A DNA stretch of 64,000 nucleotides, taken from NCBI RefSeq assembly GCF_032854445.1, contig NC_088302.1, forward strand, positions 9,667,338 to 9,731,337, written 5' to 3'. The notes under the pieces were generated by a model. It did no database searches, was not told where the DNA came from, and worked only from the letters and a program-made list of their open reading frames with translations. Below, in pieces: positions 1 through 64,000 of this stretch (position 1 is its first letter; each line of letters opens with the position of its first letter). This DNA comes from Liolophura sinensis (taxonomy: Eukaryota; Mollusca; Polyplacophora; Chitonida; Chitonidae). Position numbers and translations under genes: made by a program.

Positions 1-1083
1 ACGTCACAGATACCCTCTGAGTCACAACAACACATCGTAGAATCTGATTTTTTAAAACCAATTTACTCGATTCTAAAAATTCTAAAAAAAAGAGAATGAA
101 TTATTGTTTGAAATGTGTTTATTGGTCTTTCATCTGATATATACTCTATTTTAGTGTTTTCTTCTGCCTTCACGTTATAATTTTCTCAGTTTTAGTGGTG
201 ATCGTTGTTTTAGAAATAGGTCTTGCAATTACTGATATGGAAAGTCCATTATGGTTGAAGATTTGTATGCAAATGTATATGTCCACAAAACGCCCAGATG
301 TACAACTATTTTTTTCCACATAATAAAGTCGCTGTTTCTCCGAAATCCCAAAAGATGTAAAGCTCTTATCTAGAATAACGGATGCTGAACGTTTCCGTCC
401 GCTTCTAAATTTCAGGTGGGCGTTTTTTGTCTACCGGTAACTTAACTTGAGTGATTTCCTTCCTGCTAACTTGCCTGAGAATTGATAACTTAGCCTCCCT
501 CTTGTCTAACGGTTCCTAGAATTAACCCTTATCTACAATGACAAAGCTAATTAATTATTGACAAACCACAGTGTGAGAACCGCCTAAAAGGTATATTTGT
601 ACCTTGTATATCTTCCAGGAATGATTCTGATTCAATAATCGCAAGATCCATTTACTTAAAACACCAGTTCTGAAAAGAATGTGCTAGAAATAACTATATG
701 ATTCTCGATAGGATGTAAGCGTCAAGTGAAACATCCGTGAAACCACTCATAATCAGCAAATTATAGAAAATAGAAAATCAAACGTAAGACCCATGTACAG
801 AAGAACATAAAACAGCAGTTTTATGACCCCCTGACTCGCATAGTCTCTGTATAATTTAGGTACATGTATATAGAATTGCATGTGGAATACAGTTTTATGT
901 ATATGGATTGCACCCGTCCATAAAGCGATGTGCTGACGGAATAAACATGGCCGCTTATACCGTCACTATCCTCGGGATATTCTTATGGGGCCTTTTCCTA
1001 GAGATGATGGTCACCAGTCTGCGCTTTACTGTTCGAGTTTCAACGATCATCGTCATTTGTTTGTTTACTCGTTTCTTTATTCC

Positions 1084-1185
1084 ATCAAGAGTGTTTTACG
1101 TCGTACTCAAAAATATTTCACTTACACGACGGCGACCAGCAAAATGGTGGAAGGAAACCGGCCAAATACCAGTGGAAACCCTCAT
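1084..1185 (-). repeat. SINE 3' fragment (AAAT-tailed family), minus strand
   Basis: Read on the minus strand, this matches the 3' domain seen at 57061-57208 and 58560-58682: CACC-A-AAT/TTT-GCTGG, then GCCGTCGT-TAAGTGAAATAT, TTGAGTAC and GACGTAAAACAC. It is diverged and lacks both the tRNA-like head and the AAAT tail. It is an old retroposed fragment; the short frames over it are not genes. Confidence 0.7.
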
Positions 1186-1509
1186 CATAGGCTTCGTTAC
1201 ATTTATTAGATGACGTTTGAAATGTGGTGACTTCGTTCCATGTCATAAGTTCTTGATTAAAAACACTACTATGGCAACTATACTTCATGGAAAGCCTTCA
1301 CTCTTCTCGATTCTTAAATTCAACGGTGAGTTTACCAATCTGTTATTTACATCCACTGATTCACTTCACATAAAGTTCGCAAGTCACCGAGAAAGGACTC
1401 AAAATGAAACGTTGACAAAAATCAATATTTTCTACCTAAATTTCGTCATCAACGGGATTATTTACAGTAATCGGTAAATGTCATCATGTTAATATAATTA
1501 AAGACGTTC

Positions 1510-1615
1510 AGCAAAGAGTAAAACCAGAGCAGCGACGACAATGTGATTGCTGGCAAATGATCACGCATAACCGGTGAAATACAGCCTTTTGTCAGTGTAC
1601 CTCAGTCAGGGTTTG
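1510..1615 (+). repeat. dispersed repeat family R1, partial copy
   Basis: It carries the R1 landmarks AGTAAAACCAGAGCAGCGAC, then a GCTGGCAAATG block, ACCGGTGAAATAC and GTCAGTGTACCTCAGT. The same blocks recur in order near 26.4, 53.7, 56.5, 58.2, 58.5, 59.0, 59.4, 59.8 and 63.5 kb, in both orientations. The class is unknown: I see neither a tRNA-like head nor clear terminal inverted repeats. Confidence 0.7.
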
Positions 1616-2924
1616 TCCGTCCTGGTAGTTAACTGCACATTTTAGTATTACACTGAGCTTCTGTCTCATAGCGGTCATAGTTTGTATCTGATTACGCTGA
1701 CCCCGGGGTGTATTAACGTTCATCTTTATTACGTCAACAAGCGTCTTATATGTACAGCTGGGATACCTATATTTGTATTTGACTTGAAAATATTTCATGG
1801 AATATTAGTTTTGAAATTCGAATTGGGTGCAATGCATGCCTAGAATATCGACAACTTTCCCTACATCCTGCTTCTCTATTACATGTTACCATCTCTATTT
1901 ACTGTTTATATATAATGTTTTCTTACATATTCTTTTGGTAAGGATTTTTCCTTTCGTGTTTTGGGCTATTCAGGAAAAGACCCTTCTTGGTCACTGTGCG
2001 GTATAAGATGTCAGACTTCACGCTGAAGTTCAGAGATGGTGGTCGTCAGATTGTGTTTTCCTGCTCGCGTTTGAGGGATTATCCTCATTACTCCCACTTC
2101 ACCCCCCACCCCCACCCCCACCCCAAGCCCACCCCCACTCGTACCCGCCACAAATATTCTAATAGGCTTTCCGTTAGAGTTTCTTTAGACGTCTACAGTG
2201 TTTCTCTGCATGTCATGGATTATCCTTTTTATTTAGCTAACCACTTTCAGCCCAAACAAATCACAGCGCTATGCCTTTTTTCTTGCCTGTCAATTTGCCA
2301 ACCATAACGAACCAATAGCCAAGACTCTGAACAGGAACCCAGCCGATCAGATGATTGCTTGTACAGCCACGAAGAATAAGTTTTTCCCCTAAGAAATTGT
2401 CGTCTCGGTTCAACAGTTGCTAAAAGAACTTGTAATAAAGGTCAACTGACATGTATGTGAACATATTTAGGGGTTCTTTGTCTGGGCAAAGAACAGTGTA
2501 ACTTGTAAGTACCTGTGACAAATCTAAAATAAACCAATACACTGTCAACCTAAATCGCACACCTGCCAAACACTATAGGCCTACTGGTCCGTAATATTGT
2601 AAGTAAACACGACTTATCACCAGCAAACCAGGATGACGCTGTAAGGTTAGTCGATTTTTACTGTTATGTACAAATATTTTAGTAACGTGTTTAAACAGAA
2701 ATAAAGAGCATTTATAACATCAAAATGCTAGATTCTTAAGATTTTTGGTCTGTACAGGTAGCAATATTATCTCGCTGTGCTGCTTTGGTTGCCTTTCCAT
2801 GCGTTTGTCGAGGCACAGGTAGAGCTGTTATATCGTGTTTTGTTATTAAACGTTACGATCTCTCTGTTATCACCTTAGCTCTTCAATACTAAACACCGTA
2901 CTTTTTTCTTGCTAATGTTTCGTG

Positions 2925-3150
2925 TTGAGAATAGGAGGCTTTCATTGCCTAGTTCAAATTCCTAGTTCTGTGAGTTCAAATCCGGGTCATGCTGGCTTCC
3001 TCTCCGGTCTTATACGTATGAAGCTAGTAACCCTGTGTATGGTCGTGGCTCTGCCCAGTTTCCTCACACCATAATGCGGGCGCCGTCGTATAAGTCAAAT
3101 ATTCTTGACGGCGCAAAACAACAATCACATAAATAAATAAATAAATGTTG
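2925..3150 (+). mobile_element. tRNA-derived SINE, near full length, AAAT-tailed
   Basis: A Pol III B-box-like string (GAGTTCAAATCCGGGTC, about 2971-2987) is followed by the family body (CTCTCCGG, ATGGTCGTGG, CTCTGCCC) and then ACCATAATG, GCCGTCGTATAAGT, AATATTCTTGA and GCGCAAAACAACAATCA. It ends in repeated AAAT units at about 3131-3147. The order of head, body and short-repeat tail is that of a LINE-mobilised SINE. This is the only copy of the family in the window that keeps the head. Confidence 0.75.
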
Positions 3151-4378
3151 GACATCGTGTTTGTGTAAGAGATCGACTAATATTATGTAATTAGAGTTTA
3201 TATATCACAACACCTGATGTAGTTAAGCGCACAACGAACTTGTTCGCATTAATCAAAAACTCCGATTTGAGAAAACTCCTTGTCATACATGCAATGAAGG
3301 GATTCGTTTACATGTATCCATGTTATACAAAGTCCTCAATGGAGAAATGGACAGTGGCGATTCATCGTACACTGGTGCTGTTCGAATAACAGTTTACAGA
3401 GGTATTCATTTCTGTGTTGCGCTCCGTAAAAACTATTGACGGCTAAATTGATTGCAAGTTCCACGTGATTTGGTAGCACGGTAATTACAATTATCTGTTT
3501 GGACCAATCAATAGCAGTTCTAATGAATTTACTTGTGTGGAAATGGGTTACCGTTCCCTTAATTTGATCTCGTGCTTTCGCGTGGAAGTCTAATACGGAA
3601 GCGATTCTATAACCCTATACACTAGCTGTGTTACAACAGATCTATTTGGAGGCAATTGTTAAATTAGCTCTGGCAGTTTAACAAGACATTGGAGTTTCTT
3701 GGTTTTACTGTGTAACCAGTTTTACCTAACGAAGTGGAATGAAACATTCATTTCCAGTGATAAAATCACCTAGAAAATGCTAAACATTGATAGTTACCGT
3801 CTGTGATAATATTATGCGAGTCCGTGATTCTGTCACAATATAAGCGAATACACGCAATACATATATCTAAAATTGGTTCCTTTAGTGTTATCTGACATCA
3901 TCTTAAATTTTACTGTTAGATATATATGTTATAAAGTTTGAAGCACAACTGCTGATTTACGAACAAACATTGTTGCATTTTTGTACATTTTTGTACGTTT
4001 CTGTAAACGTTTCTGGAATGTTTATTTCTTTCCAGATCAGTGTGCGTGTGTTCTCTTTCAACGTGACCATACACATGAATTATCATTTTCTTCATCGTGA
4101 TTGTAATTGTCTTATATAAAGCTGTGATGGTTATGAGGTATCTTACCGCTGATGGTGTTGATGTCCTTGTCGTTGTTGCTTATGATGAAGATGATACGCT
4201 TTTATTTAGAAAATGCCATCTGCACTTATAAATCATTTCAAATAATTCATAATTCCACACATGCAGCATAAAATATTGATTTCCAGATTTTCAATTTCAC
4301 TGCAGGAGACATGCTGACATGCATAACACAGAATCTCATCACGATCAAGTCTGAAGCACTGAACTCGATTTAGTGGAG

Positions 4379-4432
4379 GTTTTTTGTTTGTTTGTTTTTG
4401 TTTTTTGTTTTTTTTTGTTTTTTTTTTCATTT
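4379..4432. repeat. T-rich low-complexity tract
   Basis: A run of thymines broken by single guanines. It may be the reverse-complement A tail of an old retroposon, but no body is recognisable beside it. Confidence 0.6.
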
Positions 4433-5535
4433 TGGCACGAAAGATGGCTGCTGCTGCGAGCGAGGTAAGGATTTTTAATATAACTATGTAATATACAATA
4501 TGGCATGCCATCAATGTGTGCGACTTTCCAACCAATCGAATTGATTAACTATTTTAACACGTCATGATTATAAAGTCTTGTAATTAGTGAGTGAGTTGGT
4601 ATCGTGAGGTCACATGTCGATGATCAACAAATATGCAAAATGGCGGAGGTCACCACAAATAGCTATTTCTGTCGGACCCTGAGAAAAGTTTACGTTTTAA
4701 TTAGTTTATGTACATAAATACTGAGTTATATGGTGAGTCATATCTGCGTGTTTTATCAATACCTCGGTGTGTGTGTGCAAACTGGACCTGTTATGGTCTA
4801 TTGCAATACGTACGGTAAGCGCTGCGCACACGCTGATACCAATGATGCTGCCACAGGTATGCATGGCGACGATCGAAATCTGATAGTCAGCGACACAGTC
4901 GTGAGGACGATGTGCCTGCATAACAGATCGATACAGGACTTAATTTTAATACATACCTCCACTCATATACAATGGATTGCATACCTGCGCTAACATTAAG
5001 ATCTCTCAATAGATGGATTTGGAGGGATAAATAGATGTTGTGTGTATTAACAGAAGGATTAGGTACTAGGGTTATACGCTTTAACGCACATGGCTGATTA
5101 AATCCTACTTCATACCGGGTGCGGTATTGTACAGCCTGGATGGTTACCATTTTTTTTCGCGTACCCATTCTTAGGCTGAACTTTGGGAAGATAACTTTTA
5201 GGCGCTTTCACTAAAGTTACAAGAACCCCTCATGGGCAGTTCTTGACACGCTTTAATACTGAATGCTTTGGCACCGGCTACACAATAATAGCTGGTTTAT
5301 GAAGACAAAGTGTGCACGGGTCCTGCGTCTCAATGGGAGACAGTCCAGGTACTTTGAACCTCACCTGGTCACACCTTTAATTAACAATAATGCAGAGTTC
5401 ACGGTATTTATATTTAGGGCTTTGACTAAGGATTGAAAGGACACAAGTCTTCAGCACTGTGGCACTGTGTTATCATTCTCATCAAGGTACCAGAACATAT
5501 GTAAATTGTCATCGCTGTTAGACTTCTATAGCAGT

Positions 5536-8500
5536 ATGGATTTTTCAGACGACTGGCCTCCATGCTACATATACAGGCTTACGCACAAACCATCTTCTAT
5601 GCTTGTAGCAGCTCAACCTAAAGGCAGTCAAGCAGACATGGACGACTCGGATAAGATGGAGGATTTGGATTTACTAGAGAAGACTTTGGACGAAGTAATG
5701 CTGCGCTCTCCGATCAGCCCTGATAAGGCTTGGGATTATTATTGGCTTTCATTTGGGGAGGACCAGACGGGTTCCCCTGCGCAGACGGAACACGGGCCAC
5801 ATTTGGCGGGAAACGAACATGACCAAAAAACGGAACAGCACAGCATACAAAACGAGGGCATCGAGGAACCGCGGCCCTCTGTCCCAAAGCTAAGGGAAAG
5901 TCCCGAGTCACCCGGTAAAATACGCCGACAACCTACGGAATCACCCGAAGCAGGGCTGAGCGAATTATTGGCATGTCCGATCACGACCAACGTTATTTGT
6001 AATGGAGAGGGAGGGGTGAATGGGGACTTGGCACAAGGACAATCAACAGATTCTGGCAGACCGCACAGCCGTATTGTGAACTTAAAATCTGATTTGTCTA
6101 GTGCTGTAGGAACTAGCGGTGTTAATACATCGAGCTCATTATTTACAACCAAACAAAACATTAAAGCTGCCAGGCCGCGAAGTCTTGCCACTGCTGGCCA
6201 TCGGGTGTGTTTACCGTTAACTGTTGAAAAGGTCAAAGCTGTCACAGCTGGTGAAGGTAACATTCCCATTGATATTCACGGAGAGACATTCCCATATGCT
6301 GACGAGGACGACTCGCTAGCTCAATCCAACCTAACTTGGTACTGCCGTGCACCGTCCAGCAGTTTTGACGCTGGCTTTACAAACGGTGCCACAGACAGTG
6401 CGGATTTCGTCATGTATCGATATGGCTACACGGGATATTCGGACAGCGGGTCTCGGCGGTACCAGGGAGGGTCGAGCGGCCAGAGTTCCAGCTACAGGAG
6501 CCCTACACTCTCACAAAGATCTTCGTATTCACGACCAACCATGATATCATCCATTTCGCCAGTTTCATACGGAAGCGGATCTAGGAATACATCGTATTGT
6601 TCATCTAGTCTTCGGCGATCGACTTCCTTAGGGAATGATCGGCCGTATTATACACGGAGCAGCACGGACAATGGCTCTGGCTCCAGACTGTATTATGATT
6701 ACAGTTCTCCCACTCCAGGTACATACCGAAAGACGTCAACGGCGACCGTCAATTCTATGCCAGAAGGTATGAAGAAAAACGATGCGGAATCAGTCAGTTC
6801 AAAAAACAATATTTCAAAAACAGACACAGGTTCGAATTTATTGGACAAAAACCGTGAAAAAGATAATAATAAAAGCGCGGACGTTGTTGTTGGAAAAGCT
6901 CAAACTACCACACCATGGTACCATTCGGCGTATTCTACGTACAGCAGTCCTAGTAAAAGTGCAACCGATGGAGAAGAGAAATCTGGGGCAAGTGCTGAGA
7001 AGCAAACAACTGGGGAGGGTCATAAGAAGGCACCTGGTCGTTTTTATATCAACATGAATTATGAGCGGTGTTACCCGAATTCTAGAACAGCTGAACAAAG
7101 AACAGGTACAGAGAAAGTAATGAGTCCGTCAGATAAGAAAAAAATGTCGTATCAGTCTACGCAGCCAGTTAATTTGACACAGGATGGGCCAGATGACAAG
7201 ACAAAAGTTGTCAGCCAACTTAGGCTAAATAACTCGGACGAAAAACAAAACAAGTATACACATAACAGGCAAATATGGTCACGGGCAGCTGATTGTACAA
7301 ATATAAGCTCAGAAAATCATAGTGATAGTAGTGAAAGAAGAGGACGTCGTGAGATTTCAAACAGTGAACAGTCTGTAGTACATATCACAACAGCTGGTGA
7401 GAAAAAAATTCAAAATATTGATTTAAAAGTGTCTGGAAAAGTGAAAGAGGCCACAGGGGATAAAGCGGATACGTCGGTGAGTGATCGAAATTTCAAAGAC
7501 TCATCCAGTCATTGTTTAAAGTCATCTCGCGGTCTGACAAGTACACCGTGGCATACAGCTATGGGCGCGAATGTTCAGTCGACTCACTCATCCGAGTCGG
7601 CAAACGAAGAGGACGCAGGCAAGAACATGGAGGGCACGAGCAGACGGCACGAGAGCAGGGACAGCTACAGAAACAGACACAAAAGCGAAGAAGAGGATTA
7701 CGTCCTCACGGAATCCACAGCTTCATTTGTGTTTCGGAACGGACAGTGGGTGCCAGAAGGGGGATCAGACGACAGTTCTACCTCAACTCACAAGCCTCCT
7801 GAGAGAGTGACTTCAACGTACAGCGCGGCGCCATTGTCGTCGTCAACTCAGTCTAGGATAGACTCCACCTCGACGACCCGCGGGTCGGAGTTGTCAAACA
7901 GTGGACGTGATATGCCTTACAGATCAACATCCCAGTCATCTGCTGGTAGCGTGAGTTCGTCCAAATATGAATCTGCCTCATCTATGCCCGACTCTCCCGG
8001 GGTTTCAACCAGTTGGTATCATTCAAGGGGAGGTAATTCTGAGCGGTCTGAGGACAGATATCGGGGTCGTCCTGACACTACGAACACTGACTCAACCCAG
8101 ACTCAAGCTAATAACACTGCTATGAACTTATATACCGAGAGAATGAATATTATTTCTGGCTTTGATCGAGACATGGATAGGGAAAGAAACAGAGACAATC
8201 CTCAACAGACGGTGGTTACAGAAAAACTTCACATTCCTATGTCACCTCCTACTTTTACTGTAGGCAGCCCGAAGAATAAAACAACGGGTAGTTATTTGGA
8301 TCAAGATTCCGGTAGGAGACAAATATCAGTCGATAATGCAACAGCTTCATCTTCGTCAGGGCGACGTGGTAATTTGGGATCAACAAGTGGCAGGTCGGGT
8401 GAGTTCTCCTTTGATAGAGGTACAAAAGAAACTCGATCAATGGCGGCATCTGCAACTTCTAATACACCGTATTATGTGACAGAACCACCCGAGGAAGAAA

Positions 8501-10414
8501 TAAGTCGAACCGACTCTAACAATGACAAAACTTCAATTCAGGACCGGACTTCACAGTCCGATGACAACACAATACTCTTTATTGACGAAGATAATATAGT
8601 TGAGATAACCGATGACAAGCCTATGGGAGCTCAAATTTCAAGCTCTGACAGGTATGCCAGTAACAGTCGCCATTGCCGCGAAGAAAACCTATTTAAATCT
8701 AGCCATGGGACTGTAGAGTCACGACGCGGTGTAAGCTCAAGGGACACAGCCGAATTGCCCGCAGGTGTAGACATTACAACCGGCTCGAGCGACCTGACAG
8801 GTCAGCCCTACAGCGGTGGAAATGTAAATAGAGAAAATAACACGACCTCTTCCGCCGGGTCTAGTCAGCCAAATATAACAGGCTTCAGTGGTCTAGAGAG
8901 AAAATCACAGCACTCTGGAGAGAAGCGGGTCAGCGGAGACGGAACTGACGTTAGGAGTCCCAGTCAAGACACCTCATGTGTAGGTGAAAAAAGCTCGCTT
9001 AGTACAAATGAAAGGCTTGACACTGTCTCAACAGCAGAGCGACCCGGGCCAACCACACAACTGCCGAGAAATAGTTCAGGCAGTGACTCACAACACCAGG
9101 ACGACGGAGCGTTAGACAGCATCGAGAACACAAGAGGTTTTTCTGATCGAGGGAGCATGTCGAACAACCAGATAAGCGAGAGACGAGGTGGAATTTATTA
9201 CAATGAGAACGTCTCCCGGAGAAATGTCACCGGTCTTCTCGCCTCCGATCAGGAGGATCGCAGGAGGGCTTTGGCCCTTTCGCAAACAGAGACTAGGCGC
9301 AGTGGTGAAATGCTTCAAACTAACGACCGATCTGAAGTGAGGCAAACACACGCAGGTCAGACCGCAACGAGGAGAGCGGCCGGAGTAGAAGTGTCTAAGG
9401 ACGGGGACAGAAGTCGATCGAGAGACGTAACGGACACCATAGACAGGAACCGTATAGACACCGAATACAGAACTGAGACCCCCAGCGGAGATGTCCAGGT
9501 ATCCAAGGTGAGAGAGGACAGACATACCCACAGCCACCAGGATAGACAATTACAGGCAGAAATAAAAAAGGACGGTAGGGAAGTCAGACAGTCCTCCTCA
9601 TCCAAATCCGAGTCGGCTCAAGTGTCACGTGTGACAGAGTCTGGCGATTCCAGAGTCTCACAGCGGCAGGAGAGACACTTCAAGAGTTCCAAGGTGACCA
9701 GGAGCAGCAGGACTTCCGGTTCCGGTTTCTCCAGAGACGGATCACTGCAAAAGGCCATTGGATTTGGATCTGACGACTCTGACGACGATTGGCCGCGCGG
9801 TGGACGAAGTCGTGACTTTGGAGACGGTTCGGCGGTGTCCACCGGTGGGGAAGTTGACCGGTACACCGGACGAGAGTCTGACTCCGATACTGAGCTAAAG
9901 GACGACGAACCTTACAGAGAAACCATTGTCCATGAGAACAAAGCGGCCGAAGTGTTGACCAATTCCGTGTCTCGAACCGACAGAGAAGGAACCATAACTC
10001 TTGCCGAGGAACGCCAGCGAGGACTGCTGGATCGTGGAGTGACTAGGAATATTTCTGAGAGTGGCAATATTTCCACCCAACGCGTGCTACAGCGCCAACA
10101 GGTTCAGTCCGCAAGGAGGACGGCATCGTCCAGCTACTCGCGGTCAAGTGGAAGTGGAGGTGGGGATTCTGGGACTGTGTCTGCCGAAGACGAAGCCGTG
10201 ATTCTTGCGGCATTGATAGGGAGACTCGAAGAGAAGGAGGTTGCCCCGTTCAGCGCCAGTGATCACCTGTCTCGACAGACCTCCACGATGGGATCGGAGA
10301 GTGGGGCCATTGTGCCTATGGTGAGGAATACGGAGGATGTAGAAGGGGAGGAAAATGCCCAGAGTGCGGAGGAGCAGTCCAGAGCAATCGCACGTGCCAA
10401 GCTTGAATTCCAAG
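5536..10414 (+). CDS. gene 1, coding exon 1: very long disordered N-terminal region of a RING/B-box protein
   Basis: One open exon of about 4.9 kb encodes residues 1-1626 of a predicted protein of about 1,963 residues. The start is the first in-frame ATG after the TGA at 5434, with A at -3 and G at +4. The 23 codons ahead of it are open, so a longer 5' part from another exon is not excluded. The sequence is rich in Ser, Arg, Asp, Thr and Gly, has no transmembrane segment or signal peptide, and looks intrinsically disordered. A W-containing motif of the type T-x-T-P-W-Y/H-H recurs near residues 458-465, 668-676, 824-830 and 976-981 (the last with Y for W), and DDWP occurs at residues 5-8 and 1417-1420. 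Near the end lies a short likely helix (EAVILAALIGRLEEKE) and then RAIARAK. The exon ends CAAG|gtaaga after one base of a codon. I do not recognise this region; its fusion to the RING exon rests on splice phase. Confidence 0.85.
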
Positions 10415-13400
10415 GTAAGAGGCGACATTTGTTATTAAACATAATACAACGTCAAACCAAAGCTTTCTAAAACGAGATAATACACTGTCAAATTAAAGCG
10501 TTCTAAAACGACAAAATACATGCTGTCAAACTGAGGCGTTCTATGAGGACACAGTGTGTCGTGTCTTTCGTGACAAATTCCAACTGGATAGATCTATATA
10601 GACAATATTCATTTATTCAGAACAAACTTCATTAGGGCACCACATTATACAGACTTTTAAGAGTTATACATATTTATACACAATGTCTTCGTATTCATGC
10701 CTAATATATTCCTGGTGAATATACATGTAGTGATGGGTTGAACAGTTTGTACGAAGACAGATCAATGCTAAAGCATTAGCATTAAACCCCTCTGGAGTTA
10801 AGACTACACTTCTTCCCTAGACTGAAATAGGACAATCTTTATTTGAGAACACCATACTTTAATTAAATACATATGATATGTGTAGTATGTCAAAGCACTG
10901 ACTAATAACAAAAAATAATATATTTCTAAAATTTGTGTAGGGGCATTTAGTATTATAATGATGTTAAAGTGTGTAAAAACGAATTATGCGCTGTAACCAA
11001 TGCACTGATAGTTGGTATTGTGTCTCACAAATATATCTGAACATATATCCTTATTCTATGTTGTCGCCATAAGATTCATACATTCAGCTCCATTAATTAA
11101 AGTTTCAAAAAGCCCATAGTTGTATAAGTAATTAAGTAAATTAAGGTGCAAGCAATGCTAATGTAGGAAATTTATTGTAAGGAAGAAGTGCACTGGTGTT
11201 TTTGCGAACAAACTATTCACATTAATGCATGTATCAAACATGGAAACGCCCAAGATCCGATCATTGAGGACATGTTTAGTAATTCCAGCGATAATTTGCC
11301 CAGGGGCACACAGCTTGAGTATATTCCACCCTAGGCAACATATGTATACAATAATTATAATTAACAGGACATGAACGACAAGCGGAAATAACTGTCACTA
11401 TTGGGAGAACAACAAAAAAAACACAGATCACGTTCTGATACAGAAAAATACAGTACTATCTGCTACATGTACGTTCATTATTTTATAAGTGATATATAAT
11501 TAATGTGAAGTGGGTTTGTCATAAAATCTGGATGGCCGTAGACACTGGTAAAACGATCCTGTATTTTCGCTGGCCTCCATTTATTGGTGTCGGAAATGAC
11601 ATCAATTCGATTTTTCGTGTAGGGGTGCACTTATGGAATAAGAAAAAGAAAATATTATGTTTTTGTAGTTATTAACTGAATTAAAATGCCAGTTATAGAT
11701 ACAGAAGGTATCTTGTGATGAAAAAGTCGAATAATAAAGGATAATCTTTCACTTTTTAAGTAAACAAAAGCCTATAACTGTGTGTTTCAAAGATTGAAAA
11801 AGCTGGTCCCAGGATCACGAAGCTGTGTTAGACCTATCAAACCTTGTTCTAACCTCAAAGCGATTTACCTTGCTAAAAATGGGACTTATCTTAGGAAGTT
11901 TTATTTTGATACTCAGAGTTGTCTTAGACTTTTATGACGAAATTGAAAATTAATCTTTAAGTTCAAGTATAAGTTCAGGAATAATACCACAAAGTAAGAT
12001 TAAGACTGACCTACGTGTAAGACAGCTTCTTGACCTTTGCTCAGAAGAAGTTCAAGTAAACTGCTACATCAGAAACAAGATTTTATGTACTTGACAGTAT
12101 TTTCTCAAAGGCTTATCATTTATTGGGATGGAGGGGACAAAACTGAAACTCGATAAGCGCACAGTCAACAAAGATGTTATCATATCACTTGTCACGACAA
12201 TTAATTACAGTGGATTGAAATGGTAAATACATAAAACTGAACTCCTGAAAACGACAGTAGAAACAAACAGTTTGCAGTACATGTAATTTGATAGCTCATG
12301 AATGCATCTACATAGTGAAGAGTATTTTATTAGCTAATCTGTCCAGCATTATGAAGAATTTTCATGAAGTTGTATCATATCAATATATACCCAAAACACT
12401 GTTGATTTTGTTTGTTGTTTTTGCAAAGTTGCTACTTGTGTATTTGAAACACAAGTCTCGAATTATAAACTTGCAATTGATCAGTATAGACGTGGAAAGG
12501 AAAGCACGCACACACTGCGTTATAGTTTACTAATATGGAGGAAACAATTTAAGAAATGAAATAAATTTATTTATCACGGTAAAGGCGTAAAACGTGAGTG
12601 AAACAACAAAAGACAAACAAATGTAGTACACGTGTCGTCATAACAACCACATGTTGAGGACAAATGTTGACACGTCTGTAGGCTAGAGTTTGATGACAGT
12701 ATAGTTACATGTACACTTTCGGAGTGAAATGATCGATATCTGTAAATTTCTGTAGTTGTTCTCTAACAAAATGCCACTCTGTGTTATTGTTTTTTTATAA
12801 AGTTTTCAGATTACACTTCGACAATATGCAGCGTTAAAGTTGGTTGAGTATCGGCATTCCACAAAATAGTAGGTGCACACAAATAATGCAATAGCGCAAT
12901 AAAATACACAACACTGATAGGCCAGCAGCATTACTGCACTCAAAAACACTTCACGTGCCCTGATGGGTACATCTATTTGTACGTCTATTTCTTTTACATG
13001 AGATATAAGCAAACCCTTTATACTAGAATGGGACTATCAATATGTACTTCCATATCATTGTAAACATTTATAAAATGTTTCATTCTTTTCACGATATAAA
13101 AAAAGTATTGAGGAAAAAAGTATTACAGGGTCTCATAAACCACAGACAGTGCGTATTTAGTACACAAATGGCCACGTTAATCACTGCAACAGGGATAAAT
13201 TAATGTTCAGATTTGCTACAGTGATTTGTAGACGGCCGTTTCCATGACTATGATACCTAGATAATGTCAATCACAATGAGGTTATATTTCCCCTCTGTCT
13301 ACCCTATTGTTCAGCTTCTAACATATGGAGCATCGATTTTTCTCCCGATTTTAGTATACATTGTCAACGAGATAGATATATTGGGTTCATTAACATTGAA

Positions 13401-13714
13401 GTGTCACTCAGTACTTGTGGGGGTTTAGCGTCGTGGTGTGGCTGCCAGATCACGTGATACATGGGCGGACTTTTTTTTTGTTGTTGTACGAAATGCTTCC
13501 TTGTCTATCTTTATTAAGTAATCCGTGTGGGTATTTTGCGATGATCATCATGTGAAGGCAACGTGAACAGTGTAAGTTATGGCGACTAAATGACGGGGTC
13601 AGCCTGACACGACAATTTAACACCCACACACCCTCAACATTACACAATGGAATAGACCATCCCTGTGGTGACAATGCTACATTGGGAAAAGCTGAAGCCA
13701 ATCCTGAATTATTA

Positions 13715-13799
<85 letters not shown>

Positions 13800-15449
13800 C
13801 GGGTGATATATGACACATATCGACTGTCAAAAGTCTTAACCACACACTGAGAACGGAAGTGGATCGTCAAATGCATTAGCTAAAGTGCAGAGAGAGGGTC
13901 AGAAGGGACAACAGCAACGGGATATACGCAGCTAAAAAGCCTTTTGTTATATAGCTGCATATGTTTACCACGATGTGTAATCATGTATTGTGGGTTGTTT
14001 AGCAAACAGTGGTAAATCTGGCGAGCAAGTGCTATATTATCAAGTCACAAGAAGATACAACCTTGTCCATAACCCATTCAAGTTTAGATTAATCACTACC
14101 CGCTTGGTTCGTTTCAATTCACACACAATTAGAAGACACTGCGTATAATTTCACGGTTATAAAAATAATAGAATCGTATGCAGAACAACTCTAAATGACA
14201 AATAATTCAAAATGCAACCTAAAAAAAAAAGAATACATAATGTAAAGTATTTAGCATTATAATTTGTCAACGTGTGAGTATCCGTGTCCTGTGTTTTGGG
14301 ATAATTCAACACAGAAAGGTCACAGTTTTGTGTTAAGTAGCAAAGGTTATGTGAAAATATAAAACAAAATTGGCTGTTTCATGTGACAGTAGGACACTGG
14401 TACATTGTCTGATGAGGTAACCTGATGCTTGTGTGTCACAGATATAGGATACGCATTTGCAAGGTACACAGCTTCTTTATAATCTTGTGTTGTATTGTTG
14501 CCTAAGACGGATGTTTTCCCAGGCGTGAAGGGATTCTTGTCTGTGGACTCTCCACAGAACTCATATCGACTGACAGTTGCAGACTTTTACTGTGCATATC
14601 AACTAACACAGAAATGTCTTTGTTGTTCTTTAAAGAGAGCTGGAGAGGAAAGGTTCTACTGAAGTATCGTTTTTTTCACAGCACGAGGCCTTCAGTGCCG
14701 GTCTGTTATTTACGTAGATTCAGTTTGGTGCATGCCTGAGATTTTACCTCCAACTGTTATGTGTAACTCGCTGTAACTGGGAGTTATTCAGCCATGAAAT
14801 AAATAATATAAATGGGTGAAAACTGGTGGTTTTCTTTGAAAACCAACTCTTTTAAGGTGATAGCTGGACCGCTTTACGCAGTAGATACTTATTCAAATCA
14901 CCGATAGGCAGGAGTTGCTGAAACTCCGCATGTAAAGGTAAAGGTAATACCCGATACGCTGGTATAGGCTGAGATATATAGGTATGTTGCACGTAAGATT
15001 GCATAATGATCTTAAATGGGAAGTAAATTATTTTGCATAGGTCTGAATATTGCTTGTGATTAGGCTTCGAGATTTACAGCTAATTAGGTTCTGTTAGAGG
15101 GCGTTGTTGTTGTTCTCTTTGCTGAGGATGATCTTCTTGACCGCGGCTGCAGTTTTGAAATGCGCATACGTCGAAGTGTTTTATGCTTCCTTGTACACGC
15201 TGGCTTTTCACCTGTCCACAAAATGAGATAGAGAGAGATATGAAAACGCCAACCATGTCCCAATATTTTTGTACACACCAAACAGGACATCGGTTTCATT
15301 CTGAAATTGATCCAGCCTTCGTATCGAGGAAACAAACATTCATCAAAGATTGAATCAAAGTTTTGATTAGGTTATTTCGCATTTTATGTCATTGCGACCT
15401 TAACATTTGTCTGTTTAACGATTAACGTTGTTTGTTTTGTCTACCTCAG
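10415..15449 (+). other. gene 1 intron (phase 1, 5,035 bp)
   Basis: The donor is CAAG|gtaaga at 10414/10415 and the acceptor is a pyrimidine-rich stretch ending ctacctcag at 15449. Joining the ends makes codon G|CT (Ala 1627) and keeps both reading frames. Apart from the CT/AT microsatellite at 13719-13795, I see no recognisable gene or repeat. The stretch at 11812-12070 begins like a dispersed repeat (GGTCCCAGGATCACGAAGC), but I could not define its ends. Confidence 0.85.
13719..13795. repeat. compound (CT)n(AT)n microsatellite
   Basis: An uninterrupted CT dinucleotide run passes directly into an AT run, inside the gene 1 intron. Its length is likely variable. The minus-strand frame of alternating residues over it is not a gene. 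Confidence 0.95.
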
Positions 15450-16462
15450 CTCGCCAGGCTAAAGTAAGACGCCCCGTGGCCCGTAAGAGGACGATCATCG
15501 TGGACGAAGAAATGATGGAAGAGATGTTCCTGAGATGCATTATCTGCCGAGATCGCTACGATACCGACGAGAAAACGCCCAAGCTTCTACCGTGCCATCA
15601 CACGTTTTGTCTGGAATGTCTGAAGGAAATGTTCCGTGTGGAATCGGAGCATAGGCAGACGCTGACCACGGCATACCGTGACAATGCCCCCAGCTTCGTT
15701 ACCATCCACTGCCCTACATGCCGAGCCTCTCACATGATTACAGATAAGGACTTTAAGAGTTACAAATCAGACCACAAGCTTCTGGAACTGCTTGAGATTT
15801 CAGCCTGTCCCAGCAAAGGTAGTCTTGGTTACTGTAAAAGTCATAAAACCCAAATCACTGACCATTTCTGTGAGACTTGTCTCCAGGCTGTCTGCAGCGA
15901 TTGCAAAGTGTTGGACCATCGTGAACAAGATGGTCACGTGGTACACTCACGCGCTGAGGCGTTGAGGATCTACGCCAATCAGGCGTTGATCACGTGCTGT
16001 AATGCCGACAGCGAAGACCGGAAGCTGGCAGATATGGAGCGAAATCTGTCAGGCGCCTTAGATGTCATCAACACAAAACTGTCCAACGCTGAGGAAAAGA
16101 TCAGGCAGACGTTCGACAAGTTCAAGGTGGCCATCAACAACAGGCAAGATCAACTGCTGGAAAAGATCGAGACGGAAATGGGGAACCGGAGAGAGGAATT
16201 TTCAAACGATTTGTCTGAGATCACGAAACGCATGGAGACAATTGAGAAGACGCAGACCACCACGAAACAAGCCCAAGAGGACGAAGACGTCGAGCAGATG
16301 TTCACAGCTCACCAGAATGCGCGCGAGATGTTCAAGAACACCTTCGAACCAATCAAACATCCTAAATCAAATATTAAATCGTCATTTCATTACGATAAGC
16401 GTGACCGCGCAAACATCATGAACACGGTGTCGGACCACGGCATGATTACATTCATGAGCTAA
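15450..16462 (+). CDS. gene 1, coding exon 2: RING finger, B-box and coiled coil (TRIM-like E3 ligase module)
   Basis: This last coding exon encodes residues 1627-1963 and stops with TAA at 16460-16462. A C3HC4 RING finger is complete: C1656, C1659, C1675, H1677, C1680, C1683, C1714 and C1717. A B-box follows: C1755, H1758, C1767, C1770, C1775, C1778, H1783 and H1789. Residues of about 1790-1920 are charged and heptad-like, as in the coiled coil of TRIM proteins. There is no SPRY, NHL or filamin domain, so it is a short TRIM-like module. RING/B-box/coiled-coil proteins typically act as ubiquitin E3 ligases and oligomerise through the coil. TRIM proteins normally start with the RING; here it sits after about 1,650 other residues. 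The paralogue at 50699-51750 matches along the whole length. I infer ligase activity from intact zinc ligands only. Confidence 0.93.
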
Positions 16463-16574
16463 TGCGAGCTTGTCATTAATCGATCAAATTGCAAATCGTA
16501 AGGAGAGTTCTATTGTTTCATGAGTATAAAAGATACCAAAATTTAATTAGTAAAGTATGCAATTTAAACTACAC

Positions 16575-16580
16575 AATAAA
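16575..16580 (+). promoter_or_regulatory. candidate poly(A) signal of gene 1
   Basis: AATAAA, 113 bases after the stop codon. Another AATAAA lies at 17430-17435. Such hexamers are frequent by chance in AT-rich DNA, so the true 3' end is unresolved. Confidence 0.4.
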
Positions 16581-18240
16581 TGTCAAACGTGGACTCTAAA
16601 CAATGTATGTCTGCCACTTTGTTATGCATTTTATGAACACTTTGTTACCATAGCTACAGAGAATGAGGACAGAAAGGTCATGTTCATATTTTGTCGTCGT
16701 GTTTTAGTATTTTTTTTATATTTTACTGGAGGATAAATTTCATTCTCAGTGAAGAATATTTTTGAAGTTAACAGTTTCTTAATGCTTTTTCTTGTTTTCA
16801 TATTAAAATTATGACATTAAGAGAAGGGGAGAAGCGTATTTAGTGCTCTATGTGTGATGTGAAATAATAAAAAATGAGCTAAGAAAGATCTAATTTTTGT
16901 TTCCATTTTATGTAAAATAAGGTTTTTCACAGGATAGGGCTCTATGGAGAAAAATCGTGCCATATTTGGGTATGTGACTGAGAGTAACAAAAGTGCCGGA
17001 AGGATAAATCCCGTGAGAGTAAACATTCCTTTCTTTTGGCGATGGTGCGGTGCTGGCGATCAACACGGCCATTAAAGGCGTGACTGTCATATCGTTGTCA
17101 CTACAAATCAACGTTTTTCAATGCGCAGATTTTCAAATAACCTTCATACAATGACAAAAAGTGTTTTCAGTATGACTTTTAGTAATTACTGACCGGCCCA
17201 TCAGGGTTAAACGCCTCTCCTGTAAACACAGATTCCTAGAATTCCATCAGACGTGTACTAATGTATTTGTATTTACAAGCATCACTCAAAAGTGTATCCA
17301 AGTGATCAAAATGTATATTTTGTATTTTGACTGTTCCTTCAACGGCATATCATAAATGTATTCGTCACGTTTCCTCTGTTCAGTATTTTAAATGTGTTTT
17401 CTTTCTCTTGTCAGAGAAAACTGTATTTGAATAAAATGTTTTGAGAATTGAATGAATCATGTTTCAGATACCAAAACATCATGACTTTGTATTTTCATTT
17501 GCTATTTCAATGAACTTTTTGTACTGTATGAATACAGATTTTTGTTCTTTTCCATACTTATAATTTTGTAAATACATATATCATTCCGGACTAAGATTAA
17601 CCTCAAAGGAGAGAAACAGGCAATAAGTAAGACCATATCCGTATACGTTTGGAAAGACTAATTTATTAAGTGCGATCTAGCGTAAAACAAGTGATACTCA
17701 AAAGTAAACAATTCGCCAGAAAAGTTGCTTTTAAATTTTATATCCAAATTAAGTAAATGTTGTCATACATCCTCTAGAATATAAAAATATGTCTGTCATT
17801 TTGAGGTCAGATTTTAACATGTCTGTGACAGTTCACTTGTATAGTCGATAACAATCCTGACATGCAAAGATATGTTTTGTAAAATCTATGTGTTGAAGTT
17901 TTGAAATTATGCCATAAAATCAAAGCTATGTGTAACCATTGTGAAGTTGTATATTCTATGTACCTGACAATTTCAGAAAGTCAAAGGACGTTGTTAATTA
18001 TGTCAAAACATGTTAAGTTCATTGTACAACTGACATCGTTTGAAAAGAGATTTACATTTAGATGTCATTATTGTTTTGTTCATCTCGTATTATTAGGTTT
18101 TATGTGTATATGAAAATTATTAATAAAAAAAGTCTTACCACCATGTTGTTCTCCATATCTGACAGAATTACTGGCATGCAGTTGATTGTTGTAGTGACCA
18201 GGTAAGTTATAAGTTTGAGCTGTAAACAATCGGTTTATTT

Positions 18241-18545
18241 ACATGATTGTCGTTTAACATCGCTTTCGGTTGTATTTCAGTCGTATGATGATGGTGGAGG
18301 GAGTCGTCGCTGAGTGGTCAATGTGCTAGTCTTTCAGTCACTAGTTCACAGGAGCCATTTGAATTGATGCTGACTAGTGTCGTCTTGTCTGAAGTCCGTT
18401 GGAATCCACTTACCTTCTCCCAGTATTAATGCATATGTCGGTGGTTTAGTCCAGAACTTCCTGTTTCCTCCGCCATTGCAATTGGCCGCCCTCGTGCAAG
18501 TAAAAAATAATGAGTATGGCGTTTAATATCAATGACATAAGTTAA
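18241..18545. repeat. diverged SINE-like segment
   Basis: TTTCAGTCGTATGATGATGG near 18278-18297 resembles the reversed tail of the Nin-like SINE at 25486-25819. It is followed by a possible tRNA-like head (CGTCGCTGAGTGGTCAATG) and a terminal part with TTTCCTCCGCCATTGC and GGCCGCCCTCGTGCAAGTAAAA, which resembles the AAAT-tailed family. Divergence is high and the limits are approximate. Confidence 0.4.
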
Positions 18546-18739
18546 GAAATATCAAGATCTCGTGTCCTCTTGCAGCTGACCGATCGCTATGCTGTCTCAC
18601 GGAACGACCAGGCATGGCAATTCACTCTATCACAACATACTGAGACCGTCTGTCAGATCGGTATTCCACCTATCCTTTCATGCTGTGTGTCAAATCAGAG
18701 AAACATCAAAATTGAAAGTTCGATTTGGAAGTTGGCCCA

Positions 18740-20330
18740 ACTGAAATGACACAGTGGTAATGTCTCAACATCTGAATGACAGCAGTGGTAGTGTCTCAGC
18801 ATTTGAGTGACATAGTGGTAGTGTCTCAACATCTGAATGACACAGTGGTAGTGTCTCAACATCTGAATGACAGCAGTGGTAGTGTCTCAACATCTGAATG
18901 ACACAGTGGTAGTGTCTCAACATTTGAATGAAACAGTAGCAGTGTCACAACATTTGAATGACATAGTGGTAGTGTCTTAGCATCTGAATGACACAGTGAT
19001 AGTGTCTCAACATTTGAATGACATAGTGGTAGTGTCTCAACATCTGAATGAGAGCAGTGGTAGTGTCTCAACATTTGAATGACACCAGTGGTAGTGTCTC
19101 AAAATCTGAATGACATAGTGTTAGTGTCTTAGCATCTGAATGACACAGTGATAGTGTCTCAACATTTGAATGACATAGTGGTAGTGTCTCAACATCTCAA
19201 TGACATCAGTGTTAGTGTCTCAACATTTGAATGACACCAGTGGTAGTGTCTCAACATCTGAATGACACAGTGTTAGTGTCTCATCATCTGAATGGCACAG
19301 TGGTAGTATCTGAACATCTGAATGACATAGTGTTAGTGTCTCAACATCTGAATGACAAACTGGTAGTGTCAACAACTGAATGACAAACTGGTTATGTCAG
19401 CATCTGAATGACATAGTGTTAGTGTCTCAATATCTGAATGACGTTGTTGTGTCAACAATGGAATAGCAAACCGGGTGTGTCAACAACAGAATGACATAGT
19501 CGTAATGTCAACATCTGAATGACGAACTCATAGGTCATTAATTAAATGACACAGTGAGAGCATGTCAACAAATGAATGACATAATGGTGTGTCAACAACT
19601 GAATGAAACAACATCTGAATAATACAGTGGTAGTGTTAACAACTGAAAGACATAATGGTAGTGTCAACATCTGAATGACACAATGGTAGTGTCAACAAGT
19701 GAATGATAAACTAGTAGTGTCAACATCTGAATGACATAGTGGCAGGGTCAACAACAACTAAATTACATGATGTAGTGTCAAGACTTGAATGGCATAATGG
19801 TAGTACCTCAACATCTGAATGACATAGTGGTACTGTCAACAACTGAATGGTAGTTATAGTGTTAACTTCTGAATAACATAGTAGCATTGTCTCACGACCT
19901 GAATGACTGAATTTGAATAGTGGTAGTGTCAACAACTGAATAACATATTGGTAATGTCAACACGTGAATGACATAATGCTAGTGTCAACAGTGAATGACA
20001 AGGTGATAGTGCCAACAAGTGAATTACGTCAACAACTGTATGACAATTGTAGTGTCAACAACTGAATGATATAGTGGTAGTGTCCACACCTGAATGACAA
20101 ACTGGTAGTGTCAACAGTTGACTAGCACAGCGGTAGTGTCCACAAGTGAATGACATAGTTGTTGTGTCTCAACATCTAAATGACATAGTTGCATTGTCAA
20201 CATCTAATTGACATAGTTGCATTGTCAACATCTGAATGACATAGTGGTGTGTCAGCAACTAAATGACATAATGGTGTGTCAACATCTGAATCACATAGTG
20301 GCAGTGATTCACAGTGGAAATACACAGGTC
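18740..20330. repeat. 30-bp minisatellite, about 1.6 kb
   Basis: The unit is about 30 bp, of the form CTGAATGACACAGTGG followed by TAGTGTCTCAACAT. The left half (to about 19350) is regular. To the right the TCTC is often lost, units shorten to about 26-28 bp and they diverge. Because 30 is a multiple of 3, the minus strand stays open in the left half and gives a repeating ten-residue peptide, which is a by-product rather than a gene. Confidence 0.95.
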
Positions 20331-22437
20331 TCTATCAACTGACTGACTTCCTGGTATTTTTACTTAATCCTGGTTAATCAATGTATTAAATGATTTAACA
20401 TTTAACTTAGCTTTTAAATACATTTCCAAAGATATCAAAGCATGCGATTTCAGCAGACTCTGGGTTTCAGTTAACCAGCAAATCATTCAACGACGTAGCA
20501 CAATCTAGAAGGTTTAATCCAATTGAAAATATTTGATCTGTATGGTCAACATCTTGTAAAGACTGTATGGGCTCAGACAAAATGGTCGATCAAGAAAAAC
20601 AAAATTCCCAGATCACATTTCCGGCGTAGAGTTTTGCTGACCGAGAGTCTTCATTCACTATGGCTATATGGGTCACCAGTGTTTAAACCATTGGCGTCGG
20701 TAAATAATGGTGCGTGTTGTGTCGAACTGTTCCTGAAAGCATTACCGTGGGATAAGTTATTTAAAAACTACCGGGGGTTGCCGTTCTGGTTAAACAGTCA
20801 CCAGGAGAGGATACTCTGAATGAAACCTTCTAGACGCATCCAGCCTCGAACTGGAATGTATACTATTGATTTATTGAAAGCTACAGGTAGAAGCCACTGT
20901 AACAACATATACGGAAGGGTAAACATTTTTCACATTAGACTTTAGTCACAGGCGTGAGCGTCTTCGAACTTTCCCGAGACATTTTTCATCCATGACGAAG
21001 GGAATACGACTTTAGTTGTAAACAAACAGTGCTATATCCGGTGTGACTGGACTACTTTTTGGTCAGCCTAAATAATGCACCTGGATGAGGGACGAGGTTT
21101 CGAATACGTACACTGCTCACTTGTTTTCCAAACGTTTATTGTGGTGATCGTGTACTCTAAACTTACATCGACTTGCAACGCTGTGAGTTTATACTAAACG
21201 TCCAGTTTGTCAGGTATCTAAAACCTGCGGTGAAGGAGGTACCCTTAGATATCATTCTAGGCCATGCATTTATCAAAATTACCATACAGTTCATTAGCGG
21301 GAAATGATATCCAAAAGACTACTAAAAGTAAACATCCTGAAAGAAGAAAAAACAATTTTCAATGATGTAAAAACTGGCGTGTAATAAATGTCAAATAAGC
21401 CACATTTAGAAACAGCCGCACTTTGCCAGGTGCCAACCCACAGGTGAAGCAGAGCCGCAACTGAATCAAGCAAAGCTGGATATTTACACACGATTTGATA
21501 GGTCGACGGCTGACAGAAGCCCTTCCACAAAACCACGTAAATTGAATATTCGTAATTATTCCCGTAAATAGCACCAGGCTTCACTTACATAAAGGTTAAG
21601 AAGCTCAATTAGACTCATCAACAATCGACAGGTACAAACCATGGCCAATTACACTATGCAAAAAAAAACTGCAATTAATGACCGATATTTTAGCAAAATT
21701 TTGCTCTCACCCAATTCATTTTAGCTGGATAAACAACGATGTTTGTCAAAAATGTATTTTTTTTTGACGATGGCAAACTCTAACTCTTATTTTATCAAGA
21801 CGACAGAAACTATGTATACCTGAGCATCATATACCTAGTTACAGTTTGGCAGAATCGAAATATTTCCTGTTCAGGATTCCATAAAAGAGAATGTACAGTA
21901 GTGTATGAATATATGTCATGTCGAAGACTATTCAGTTATGAATAGTAAACGTGTAATAATTCATACTATAAGAGGATTCCATCAGCATAAACGAATGCTT
22001 TCTTTACACTAAAAAGCTTCCCAATACTGAGTATGTTTTCAAAGTGAAAATGTTATGAATATATCCTATATTCATTTCTTCACCTACCGATACTTCTAAA
22101 GTAGCTTCAAAGTGTAAGTATAAATAAAAGTGGGTCACACGAGACTGGAGATTTATTTACTAACCACATATGTTCAGCTATATACTGTGAATTTTTGAAC
22201 TGTGGACATGTTTACCGTCGACCTAGATTTCAACCAAATAAAATTAGGCTGTCTTTATTTTGGTTGTTTCCATAGAAACGGGTTATTAAATATTCAGATA
22301 GCCTGTCAGGTGTTGAGGTTAAAGAGGTCATTGTATGTATTTGTGAAAAATATGTTTCGTAAGTCGGTACCTCTGGGAGTACTGGAGGAGAATTCTGGTA
22401 ATAAACTGTTACCTTATTCTCCGCCATTTTGCGACTA
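20331..22437. other. intergenic, nothing recognised
   Basis: No repeat family or protein similarity recognised. A 98-codon open frame at 20523-20819 lacks any recognisable motif and is probably chance. Confidence 0.5.
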
Positions 22438-22800
22438 GCGCCGATGATCCAGTTCGTAGAGCGTCCGATTCGGAGGTGGAATATCCAGGTTCAATCCTGG
22501 GTCGGGTCACACCTAAGATCTTAGAAATTAGGAAATTGTAGCTTCCACGCTCGACGTTTAGCATTAAGGGGAAGTGCAAGGACTGGTTGACCTGTATCAG
22601 TATAATGGCTCGGATGGGGCAGCTTACTTGCCTTCGGTAAGTCGTCTCAATAAAACAGCACTAGATAAAAGGTGGAAATCCGTCCTGCAACAAGGAGTCA
22701 CATTACATGCACTGTATGGATTCTTTCGTCGTCATATGACTGAAAAATTGTTAAGTACGACGTTAGCAAGCACTCACTCTCAGTATGTGATTTTGCACTA
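22438..22800 (+). mobile_element. tRNA-derived SINE with Nin-like core, plus strand
   Basis: The head has an A-box-like GTTCGTAGAGCGTCC and a B-box-like CAGGTTCAATCCTGGGTCGG. The body contains GACTGGTTGACCTGTATCAG and TATAATGGCTCGGATGGGG, which I recall as resembling the Nin central domain of animal SINEs. The 3' end reads GTCGTCATATGACTGAAAAA, then TTGTTAAGTACGACGTTAGC and ACTCACTC. A second copy lies inverted at 25486-25819 and a tail alone at 45449-45487. The Nin assignment is from memory; the SINE call rests on the head, the tail and the second copy. Confidence 0.8.
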
Positions 22801-25485
22801 TGCGTGCCAAGGTTTCCACTTTCTTTCTCTTAGTGCATGAAGGCATGTGTTCATTGGGAAGACAGGTGCATGACACTCTGGTTTTGCATTCAGATAGCGT
22901 CTCAATACCAGCATTATCCCCAATATTTTCTCAAGAATTTGTATGAATAGTATTTGAACGAATAACAGATGTACCATGCGATTGGTTAGGGTTTGTTTTT
23001 CACTTTTGCTATCTAGTTATATGGACATGCTGCTGAATATTTTCAAGCTTGTCAATCTAACAAATAAAAACAGTTTTGTGCACCCAGTGTAGGCTCTCTT
23101 CTTTGATGTTAACAGTTCCTCCCCCATGACGTTGTGTGTGAGTGATGACGTTATCTCCTAGGAAAAGGTGGTTCGAATTGAGTTTACTCTGGGTTCAAAG
23201 CTGTTGCTCTAAGAACAAGTACAATCCAGAAACAAAAACTCTCATGAAGAAACAAGGAATAAGAACAAGGAATGCTTAAGAACGATTAATATCCACTGCC
23301 AACAGGATTAGAACCGTTTTAGGCATAAGTCTGTTAAAAATAGCATTACGATAACAGAAAACAGACACACATAAACAACAAACAGTTTACAGTACAACAA
23401 GAACAGATTTCATGAAAAACTTGTAATCAGAGACAAGGTATCCAGCTAGCATTAGTGTTACTGAATAATATGTTAATGTTACACGTATTCAATATTATCA
23501 AAAAAAAACAACAACAACAACAAATAATTGTGATAAAATAAATGTATATATCCAGCATGTTGGCTTGTCATTGAACAATTCAATACTAATGCGAATGATT
23601 CTGTGACTCGGTTTTCTTTTAGCCATGGAACGATTCAGTATTAACGCTCGACTGTCTTTATATTGACTATATAGTAGGCTAGTCTTATTCCCCGACCGGT
23701 CACTGCATTATAAAGCTATTCACATGGTAAGACGATGTGACCTGGTCCGTGTCTGATCCAGACTGCAGGCGAGTCAGTCAACCGTGCAAGATTGATTTGG
23801 GTATGGATAAAAAAAATTCTGCCAGAATATGAAACGAAACACAATAGCAATTCTAACGTGACCTAATATTCAAGGTTAACCTAACCAAGACACAGATGCT
23901 GTTTTGTCCTCCCCATAACAGATACAACAAAGGGCCATTGTATTGATAGCGAAATGAATTTGAATAATCGCTTGTCCTTCAGTTAATTGCATGACGATGA
24001 ATAACGATCAACAGCAAAATTACACTCTTTATCTAGGAATTAAAACGTTATTAGCTTGTCTTTGTGAAAATATGGTGTGTGTTCATACTTCATGAATTTT
24101 GTACCTGTTAATCTTCAAATATGTCCGAACACCTGTTCATCTTTCTGTCTGTTTCCGTGGAAACAGGTCTGTCTGAGTGCCTGTCTGTCTGTGTGTCCGC
24201 CTGTTTGTATATCTGTCTCCCTGACTAATATATTGCACTGATTGTGTTTTTTGTGTACACTATTTCCCGTCTTGCGTGCATTTCCGTTTAGACTGCCTGT
24301 CTGTCTGCCCTGTTGTATGTTGCAGTGTTTGTTTATCTGAATCCCTGAGATCCACTGAGTAACTTCACGTAGTAAAGTGCCCAGGTCACTCCAAGAAAGA
24401 CCTTAAAATGCATAGTTGGCAAATATCAATATTTCGACCTTTATTTGGTCATCATCGGGATTATTTACTTGTTTATCTCTTCACTCAATCTTCCCCCCTA
24501 TAAAGGACAGAAATTAAAGGATCCGTTTGCTGTGTTTCAGAGAGATACTTACCTTTCTACACTAATTTGATACACAATCCAGTGCTTAAAAACCGAAGTG
24601 TAAGTTGTGTATGGTTTAAAAGGAGTTTGTCCGTGATTCCTTTGATTGACGTAGACTCACAAACAATCCTTTGAAAAACGAGATAATAGGTGAGAAATGC
24701 ACAGAAGAGCTGCCAAACCCAGTCTACTTGAAAACAGACTGCACGTTCACACAACTTCAGAAGCACAGACTCAGTGAAGGTTAGGACTTTTTTAGTTTTG
24801 CCGCGCTTACTTTGTTCTCCGCTTTGTTAACCCTGCCATTATAAATGCTGGCGGATGTAACAATAGAAGAGATTAGCAATCTTCAGTCTATTTTCAAGGG
24901 AAGAAAAAAAAAGTCGACGATAAATGTCAATGTGACGTAACCGTCTGTTAAATGTGGCCGGCATTTTCTGCGTTTTATGCATACACCGGGTTTCAACAAC
25001 AAAGTAGTATTAAGAACGTGAAGCCCTACAACTCTAATGGGGACCAAAGTAGGGCAAGTTCATCCTCATACGGTATTTCATATTGAAGTACACCAAAACT
25101 AATGACGTCAGTGGAACTTTCTACCCTAGCCTTATCAGCAAAAGCATCTGTTCTAAATACAACAGTTACCATTTTACATGCCCCCCCCCCCCCCACAAGA
25201 AAAAAGGTGCTACAGCGTCCAACTCGTAATAGAGTGACACAATATGGCTCATCTCAGATTTTAAAATTGTTAATCTTGCTCTTCTGTGTTATAGGATGTA
25301 TTGGAAATTAATATTGCAATTTAGCATCATGGGTTACGACGGGAATATGGATGTCAAACTTGACACTTAGATTTGCATGACTCTGAACATAAAGAAAAAT
25401 GTAGGCCGAGCACCAATTGGTCCAGTGTCAGTTCACTGGTACTCTCTGGAAAGCCATGCTTGCTGATTTCCTGCATGGGTTCAAT
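22801..25485. other. intergenic, low-complexity patches only
   Basis: Contains an A/CAA-rich patch near 23500-23525, a degenerate CTGT-rich stretch at 24135-24200 and a poly-C run near 25182-25195. No gene is supported. Confidence 0.5.
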
Positions 25486-25819
25486 TGAGTGAGTGAGTGA
25501 GTGTTTGGGGATTAACGTCATGCTCAACAATATTTCAGTCATATGACGACAAAGGAATCGTTAGAGTGAATGTAATGTACCTTCTTGTTGCAGGACGGAT
25601 TTCCACCGCTCTTTTATCTAGTGCTGCTTCATTGAGACGACTTACCGAAGGCAAGTAAGCTGCCCCGCCCGAGCCATTATACTGATACGGGTCAACCAGT
25701 CGTTGCACTCTTCTAGTCATGCCCATTTTCCTCTTTTAAAGTCTTAGGTGTGACTCGACCCAGGATTGATCTACCGTTCCCGATGCGGACGCTCTACCAA
25801 CTGTGCTATCCGCGCCGGT
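25486..25819 (-). mobile_element. tRNA-derived SINE with Nin-like core, minus strand
   Basis: On the minus strand it runs from the head (GCGCGGATAGCACAGTTGG, TAGAGCGTCCGCATCGGG, then ATCAATCCTGGGTCGAGTC) through the same core as at 22438 (GACTGGTTGACCCGTATCAG, TATAATGGCTCGGGCGGGG) to a tail with CATATGACTGAAATATTG and CACTCACTCACTCA. It lies about 2.7 kb from the other copy in opposite orientation, so the pair could form a hairpin in a transcript. Confidence 0.82.
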
Positions 25820-26371
25820 CGGTTTCAAGTGAAACATCACGATAGCAAATACACGGGCTTGGGAACGGTTTGATTCAAGGGGATACTTAGTGAAAAAACC
25901 TAAACAATAATGTAACAAAAGATTAAATGTAATGAAAAATTTACGGCATGCTGAGAGCGATGTTTAACATCAATCAAACACACAAACAAAAGAGAAAAAT
26001 CATAAAAAATATGTTAAGTGTTGATCTCAGAAAAACTTAAATATCTTTTCATACAGAATTGTTTCTTTAGAAGTTTTCAAATTTCTCGCTCATGATAATT
26101 TTCAGTATGTTACACTGTGGGTACAGTCAGGTGCATCCCAACAATGCTGCACAATTCGGAGAGTAATACCTCGTATCAACAATAAAATGATTGCTTACAG
26201 GTACTGTGGCTCTTCACAATTAGCACTTGTCCACTCTTGCAAGGGAGTCATGTTGTGAAGTAATAATTCGTGACTGTGACTGGCAAGCGTCCAAATGTAT
26301 TGTAGGTTACTCGGTATTTACTTTACACTGTACAAAAGAGACCGAGACATGGAAAACTTGCCCGTCTTATT

Positions 26372-26642
26372 CTAGACCAGTGACGTCTAATAAACTGGAA
26401 TTAACATTACTCCATTTCTTTTTACTTCATTCTACTTTAAGCATAAGGCTAAGGGTGTGTAAATTGCTGCTATTTATGCTTTTACATGAATAGTTGGACT
26501 AAAACCCCGACTGAGGTAAATTGACAAGAAGCCGTGACTCGCCGGTTATGAGTGACCATTTGCCAGCTATCACACTGTTGTCGCTGCTCTGGTCTTCCTC
26601 TCTATGCTGTATGTCTTTAATTATGTTATGTCTAGGTCAGAG
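26372..26642 (-). repeat. dispersed repeat family R1, long copy
   Basis: In minus orientation it shows the far-end block (TCTAGACCAGTGACGTCTAA), TTTAAGC, the ACATGAATAGTTGGACTAAAA block, CGCCGGTTATGAGTGACC, ATTTGCCAGCTATCACACTG, TTGTCGCTGCTCTGGT and CTCTATGCTGTATGTC. It is one of the most complete copies and helps define the roughly 270-bp extent of the family. Confidence 0.75.
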
Positions 26643-26697
26643 TATCCCGAGAGATATTGGTATGATCTTGTATCACATCCAAAACTATCAAAAACGC

Positions 26698-26846
26698 CAG
26701 GACCCAGTTTTACCAACAGTTTGTACATGTAAGATAGTTGCACATAGGACATTGGTACAGTAATACTGACGTACAAAATATCGTACGATAATTATATGAT
26801 AAAACAATGTCGTACGTCGCTTTGTGAAACCCTACCCTGTTCTGTT
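26698..26846. mobile_element. possible small MITE-like element
   Basis: The left end CAGGACCCAGTTTTACCAA and the right end (reverse complement CAGGGTAGGGTTTCACAAAG) form an imperfect inverted pair. Inside lie palindromic GTACGAC/GTCGTAC strings. No clear target duplication is visible. This is a weak call from end similarity. Confidence 0.35.
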
Positions 26847-29800
26847 GTACCAGGCTTTATTTGGAGAAGCATTCGAAGTATGTCTCCGTCACTTTACAAG
26901 ATTTTCACGTGACCTTACATGGAAATCCCCTTTCATAGATACATGTATAGTACGTTCTGATTTCTTTCCCATATGAGATCAGATGTTTGAGTCTGAAACT
27001 AAGCGCGTTTTTCCAAGTCACATTGTTGACCAAAACACCTGTCGAATGTCCTCGATCATAATCAATATAAGATAAACATGCTAGTATGAAAATGATTAGA
27101 ATTCCAGTTTGAACCCATTGTCAGTGGTTTCCTACATCTTGGTATAACGCATACGTGTTCTTAATTTCATGTTATAGGCGTGTACATGGATAAACCAACA
27201 TTCCAATACATCAAAAGAATAACAATCCAAAGCTTAAATTCTTCCGAAAACTTGGTCAATCCGCCCATAAACTACGTTTGATATTCATAATGTCGTATTG
27301 GCTTTTTTCAATACGTTCAGTGAAAAATTTTCACAATACAATTAACTAGCGAGGAATGAACTGAGGAAAACCTGCTGCGAATGGAAAACGTTGGCTCTAT
27401 CAGTAAATGATCGATGGTCGACATTGTGAAGACTCACTAAGGAGTTGAGTTTGGGTGTTTTGTAAAGGGTGCCAGGGATGCGTGTAAGTCCATGAACCGC
27501 CTGAATTTACACGCAAAGTATGTTGTTTTCAAAAATGCAATCAAAGTACAGCAGAACTTTTATAACATGCCAGTGATATTCTATTTCATCAACCCCAATT
27601 GTTATACAGGTATCAGGAACACTGCGTTTTATAAAGGCAACCAAAGTATTTTGAAGGGAGTGAGTTGAAAGGTTGCTATGGCATTCTGGCTGGGTAAAAA
27701 ATGTTAAGTGAAATGACTACCAGATCACAAAATGGATTCAAGTTGAGTGGGCACAGATGTAATCAGCAATATTCATCTGCCACGCATTTGATCTCAAAGA
27801 CTCACATTTGGTTGACGGCCATATGTATAGATTAAGAGGCTTCTGGTCTATATATACAAACGCTCGCGAATTCAAACCATGTCACATTTTAATACAAATG
27901 CCATCCGGATAAGCCTACACAACCAAAGAATTTCGTTGACATAAGGCTAAGTAATTCACCGGCACGCTGGGTCTTGCTCGTACCTTTGCTCTAAGCTGTC
28001 AGAAAGTCGTCACGTGACTCTTATTTTAGCCCACACCCTCCCTTGGGGTCCGCTTACACCAGACGTGTGGGTGGGTATTGAATTCTACACAGGCGCCTCA
28101 TGCCAACAGAAATATGACAATTTTTAGCAAATTCGATATCAGGTCTTCCCACTATCCTAAAACGCGCATGTGCGAAACTGCGTTTGTAATGTCCAACGGG
28201 CTTTGTATTCATGAAAACTGTTACAAATGAGATGATGATTTGAAGAAACAATACAACTGTTTAATTTCCTTGAGTGCATACTTCATTGTCAATATCACGA
28301 GAATAACGATGGGAAGAGAGAATAAATGTCATACACTGTAATTTAGCGTATGTGTGAGAAGTCGGTTATGTGTCAGACAAAGGCCATGGACGGATCACTC
28401 GTAATGTGCAACATAATACGAAATGAAATGTCACCGACACCATCACAATTTTATGTAATAATTTTACGTGGTGAATTTTGTACTTGCAGTAAAAAATAAC
28501 ACTCATATCAAGATTTGTATAGATGGTATGTGAGCAAACACATGTTCCCGCACGATTCAGTTATACTGTGACTAGCCTCAGTTCTTAATTACGCATTAAT
28601 TAACAATATATTTGAGCATTGAAGCGCATAGAAAATATTTTTACCTGTAGCAGGACAGCTAAGCTTACAGGTGTGCGACAGGTGAACTGAATGACGATGG
28701 AACGGTTACCAACTACGATATTATTTTCGTCTGAAACAGAAGGAGGGCTATTAGTGCACTTGCCTGCCTCCACCTGTGAATCACCCGTGTTTACAGAGCC
28801 CTGTACGTGTTAATTTCGTGTTTGGTGTTTACGACTTGGTTCGTGTATCAAACTTGCCCGGATTTCTATGGAGGTGACTTAAAATCTTTGGTGTCAGAGT
28901 TAGAAGGTCGTGGAATAAGCGGGGATAGGTGCATGGGCAGGCCCTCGGTTTATTAACCCTTTTCAGACGATCAACACAAGTCTTACTTCGTTCCGCCAGG
29001 CTAGTCGTCAAAGGGGCATGTAGACCTAGAGTATACAATAGTCACCTCTCCAGGACAATGGTGATACACACTATATGTGCTTGACAGAATTTCTACCTCA
29101 TTACCATACAAAACCGCTAGATAAGGGTGACCAGGGCTAAGGAATACCAGACTAGAGATGCACACATGCAGGCCTGCATGTGTTAAGCTATAGTGTGCAG
29201 GAGCACTTTTCCGAGACACCAGCTGTGACTGGCGTGTTTTGACGAGGACCTGGATTTTCGAGATCAGGTGAATTTACTTGTGCCATGGCACAAAGATCAA
29301 AGTGATTTTTCCAGCGCAGGGGTATAGGTTTCCTCAGCACCCGTCACGCTTCGTTAGATGACTTAAGATTTCATTTTTACACCTAAAGTCTGACGCCCAA
29401 CGTGACACAAACCTCTTCGTAGTTCGCCAGGTATAGGCGGACTGACCTATCTAATAAGCGGTTTGTTATAACACAGGCGTTGTACAATTCACAACGAGCA
29501 GAACGGATATTGATTCGCCGGTACACGACTGGCAGCGCACCGTTGCTTCCCGAAGAAGCTTTATGCGTCTATGTATCAGGCATGTGAACTCGGTGTCCTG
29601 GTCTCTGTGTTATCATAAGTATACGAACGTGTCATAAATATTAACCAGTTCTTCTGTCAGTAGCAGAAAACGGCCGGTGAGAGATTGTATTTACCTGGGT
29701 CATAGTCAACACAGTCGACCGGAATTTAAAAAAAACAAAAACAGGGCCGTTCCGGCAGTTGGAGAACGGGAGTGCCGTGTGGCAGGGACATTACATCTGA

Positions 29801-30034
29801 CTGATTCTCCGGGTGAACACAGGTGGTTTACCGTTTCACATATTCCAGATAATTTGCGGCTCATTTTCATCGCATTTCTATGGATACGAGGATCCGAAAC
29901 AGCATCCCTTGAACTGACAGGCAGAGATAATCCTTACCGGCTTCCTCGGGTTATTTTCCTGGGTACGGTTATTTACAGGTTAGTGTTTTTCTGATCATAA
30001 TTTACCCCTTTGAGCTTTTATACACTTTATGTTA

Positions 30035-30200
30035 ATGCGACGGATCGATGTAAATGTAACGGATTGATGTAAATGTAACGGATTGATGTAAATGTAACGG
30101 ATTGATCTAAATGTAACGGATTGATGTAAATGTGACATATTGATTTAAATGTGACAGATTGATGTAAATGTAACGGGCTGATGTAGATGTGGCTGACTAA
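30035..30200. repeat. 19-bp minisatellite
   Basis: About eight head-to-tail copies of TAACGGATTGATGTAAATG, with variants in the last units (GTGACATATTGAT, GGGCTGATGTAGATG). Confidence 0.93.
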
Positions 30201-32649
30201 TGTGTGTCGTCCACACACCAGGTGTAACATGTCAACCTCATCACTTACTATTTCCCTGGGATTGAAAACTTGGCGGGCCAACCAATTAAGTGAAGAGTGT
30301 CAGCATTGTCTCCACCAAAATACACCGCAACTAAGATCATCTCATTTAAAACTTGTATGTTTTAACAGATTTCAAAGTCGAGTTCATTTGAGTTTTCCTG
30401 ATCTCGAAATTTTAAATTTTGTGCGTTTGGATATTGCATGATGCCTATTGCAATGCGTGATGATTAAGGTAACACGTCAACGCTGTATACAAACTGATGT
30501 GAGCCATCGTTTCAACACCAACAACAACAACACCAAAAAACACTTTTAAAAGTTTAACGGACAATTTAAGTTATTTAAGGACAAAGAATTCATTGCCTAC
30601 GGGCACATTTTTGAACATGGTTTTGCTTTTAACTCATGTATTCGACGCTATCAATGGTTTTGCAGGTTTAGCATATTATTTTGTCCGTGGTGAGCTTAGT
30701 CTATTGAAACCCTCTAAGGCGTATTTTCCGGTATTCGTATTGCATGACAACAAATTATTTCACGGTAATTTGTTTACGGATGAAAAATGAAGTTAAAATC
30801 TTGGTTTTATGTTTCTTCTTTCGTGTGTTCAACCGAGGTGCTATATGTAATTCAGTTATGTACTCTTTTTGTGTTGGTATTTGAAAGATTGAATCCAGGC
30901 GTGTTAGAAAAGTTTTCCTTTGAAGGCAGAGAAATTAGCCTCGTACCTCTTTACAAGTGAAAGGAAGTGCAATAAAGATCTCAGGCACACTATAGCCCAG
31001 GGACCAACAAATATTGGGCAGGCCTCTACTTTATCTTATCACCAATGAATATCTATTAGCTTACTACAAGATTTACAACAGTGTACGTCTCACAGACATA
31101 TAGGTGTCGACCGGCCAGACGATTTTATTGCCAACAATATTATATCCCTATGCCTTTATGTAGTGTCATTGAAGCAGTTTATTTTGATCCATTCGTCCTG
31201 TCAAGATAGTGAACCACATTATAGGGTATAGGAAGGGTTCATTGTTAGGGTTTGCTACTCTATCGACCAGTTTTAATTTTGTCAAGTATTGAATGTCGAA
31301 AGTTTTGGAGCTACCTGTCATTATTCACGCTCAGAACGTTCAGTTGGTGACAGTTTTGCTTGACACTTCAATGAATCACGCACCAAACTTCAAACTCACC
31401 ATCATTTACGGCGAATGTCCATGGTGTATCGAAGTCTCACCCGATCACAAAGAAAGACAAGGACAAAGTCTATAAAGGAATGGAACCTGATCCACCTCCA
31501 TCGTTTTACTTGTACATAAGAATGGGTTTTCTTGGCAAAGATTTGCGCATCTGTTTGTAGTGAGTGGTTGAAATGTTGTAACGTAAGGCTATGCTGAGAG
31601 ACTTCATGTAACAGTCACGAATGAAGCGGACAAAACTATTTAGTTTCCCATGGTATCATACAGGCAATTATAAAGACATGAACATCCTGGCTTGCATACT
31701 TTCTACAACATGATTCTGTGGTAAGTTTTTAATTCATTTTGCTCTCCTTTGCTATAAACACTTCACGAACACGAAAGGAATATATATAACTATGATGTCT
31801 TTTGATTTCTCATAAAGTATGAGTGCCCGTCTAAGTCTATGCTTGTTCGTAATATTAGTAAATTTTATCATTGTCCTCGTATTCAGGCTTCCTTGTTATT
31901 TTTCTTACACCATAATCATTTCAGTTACAAACAACGAGAAGTATGCCAGCAACATGGATTTCCGTGGAAAACACCTGTTAATTACGTTATAATCACAACA
32001 GTGGCCTAGTAGCCGTGATCATTAAAACTTGTTCTTCACAAGTTCTACCAGCTTTCAAATATCTTTAAAAGAGGGTTCCGTCAATCAGTCACATTCCCAT
32101 CATAGAATTTCTCTGTATCGAACACATGACATTTATCCCACCTGCACAAATTATCACATGACAGAGTGCAATTATGGCTGCGTCAATTTCCCTTAAAATG
32201 AAATGTCCCTAAAGCCATTTCTGATGCATTGAATTACTCAATTAACATCCTAAACACTTTGAAAATAGGTCAGACCAAAGCTTAGGGGTGTTTATGGGTG
32301 TCCTTTTGTTTTCGTGTCCAAAAAACACTCTGACTTAATTGGCCAGCACAAGAATACGCCATCTTGCGTTAAACGCCCGATACATTCATGTCCTAGATTT
32401 CTTTTTATACCTGAGAAAATGCAGCGATTAGTGTGCTAATGCAGGTAGGAAATAATGTTTCACTGTAGTCTATATACAGGTAAGTACTACCTGGCTGAGG
32501 TAAGACCCTGATTGCGCAATCCGCTTATTACAAGCAGATAAATCGGATCCGTTTTAGTGAGGTGTGGCGGGCGTGTCTCGGCAGGTTAGACTACTGTAAC
32601 TTTAATACACGAATCAAACATCTCCATTCTGAGGTCAAGAAGCGTGGAG

Positions 32650-32671
32650 GTGGGGGGGGGGGGGGGGGGGT
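32650..32671. repeat. poly-G run
   Basis: An uninterrupted guanine homopolymer of about 20 bases. Its length may be unreliable in the assembly. Confidence 0.9.
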
Positions 32672-34945
32672 AAAAATTGAACAGAAGTGGATATAACCCA
32701 TTTTGTCAAGGCATTTGCTCTCATTCGTTGACCTGTCCATATACGATATGTTTCCACAGCTTGTAGAAAATGAATCAAAATTAAAAAAAAGTGTCTTTTT
32801 TCATAAACCTAAACCTGCGGACTTCGGTGGAACAGATTATCTCTGTGTTTTTACATACCATATCAGTATTTGTCTATTATTTTCGTCCACAAGTAAAGCC
32901 TTTTGAATCTCCAGGGCATAAGCACAAGGTTAAGTATATTGTTATTTAAAGTCATTTAGATAGACTGATATAGACGATGGATTTAACTGTCAAGCTTTGA
33001 TTACTTTCAGGGATAAATGACCTCGCGATCCATGTACTTAAGCCAGTACTATCTTAACCAAGCGAAACGAAAGACGTACACTTAACCAAACATTATTTTA
33101 AACTGCAGACTAAGCAGGGTAATTTACCATTCAGCCATTTTTTCAGCCAGTGCTGAAAAAAAGAACAATTGACAATTGCATTCACCAAAAGTTGTTTTCG
33201 TACAAATCAATAACAGTTCAGGTAATCATTCGTAAAGCAGTTGTCATGGAGCTGTGAAGCTGTGGCCTTAATATCTGTATATGCATACAATTCGGCAGTG
33301 GTATCGAATGTGGACGAAACAGATGCTCAGTTCACCGTCAGTGAACGTATGCTGCTCGTATGTTCCTCAGCAAAACATACCTATGGCACAAAAAATTAAT
33401 TTAATTTCGGATTAGATCTTTTTTGACGTCCCAGAGCCGATGACCTATACTAGTGAAAGCTCTCATCTGACACTGAGATATGTCACTAACCTCTGAAGCG
33501 TCGAGTCAAGAGCTAATTTAACAAACATAATTCATGCTAATAAACCTTGTTATGAAAATAGAGAGCTGCATCAAACCGGTTACAGGTAGATCTACACTAT
33601 ACATAACGGGACTTTAAGACGTAATGGCATTTAAATTCGTGTATACGGGTTTTTACTCATCCTAACCTGTGGAAGGATAAGCCATTTAGCGGCTTAGCTT
33701 GTAGACATTGCTAATGTCCCTGAATGGATCTGTGCATAACAGTTATGAGCTTAGGCGAAGCTTGCGAACCCGCTGTGTCAATATTACACACTACTCAGCC
33801 AAAGCTCTTATATAATTTATATACACGTCAGCTCGGTTTATTACCTGGTCCAGCTACAGACATACCCTATATTCACACAAGGCCCATATGCCTTCCAGCT
33901 ATTCCAGCATATCTGACGCACCTGACAAATGATGTTGTCACGGACGTGTATATATGAGGCCGTTATTTTTATTTTTTCACGATGTGTTTTCAATTCACCA
34001 ATGACACGTTGATGTACACAATGTAGTTATAAAACTTCGGTCCGTGTTTTGGGACAATCCGTTTTGAAGACAAATCATGTAAGCAATTGATTACGAAAAT
34101 TAAAGGATTAGCATAATTGCACAACTGAACTTTAACATCTTACATATCTCAGAAGGCATAGGCTGAGTAGTTATCAGTACTTTATATCTTTGGGAGAAAT
34201 TTACATATGCTCATATTCAGTGCAGCATGGAGACTAGGTTGAGCTTTTTGTATTATTACACATAAAGAATGAACCAAAACATATACCTACATAGGACATT
34301 GTCCACACGTATTAATGCTATCTTCCATCTTTTTTTTGAAAGAAATGAAGTTATCTGACACGTGCACAATAAGTTTCAGACATAGGAAATAGCATCACGA
34401 AGAACGTGGGGCACTTGAGTTATATTTAATTGGTGTGCTGAACACCGCTACAACAAGCTAGCTCCTTGGTCTGAAGGGGATATGAATGCCTTCTGCCAGG
34501 TACATCCAGACCTGCTCGCAGAAACCGTTTACCGTACTTCGTACTCTTCGTAAAGTGATGTATTCTGTAATGGCGATTTGTGTGTGCATTTCTTACGTAT
34601 GCAGGACACCATGCAGAGAAAGGATATTGGCTCTCTGAAGCATTTACAGATACTGTCGAATCTCCAGAATAATAATGGCTTCCGAAAGATCGTTTATGAC
34701 AAGAGATGTGCTCATTAACTTTGCATCCCATGACATCATAATATAAGACACGATGAATATTTGAACCGCCACCAGCTTATCTCCTTCTCAAAATCTAGCC
34801 TTTGTTTCACAGGAACATTGTTTCGGTCATAATTCTCTTTCAGCCACGAGTTAAGCAACAATATATTGTTATGTGTGAAATATATATTGGAATAGATCCT
34901 GCTACAGAGTTTATATTCTGCCTAGTTCAGTTAATTCTTTTTCTG

Positions 34946-34992
34946 TGATTTTTTTTTTTTTATTTATTTATTTATTTATTTATTTATTTTTT
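34946..34992. repeat. T-run and (TTTA)n microsatellite
   Basis: A T homopolymer followed by TTTA repeats. It could be the reversed AAAT tail of a SINE, but no family body is recognisable next to it. Confidence 0.85.
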
Positions 34993-37900
34993 GTATTCTT
35001 AGACGTATATTTCACGGTTTAGTTTATCTATTGCTAATATTCCAGTGCATACCCCGTGTGACAATTAAAGCTTTACGACTGGTTTTAAAAGCGGCTGCTA
35101 TAGAAACAGTTGCTTTAAACCCAGAAAGGGCTGCCCAATGTCTATTTAAAGGATAAGGACACACTGGCAGTAACGCAGAACCTTGGACCCTTTCTTTTGC
35201 TATATACGTCTATTCTTTAAAACAGTAATATCAAGTATGGGACATAGCCAGTACCACTGCAGTTTTATCATAACCCACATTTTGAGCCTCATACTATGAC
35301 CTTTTGGGATCATTACTGGTAACTGTACGTTGCTCCAATAGCAAGGACGTATAACACTATAACGTTGTTAGTATATAGTGAATAGGCGCCTATGAACAAG
35401 GTTGATGGGCGATGTCTATTCATGTGTATCAAAAATACACCTGAAAACATGGTGTAATTTAAGCCTTTGAACATGACATGTGACTTTAAACTTAGACGAG
35501 CTGTATTTCAGCAGAGGTTATTTTTGCCCCCCTGAAGTTGAGGAACACAGATAGGTACGCTAGATAAACTCTGCTGAGTATCGGTTATCCATAGGAGATG
35601 CTCTTGTCACGCGCTGAGTTGTCTTTACCTCCTGAAAATCCTGTTTCAACTTGGGTACTGATGGGGAATATCAAATGTTTTGACGACATAAATCATGTAA
35701 TTTGGTCCATTAAACTAAAGATCACGGGGAATTTGATACAGTGCAGGCCGAAAGAGTGATACTGATTGACGGCACAATATTTGCCCTGGCATTCTACTGC
35801 AAGCGGCTTATACTATTCTTAATCAATACGAGATTTTAATCAACAATATAATCCAACAGTCAGCTACAAATTATATTAAAAGCAGAATTGAAATTTGCAT
35901 TTTAATGAACTTTAATAAAATCTTGTCTAACCAGCTGTTTCTTTGATTTGGGATGTGTAAAGTTTCAGATAGCTGGACGATTAGTGAGGTGGAAATATAA
36001 ATTTAGTTCATGTTTCTGGCTCCGAGGAAAGTTTCATTTTGAAATGTTTTATCTGAAATCATTCGGTGTCATGGTATCTTCTGCTTATAAGTTGATTACT
36101 AATTAAAAAAGATCATTTACACATTTCTCAGTTATTGTACACTGTTTTTGATGGGATCTTTACTTGAGTAAGTCATTGAAGTTGTATATATGAGGTGGAC
36201 ATGGTTCTATGATTTTTTTTAACAAAATGTCCCATTTTATGAAATAAAAACCGCTCTTGTACACTTTCCACGCATGTAGGAAACGTGTATTCAGTACATG
36301 ATTTGCGTCAAGCAAGCCTGAAATGCAAAAAAAGACTTACATGAGACACAAAAAGTCACACATTTGTATAAATATCACACAGAGCACTTAAGTGGTTGCT
36401 ACCTTTGATTCATCAAATCGTGTACCGTAGTTGCTATTAACGTGTTTCTTTGGTCTTTTACATGACTATGAAACTGTATTACCTCTCTCCATGCATGGCT
36501 TGTCGCGCGATATGTTACGTGATTATATGTATTATCTGCATATTAAGGCAACTATAAAACATGCATGCAAGGTAGGCATACTACGGCCTTTAAATGAATG
36601 TAAATTCAGTCGTTCGACTGTTGCATATATATATAGGTTTACTCTATTAAGAGTTCTGCGTATATTACGGCTAAGAACACTAAGATGAAGAACAGTTTAG
36701 CCATTCTTTTGACAGCGTAAGCGTTCTAGATAAAGAAACAGTTACCTCTCCATCCGCATGGATAAAATATATTTCTCAGTTGCTCATCGAGCCTTGCTTG
36801 ATGTACAGTGAATACAGCTTTTTTGAAAATGCGTCATTAAATATATAAAGGTCTTGGATTTATTTTTGCCGGATTTAAGAAAACAATCGTATACTATATA
36901 TAAAGATGATTGCAACCACCATGGTACACATGTCTAGCATGACACCAAATATACTGTTCGACTTTAGGTCACATGCTTACGTAAAACAGAGCCCGTAGAG
37001 AACCTTTATGATTTATATATTTTTTTTGTTTTCATTACTACATTGAGTAAAACAACATATTCAGTAAAAGAAAAAACGTTGAACCTAAAGATGTCTGTAG
37101 CAGATAATAGCTGTCAATCCAAAAATACGTCTCCGTCACTACTAGATGATCTAGGAACATGACGCTGAAGGCTTTTTATATCTTCTTATCAAGATGGGAC
37201 AGTGATTGCATCTCAGTTATAAGTAAATCTCGTACATTTACAGTGACGAGGAGTTGAGTTGGAAAATGTCGTTAATCAAATGAAGGTGTTCCTTCGGGTG
37301 TTTTCAAGGAGAAATGACTTCCTCGACATTCCCAATATATAGTCAGTTTCAGTTCTTCGACGAAGTCAGACATACATTAATGCTTTAGCGTAAAATAACA
37401 GTTTAATATAATCATGAGGTAAACATCGCTATATACCTTTTTCTGTAAGCTCCAGGTTTGAATGCTTAGCCCCTATTGTTGAGAGAACACCTAGGGCTAA
37501 CTTGATAATCACGGAACACTTTTGTTGAAAAGACACACAGTTAGACTTTGCTCTCTAGCTTACTCACTTTGTATATTTAATGAATATTTTGATACATCTG
37601 TAAAGTTTCTGGTAACTCGACATTTATTCACGCGGAACTGATTATTACTTCAGCCTACTATTTTCAACCTTCTATGCAACCTTCCAAATGTTTTTGTTCG
37701 GTGTTCTTGGTATCTTAAGCTTATTAGGTGACATTTGTGGGATTAGTAATTAAAATAAAGTTATTTTCCTTTACTCGTCTAACACTTATTTTCCTCCAGA
37801 TTAACCATGATGATGTGAATACATGTGTATACTATTTGCTGAATGGACATTAAAAATACCCTTCCTTTCACACGGGAAATGTTGTTTACTCACAACAACA

Positions 37901-38784
37901 AGGACATGTATGGTGGGTTAACCCTTCCACTTGCAAATTGATGTTTACTTAAAGAATTCGCATAATACCGTTTGGTAAAAAAAATCCAAGTTCTCTTGCA
38001 CTTTTTCAGAGAAGCCTCAGACGACAATGGACGGTCACATCACTCTAAAGTCAGGACTTTGACTCGTATGCACAATGAAGACATGTTACACTTTCATGTG
38101 AACTTGTCGACACGAAAGTCAGCCTCTGTCAATGGAAATTTAAAATTATAATTTTTTACTTGATTTAAATTTCAAAACCTGTTTTTTGTAATTGTCAGGT
38201 ATAGAAGGTGAGTTATGAAGGTGGGTTCAGTCAGTGTGAAATAACAAAGGATATTTTCTATCATGTTGATCGTGACCTGTCCAACAAAAGCTGCAAAACT
38301 TGCTGTAAACAAGAAGCCGTGAGCTTCTCATATATGATACTTTTTGGGAACTACTCTATGCAAGAATAAAAGAACATTTCGAAAACTTTGTTATGAATTT
38401 AGAACACAGATAAACCCATTCGTCTGCTGAAGGAAACAGCCTACCCCAGAAGAAAAAATAAACAAAATGATCGGTTGTTCATAATTTATGTAGGCCGTCT
38501 CTATTATTTGCTCTGAAATTTGCCATCTATATTGTCCGATATCTATATTGCGTCTTATAGATTTGACATAGACATATTCTTTGACACTGACCAAATCGAT
38601 GAACACAAAAACAAAATGACAGAATTTATTCATTTACTTATGTATTTAGTTCGTGTTAAGGCCATGGTCATGATTTTTTAACGCACTCTTTGGGACTCGG
38701 GTTTATTAATAAATGAATCCCAATGCCTATAATACACCACAATCGTTAATGTAAGAAATACACTCACTTAAGGCTGCAGTCGAG

Positions 38785-38850
38785 TCAGTTGGATTCGAAC
38801 CCACGACCTTTTCGGCCTAGGTTCGATCGTCATCGGAATTAACCAAAGAG
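38785..38850 (-). repeat. tRNA-like B-box relic
   Basis: The minus strand reads GGTCGTGGGTTCGAATCCAA, a good Pol III B-box-like string. No cloverleaf can be completed upstream, so this looks like a SINE remnant rather than a tRNA gene. Confidence 0.4.
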
Positions 38851-41023
38851 AGTGCCACGAGTAATGTGAAGAACCCAGTGGGCTGACACTTTGCATCGTT
38901 AAAGAAACAAAATGATTATTTTTATATCGTTCTTCAAACATTCGGATATGATTACATTCTACAAGACCTTTTCAGTAGTATTTTATTCATCAACATAATT
39001 TGAATTTTCTTTAAAACACTGATCTTCACGTATATGTAATTCTACTCATTAGAATTAAGAGTCGTAACCTTCGCTATGGCCATCCCATTTTTTGTGTGTA
39101 TCTTGGACATGATGAAATAGTAATGCAGTGGTTCAGACAGGTAAATAATATTGGATTATTATAATATCCGCATAGCATTGCAGTATAACTCTTCGTTCTA
39201 AGCCGACCAGCTCTAGTTTAGGACAAGAAGCATACTAAATGGGAAAATTGGTCATATTTTAGTTTGCAGATTTCAAAATACAAGCGTTTCCAGACGTCAC
39301 ATACGCCTATGCATTAGAGCATGCGCAAGGACAGGTTGTTAGGGCTGTCAAAATGGAGGCATACTAACATGTCTAAATGTTGTAACCATTTCTCCACGGC
39401 GTCCAGAAGGTAGCTAATGTAGGTGAAAATGTAACATCAAAATTACCGTGGAATCAATAACTCCTACAGCTGCAGGCATGCAAGGCGTGTTTCATATGCT
39501 GCTCTAATTTATATAACCCTGCTAAGTAGATCTGTCTCTCATTTTCATTTCGTGCCATGCTTCGTTTCAAGGTTAAACATGCTGTGGTTGAGAGGAACAT
39601 TGATTAGTTCAGCGCTCTCCTGCAACAGGAGGTAAATATTGTAGATCACGCTTGGTGTCAACAAGACAGAATATCGATCAGAACTTTGCTGTACCTGTGC
39701 ACTGTACCTTTCAACAGCTTTGTCCATGTTGCTCTTACCTGGTAGGATGCGTGTAAATTTGCTACACAGACCTGCGGAGCTATAACAGGCCTAAGTGAGT
39801 GCATATGTTACCCACATTGGTCCTGAACTGCGACAAGCACGGTGTTATGTTATGAATAATGCATTGTGTTTGCCCCCAGGGTTTGCAACAGCGGCTGTGT
39901 TTATTGCAAGAGGAAACCGGTTATCAGTGTGCCCAAAATACCACGGCCCTAGAACAGTGTTGAAATTACTGCTTAATATGTTCACGCGTCACAACAACAA
40001 CGACGTCACCTCATACGGTTGGCTCATATGTTACCTTATAAAATCATTTTGCTTCATAAATATAGGATATGGAATAAAAGAAGACCTGACCGAATGATTT
40101 AAGTGAAGTACATGTATTAGATGAGTTAATGGCTGAAATGGCATCGCACTGGAGCCTGCAAGCCTAGGGAATAAAAAATTGATGCTTATCTTAATAACGT
40201 GACTCAAAACGCCGCCATTTTGTTTTCATGTCTGTCGTACTTGGCATGGAAATCACTGAATATTTAGTGCTCTACACAGCCAGCCAGGGAAGACTTATAT
40301 CAATGATTTGATACCACTGAATAGGCCTACATGTTCCAAGTCTGATGTAACGAATTCAAAGTAGGCTAAGGCAAGTTTATTGAGCATAATGCCCTTTGCA
40401 CTGTGGACACAGTGATAACTGTTGACCATACATGTATATTAAAGAAACGAGATATATGCCAGTGTGTAAATTTGAAAAATTTTGGTTTGACATACGGCAG
40501 CAATGATTCTGCTGACTAAATTTTGCTTTAGGACTGCACAGTTATGGCGTCCCAAATTGCCCAGTCAACAGTAATGGGAGATAACTCTGCATACAGTTTT
40601 TTATCCAAGCGTACTGAGTACCGGTACGTGTGAGGGGTGTGACGAGTTTCACAACTCACAGTGTAAATACACGAACTTTACGAGCTACACGTGGTCTACA
40701 TTTAGCCCAACCCACGAGTACGCCAATATATAGCCTGAGCTTTCTGTCGTTACAGACATCCTGTGGTTAACAAGAGACCTATTGTTGTGCTAAAAACAAA
40801 CCACAGCGCACGGGTACACATATATGTGTGATATTCAAGGTTAACATATTGTGTAGATTTGAAACAAACCCCCTTGACGAACCAATCGTAAACCTTGTAG
40901 ATATTTGTGAAACACAGTTATATTAGCTCTAATGAACATAAACTTATATTTAGTGACTAGATTCGCACTTTAGAGGACGAGACCTCTAAACAATGAAAGC
41001 AGGCATCACTAAGTAGACCACTT

Positions 41024-41416
41024 AAAACTATGCATAGATATACTTTCATTTATTTTTTTAGATTTTTTTGGAAAGAATTAAAGACGCTAAAAGATTTGAC
41101 TTCTAATGTGGGCTTTATGGACTATACTATCAGCGTTTAGGAGCTCTGACGTCACATGAAGTTTATCCAAATCTAATCATCACACTGAATGTTGGAATAA
41201 CTCGATTTACTCATGAGTGAAAGATTACTGAAATAATGTTCCCAAAAATTCCTTCCTTCTGGTAAACATCAGGAAAAAAGGTGATGTGACGTCAGAGTTC
41301 CTGGATACTGCCACTACGGCTAATGAAGCCCACCATAGTTTTCAAATATTTGAATGCCTTTCAACACTCTCAAAACATCTGAAAAAATAAATGAAAGTAT
41401 TTTTACGCATAGTTTT
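41024..41416. mobile_element. MITE-like element with long terminal inverted repeats
   Basis: The left end AAAACTATGCATAGATATAC pairs with the right end, whose reverse complement begins AAAACTATGCGTAAAAATAC. Similarity continues inward through ACTTTCATTTATTTTTT, a GTGGGCTT block and CTCTGACGTCACAT, giving arms of roughly 130-140 bp around an unpaired centre. There is no coding capacity. It would be a non-autonomous DNA transposon. No convincing target-site duplication is visible, so the superfamily is not assigned. Confidence 0.8.
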
Positions 41417-43180
41417 CAGTTGGTTTGATGATAAACCTCACTTCCCTCGTGTTAAACCTGCGCAGCCTATGTAAGAAGTATTCTTGTATATACGAGAAAT
41501 CAAGTTTATTTTAAGGCATAGAACATAGGCATGTAGGGGTATTTGTCGTGATATACTTATATGTCTAACGATGGTATCATATGCAATATTGTAATAATTT
41601 ACAGTTATGCGTTTAATATTAGACATCAGGTACGATCTAGGAGCCTTGTATTCGGAAAGAGCATACAGGAGGACACCCAGTTCCACCCCAGGTGGTAATG
41701 AGAGTGCTGAATAGTACAACTGAAACATTGGCACGAACTGGTAGAAGAAAACCCTGAATACGGCACCAAATACAACTCAATTGCCCTCTGCTTTGGTCTG
41801 TGTGTATTGTTTTAATCACTTTGGTGAGAGGCAAACTCGTTTAGTTGTTGCAGTATACAATGTATTTAATTCCACGTCCATCTAGTCTATTTCGAGTTGA
41901 GAAACCATTGTATTTGCACGGACATGTTGGACAGCAGTATTCTTTCGGACGTTTTCTGGCCTTCCAATATGTTCTCACGGAAGCCGACTAACCGTTGACC
42001 AGTCAGACCCTGGGTTCAAATCCAGCTCTCGTTCTTTTAGTTGAAGCCTTTTCGCTCAAAATGTAAGGAGGTATTGTATTCTTTTCTTTACTCTCCTAAG
42101 TTTCCTTTACCCATAAACTTCACCGCCATCTTGAACATGAAATATTCAAGACGTCGGTGTGAAACACACAAATAAATCGCATTCTTTGCGATTAGATGTA
42201 CATGTAATTTGTTATTTTGCCGCTCCAAATGATATTTTTTATTTATACCATTAGCAGGGTATGTAATAAACAGATATCATGGGCTTTTACGATCTATAGA
42301 AACTTTTTGTCTGTCGGATTGTGGCTTTGACGTTTTTCTTGTGTGGTACAGCTACTCTCTGGAAAATACAAAGAAGGGTAATCGTGTTGTCTTTCATGCT
42401 GAGAATTAAAGGCGACGCGTAGGAATTCTGGGTTGGGTTTTCTCTTACCTATCACGTTTACCTGTCACACTTTCTCGTCCCTCACCTATCCCCTCACGTG
42501 ACCCACTCACTTCTGACACACCGAAAACGACAACTGATATATAACCATTGTCCGTCGTCACAAAAGTCTATTGAGGACTGAAAGCCCTAAACAAATATCT
42601 GTCCAGTATCTCCGGTACAAGTGCAAGAAATCACTCGAGTGTTCAATTTTCACATGGAAATTCATGTCCGTATGAAACATTAATGTGGGCTGATCCCATA
42701 TGAATATAACCGTATAGGTCACGGCGACTACACTTTGCTCGCTGAACCTTAGTATGGTAGATTGTTAACCAATAAATCTTCAAATGCGTCGGACACCACG
42801 ATACAAATTTCTTTTTTATTATTACGTTCCGCCTAAAAATATACCGCTTAGGGCTTTATATCGCTTTGAGATTTATATTAGGTTTTTATTCAGTAATAGT
42901 CTATCTGTGTCATCACTGGCCATTTTCACAAATTTTGTGTTTTGACATTGCATTAATTGTGATGTAGCCTTCTTTATTGTTTGAAGCTGCTGTTTGCTAT
43001 TAATATTTCAGTCGCATAAAATTAATAGTTTTCACAGAAGTGTTTCCGATTTAACCATGGAATATCTGGTATCCATAGAAACATCAACAATGTCTTTACA
43101 GTGCAAAAGCTTCAACGAGCAGATTAAGTTAAAGGTGTGTGCTTAACATTTATACAGGCATAATTAGCTACTATCAACAG
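41417..43180. other. intergenic
   Basis: Contains the SINE-like element at 41940-42180. Otherwise no gene or repeat recognised. Confidence 0.5.
41940..42180 (+). mobile_element. diverged tRNA-derived SINE
   Basis: A B-box-like CTGGGTTCAAATCCAGCTC near 42011-42030 is followed by a body whose end (CACCGCCATCTTGAACATG, AAATATTCAAGACGTCGG, TGTGAAACACACAAATAAAT) parallels the AAAT-tailed family's GCCGTCGT, AAATATTCTTGA and GTAAAACACCAATCAAAT. It is probably a distant relative of that family. Confidence 0.55.
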
Positions 43181-43182
43181 AT

Positions 43183-44680
43183 GTATGCTTACCACCCAAG
43201 TATGATTATTTGGTAGTCTTGGCGTGAAAACGTGAGGGTACAGAATATGAATATGAACACGACGGTCTGAACATAACGGATTTGTGTATAAACATGACGC
43301 TCCTGATGTCTGAACATGGACTGTTTGGTGTATAAACACCACGATCTGACGCCTGAACAGAACGGTTTGATGTATGAACACGACGGTCTTACGTCCGAAC
43401 ATGACGGTTTGGTGTATGAACACGACGTCTGAACATAACGGTTTGTTATGTATGAACACGAAGGTCTGACATCTGAACATGACGGTTTGGTGTATAAACA
43501 TGAAGGTTTGGCGTCTAAACATGAGGTTTGGTGTATGAACACGACGGTCTGAACATAATCGTTTTGTGTATGAACACGACGGTCTGACGTCTGAGCATGG
43601 CGGTTTGGTGTATGGACACGAGGGTCTGAACATAACGGTTTTGTATACGAACACGACGATGTGACGTCTGAACCTGACGGCTTGGTATGAACACGACGAT
43701 GTGACGTCTGAACCTGACGGCTTGGTGTATGAACACGACGGTCTGACGTCAGAACATGACGGTTTGGTGCATGAACAGGTAGTCTGACATCTGAACATGA
43801 CGGTTTGATGTATGAATGCTTACCACCCAAGTATGATTATTTGGTAGTCTCGGCGTGAAAACGTGAGGGTACAGTATATGAATATGAACACGACGGTCAG
43901 AACATGACGGTTTGGTGTATTAACACGGACGGTCTGACGTCTGAACATGACCGTTTGGGTGTATAAACACGACGATCTGACGCCTGAACAGGACGGTTTG
44001 GTGTATGAACACGACGATCTAAACATGACGGTTTGGTGTATTAACACGACGGTTTGACGTCCGAACATGACGGTTTGGTGTATGAACACGACGGTCTGAA
44101 CATAAAGGGTTTAAGTATGAACACGGACGGCCTGACATCTGAACATAATGGTTTTATGTATAAACATGACGGTCTGACGTCTGAACATGACGTTTGGTGT
44201 TTGAACACGACGGTCTGAACATAATCGTTTTGTGTATGAACAAGACGGTCTGACGTCTTGAACATGACGGTTGGTGTATGACACGAGGGTCTGAACATAA
44301 CCGTTTTGTGTATGAACACGAACGGTCTGACGGCTTGGTGTATGAAACACGACGGTTCTGACATCAGAACAGGACGGTTTAGTACATGAACAGGGTAGTC
44401 TGAGATCTGAACAAGACGGCTTGGTGTATGAACACGACGGTCTGACATCTGAACACGAAGGTCTGAGGTCTGAACATGACGGCTTTGTGTTTGAACACGA
44501 CGGTCTGAACATGACGGTCTGACGTCAGAACATGACAGTTTGGTGCATGAACACGACGGTCTGAACATGACGGTCTGACGTCTGAACATGACGGTTTGGT
44601 GTATGAACACGACGGTCCTGACGTCTGAACATGACGGTTTAGTGCATGAACACGACAGTCTGACGTCTGAACGTGACCTG
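43183..44680. repeat. 42-bp minisatellite with a 631-bp higher-order duplication
   Basis: The repeat unit is about 42 bp: TGAACACGACGGTCTGACG, then TCTGAACATGACGG and TTTGGTGTA, with deletions and half-units throughout. A non-repeat leader (GCTTACCACCCAAGTATGAT, TTGGCGTGAAAACGTGAGGG) occurs at 43187 and again at 43818, so a block of leader plus repeats is duplicated 631 bp apart. As 42 is a multiple of 3, the minus strand has several overlapping open frames of 120-224 codons encoding repeats such as HQTVMFRRQTVVFI. I regard these as non-coding by-products. Confidence 0.93.
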
Positions 44681-45448
44681 TCTTACGTACTTCCATAACA
44701 ACGTGGCATCTTAAGTTTAAAGCTCGTATCCCATTACTAAAATAAAGCAAATATTATGAACGAGAAAGAATGAAACTTACGTAGCAAAGTTTTTATGTAT
44801 CTCTCATTTAATTCAACATCGTTTCATTAAATCTCCCCGCAAACAAAGTAGAGGTATAAATATATACACGTGAGGCAGACACTGAGCATATGTGAGGTGA
44901 ATATCCGTTCAGCAGTCTCTTCCACGCAATATTCCCTGACTGGAAATAGTGCAGATCAAACTGAATATATCACTATCATGTGACAGTAATTTGACATCCG
45001 GATGTCATGGTCACTTATAAGCGCAGACGTGTTCTCTATTGCATACAGAAGCTGTGATACGTTCAACCTTGTGCAAGGCAAATACTGTACAACTGTGCAG
45101 TGCAATTCAATGAGTAAGCCCAATATTATCATATATGCATTAAGATATGTTTTAACGTGTTGGCAATTAATGTAAATGAACAAAAAACAATGTTTATGCG
45201 CCTATCGATATGGAATACGTTAACCTGTTAAAAGGACGGACCCGCCATATTAATGTCCATTGTTACAACCCCTGTAGTGTTGACTTGCTCGTCTCAAATG
45301 TTCCGTGCTCCTCACACACATCATGACCTTTCCCTATCCTTACCTCATTACCCCATATCCGCTCGACAACTGAATGGGAAACGCGTAGGCAGGTGTAGCT
45401 CTAGTCGATTATTTGTTTAAACTCACTCATCTAGTGTGGTACTTTTAT

Positions 45449-45487
45449 ACAATTGTTAAGTACGACGTTAAACCCCAGGCACTCACC
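45449..45487 (+). repeat. tail of the Nin-like SINE
   Basis: ATTGTTAAGTACGACGTTAA followed by CCCCAGGCACTCAC matches the 3' end of the element at 22438-22800; the rest is absent. Confidence 0.65.
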
Positions 45488-45699
45488 AACTTTATACAAA
45501 ATCCTTTAGCACAAGGGTCTAATTTAACATAAATTGGTTGAAGTGAGGAAAAAAAATATGTACTGAAATTTTCTTTCAGGGGCTTCACTTTGCTAACTTT
45601 TAAAATTTTACATTTATATTCAATGAAGGCAGTTAATTATTTAACACTTCATTATATTAATAGTGAAATGTGTGATTTTGTTTACTGCTACATTATCAG

Positions 45700-45778
45700 C
45701 ACAATGCTGGTCGAGGTCATATAAGTAAAATATTCTTGAGTGCGGCTTAAAACAACAATTAAATAAATAAATAAAACC
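45700..45778 (+). repeat. AAAT-tailed SINE, 3' fragment
   Basis: ACAATGCTGGTCGAGGTCAT, then ATAAGTAAAATATTCTTGAG and TTAAAACAACAATTAAAT, ending in AAAT units. The 5' part is missing. Confidence 0.75.
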
Positions 45779-46172
45779 GGGTTAGTCACATCAGTGTGAT
45801 TATTACTTTTCATTGCAAAAACAGACTGAAATTTTCATTTATCAAGTTTTTATGCATATTTATTGTTGGTCACCTCAGAAGAATATTTTCATATATACTA
45901 CCGCCATAAGGTTTATGTGGGAGATAACCGAATTATTATAAACAGAAATAGATAGGAATAGCCTGTTTTATACTCATTACTCTAATATGACGTTAATAGC
46001 TTTGACACAGACTGAGTGCGAGAATGTGGGTGCATTACATTACAAATGTATCAAGCGTGTTAATCAGGTGCCTATATCTTGTATAATGTATTCGTCTTAG
46101 TCATCATACAATATTGCATAACATATTAAATAAAAACTTTAATTAAATTTTACTTTTCTTTTATTTTATCAG

Positions 46173-47052
46173 TTCTCTGTGACAAAAGAAAATCCTACTG
46201 CCTAGATGATATAAACAGCGACAAATTATTCAAAATGTCTACTCAGATTGAAACGTTTCGCATGCTGCAAGATGTTCAAGACGTACATAACTGGCTGTTT
46301 GACAGAAACAGGAGTCTAGGTGCTTGGAAATGATGACACCGGCAGAGTTAAGTCCATTATTGGCGGCGTTTTTCGCGGAAGCCAAGAAATCCGACGGCTC
46401 GGACTACGATGTGTGTGGAGCATTTAGTGCTTTTGCGAAACAGCATAGATACTTATCTCCAGAGGCGGCACTACAGCACTACACTTTCGGATCCTGCGTT
46501 TGAAGGCACACAGGCGGCACTTGAAGCACGTGGCGGCGGAAAGAGACCTGAAATAGATTTGAAACGACTTTCTGTTGAGGACGAAGAAGCGATGTGGGCG
46601 AAGAAGTATTTTGGTAATCATGACGGCGAGGCTCTGAACTGTACCCTGCTGTATTATTTTACAAAATTCTTTGATTTAAAAACTAAAAACGAGCACAAAG
46701 AGTTATGTTTTTGGAGATGTAGTTTTGCGGTCCGGAGAAGGCAACATCCGGTTTCTAGAATTTGATCCTCGCCTAAACACGTGGGACGAATGAGGAAGGT
46801 TCAAACCAGCGAGCTTCTGCGCTGACGCTCAAACTACAAGACACATTGAACCTAAACTGGTTTTTTCCAAGGTGGCCCGCCAGAAAGGGATCCCGTCCTA
46901 CTTTCGAGTCCCTCATTCAACACAGACCTTTCCGAACGCGCCCGGCCGCACTCGCCTATGTACTTACAACCTGTGCTGATTCAGTCTAGCTCAGCGCGGG
47001 AGTGGTTCGAGGAGAAACAGCTCAATACAAAATCCCTCAACCGTATTGTCAG
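46173..47052 (+). pseudogene. gene 2, 5' part: degraded Crypton-type tyrosine-recombinase domain (DUF3504/ZMYM-like)
   Basis: A pyrimidine-rich acceptor ends at 46172 (ttttatcag). The sequence then codes in pieces: a first piece ending LFDRNRSLGAWK (TGA at 46331); MTPAELSPLLAAFF with KKSDGSDYD (from 46333, shifted frame); NSIDTYLQRR and DPAFEGTQAALEARG; LSVEDEEAMWAKKYFG; FFDLKTKNEHKELCF (to 46711); GDVVLRSGEGNIRFLEF (shifted again, TGA near 46789); and PMYLQPV with REWFEEKQLNTKSLNRIV (from about 46870). The order matches the core-binding and catalytic parts of Crypton-derived domains in ZMYM2, QRICH1 and KIAA1958. The FDLKTKNEH segment has K where active recombinases have Arg, and the final His/Tyr part is missing, so no recombinase activity is expected. 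At least three or four frame changes break it. It may be a decayed fused domain, a decayed transposon beside the gene, or an exon set I have misread. Confidence 0.75.
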
Positions 47053-48253
47053 GTGTATATCTCGAGGCGGTAAAGTCAGTCACAAGCGAACGGAAGACTG
47101 TCAAAGTTCAGTGACAGAGGCCGAGCCGCCATTGGCAGACGAGGACGAGAACGAGGCTGCGCGAGAGCCTGAAATAGTTACGGTTGAGGACGGAGGACAG
47201 GTTTCGGCTCACGAAGAACACGTTCACTCGGATGAGGTTAACGGTACTGAAAACGATTTTGGATACGACGACGAAGTAAATTCAATCATGAATTCGAACA
47301 CCGGGACCCTCGTTCCCGCTGATGGGAGAAGTACGGACCTACAAAACCTATCACCAGGCAGTAGACTGGAGTTTACAGGTAACTTCGGGCAGGACTCGCG
47401 GGACTACGGCAGAGGTAGAGACTACAGCTCGGCCAGAGCTCCGGCTCCGATCTACCCTTCAGCCTGCTGGATGTATTACGTGACGATCTGACCACGCTTC
47501 GCGCCCCAAGTGATTCAGGTAGAACCTTGTCACCTCTCCTTCATACACCCCACCCAATGGACACGGGACTCGGTACCCTGGGGCCGGGAATAGCCCCCAG
47601 ATCCTACGGCCAGGAGCCCTTTAACTCTCGTCTCAGCGGTCGATCGCGGTTACAGGGGCGACTTCAGGCTATCCGGAACGGCCCCCCGGAGCCTCGGTCA
47701 GCCCGAGACAGCTGGCGGTACCGCGGAGGGGCTGAGGACATTAGGACCTCTCGCGCCATGATGGCGTATCAGCCCCGCTCTGTACGCTGGTCCTCACAGG
47801 AGGACCTCTACAGCGACCCGTACGAGGGACGAATGAGTCCCCGACCCGCCTTAGGGTACGGGCGGGATGGACCGGATCGTTACTCCCCAGACTCAGTGAG
47901 CAGGAGGGATGATTACGTACACAATACCCAGAGGCGAATAGATGAGGCGATTGCCCGACGGGAGCGACCAAGTCGTCTCAGGCCGGATCGCATTGGTGGC
48001 AGACGCTACCAAACACAACCTATAGACTTTAACTACTCTTCTTACACGAGCCAGGATCGTTACGGGACGAACTCTGACATTTCCGCTCCGTCCACGATGT
48101 CTTATGCCAGACAGGCTCGCCAGAGGGCTGAAGAGAGAGAGGCAGTTGCCCTACAGCCGACCAAAAGTGTGTCCCCACCCCCAAACCGCCCGACCACATC
48201 TAACAACGAAGAGGGAGGAGAGACAGAGAATATGGAAACAGAGCAGCAGAAAG
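47053..48253 (+). CDS. gene 2, upstream exon: acidic then Arg/Ser/Tyr-rich disordered region
   Basis: The frame of the Crypton piece continues to a TGA at 47489-47491 with an acidic stretch (ADEDENEAAREPE and similar). A second frame, open from 47419, runs through SLLDVLRDDLTTLRAP into a Pro, Arg, Ser and Tyr-rich stretch and ends QQK at 48253, where AAAG|gtgagt is a strong phase-1 donor. The two frames differ by one base. The switch lies between 47419 and 47490, or is bypassed by a possible 410-bp intron (47053-47462), because GTCAG|gtgtat and acccttcag| are phase-2 compatible. The start of gene 2 is unresolved; ATG codons at 46235 and 47560 are candidates. The Arg/Ser/Tyr-rich composition is similar in kind to gene 1, without clear alignment. 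Confidence 0.7.
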
Positions 48254-50698
48254 GTGAGTGGATTTAACGTGTAACACTATGAAATTGTCAATGACCTTTT
48301 CATTTGAACTGAAAATATGTCAATTTGTAAGCAAATAACGATGACAAAAATATTAGATAATATCTAGTAATACATATAACTTGAGATTAAGATGGTCCGT
48401 CTATATCTTAATCCCAGATGTATCTAGATTTGGCTATTATGAGGGTACTCCAAGTACCGAAGGTTAAAATGCTTTTTCCAACCAGAATTTTATGATATAA
48501 ACACTGTGTGCTTTGTCTAAGAATTGGCAATTTAAACGTAGGTTGTTGTGTGCCAACATTTCATAACGTGACATTAACATGCAGTGTAATAAGAGCATAC
48601 TGTGACAGTGTTTTTAGCAATATATGAATTACAATCATTGTGCCCCAGGATATGACAATTGCCCAAGGGTTGACTTAGAAACCCTAACATTGTATGTCAT
48701 AAAACTCTGTCACTTTTGATATTAATATCAAGCGCTACATATGATACTACTGCAATATTTACACGAAAGGACGTGTTGTTACATTTTGGTCTCTTCAACC
48801 CTTCTCTGCCCCTCCCCTTAGATTAAGATAGTAATACTTGAACGCTATAAACATATATCTGCCATGCCTGAATTCTAAAGCAACATTGTGTGTGTTAAAG
48901 TTGAATATCCAGTTTACTCTCTGTGATAATGAACAAGGCCGTCTGTAATTTTAACAGTTATCTATTTTGTATGATTATAATTTCACTAGAACCGCGTGAC
49001 GTGCGTTTGGGATCTTTCACCTCTGGTCACCCCAGCAATACCCTTAACATTCCGGCCCAATGTGAGACCAATTTCAAATTATCAGCACCGTGACCTAAAT
49101 TGATCAAGTTTGATTATCGACTCGAATCAAAAATAGAATCTTCCGGAGATCTGAACTGTCGATGCTGCATTACTAATACAACAGGTTTAGTCACATCGGT
49201 TTGACATCCATGTGAAAATATGGTCACAAAGGCAGCTGTTGCTAATATAGCTGTTAAGGGACTTTCGTTTCGCTTGAGTAGTTCAGTTTATTTTTTGAAA
49301 CCAACAACTGAGACGTGTGTGTACAGCTGATCGAGCAAGATTTAGCTTGTCCTTGACTGGATTCATTAGGTGGAAATAGACCTGGGCCAAGAAAGTTTTA
49401 CTTGTATCTAGCCACTAAGTGCTTCTTGCACACTTTTTCATAGTTCAGTGACTCGATGGCATGAACGATTACAGCCAAGTACATAAGTGGCCGGAAGAAA
49501 AAACTATATGATGGCTATTAGCATACTAGTCTATAAGTCAAACAATGGCTAAATCAAATATTCAACAGGTCATGTTGAGTGTCATTTGTGCACTTTCAGA
49601 CGTGTGGATGTTTCGCTTTCCAAGAAATACTAAAATTACAAGGAAACCAGACCGACGTGCATATCTGGAAAACAATAAAAGAGCGTATTTGGTTTGGCCG
49701 CATGAAACAGTGTTCATCAAGTCATAATTTAGTTCAAAATAAAGTTGTTCTGAAGTTAGTGTTGTATTTGAAGCGTGTAAGCTTGAAACTTAAAAGATCT
49801 TGTATATGATATTGGCCTGTTGTATATAATGGTATATGCATACCCATGTTTGTAAGTCAACAGCATATAATTCCCTGGGCTAGGTTTTAAATATCACCCC
49901 TGTTCACTTGACTCCTGGGTACCCAGGCTACGTAAGTTACCTAGACGCTTATGAAATACACGCAGGACAGGTGAAAGCCAGTTTGAAACTTTTTTCAAGT
50001 GTATACTTGTGATGTTGCTTTGACGATTGTATGACTCATGCACTGGTCTCAGCCTGCAGTTATTCAAACCTTACAAAAACTCACGCATTTTTGCCTTATT
50101 TTCCGCATTTACGGCCTTAAACTGAGACGACTTCTGGGGCTAAGACTCTATATTAGGCTTTCTCGTCTCCTGCTCTATGTGCGTGTTACCAATGTTAACC
50201 TTTCACGTAGAGAGCCGAGACAAACCACTGCTAATTTAAACAAGCCCAGAACTGCAATGCATCCTCTCAAAATGTCAGAAGGGAGAGAATCCCGTAGGAG
50301 TGTCGTAGGTTTGTTTGACCTCCTGCTCAAGGGCTCTTTGTCACATCGCCACAGTTTTATTTGTTAATGACGGTCGAGAGCAAACTTCATCACTAGTGTA
50401 CAACTTTTACAAGAATATGTGTTTTCCAGCCATAAAACGATCTGAAACAGTAAAGTACAGACAAGATGATATTATTTGCAGTATACCTTGTTGGTATTGG
50501 TGTTCGGCGAGAGTAGATGTTTGTTTCATGTAAATTTAGATGTGAAAACGCAAATAATGAAGTGCATGTCAAAAAGCAAGAACTGTAAACATCATACAGT
50601 AGAGTAATTCAACCCATGTGGAATTCCAAAGACGCCATTGGTTTATTAAGGTGTTGTTATAATTCATTACATTTACCACTTCCTTGTTTCCCTTTCAG
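48254..50698 (+). other. gene 2 intron (phase 1, 2,445 bp)
   Basis: The donor AAAG|gtgagt and the acceptor tccttgtttccctttcag| join one base G with AA to give Glu and continue in the RING frame. The intron occupies the same place relative to the RING as in gene 1. No repeat or gene recognised inside; the 109-codon frame at 50038-50367 has no motif. Confidence 0.85.
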
Positions 50699-51750
50699 AA
50701 CAGAGAAAAGCAATCCGAGCCAAGATGATGGCGGGGCAGGTACCCCAGGCACCCAAGAGTCCCGCTGCCAAGAAGAAACTTATCCTGGACGAAACAAAAC
50801 TGGAAGAAATGTTCTTGAAGTGTCTGATCTGTGGAGATATTTTCAACAATACAGACCGATCACCAAAGTTACTACCATGCCATCACACGTTTTGTCTGGC
50901 TTGTCTTCTGGAAATGTTTCGGGTGGAGATTGAGCAGCGACAAGCCATGGTAAGCGTCTACCACAACCGCCTGCCCTCCGCCGTCAGAATTGGATGTCCA
51001 ACGTGCCGAGATTCCAGAATAATTTCCCAAGAAGAACTAAAGAAAATGCCGAACGATCGCACTGTCCTGTCTTTATTAGACCTTGTCTTTCATTCGGAAT
51101 CTTGTGTGGTGAATTATTGCTCCAGGCATCAAACACAGCCACTGAACTTCTTCTGTGAGACGTGCATTCAGCCCGTGTGCTGCGATTGTACCGTTCTGGA
51201 TCACATGCAATCTGACAACCACGTGGTCATGAATATAGAGGGCGCTCTACAAAAATACAAGCCACTGATCGAAGAGTGCTTATCGAAATTAGCAAGTCAC
51301 GCTTCAGAATTAATGGAGTCGAAAACAATCTTGGAAGGTGCTATCCATACTTTGGATACCAACCGTACAGAAGTTATTAATAAACTAAAGGAGACATTCC
51401 AGCAATTCCGCACAGCTGCTGATGATCGCGAAGAAGAACTCGCAGAAATATCACTTCGAGAAATTGGGCGAAAAAAGGATGACCTGACTAAGTGTCTGGA
51501 ATTGGTGCAGAAGCGACGAGAGCAGATTAAAACGACGAAAGATGTTCTTAAAAATGCACAAGATGACGAAAACGTGGAACAGGTATACACTACCCATAAA
51601 AAGCTGAAAGAAATCCTTGCAGACCAAGTGACAATCCCTGACAAGCTCCAAGGAGAGTTTTCAGCAACTCTTGACTTCGATGATACTGAACAGACAAATG
51701 TGATATTCAAGTTGTCTGAATTTGGAGAAGTTTTATTCGAACACTCGTAG
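50699..51750 (+). CDS. gene 2, last coding exon: RING finger, B-box and coiled coil
   Basis: The exon encodes about 350 residues, beginning EQRKAIRAKMMAG, and stops with TAG at 51748-51750. The RING starts at exon residues C42 and C45 (CLIC), continues with LPCHHTFCLAC and closes with CPTC. The B-box reads CSRHQTQPLNFFCETC, then CCDC, DH and H. A long charged coiled coil follows, with no SPRY or NHL domain. It aligns end to end with the gene 1 exon: shared EEMFL-C, SPKLLPCHHTFCL/TPKLLPCHHTFCL, EMFRVE, FCETC, VLDH, DDENVEQ/DEDVEQ and a similar C-terminus. This exon has no frame break although the upstream exon does. An internal ATG at 50725 could start a short stand-alone RING protein if the upstream exon is dead. 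Confidence 0.93.
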
Positions 51751-53217
51751 GAATAACTGTATGGTGGCCTTTGAGGGAATCATTAAAAAATTTCATATTT
51801 GTATATGTGTGTGTGTAACCGAGGCTATGTCTGCAAATAGTAATCTAAGGCGAACTGTCCCTAGAAGCAAATTATGTCTTATATTCTAAGTTTCCAGCAC
51901 TCGCAATATAGATACATCCATTTCATGTAATAACAGTGTATTCCCGTTGCCAAACCAACATAACTGGTAATATTTATTCCATCCATACAACTAGAAATCA
52001 TAGTAACTTCTCATCGTTCCAAGAATTTACACCATATCTGTGATTCATATTATTTTTGGCCTACCTTGATATTTTCACGTCCTTGTCCGGAAAGCGAGAA
52101 TCACAGGGTTCAACTGGAGAACACGTTTATCCCACAAAATCCCATGGATCCAGTAATTACATGTATTTAGCTTTCCATTTCGATAATGTCGCCAAAAGTG
52201 TGCGGTCTTGTATAACTCGTGTGTAAAACAGAAACTGCTTCTACCTGCTTGTTATAGTTATGTTGGAGAGGATATTTCATTCCCATGAAACTTTCCGTTA
52301 CTACCCTTCCTGGACAGTGTGGTTGGAAAGGCTTAGACGCCTACACATTCTCAGTGCCAGAAGTCTGGCACGGATGTTTGTGAACCACTTAGAGATGTCT
52401 TTTCGTGGACTAACACGATTGTTCCTACCCAGGGCGGGAAACGACAAGTTTTCGATCCGGTCATTCTTAAAAATTACCATTTTCAAGAAATGTTTGATCT
52501 TACAAAAGCTTGAGAAAGTGAAAGTAAGTGACATCTGGCGCTTGCTGTATTCAATATTAGTTTTGCTTCTCCTCCCAACCTAATAGCGACCCGCGCTTTT
52601 TTATAACTGCCATCTTTACATCATTAATTATAGGACCTTTAAATATATATCAGAATTTGAGACTTTCGTTCGAAGACAAATTAGTTATGATATTAATAAA
52701 TGCTGCAATGGTTAAACATCAGTAGTTGACGTATAGTTTTAGAGAAGCTGAATGTTTGAAGACGACTTAGACATGTTGTTAATGAGATATTTTAAACATT
52801 TTGAAGATCGAAGTATCGTTTTAGGTCTGTTCGCAGAACATCTTCATGTTAGCTTGACTAGTGCAAGGAAATGGTAATATCATAGTGTTGTTCAAAGATC
52901 AAGACAATGATCCGAATTGTTAGTCTCACCAAATGGCATATGTAACGTCTTCATCCAGTGTTAACCTCCTTATACAGTGTTAATTGTTTACTACAAACCA
53001 TGTTTCTCCAAAGAGTGCTGTACTTTTTATGGACGAAAATGCCGATAGAATAAGAGCAACTTGTTTTTTTTTAATAATAAAAATAATTTATCTTTCCTGA
53101 AACTCGTCTTATATACTGCTTTGTTAATCCAATAAATTAATTAAGGTTACATGCTGTTTCAATGATGATGGTTTTATCTAACAACGCCACTGTTTGTTTC
53201 TTGACAGCTCAACAACT
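51751..53217. other. gene 2 3' flank
   Basis: ATTAAA at 51782-51787 is a possible poly(A) signal. The 107-codon frame at 52260-52583 shows no motif I recognise. No repeats identified. Confidence 0.5.
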
Positions 53218-53690
53218 GTGTGGCTTAACAGTGCTATAAGTACAAGTACTGTGCGACTTAATGATATGAATGCAAAGATAGTGTGGCATAACAATGGTGT
53301 AAATGCAAAGATAGTGTGGCTTAACAATGGTGCAAATGCAAAGATAATGTAGCTGGTTCAAGGTTGGTGGTTTATCTTAAAAAATCCACTGTTTCACGAA
53401 AGGTCAACGACTGTGTGGCTTAAGCATGATATATATATGCAAAGATGGTGAACAATGATATAAGTGCAAAGATGGTGTGGCTTAACAATGGTATAAGTGC
53501 AAAGATGGTGTGGCTTAACAATGATATAAGTGCAAAGATGGTGTGGCTTAACAATGATTCCATTGCAAAGATGGTGAACAATGATATAAGTGCAAAGATG
53601 GTGAACAATGATATAGATGGTGATGCTTAACAATGGTAATAGTGCAAAGATGGTGTGGCTTAACAATGATAATAGTGCAAAGATGGCTTT
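53218..53690. repeat. 33-bp minisatellite
   Basis: The unit is CTTAACAATGATATAAGTGC followed by AAAGATGGTGTGG, with shorter units lacking TGTGGCT. Diverged units occupy 53218-53350, an unrelated stretch follows, and more regular units occupy about 53436-53690. Both strands stay partly open because 33 and 27 are multiples of 3; these frames are not genes. Confidence 0.9.
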
Positions 53691-53707
53691 ATGGCATAAC
53701 TAGGGTG

Positions 53708-53862
53708 CGTGTGTTTCTTGCATGAATAGTTAGAATAAAATATGTGTCAAATGACAAGAGGCCGGGTTTCACCGGTGACGTGTGACCATTTGCCAGCTAT
53801 CACACTGTTGTCGTTCCTCTGGTCTTACTATCTATGCAGTACGTCTTTAATTATATTTATAA
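53708..53862 (-). repeat. dispersed repeat family R1, partial copy
   Basis: Minus orientation: TGCATGAATAGTTAGAATAA, GTTTCACCGGTGACGTGTGA, CCATTTGCCAGCTATCACAC, TGTTGTCG and TCTGGTCTTA. It directly abuts the 33-bp minisatellite. Confidence 0.75.
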
Positions 53863-56475
53863 CAATGAAGTAGGGGGAACGATAGAGTGGCTTAACAGTA
53901 ATCAGTGATATGAGTCCATTTATCGTGTGACTAAACACTGATCAGTAAAAGTGTAAGGTTAGTCTGGCTTGCTATATTGATAATTGGCTAAATAATAAAA
54001 CTAATAAAAGGATTGGGTGGCTACTGTCTGAAATGAGTCAGAGAGTAACCTCGAAAGACAACGATCTGTAAGTCTGTAAGTGGAAAATTGATTATAACAC
54101 CAGAGAACAGATTAAATCATCGCAATGGAATTCAGTTAGATCTCATTAACTGGTTATCTCTGTCGAAGTCTTCGCTATCACTGCCTTCGTCACATACGTG
54201 GACGTTTTTCTGTACGAGTTGCACACATGTACAGCTTTAATTGTGAACATGTGTTTTAATCACTGCAAAGCAAACTATTCCAAGTGTCAATTTATTCACT
54301 CTCATCTAGGTACATATGACACGATGAATTTTGGTTTTCTCTGCAAATTAATGACACCAAGAATTTTGCTTTCCTCATCAAATGTTCTGTCCTGAAGCAG
54401 AAGAGCCCGTTTTCGAACCTGTGTATCTGGAACACTGGAAGTTTCCTCCTCTCCAGTGTATATTGGATCAACTTTACATTGAGTCTAAACGTCGAATTCT
54501 CTCTTCTGATAGTCACCTCTCAGACGGTTAGTTCCCATTTTCAAATGTTGTTCGCTATAACTTGTAAGCCACATCTTCGCATCCAGTGATCTTTAACCGC
54601 AGTTAAATTGGATTCCAGTCATTTAGGTGTAAGACTTTATGTAAGGAAAGTAGTAATCTACAATGAAAGGTACTTTGGTTCGTCTCGATTTATTCAAGCG
54701 CCTCACACTCGTAAAGATTACCACCATGTTTATGTATACAAACTCTCCTAAACATGTTTAGAATACATTAAAGATATAAAAAGATAAGAATATTTTGACT
54801 TACACTTTCTGAAGTTAGATAATAATCACCAGTTGAGTCGCATCTTTTTGGTATTAAAATCTATTCGAGGGTTTATAAGTGAACGATTGTGTAATGTATG
54901 AAAACATAGGTCACAAATCAACCAACCCCTGGTAAAAAGAGGTTTACATTAATTTACATATGAACGAAGGTTTTGTATCGTTTATACTAAGTGACCTTTT
55001 GACTGTGCTTTGCTATCGTACCCATGTTTTGTACTTAGCAATAACCATTAGTCACTTATAAAGATTTCATTAATAACTCATAAAGTTCTTTCTTTGGTTG
55101 TCACGTAGAGTCAGCTGTGGTTGACAAATGACTGAAAGAAGACTCACCTGTGAACATTCAAGAAGGTTCTAATGAGGTGTAGTATGGTGCAAATCGTCTA
55201 TTAGTAAACAACTCTGTTAAAGATCACAACAACTTTTAAGACATACCAGTAAAGATTTATAAGGAAGCAAACCCTTTTGGCTGATTGAATCAGCGCATGT
55301 GGGCGAATTTTAAGGTATAATTGCCCGGAAGAGCAAAGTACCTTCGCGAACAATCTTCATGATTACCTGGTGACCAGATGAATGAAAAATACTGTAGGCT
55401 CATGATAATAGGATCAAAATGAGAGATTAAAACTGACTAGCTGAATTCTCTTTATTAAATAATTCATAAGTTTGAGTGATAATTATTAACAAATAAAGAA
55501 GAGAATAATTTTTCGTTATTGTTTGTCTTGCTGGTTTGGGGAAATATCTCTAGCCTTCCGGATAATTCTTTAAACCACAGAGTGAACTAAAACATCTGAC
55601 GGTTTATCTACCCTACGTGTAGACCTACATTCCCATGTGGATGTAACACGTAATCAGTTACTTGTCACGTAAGGTGTCTCTTTCTAGAAACACTTCATGG
55701 CGTTGCATTGTGACAATTTGCCATACCCAATAATTTCTCGATGGAAATCGGATATTTGGTTGATTGATTAATTGACTGATTCACTGAACGATAGAACAAT
55801 AGAACTGTTGACTGACAAATGGTTGCAGAAATGATAGGAAGGTTCATCAAACAGTTGAATGATAGAATTACACATTGATCAAATGAAAGACAAATTACAT
55901 GGTATATGATCATCTGATTCTTGCTTCTTTAAATTGAAAAATTAGTTTTAGTTTAGTTTGAAGGAACGAACGATTGATTGACATGTTGACTGGCTGAACG
56001 GAACATTGATTGAATGGGTGATTAAATGATCGAATGAAATATTGATTGAATGCTTCGTCGGTTAAATGATTGACTAAATGGTCAATCGATTGGATAGTTG
56101 ATTGAATGATTAAACCCTCGGCCTGTTGAATGGTTGATTGATTTGAACAGTAAATTTTTAAACCCTTGGATGATTGAATGGTTGATCGACCAGTTGGTAG
56201 GCTCATTGAAAGGTACATTGCTCGAATGATTGATTGCTGTAATGGAAGATTGATTGTGTATCCTTGATCATCTGACTTGATTAAATTAATTGTAGATTGC
56301 TTGAAATATTTAACAGGTCCAGTTTTTGACTGACTGGTTGATTGGCTGACTAATCCTGATTGCACTCTCGGTACCAGCCGGTTTACTTTACGAGAACATT
56401 TGGCTGATATTTTCAAGCACTGAAATATATATATTCAGGCGACCCGGAAGGGTCTGGATAAAAAGGGTCCAAACT
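53863..56475. other. intergenic, with a degenerate tetranucleotide tract
   Basis: No gene recognised. The main structure is the tract at 55750-56350, listed separately. Confidence 0.5.
55750..56350. repeat. degenerate GATT/GAAT tetranucleotide tract
   Basis: About 600 bp in which TGAT, TGAA and TTGA words recur with 4-bp rhythm (for example GATTGAATGGTTGATTGA), interrupted by unique bases. It looks like an old, decayed microsatellite. The 168-codon minus-strand frame over it, rich in Asn, Gln, Ser, Thr and Ile, is a by-product. Confidence 0.7.
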
Positions 56476-56675
56476 AGTAACGTCTAATTAACTGCATTTT
56501 TGTTTTACCTTGTTTTGCTTAAGCCACGGTGCTAGAAGGCATGCAAGTTGATATTTTCATAAGCATTTGCATGAACAGTTACAATAAAACCGTACCTGAG
56601 GTAAACGCGTGTGAACATTTGCCAACTGTACTACACTGTCGTCAATGCTCTAAAATGCTGTCTTATGCTAAAGTA
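56476..56675 (-). repeat. dispersed repeat family R1 copy
   Basis: Minus orientation with GTAACGTCTAATTAACTGCA, GCTTAAGCCACGGTGCTAG, GCATGAACAGTTACAATAAA and CATTTGCCAACTG. The CGTCTAAT and GCTTAAGCCACGGTGCTAG blocks mark the far half of the family. Confidence 0.7.
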
Positions 56676-56938
56676 TGCCACAGATGCTTTATAGACAGCT
56701 CGACACAAACGATTCCGTATAGAAAACTGGGGAGCGGTAAGTTGCATCCACAATTTAATATTGCACAAAATTTAATTAGAAAATCAAAATATAACAAATC
56801 AGAATAATGAGACAGCAATAGAAATATGGGAACTCACGGAATACGGAAAGATGTAGTGAATTAATACGATGATGTAGTAATAATGATGCGTATTGTTTTA
56901 AAGGAGTTATTCTGCGATGCCATGTGCCGAAGGAAAGG

Positions 56939-57060
56939 AATACCATGTAGGTATTGTAACAAATACCATGTAGGTGTCGTAAAAAATACCATGTACGTGT
57001 GGTAACAAATACCATGTAGGTGTCGTAACAAACACCAAGTACGTGTCGTAACAAATACCA
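56939..57060. repeat. 23-bp minisatellite, left part
   Basis: Units of AACAAATACCATGTAGGTGTCGT, with variants AAGTACGTG. The array is interrupted at 57061 by a SINE and resumes at 57209. Confidence 0.9.
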
Positions 57061-57208
57061 TTACGTGGGAAGGTCTGCCAGCAACCTGCGGATGGTCGTG
57101 GGTTTCCGCCGGGCTCTGCCCGGTTTCCACCCACCATAATGCTGGCCGCCGTCGTATAAGTGAAATATTCTTGAGTACGGCGTAAAACACCAATCAAAAA
57201 AAAAAAAA
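57061..57208 (+). mobile_element. 5'-truncated AAAT-family SINE inserted in the 23-bp minisatellite
   Basis: It contains TTACGTGGGAAGGTCTGCCA, ATGGTCGTGGGTTTCC, GGCTCTGCCCGGTTTCC, CACCATAATGCTGGCC, GCCGTCGTATAAGTGAAATA and GTAAAACACCAATC, and ends in an A run. TAACAAATACCA stands on both sides (57049-57060 and 57209-57220), as expected for a target-site duplication, although the host repeat itself also contains this string. Confidence 0.88.
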
Positions 57209-57266
57209 TAACAAATACCAAGTACGTGTCGTAACAAATACCATCTACGTGTCGTAACAAATACTG
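57209..57266. repeat. 23-bp minisatellite, right part
   Basis: Continues the array after the SINE: TAACAAATACCAAGTACGTG, then two further units. Confidence 0.88.
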
Positions 57267-58204
57267 TTATACCAATCGTCATTCATCCAAAATTATGAAA
57301 CTCACTGTCGCTTTAATGGAACAGTCCATACATCAAAAGGAGCAATTTCTTTCAACACTTATACACCCCTTACAATGTACCTTTACCTTTGGTTAAGCAG
57401 ATTATAAACTTATAAGTCAGAGCGCCAGAGATGATGGATACTACGTCCACTCGTAAGAGAAAAAAACGACGAATACATTAATGTTTCTGGATACCAAATT
57501 GGATCAATTAATGCACTAAATGTTATATTACTATCATTTCTGGTACAAGTGAACAATGTTCATTCGAATTTCAGGAAGGATGTAAATTGTCTTTTCTCTG
57601 TGTAAGCGTCTAATGATAACGATATCATTAAAACAGATCATATATTTTTATCTTAACCTATAAGCCATTAACACTGATTCATTTGTTCCTGTTCCAAATT
57701 TGTACATTATACCTCTAAGTATACATAAGGCTCAACCCGCGATTAAGCCGTAAATATTTCAGAGCTGGTTGCGTATATCTCTTTCTAAGGTGTAGAGAGT
57801 GGTCCCCCTTGATTTCCATCTCATTAACTTTTGCTACAACGATGGTATTTATAGCAAGAGAAAAAAATAATGATGATGACACCTTGAAGATAAAAATAAC
57901 ACAATACCATAGATGTTACAGGTGTAACTTGTCATTCAACCATGTCAAGGTTTTGGCAAAAACTACATGTGTATAATAAACAGCCAGTGTTGTAGCATAT
58001 ACATATTTCCAAATACTCTCACTCGTTCAATCTTTCTATAGAGCATGGCACAATAGGCCTGCATCAGATAATTATCATTACAACAGAGACACCCGCCATA
58101 GCAAAACAAATCACAAATTGCGGAACAATCACAAAACATGTACAATAAATTACTATATATCTGGTCGTTTTAAACCAATACAAAAGTTCCAACATAGACA
58201 GTAA
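57267..58204. other. intergenic, nothing recognised
   Basis: AT-rich sequence without a recognisable gene or repeat. Confidence 0.5.
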
Positions 58205-58450
58205 ATCACGGTAACGACGACGGAAAGTTGGCGAAGGGTCTCAGGTAACCGGTTAAATACGGCCCTTGGTCAGTTTTACCTCAGGTAGGGTTTAATTCGA
58301 ACTGTTCACATAAATGCTTAAATCATTTCTGACGCCCCTAGCATGATTGCTTAAGCAGAATTAGGGACAAAGGATGACCTGCTGATGCAGGCATCTCCGC
58401 GGCCTGGTACCTTTCTAGTAATTCTAGACCAGCGACATCTAATCTATTGC
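58205..58450 (+). repeat. dispersed repeat family R1 copy
   Basis: Plus orientation: GGTAACCGGTTAAATACGGC, GTCAGTTTTACCTCAGG, AACTGTTCACATAAATGCTT, GATTGCTTAAGCAGAATTAG and TAATTCTAGACCAGCGACAT. It is a nearly full-length, diverged copy. Confidence 0.72.
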
Positions 58451-58487
58451 TTTCGACACTACTGCATATTTTTGTACATAAGTCGGC

Positions 58488-58770
58488 TTAAGCCACGGTG
58501 CTAGTGGTTGTGTAAGCTGCTACTGTTTAAACATTTACTTAAACAGAATAAAACCGGAACTGGTCGTGGGTTCCCCCGGGCTCTCCCCGGTTTCCACCCA
58601 CCATAATGCTGGCCACCGTCGCATAAGTGAAATATTCTTGAGTACGGCGTAAAACACCAATCAAATAAATAAATAAATAAATAAACCGGAAGTTAGCTAA
58701 ACTGACAAGAGACCGTCTTTCGCCGATTACGTGTGACCATTTGCCAACTATCAGTGTTCTCCATTCAAGA
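58488..58770 (-). repeat. R1 copy split by a SINE
   Basis: The left piece (58488-58559) has GCTTAAGCCACGGTGCTAG and TTAAACAGAATAAAACC. The right piece (58692-58770) has GACAAGAGACCGTC, TTCGCCGATTACGTGTGACC and ATTTGCCAACTATCA. The SINE at 58560-58682 sits between them and the pieces rejoin in family order. Confidence 0.82.
58560..58682 (+). mobile_element. 5'-truncated AAAT-family SINE with target-site duplication
   Basis: It contains TGGTCGTGGGTTCCCCCGGG, TCTCCCCGGTTTCCACCC, ACCATAATGCTGGCCACCG, GCATAAGTGAAATATTCTTG and GTAAAACACCAATCAAAT, then AAAT repeats. AAACCGGAA occurs directly before it (58551-58559) and directly after it (58683-58691). Confidence 0.92.
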
Positions 58771-59004
58771 TAGTTTTTTCTTCTGTATTAGTTTAGTTTT
58801 GTTTTCTTCCTTTTAAAATAATCCAAACAACAATGCGAGGGATCAGGCGTCAGGGGTGTTTTGTACAGCAGCAGATGCATATATAAACATGTAGAGCGAT
58901 TTCTGCAACGTGCACATAACAACACGCATCCAATATTACAGCAGGTATACATGTTCAAGTATATTATTGAAACAAAACATGAAAAATCAACATTCATCAT
59001 ATTT

Positions 59005-59103
59005 CAGCGTATTTCACCGGTTACGCGTGACCATTTGCCAGCTATCACACTGTCCTGGCTGCTCTGGTTTTACTCTCTATGCTGTACGTTCTTAATTGTA
59101 CTA
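59005..59103 (-). repeat. dispersed repeat family R1, end fragment
   Basis: TATTTCACCGGTTACGCGTG, ACCATTTGCCAGCTATCACA, GGCTGCTCTGGTTTTACTCT and CTATGCTGTACGTTC. It stops at the same family end as the 26.4- and 53.7-kb copies. Confidence 0.75.
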
Positions 59104-59414
59104 TATTAAACACATTTTTCAAATATGTATGGTTTTAAAAATGTAGCCTATCGTTTAGTCAAGCACTAAGTATGATCGAGGCTGCAAAGGTACATCAGAA
59201 TGCCTAATAAATGGTTCTGATCGTTATTGTTTAGAAGGTCTAATAAAATTGCAGTTTAGTATGTGAACATTAGCACGTCCCATTCAAAGACATAAATATG
59301 CAAGAAAGATGTGATCACAACAGATAGGGTGAAGAAAATTATGCTTTGTACGCCAGTGTGTCACCTAATGATGTCGAAAGATCATCAAGAAATAGCAGTA
59401 TAATTAAAGCCGTA

Positions 59415-59660
59415 CAGTATAGAGGGTAAAACCCGAGCAGCGACGATTGTGCGATAGCTGGCAAATGGTCACAAGTAACTGGTGAAATACGGCCTCTTCT
59501 TAATTTACTCCAGATAGAGTTTCATTCCGACTGTTCATCTAAATGCTTAAAAAGAAGCAAATTACACACCCCTATCACCATGGTTTAAGTAGAATTAGGT
59601 AAAAAATATGTCCAATGATGTTAATTGCAATATATTAGACGTCACTGGTCTAGAATTACT
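59415..59660 (+). repeat. dispersed repeat family R1 copy
   Basis: Plus orientation: AGTATAGAGGGTAAAACCCG, AGCTGGCAAATGGTCACAAG, AACTGGTGAAATACGGCCTC, TTCATCTAAATGCTTAAA, CACCATGGTTTAAGTAGAAT and GACGTCACTGGTCTAGAATT. It is nearly complete and useful for defining both ends. Confidence 0.78.
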
Positions 59661-59789
59661 CAAAATGCCGTATTGTCATCACATTTAACACGTAATCACA
59701 TTAAAACAATGTATAGGGCTCATACCTCCGGGATGCTCAGTCCACCAGCAGAATCCTGGTTTATGCAGGAATACAATGCAACTAAAGAC

Positions 59790-59932
59790 ATACGGCATAG
59801 AGAGTAAAACCAGAGCAGCGACGATAGTGTGACAGATGGCAAATTTTTACACTTGACCGGTGAAATATGACCTCTTGTCAGTTTATCCCAGTGAGGGTTT
59901 TATTCTAGCTGTTCATGTAAATGTTTAAAATG
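59790..59932 (+). repeat. dispersed repeat family R1, partial copy
   Basis: Plus orientation: CATAGAGAGTAAAACCAGAG, CAGCGACGATAGTGTGACAG, GACCGGTGAAATATGACCTC and GTTCATGTAAATGTTTAAA. The far half is missing. Confidence 0.78.
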
Positions 59933-61259
59933 ACCGATGTAGCAACGTTCTCCATTTGGGATATGTCAGTGTTTACAATGATGATCATCTCCAAAAGCTT
60001 GAAGGTAAAGCTGATATATAAAAATGAAGTAAGCTTCAGTAGAAAGATTGCTGGAAATTGCGTGCAAAAATACGCATGCTTATTTTATTATTTATTCTTT
60101 ATATTTATTTATTTATTACTCATAATATTTTCTGTTGGGTTTTATGGGCCACGTTCATAATGCATGTCTCCTGAACATAAAAAAATTTTTAAAATGTTGT
60201 GTGACGTCACTAACGACATACGGTGCAATATGGTGCATAAAGCCCAATTTACAAACCACAGATTTGAGTGTATTTCATTCAGAGAAAAAAATTCTAAAAA
60301 ATGTAAATGTATTGTCAGATACAGCTCTATGAATCTATTGAACGATGCTTTCTCCATTTTTAATTTTTTCTCTAGCTTTAAAATAGTTCTCGGTTTTAAC
60401 TATTAACTATTAAAGATAATTTTCTTGTCGTTTGTGGAAACGCAATTCTAAAATATCTGATTATAAGAAATTGGGACATACGAGATAACTCTATAGAGGC
60501 TGGACACAGACATAAAAGATATCCAAACTCCAAAATGGTTCAGGACTTCCTGTCGGAAAAATATCTGGGATGGGACAAGATTTCTTCAAATAAGTGCTCC
60601 ACTGGTACATTCAGGAACAGCGAAATATACCTATACGTTCAAGTGAGGCACGCAAGTTCATCTCGCAAAATTTGATGAATGAACGATTATAGTTACACAC
60701 TATGATGCTTTTACCTATCTCTTCTCTGGTTAATAACTGTGATGATTACAATCGCTTTTTGGTCTTTTCAGTGTCTAAAATAATACTGCAGATGTGATAC
60801 AGAATTGAAGAAAAAGATAACAGCTGAAGGTGTGGTTTTGATTGCACCTACCTTTCATCCGTGAATTCCCAGTAAATGGTGCTGTGCGTCGTCTCTAGGG
60901 GCGATAAAAAATCAAAAATACAGTTCCAGAAGCATTGGGATTTTTTTGTTTTGAGATGTGAGCTATTATAACTGTATTGGCCGAGTACTGGTAGCATAAA
61001 TAATCTTATACAAAAGGAAAGAACAGAACATCAAAAACAAAAAAAAAAAGAAACGTTACTGTAGATAATTACATTCATTTTATCCGATGTATACATGCAA
61101 TTGTGGATCTTGATAAGATATAATGCGTGCTCGAGTCGTTTTTACAAGCTTGGGAACATATCAGAACAACGTGGAAACTACAACGTGATAAAAGACTCGC
61201 CGCGCTTATATCTCGAATCAGATAGAAAGCAGAAAAGTGGATCCTCGACATAATACAAA
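59933..61259. other. 5' flank of gene 3
   Basis: AT-rich with TTTA runs near 60100-60120 and an A-rich run near 61035-61052. No gene recognised. The promoter of gene 3 should lie in the right part, but I see no specific element. Confidence 0.5.
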
Positions 61260-61863
61260 ATGGCACACGAAGAAAGATGGCAAAAGTACTGTCAGAGATC
61301 TCACCCTGTTACTTTGGCAGACAAAAAATTGATTATTGTTGAAGTTGAGGATTTCGTGAACAACCCAAGTAGCCAACGCTCTCGAGTCAGGAACTTTAAG
61401 GTTGTTCAAGTTTCAACAGAGGGTTCTGATAGAAGCCAATCGAATAAGAATGGAAAAGGCAAGAAAGGATCGGATATTGAAAGTGGAATGTTTTCTGACA
61501 ATGTCCGTTGCCTGATTTCACAAATCCGTGACCAGGTTCGCTACATCCAGAGTCAGGGAGCAACAGCGAATTCGTCCCTTGATTGCCATGGTGACACCGT
61601 CACCAGGAACGCGTTTCTGGTTGGTCGCGCTTGTAAGGAGGATGTCGATGAAAACGAGGCTCCCGCTTACACGACAAGAAGTAGTTTACACTCATCATCT
61701 CCATACAATAAGCCGTCACCTGTCTGCCCTGGGCCAGGTGAGATGGCTGCGAATAACTCTGACAGCCCATTTTTTAGGTTCTCCCCGAGAAGCAGCAGTT
61801 TTAACTGTGGTCGGGACATCTTCGGGAGGCCGAGCAGAACCACAAGTTCGAGGCACGCTGAAG
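61260..61863 (+). CDS. gene 3, first coding exon: unrecognised protein with phase-1 donor
   Basis: The ATG at 61260 has A at -3 and G at +4 and opens a frame of 201 codons plus one base, to GAAG|gtaagg at 61863. The peptide begins MAHEERWQKYCQRSHPVTLA and has a fairly ordered first part (KLIIVEVEDFVNNP; NVRCLISQIRDQVRYIQ). It then turns Ser, Pro and Arg-rich (SSLHSSSPYNKPSP; FRFSPRSSSFNCGRDIFGRP). I recognise no domain. Without splicing the frame would stop at 61886. The donor phase equals that of genes 1 and 2 and the strand is the same, so this may be a third N-terminal exon of the family, with the RING exon beyond 64000 or lost. A candidate short second exon lies at 62404. Membership in the family is inference; the exon itself is well supported by start context, codon-like composition and donor. 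Confidence 0.65.
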
Positions 61864-62403
61864 GTAAGGGTTGTTCACCTGGTTAGCTCTTCATTTACTT
61901 TCATGTGTACGTTACACCCAGGTGCACATAAGATAACAGATAACCTATTACTTAACAACTCATATATACAAACTGAGTAGCACCGTTACTGTGTGTTTTA
62001 TAGAATGCACTGTAGTGGGCACTACAATCTCATTAACATACGGGTATCGGCACTTAACTCAGAAGTTAGTTGTATCGCAAAGAACAAAGGTACAGTATCT
62101 TTCGTTAGATCTGGCAATCCAGACCTATAAACAATGGGCATCTCACAAGTACAGGAAAAGGGATGTGTGAAAGCCAAGACATCTTCCCAAAAGCACCTTC
62201 AACCCAGAATTAGTCCTATTCATTTAGCTGGTTAAGAAGTTACATAAGGTCAAATGAGACGTACAATTTATACATCTCACCGTCGTTTTTCTATATTTAA
62301 TGTGCAGATCTAAGCTTCTTTGTCACCACGACTGTGTATTCAGTTGTGGGTTTACAAACGCATTCCTTTATAACATGACAACCAAATAATTTTTTTTCTT
62401 CAG

Positions 62404-62435
62404 AGCAAACAAAGACAGCACACATTGACAGCTAG
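62404..62435 (+). CDS. gene 3, candidate short terminal exon
   Basis: A strong acceptor (a run of T, then cttcag) ends at 62403. Joined to the phase-1 donor at 61863, the reading is G|AG and then CAAACAAAG..., giving the tail EQTKTAHIDS and TAG at 62433-62435. The first residues resemble EQRKAI at the start of the gene 2 RING exon. The match is short and could be chance. Confidence 0.35.
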
Positions 62436-63454
62436 ATTTAGATTGCACTAATTTTACGTTTGAAAAAATCTGATGTAATGTGATTTTGAAAAAATGTGCT
62501 GTGTACCTCATCAAAGTTAAGTTATTATCTTTTCAGCTTTAATATAAAGGCTTTGTCATTTACGGCGATGTCTGTATGAATACATTGCTAACGTCGACAC
62601 TCCATTGGACATCTTGATTATCGTGCATGATAATTCGAATTAATGGATGTAGACCTTTGTTTAAGCTATTCGAGAACACACCTGTCCCATCTAGTTTCTT
62701 TAGTATACAGCAGGGCCGTGTTAACACGGCTATATGGTACTACTATACTGTGAATTATATTCATCACGTGGCTAAGAGCCCTAAGATAACCACCACCTGA
62801 TAAGATTATAACATTATCTGGCATACTTATAACACGTGTCACCAAATAGTGCCTGTTCCGTCATATTAAAATATAACATAAAAAAACTGACATAGAGGTG
62901 TTTTTTATGGCCACATTCCTTTCATTGGCGCTGTCCTTCAAGGTTTTATTCTAGGTGACAGCTATCAAATCTTACTAAGATAGATATGCTTTGAAAATAC
63001 GTTTTGTAATTGACTATAATTAGTGCTTGTCTTAAATATGTTGATACGTATTTTATGTGCAGTGGTGTCGATCACACTTTGCTTACACTGATGCCGCAGT
63101 CTCACAACAAAGACTTTCTTCTATCATATATACTGGTGGTCTTTCACGAACAACTTCCTTTTAACAGCTATGTAAATGGCTCTTCAACAAGGAACACGTA
63201 CATATCCGCCTCGTGTACATGTACAACTTTTTACTGAATGAGCTAAAGTTAGATAAAGAAAGGGAGTATATATTTGAACAACCAGGTGCTACGCTTCAGG
63301 GAGTGACAAGCAGTTGCTTTTCGAAATAGGAGAAATACAGGTTTCTCCAATATGCTTGACAGTTGCTATACGTCTCTTATGACGACTAGTAGCACGTGGG
63401 TTGCATTGGTGGAACAGGGTATTAGAAGGTTTACCAAATACAAGGTAAAAAGAC

Positions 63455-63655
63455 TACAGCGTGGAAAGCATAACCAGAGCAACAACGACAATGTGAGAGC
63501 TGAAGTGAATTGTCACACGTAACTGGTGAAATACGGCTTCTCGTCAATGTACCTCAGTTGGGGTTTATTTCTAACCGTTCACCTAAATGCGTTTATGGTA
63601 GCAACTTAAACTGCCCCGAGCACCGTGGCTAAAAGCAAAATTGGGCAACTCATGC
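63455..63655 (+). repeat. dispersed repeat family R1 copy
   Basis: Plus orientation: AAAGCATAACCAGAGCAACA, GTAACTGGTGAAATACGGCT, GTACCTCAGTTGGGGTTTAT, CCGTTCACCTAAATGCGTTT and GAGCACCGTGGCTAAAAGCA. Confidence 0.75.
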
Positions 63656-64000
63656 TTAACGGGCTTTGCTTCAATTGCTGTAAACACATGACCTCATGAA
63701 GGACATCACGCCGAAATTGTTGGTTTATGTTGGAGTATACCGTAAACACACATACATGTATAAACAGTAATACTCATTTAGTGTAAACAAAGGATCTATT
63801 AAGCAGCATTATTTATGGATCAAGTTAATACCAAGGGTTCTCATGCATACTAAATTATTAGGTCAATGTACTATGGTAGTCAGCGAAAACTATGGTAACT
63901 AGCCTACATGTACCAGATAGACATCAAGTAGGCTCAGTAAGCTCGAAAACAGAACTCTTTCACCTGTTTGATGAAAAGGACTCTTGGTTGCATTATCTAA

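What the first reader, a model, noticed from the sequence alone, without database searches (positions are those of the whole stretch)
46173..51750. Crypton tyrosine-recombinase domain directly upstream of a RING/B-box exon on the same strand
Successive pieces in three frames match the order of a Crypton/DUF3504 domain (MTPAEL-LAAFF, NSIDTYLQRR, LSVEDEEAMW, FFDLKTKNEHKEL, GDVVLRSGEG, PMYLQPV). They run without a gap into the exon that splices to the gene 2 RING exon. Domestication of Crypton domains is known in ZMYM2, QRICH1 and KIAA1958, but I know of none joined to a TRIM module. It could be a fusion gene caught during decay or domestication, or a dead transposon that landed in the exon.
Basis: partly seen in the sequence, partly recalled or inferred. 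Interest (0 to 1): 0.75.

Follow-up and report, generated by a model that had tools for sequence, protein, structure and literature searches.

The report
Broken recombinase domain before TRIM gene
In a chiton genome, the start of a ubiquitin-ligase-like gene carries a nearly complete but broken copy of a domain that animals have repeatedly borrowed from a jumping gene; it may be the remains of a fused protein, though no transcript could be checked.

Summary
Window 46571-47059 matches Pfam DUF3504 (PF12012) over almost its whole length when frames are read through (57.8 bits, E 4.7e-13). The window comes from the Liolophura chiton assembly. I count four frame changes and one in-frame TGA in the domain. 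It lacks the catalytic last third of a Crypton recombinase, has Lys in the first catalytic Arg column, and no other DNA match was found in the genome. So it looks more like catalytically dead host DUF3504 genes than like the multi-copy Cryptons here. Its last piece runs in frame into a coding-like acidic stretch (to ~47437). One more frame change leads to an open disordered stretch whose donor (48253) joins in phase to an intact RING/B-box exon (50699-51750). Of four tandem paralogues only this one shows the domain, as far as searched. Best reading, at even odds: a KCTD1b-like DUF3504-TRIM fusion whose recombinase half decayed while the TRIM half was kept, perhaps from ATG 47557. Main rival: a separate dying DUF3504 gene lying against the TRIM gene. 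Transcripts and other chiton genomes would decide.

The parts
46173..48253 (+). Probable exon that holds the broken DUF3504 domain, an acidic stretch and a disordered R/S-rich stretch
   Evidence: Best acceptor-like site of the region before 46173 and donor AAG|GTGAGT after 48253; no transcript evidence
46235..47100 (+). DUF3504 (Crypton recombinase-derived) domain with its N-terminal part, in frame order 2-1-2-0-2; about four frame changes (near 46331, 46429, 46703, 46848-46885) and a TGA at 46791
   Evidence: positions of the frame changes are approximate
46571..47059 (+). PF12012 match
   Evidence: 57.8 bits, E 4.7e-13
47102..47437 (+). Acidic coding-like stretch in the same frame as the last DUF3504 piece
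   Evidence: Codon score 10.3 against shuffle mean -2.7, 0 of 500 as high; change of frame placed at 47435-47437
47438..48253 (+). Disordered R/S-rich coding-like stretch, open, in the frame of the RING exon; first in-frame ATG at 47557
   Evidence: Codon score 2.1 against shuffle mean -3.0, 0 of 500 as high
48254..50698 (+). Intron, phase 1
50699..51750 (+). RING and B-box exon with its stop codon, intact
   Evidence: zf-RING_UBOX 30.9 bits and zf-B_box 28.8 bits, both above cut-off; Zn-ligand patterns complete

Best explanation
Gene 2 belongs to a tandem cluster of four TRIM-like genes. A catalytically dead, recombinase-derived DUF3504 domain became joined, in a single exon, to the 5' end of its disordered region, so that the ancestral protein was DUF3504 - acidic linker - disordered region - RING/B-box, the plan of vertebrate KCTD1 isoform b with another partner. 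In the intact form the DUF3504 part would have bound DNA or a protein partner and the RING part would have ubiquitinated what was held (inferred from the families). Later the DUF3504 half was broken by several frame changes and a stop, while the 3' half stayed intact; it may still be made from a downstream start (ATG 47557, 582 aa), with the broken domain as leader or skipped. Shown: the domain, its breaks, the open 3' half, the splice-site phases, and no DUF3504 at the paralogues as far as searched. Inferred: the former single protein, the downstream start, the function.
For: DUF3504 match over profile 3-160 of 162. Its last piece lies in an open frame of 211 aa that runs through the acidic stretch; 0 of 1000 shuffles had so long a frame. 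A codon model trained without gene 2 gives one coding path from 46883 to 48258 with a single shift at 47435. Donor 48253 and acceptor 50699 keep the frame, in the same phase as gene 1 and the downstream paralogue. The six breaks fall in 1203 bases 5' of 47438 and none in the 1865 coding bases 3' of it: 0.0036 if spread evenly. The domain is host-like: ends at model position 218 of 270, Lys in the first Arg column, long isolated branch, no second DNA match. No DUF3504 was found elsewhere in the window or in 9.9 kb upstream of the two outer paralogues, nor near them in the genome list. A published precedent exists: KCTD1b.
Against: No transcript was seen. Codon usage of the DUF3504 stretch alone is not above shuffles (51 of 500 as high), and the coding path starts only at 46883. 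The acidic and R/S stretches show no similarity to gene 1's disordered exon (238 and 383 of 500 shuffles as high). A start of the TRIM exon at the acceptor-like site before 47463 costs only 2.7 bits. With only the four breaks that I judge safest the even-spread probability is 0.024, and I placed the breaks myself. Two copies in the multi-copy part of the tree (L023, L026) also lack the catalytic box, and the isolated gene L001 keeps the Arg, so these marks are not exclusive to host genes.
Confidence: 0.5

Rival explanations
1. Two neighbours that were never one protein: a separate, dying DUF3504 gene (46173 to its own stop ending at 47491) abuts or overlaps the 5' exon of the TRIM gene, which starts at about 47463 or uses the older exon as leader.
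For: The frame that holds the last DUF3504 piece has a natural end at 47491. An acceptor-like site precedes 47463 and a frame switch there costs only 2.7 bits. The paralogues show no DUF3504.
Against: The coding signals of the two frames abut at about 47437 without a gap; the acceptor before 46173 is the best of the region; no upstream coding exon for a TRIM gene starting at 47463 stands out between genes 1 and 2.
Confidence: 0.3
2. A dead Crypton transposon, cut short at its 3' end, that landed in the intron or 5' exon of gene 2 and was never translated with it.
For: Cryptons with catalytic boxes are present in this genome; the domain is frame-broken as dead copies are (one search lists stops inside many of its 59 matches).
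Against: No other DNA match in the genome, best protein relative 25-28% identical, while copies of the multi-copy groups sit on short branches; catalytic third absent; coding-like continuation in frame. No convincing flanking repeat was seen, but animal Cryptons lack terminal repeats, so this is weak.
Confidence: 0.12
3. A working fusion gene: the breaks are assembly errors, or the assembly shows a broken allele of an otherwise intact gene.
For: Coverage is 14x and heterozygosity 1.24%. Two of the five frame changes lie next to runs of 5-6 equal bases (46708, 46861).
Against: HiFi reads; neighbouring long frames of 1677, 347, 366, 354 and 415 aa have no break; three frame changes are not at such runs, and one break is an in-frame TGA.
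Confidence: 0.06

Closest known systems
KCTD1 isoform b, vertebrates (Kojima and Jurka 2011, PMC3212892; section on KCTD1 read)
   Same: DUF3504 inside a single exon, N-terminal to an unrelated host domain; the paralogue (KCTD15) lacks it; the host part also exists without it.
   Different: Partner is BTB/POZ, not RING/B-box; KCTD1b is intact and conserved, while here the domain is broken.
ZMYM2/3/4, QRICH1, WOC and KIAA1958 (PMC3212892, abstract and section 10)
   Same: DUF3504 in a longer host protein with the catalytic tetrad mostly lost.
   Different: No RING/B-box partner is described there (0 occurrences of RING finger, TRIM, B-box or ubiquitin in that paper); those genes are intact.
Crypton-derived sequence in the ATF7IP gene of amniotes (PMC3212892, section 9)
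   Same: Recombinase sequence inside a host gene, intact in one species and frameshifted or partial in others.
   Different: There it is intronic and some copies have an intact recombinase frame; here it appears exonic and lacks the catalytic third.

Membership tests
DUF3504 (PF12012) | Profile match over the curated cut-off of 29.7 bits | tested here: met
   57.8 bits, 42.8 bits for one frame, 55.4 bits on the composite
Active Crypton transposon | Catalytic tetrad R-H-R-Y | tested here: not met
   Lys in the first Arg column; the H..R box and Tyr region are absent; no Phage_integrase match, whereas the ORF of L002 has one at 28.4 bits; the ORF of L021, which stops before the box, has none either
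Active Crypton transposon | Other copies in the genome | tested here: not met
   Only itself found by DNA; this search skips very common words, and protein search finds one match at 28%
Domesticated DUF3504 gene (KCTD1b type) | Catalytic residues lost, domain joined to a host domain | tested here: inconclusive
   Loss met; joining supported by frame and exon evidence but broken by frame changes and not seen in a transcript
Domesticated DUF3504 gene (KCTD1b type) | Conservation among species | not testable with these tools
   No other chiton genome is held
TRIM / RBCC protein | RING and B-box | tested here: met
   Above Pfam cut-offs, ligand patterns complete
TRIM / RBCC protein | Coiled coil after the B-box | tested here: inconclusive
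   No Pfam coiled-coil match for gene 2; gene 1 has TRIM_CC at 15.3 bits, below the cut-off of 30

The most novel reading that the evidence does not exclude
In other chitons, or on other haplotypes, the intact gene makes a DUF3504-TRIM protein: a ubiquitin ligase steered by a recombinase-derived DNA- or protein-binding domain. It would be a further independent Crypton domestication, joined to a TRIM module, with this animal caught after losing the steering half but keeping the ligase half.
Probability: 0.3. Interest if true: 0.65.

Novelty: new variant of a known kind. Interest (0 to 1): 0.45.

Why it matters
Kojima and Jurka count four likely independent domestications of animal Cryptons, all very old, and in 2011 knew of no reported function of the domain (PMC3212892). 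A DUF3504 joined to a ligase module would suggest that the domain works as a targeting part. Its loss in one chiton with the TRIM part kept would allow a before-and-after comparison among close relatives. If the rival is right, it is an ordinary pseudogene next to a TRIM-like gene.

Tried and rejected
Chance match: rejected. Introns as the cause of the frame changes: no GT[AG]AG donor between 46172 and 47896. Recent transposon copy: the DNA search finds only itself. Target-site or terminal repeats: only short two-copy repeats, none convincing at the domain's edges. Similarity of the acidic or R/S stretch to gene 1's disordered exon or the exon at 61254: none beyond shuffles (238, 306, 383 and 133 of 500 as high), so a first BLASTP E of 0.042 was dropped. 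Placement among DUF3504 lineages: unresolved. Upstream coding exons between genes 1 and 2: none stands out by codon score apart from tandem repeats at 43.3-44.6 kb. My first profile had taken up an interspersed repeat at its end and was rebuilt from trimmed sequence; the searches failed on an option and were rerun. Literature: no title or abstract on DUF3504 joined to RING or TRIM in the listings (open-access library; one search listed 20 of 6,302 papers, one search listed 20 of 173, one search listed 12 of 12). DUF3504 places (59) against B-box places (119; both lists are lower bounds) compared by eye: outside this cluster no same-strand pair within 50 kb; two pairs on contig C2 lie about 19 and 32 kb apart on opposite strands.

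Full report
Source. The window lies at G000:C8:9667338-9731337 of a 609,464,459-base assembly in 632 contigs. The paper on the chiton Liolophura reports 632 scaffolds, a longest scaffold of 96,433,062, and others of 60,359,117, 58,388,612, 37,343,639 and 25,057,479 (passages). These equal contigs C1, C7, C8, C9 and C4. The total (609,495,693) and one scaffold (82,493,220 against 82,489,547 for C6) differ slightly, so the copy held is this assembly (GCA_032854445.1) or a near version. It was made from 14x HiFi reads. A correction renames the species L. sinensis (whole text).

The observation. PF12012 matches 46571-47059 with 57.8 bits, E 4.7e-13, with 3 TGA and 1 TAA inside. The frame 46352-46762 alone gives 42.8 bits, and a read-through composite gives 55.4 bits, E 1e-14, profile 3-160 of 162. 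Upstream, 46333-46428 resembles the part that precedes DUF3504 in relatives: 10.0 bits, E 7.3e-5 in a search of three frames with a profile of four ORFs, and a Pfam QRICH1 match of 13.5 bits, E 0.079, below the cut-off of 30.8. The order of frames is 2-1-2-0-2, with changes near 46331, 46429, 46703 and 46848-46885 and a TGA in frame 0 at 46791. The frame-0 piece and the last piece are weak alone (-1.2 and 3.3 bits); their place rests on the full-length match.

What kind of domain. The genome list holds 59 DUF3504 matches (150 of 167 candidates scored). I read 20 loci with 25 of the other 58. Copies such as L002, L004 and L022 keep the box TNHSVRKT and a Tyr, and the L002 ORF also hits Phage_integrase at 28.4 bits. 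The window domain ends at model position 218 of 270, before this box. In the first catalytic Arg column it has Lys, as do L029 and L030; 15 of the other rows have Arg, L021 has Leu, L019 has His and two rows have a gap. L029 and L030 have DUF3504 at 44.3 and 36.2 bits, and L030 a QRICH1 domain at 56.3 bits. Against a clean division: L001, which I take for a host gene, keeps Arg, and L023 and L026 also lack the box. In the tree of 20 rows the window's end branch is 1.95; the other rows over 1.5 are L030, L029 and L001/L033, the rest are 0.72 or less, and the position of the window row is unsupported. Its best identity is 25% over 204 columns or 28% by BLAST. Its DNA found only itself. Kojima and Jurka report that host DUF3504 domains lack most of the catalytic tetrad (PMC3212892, abstract and section 10). 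So the domain looks host-type; a truncated transposon without other copies is not excluded.

What follows it. The last domain piece lies in an open frame of 211 aa (46856-47488); 0 of 1000 first-order Markov shuffles had so long a frame. The stretch 47100-47430 scores 10.3 on codon usage trained on the TRIM paralogues, against a shuffle mean of -2.7 (0 of 500 as high). The stretch 47450-48253 scores 2.1 against -3.0 (0 of 500). The DUF3504 stretch scores -1.5 against -3.4 (51 of 500), which is no evidence by itself. In 557 windows of the flanking sequence the best-frame score had a 95% point of 2.5 and a maximum of 9.9. The acidic stretch exceeds or nearly reaches this maximum in three windows (9.8, 14.3, 13.2), while R/S windows range from -5.5 to 8.3 (all). 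With gene 2 left out of training, a model that allows shifts gives one coding path from 46883 to 48258 with one shift at 47435; it does not call the first 650 bases coding. Placing the switch at 47463, after an acceptor-like site, costs 2.7 bits.

The TRIM part. Donor 48253 and acceptor 50699 join in phase 1 and keep the frame. Gene 1 (10414/15450) and the downstream paralogue have an acceptor in the same phase; my scan gave none for the upstream paralogue. RING and B-box of gene 2 are intact. Four stop-free RING/B-box exons stand in line on C8 from 9,658,729 to 9,762,581; the other three are 45, 37 and 35% identical to gene 2. A profile search of the whole window and of 9.9 kb upstream of the two outer paralogues shows no second DUF3504; its other hits above threshold match only an interspersed repeat that had entered that profile. 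The genome list has no DUF3504 near them.

Two fates in one gene. By my count six breaks fall in the 1203 bases 46235-47437 and none in the 1865 coding bases after it. Spread evenly this has probability 0.0036, or 0.024 if only the four breaks from 46703 on are counted. So the 3' half has probably stayed under selection after the 5' half was released. The first in-frame ATG is at 47557 and gives 582 aa; that it is used is inference.

Mechanism and precedent. KCTD1 isoform b joins an N-terminal, single-exon DUF3504 to a BTB/POZ domain; the authors infer that a Crypton inserted upstream after KCTD1 and KCTD15 had split. Gene 2 has the same plan with a RING/B-box partner. DNA binding or protein contact is what those authors propose for DUF3504. 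Joining this to a ligase would direct ubiquitination: inference, for a protein that this assembly no longer encodes.

Limits. No transcripts and no other chiton genome could be searched. The acidic stretch shows no significant similarity to gene 1's exon, so it may have come with the DUF3504 part. The former single protein is the best reading at about even odds, not a result.

Noticed in passing
G000:C8:9658729-9762581; window genes at 5437-16462 and 46173-51750: Tandem cluster of four stop-free RING/B-box exons on one strand; a fifth relative with 2 TAA lies at C8:35483913-35484974.
   Followed up: partly
61254-61863: Coding-like disordered open frame with a phase-1 donor (GAAG|GTAAGG); it may be the 5' exon of the next RING/B-box gene about 32 kb downstream, unproven.
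   Followed up: partly
56910-57266 (-), 58542-58787 (-), 937-1206 (+), 45691-45834 (-), 3027-3176 (-): An interspersed repeat that reads like RRTQEYFTYTTAASIMVGGN in one frame; it also forms the tail of the Crypton ORF in L002 and occurs in L016.
   Followed up: no
43228-44695: Array of short repeats reading SEHDGLVYEHDGL in several frames.
   Followed up: no
L030 (C11:24675000-24679500): Open frame of 966 aa with QRICH1 (56.3 bits) and DUF3504 (36.2 bits) domains, a likely host DUF3504 gene of this chiton.
   Followed up: partly
L002, L003, L004, L022, L023, L027; L020, L021, L024, L031, L032: Two well-supported groups of Crypton-like copies (6 and 5 rows of the tree), several keeping the catalytic box; the L002 ORF also hits Phage_integrase.
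   Followed up: partly
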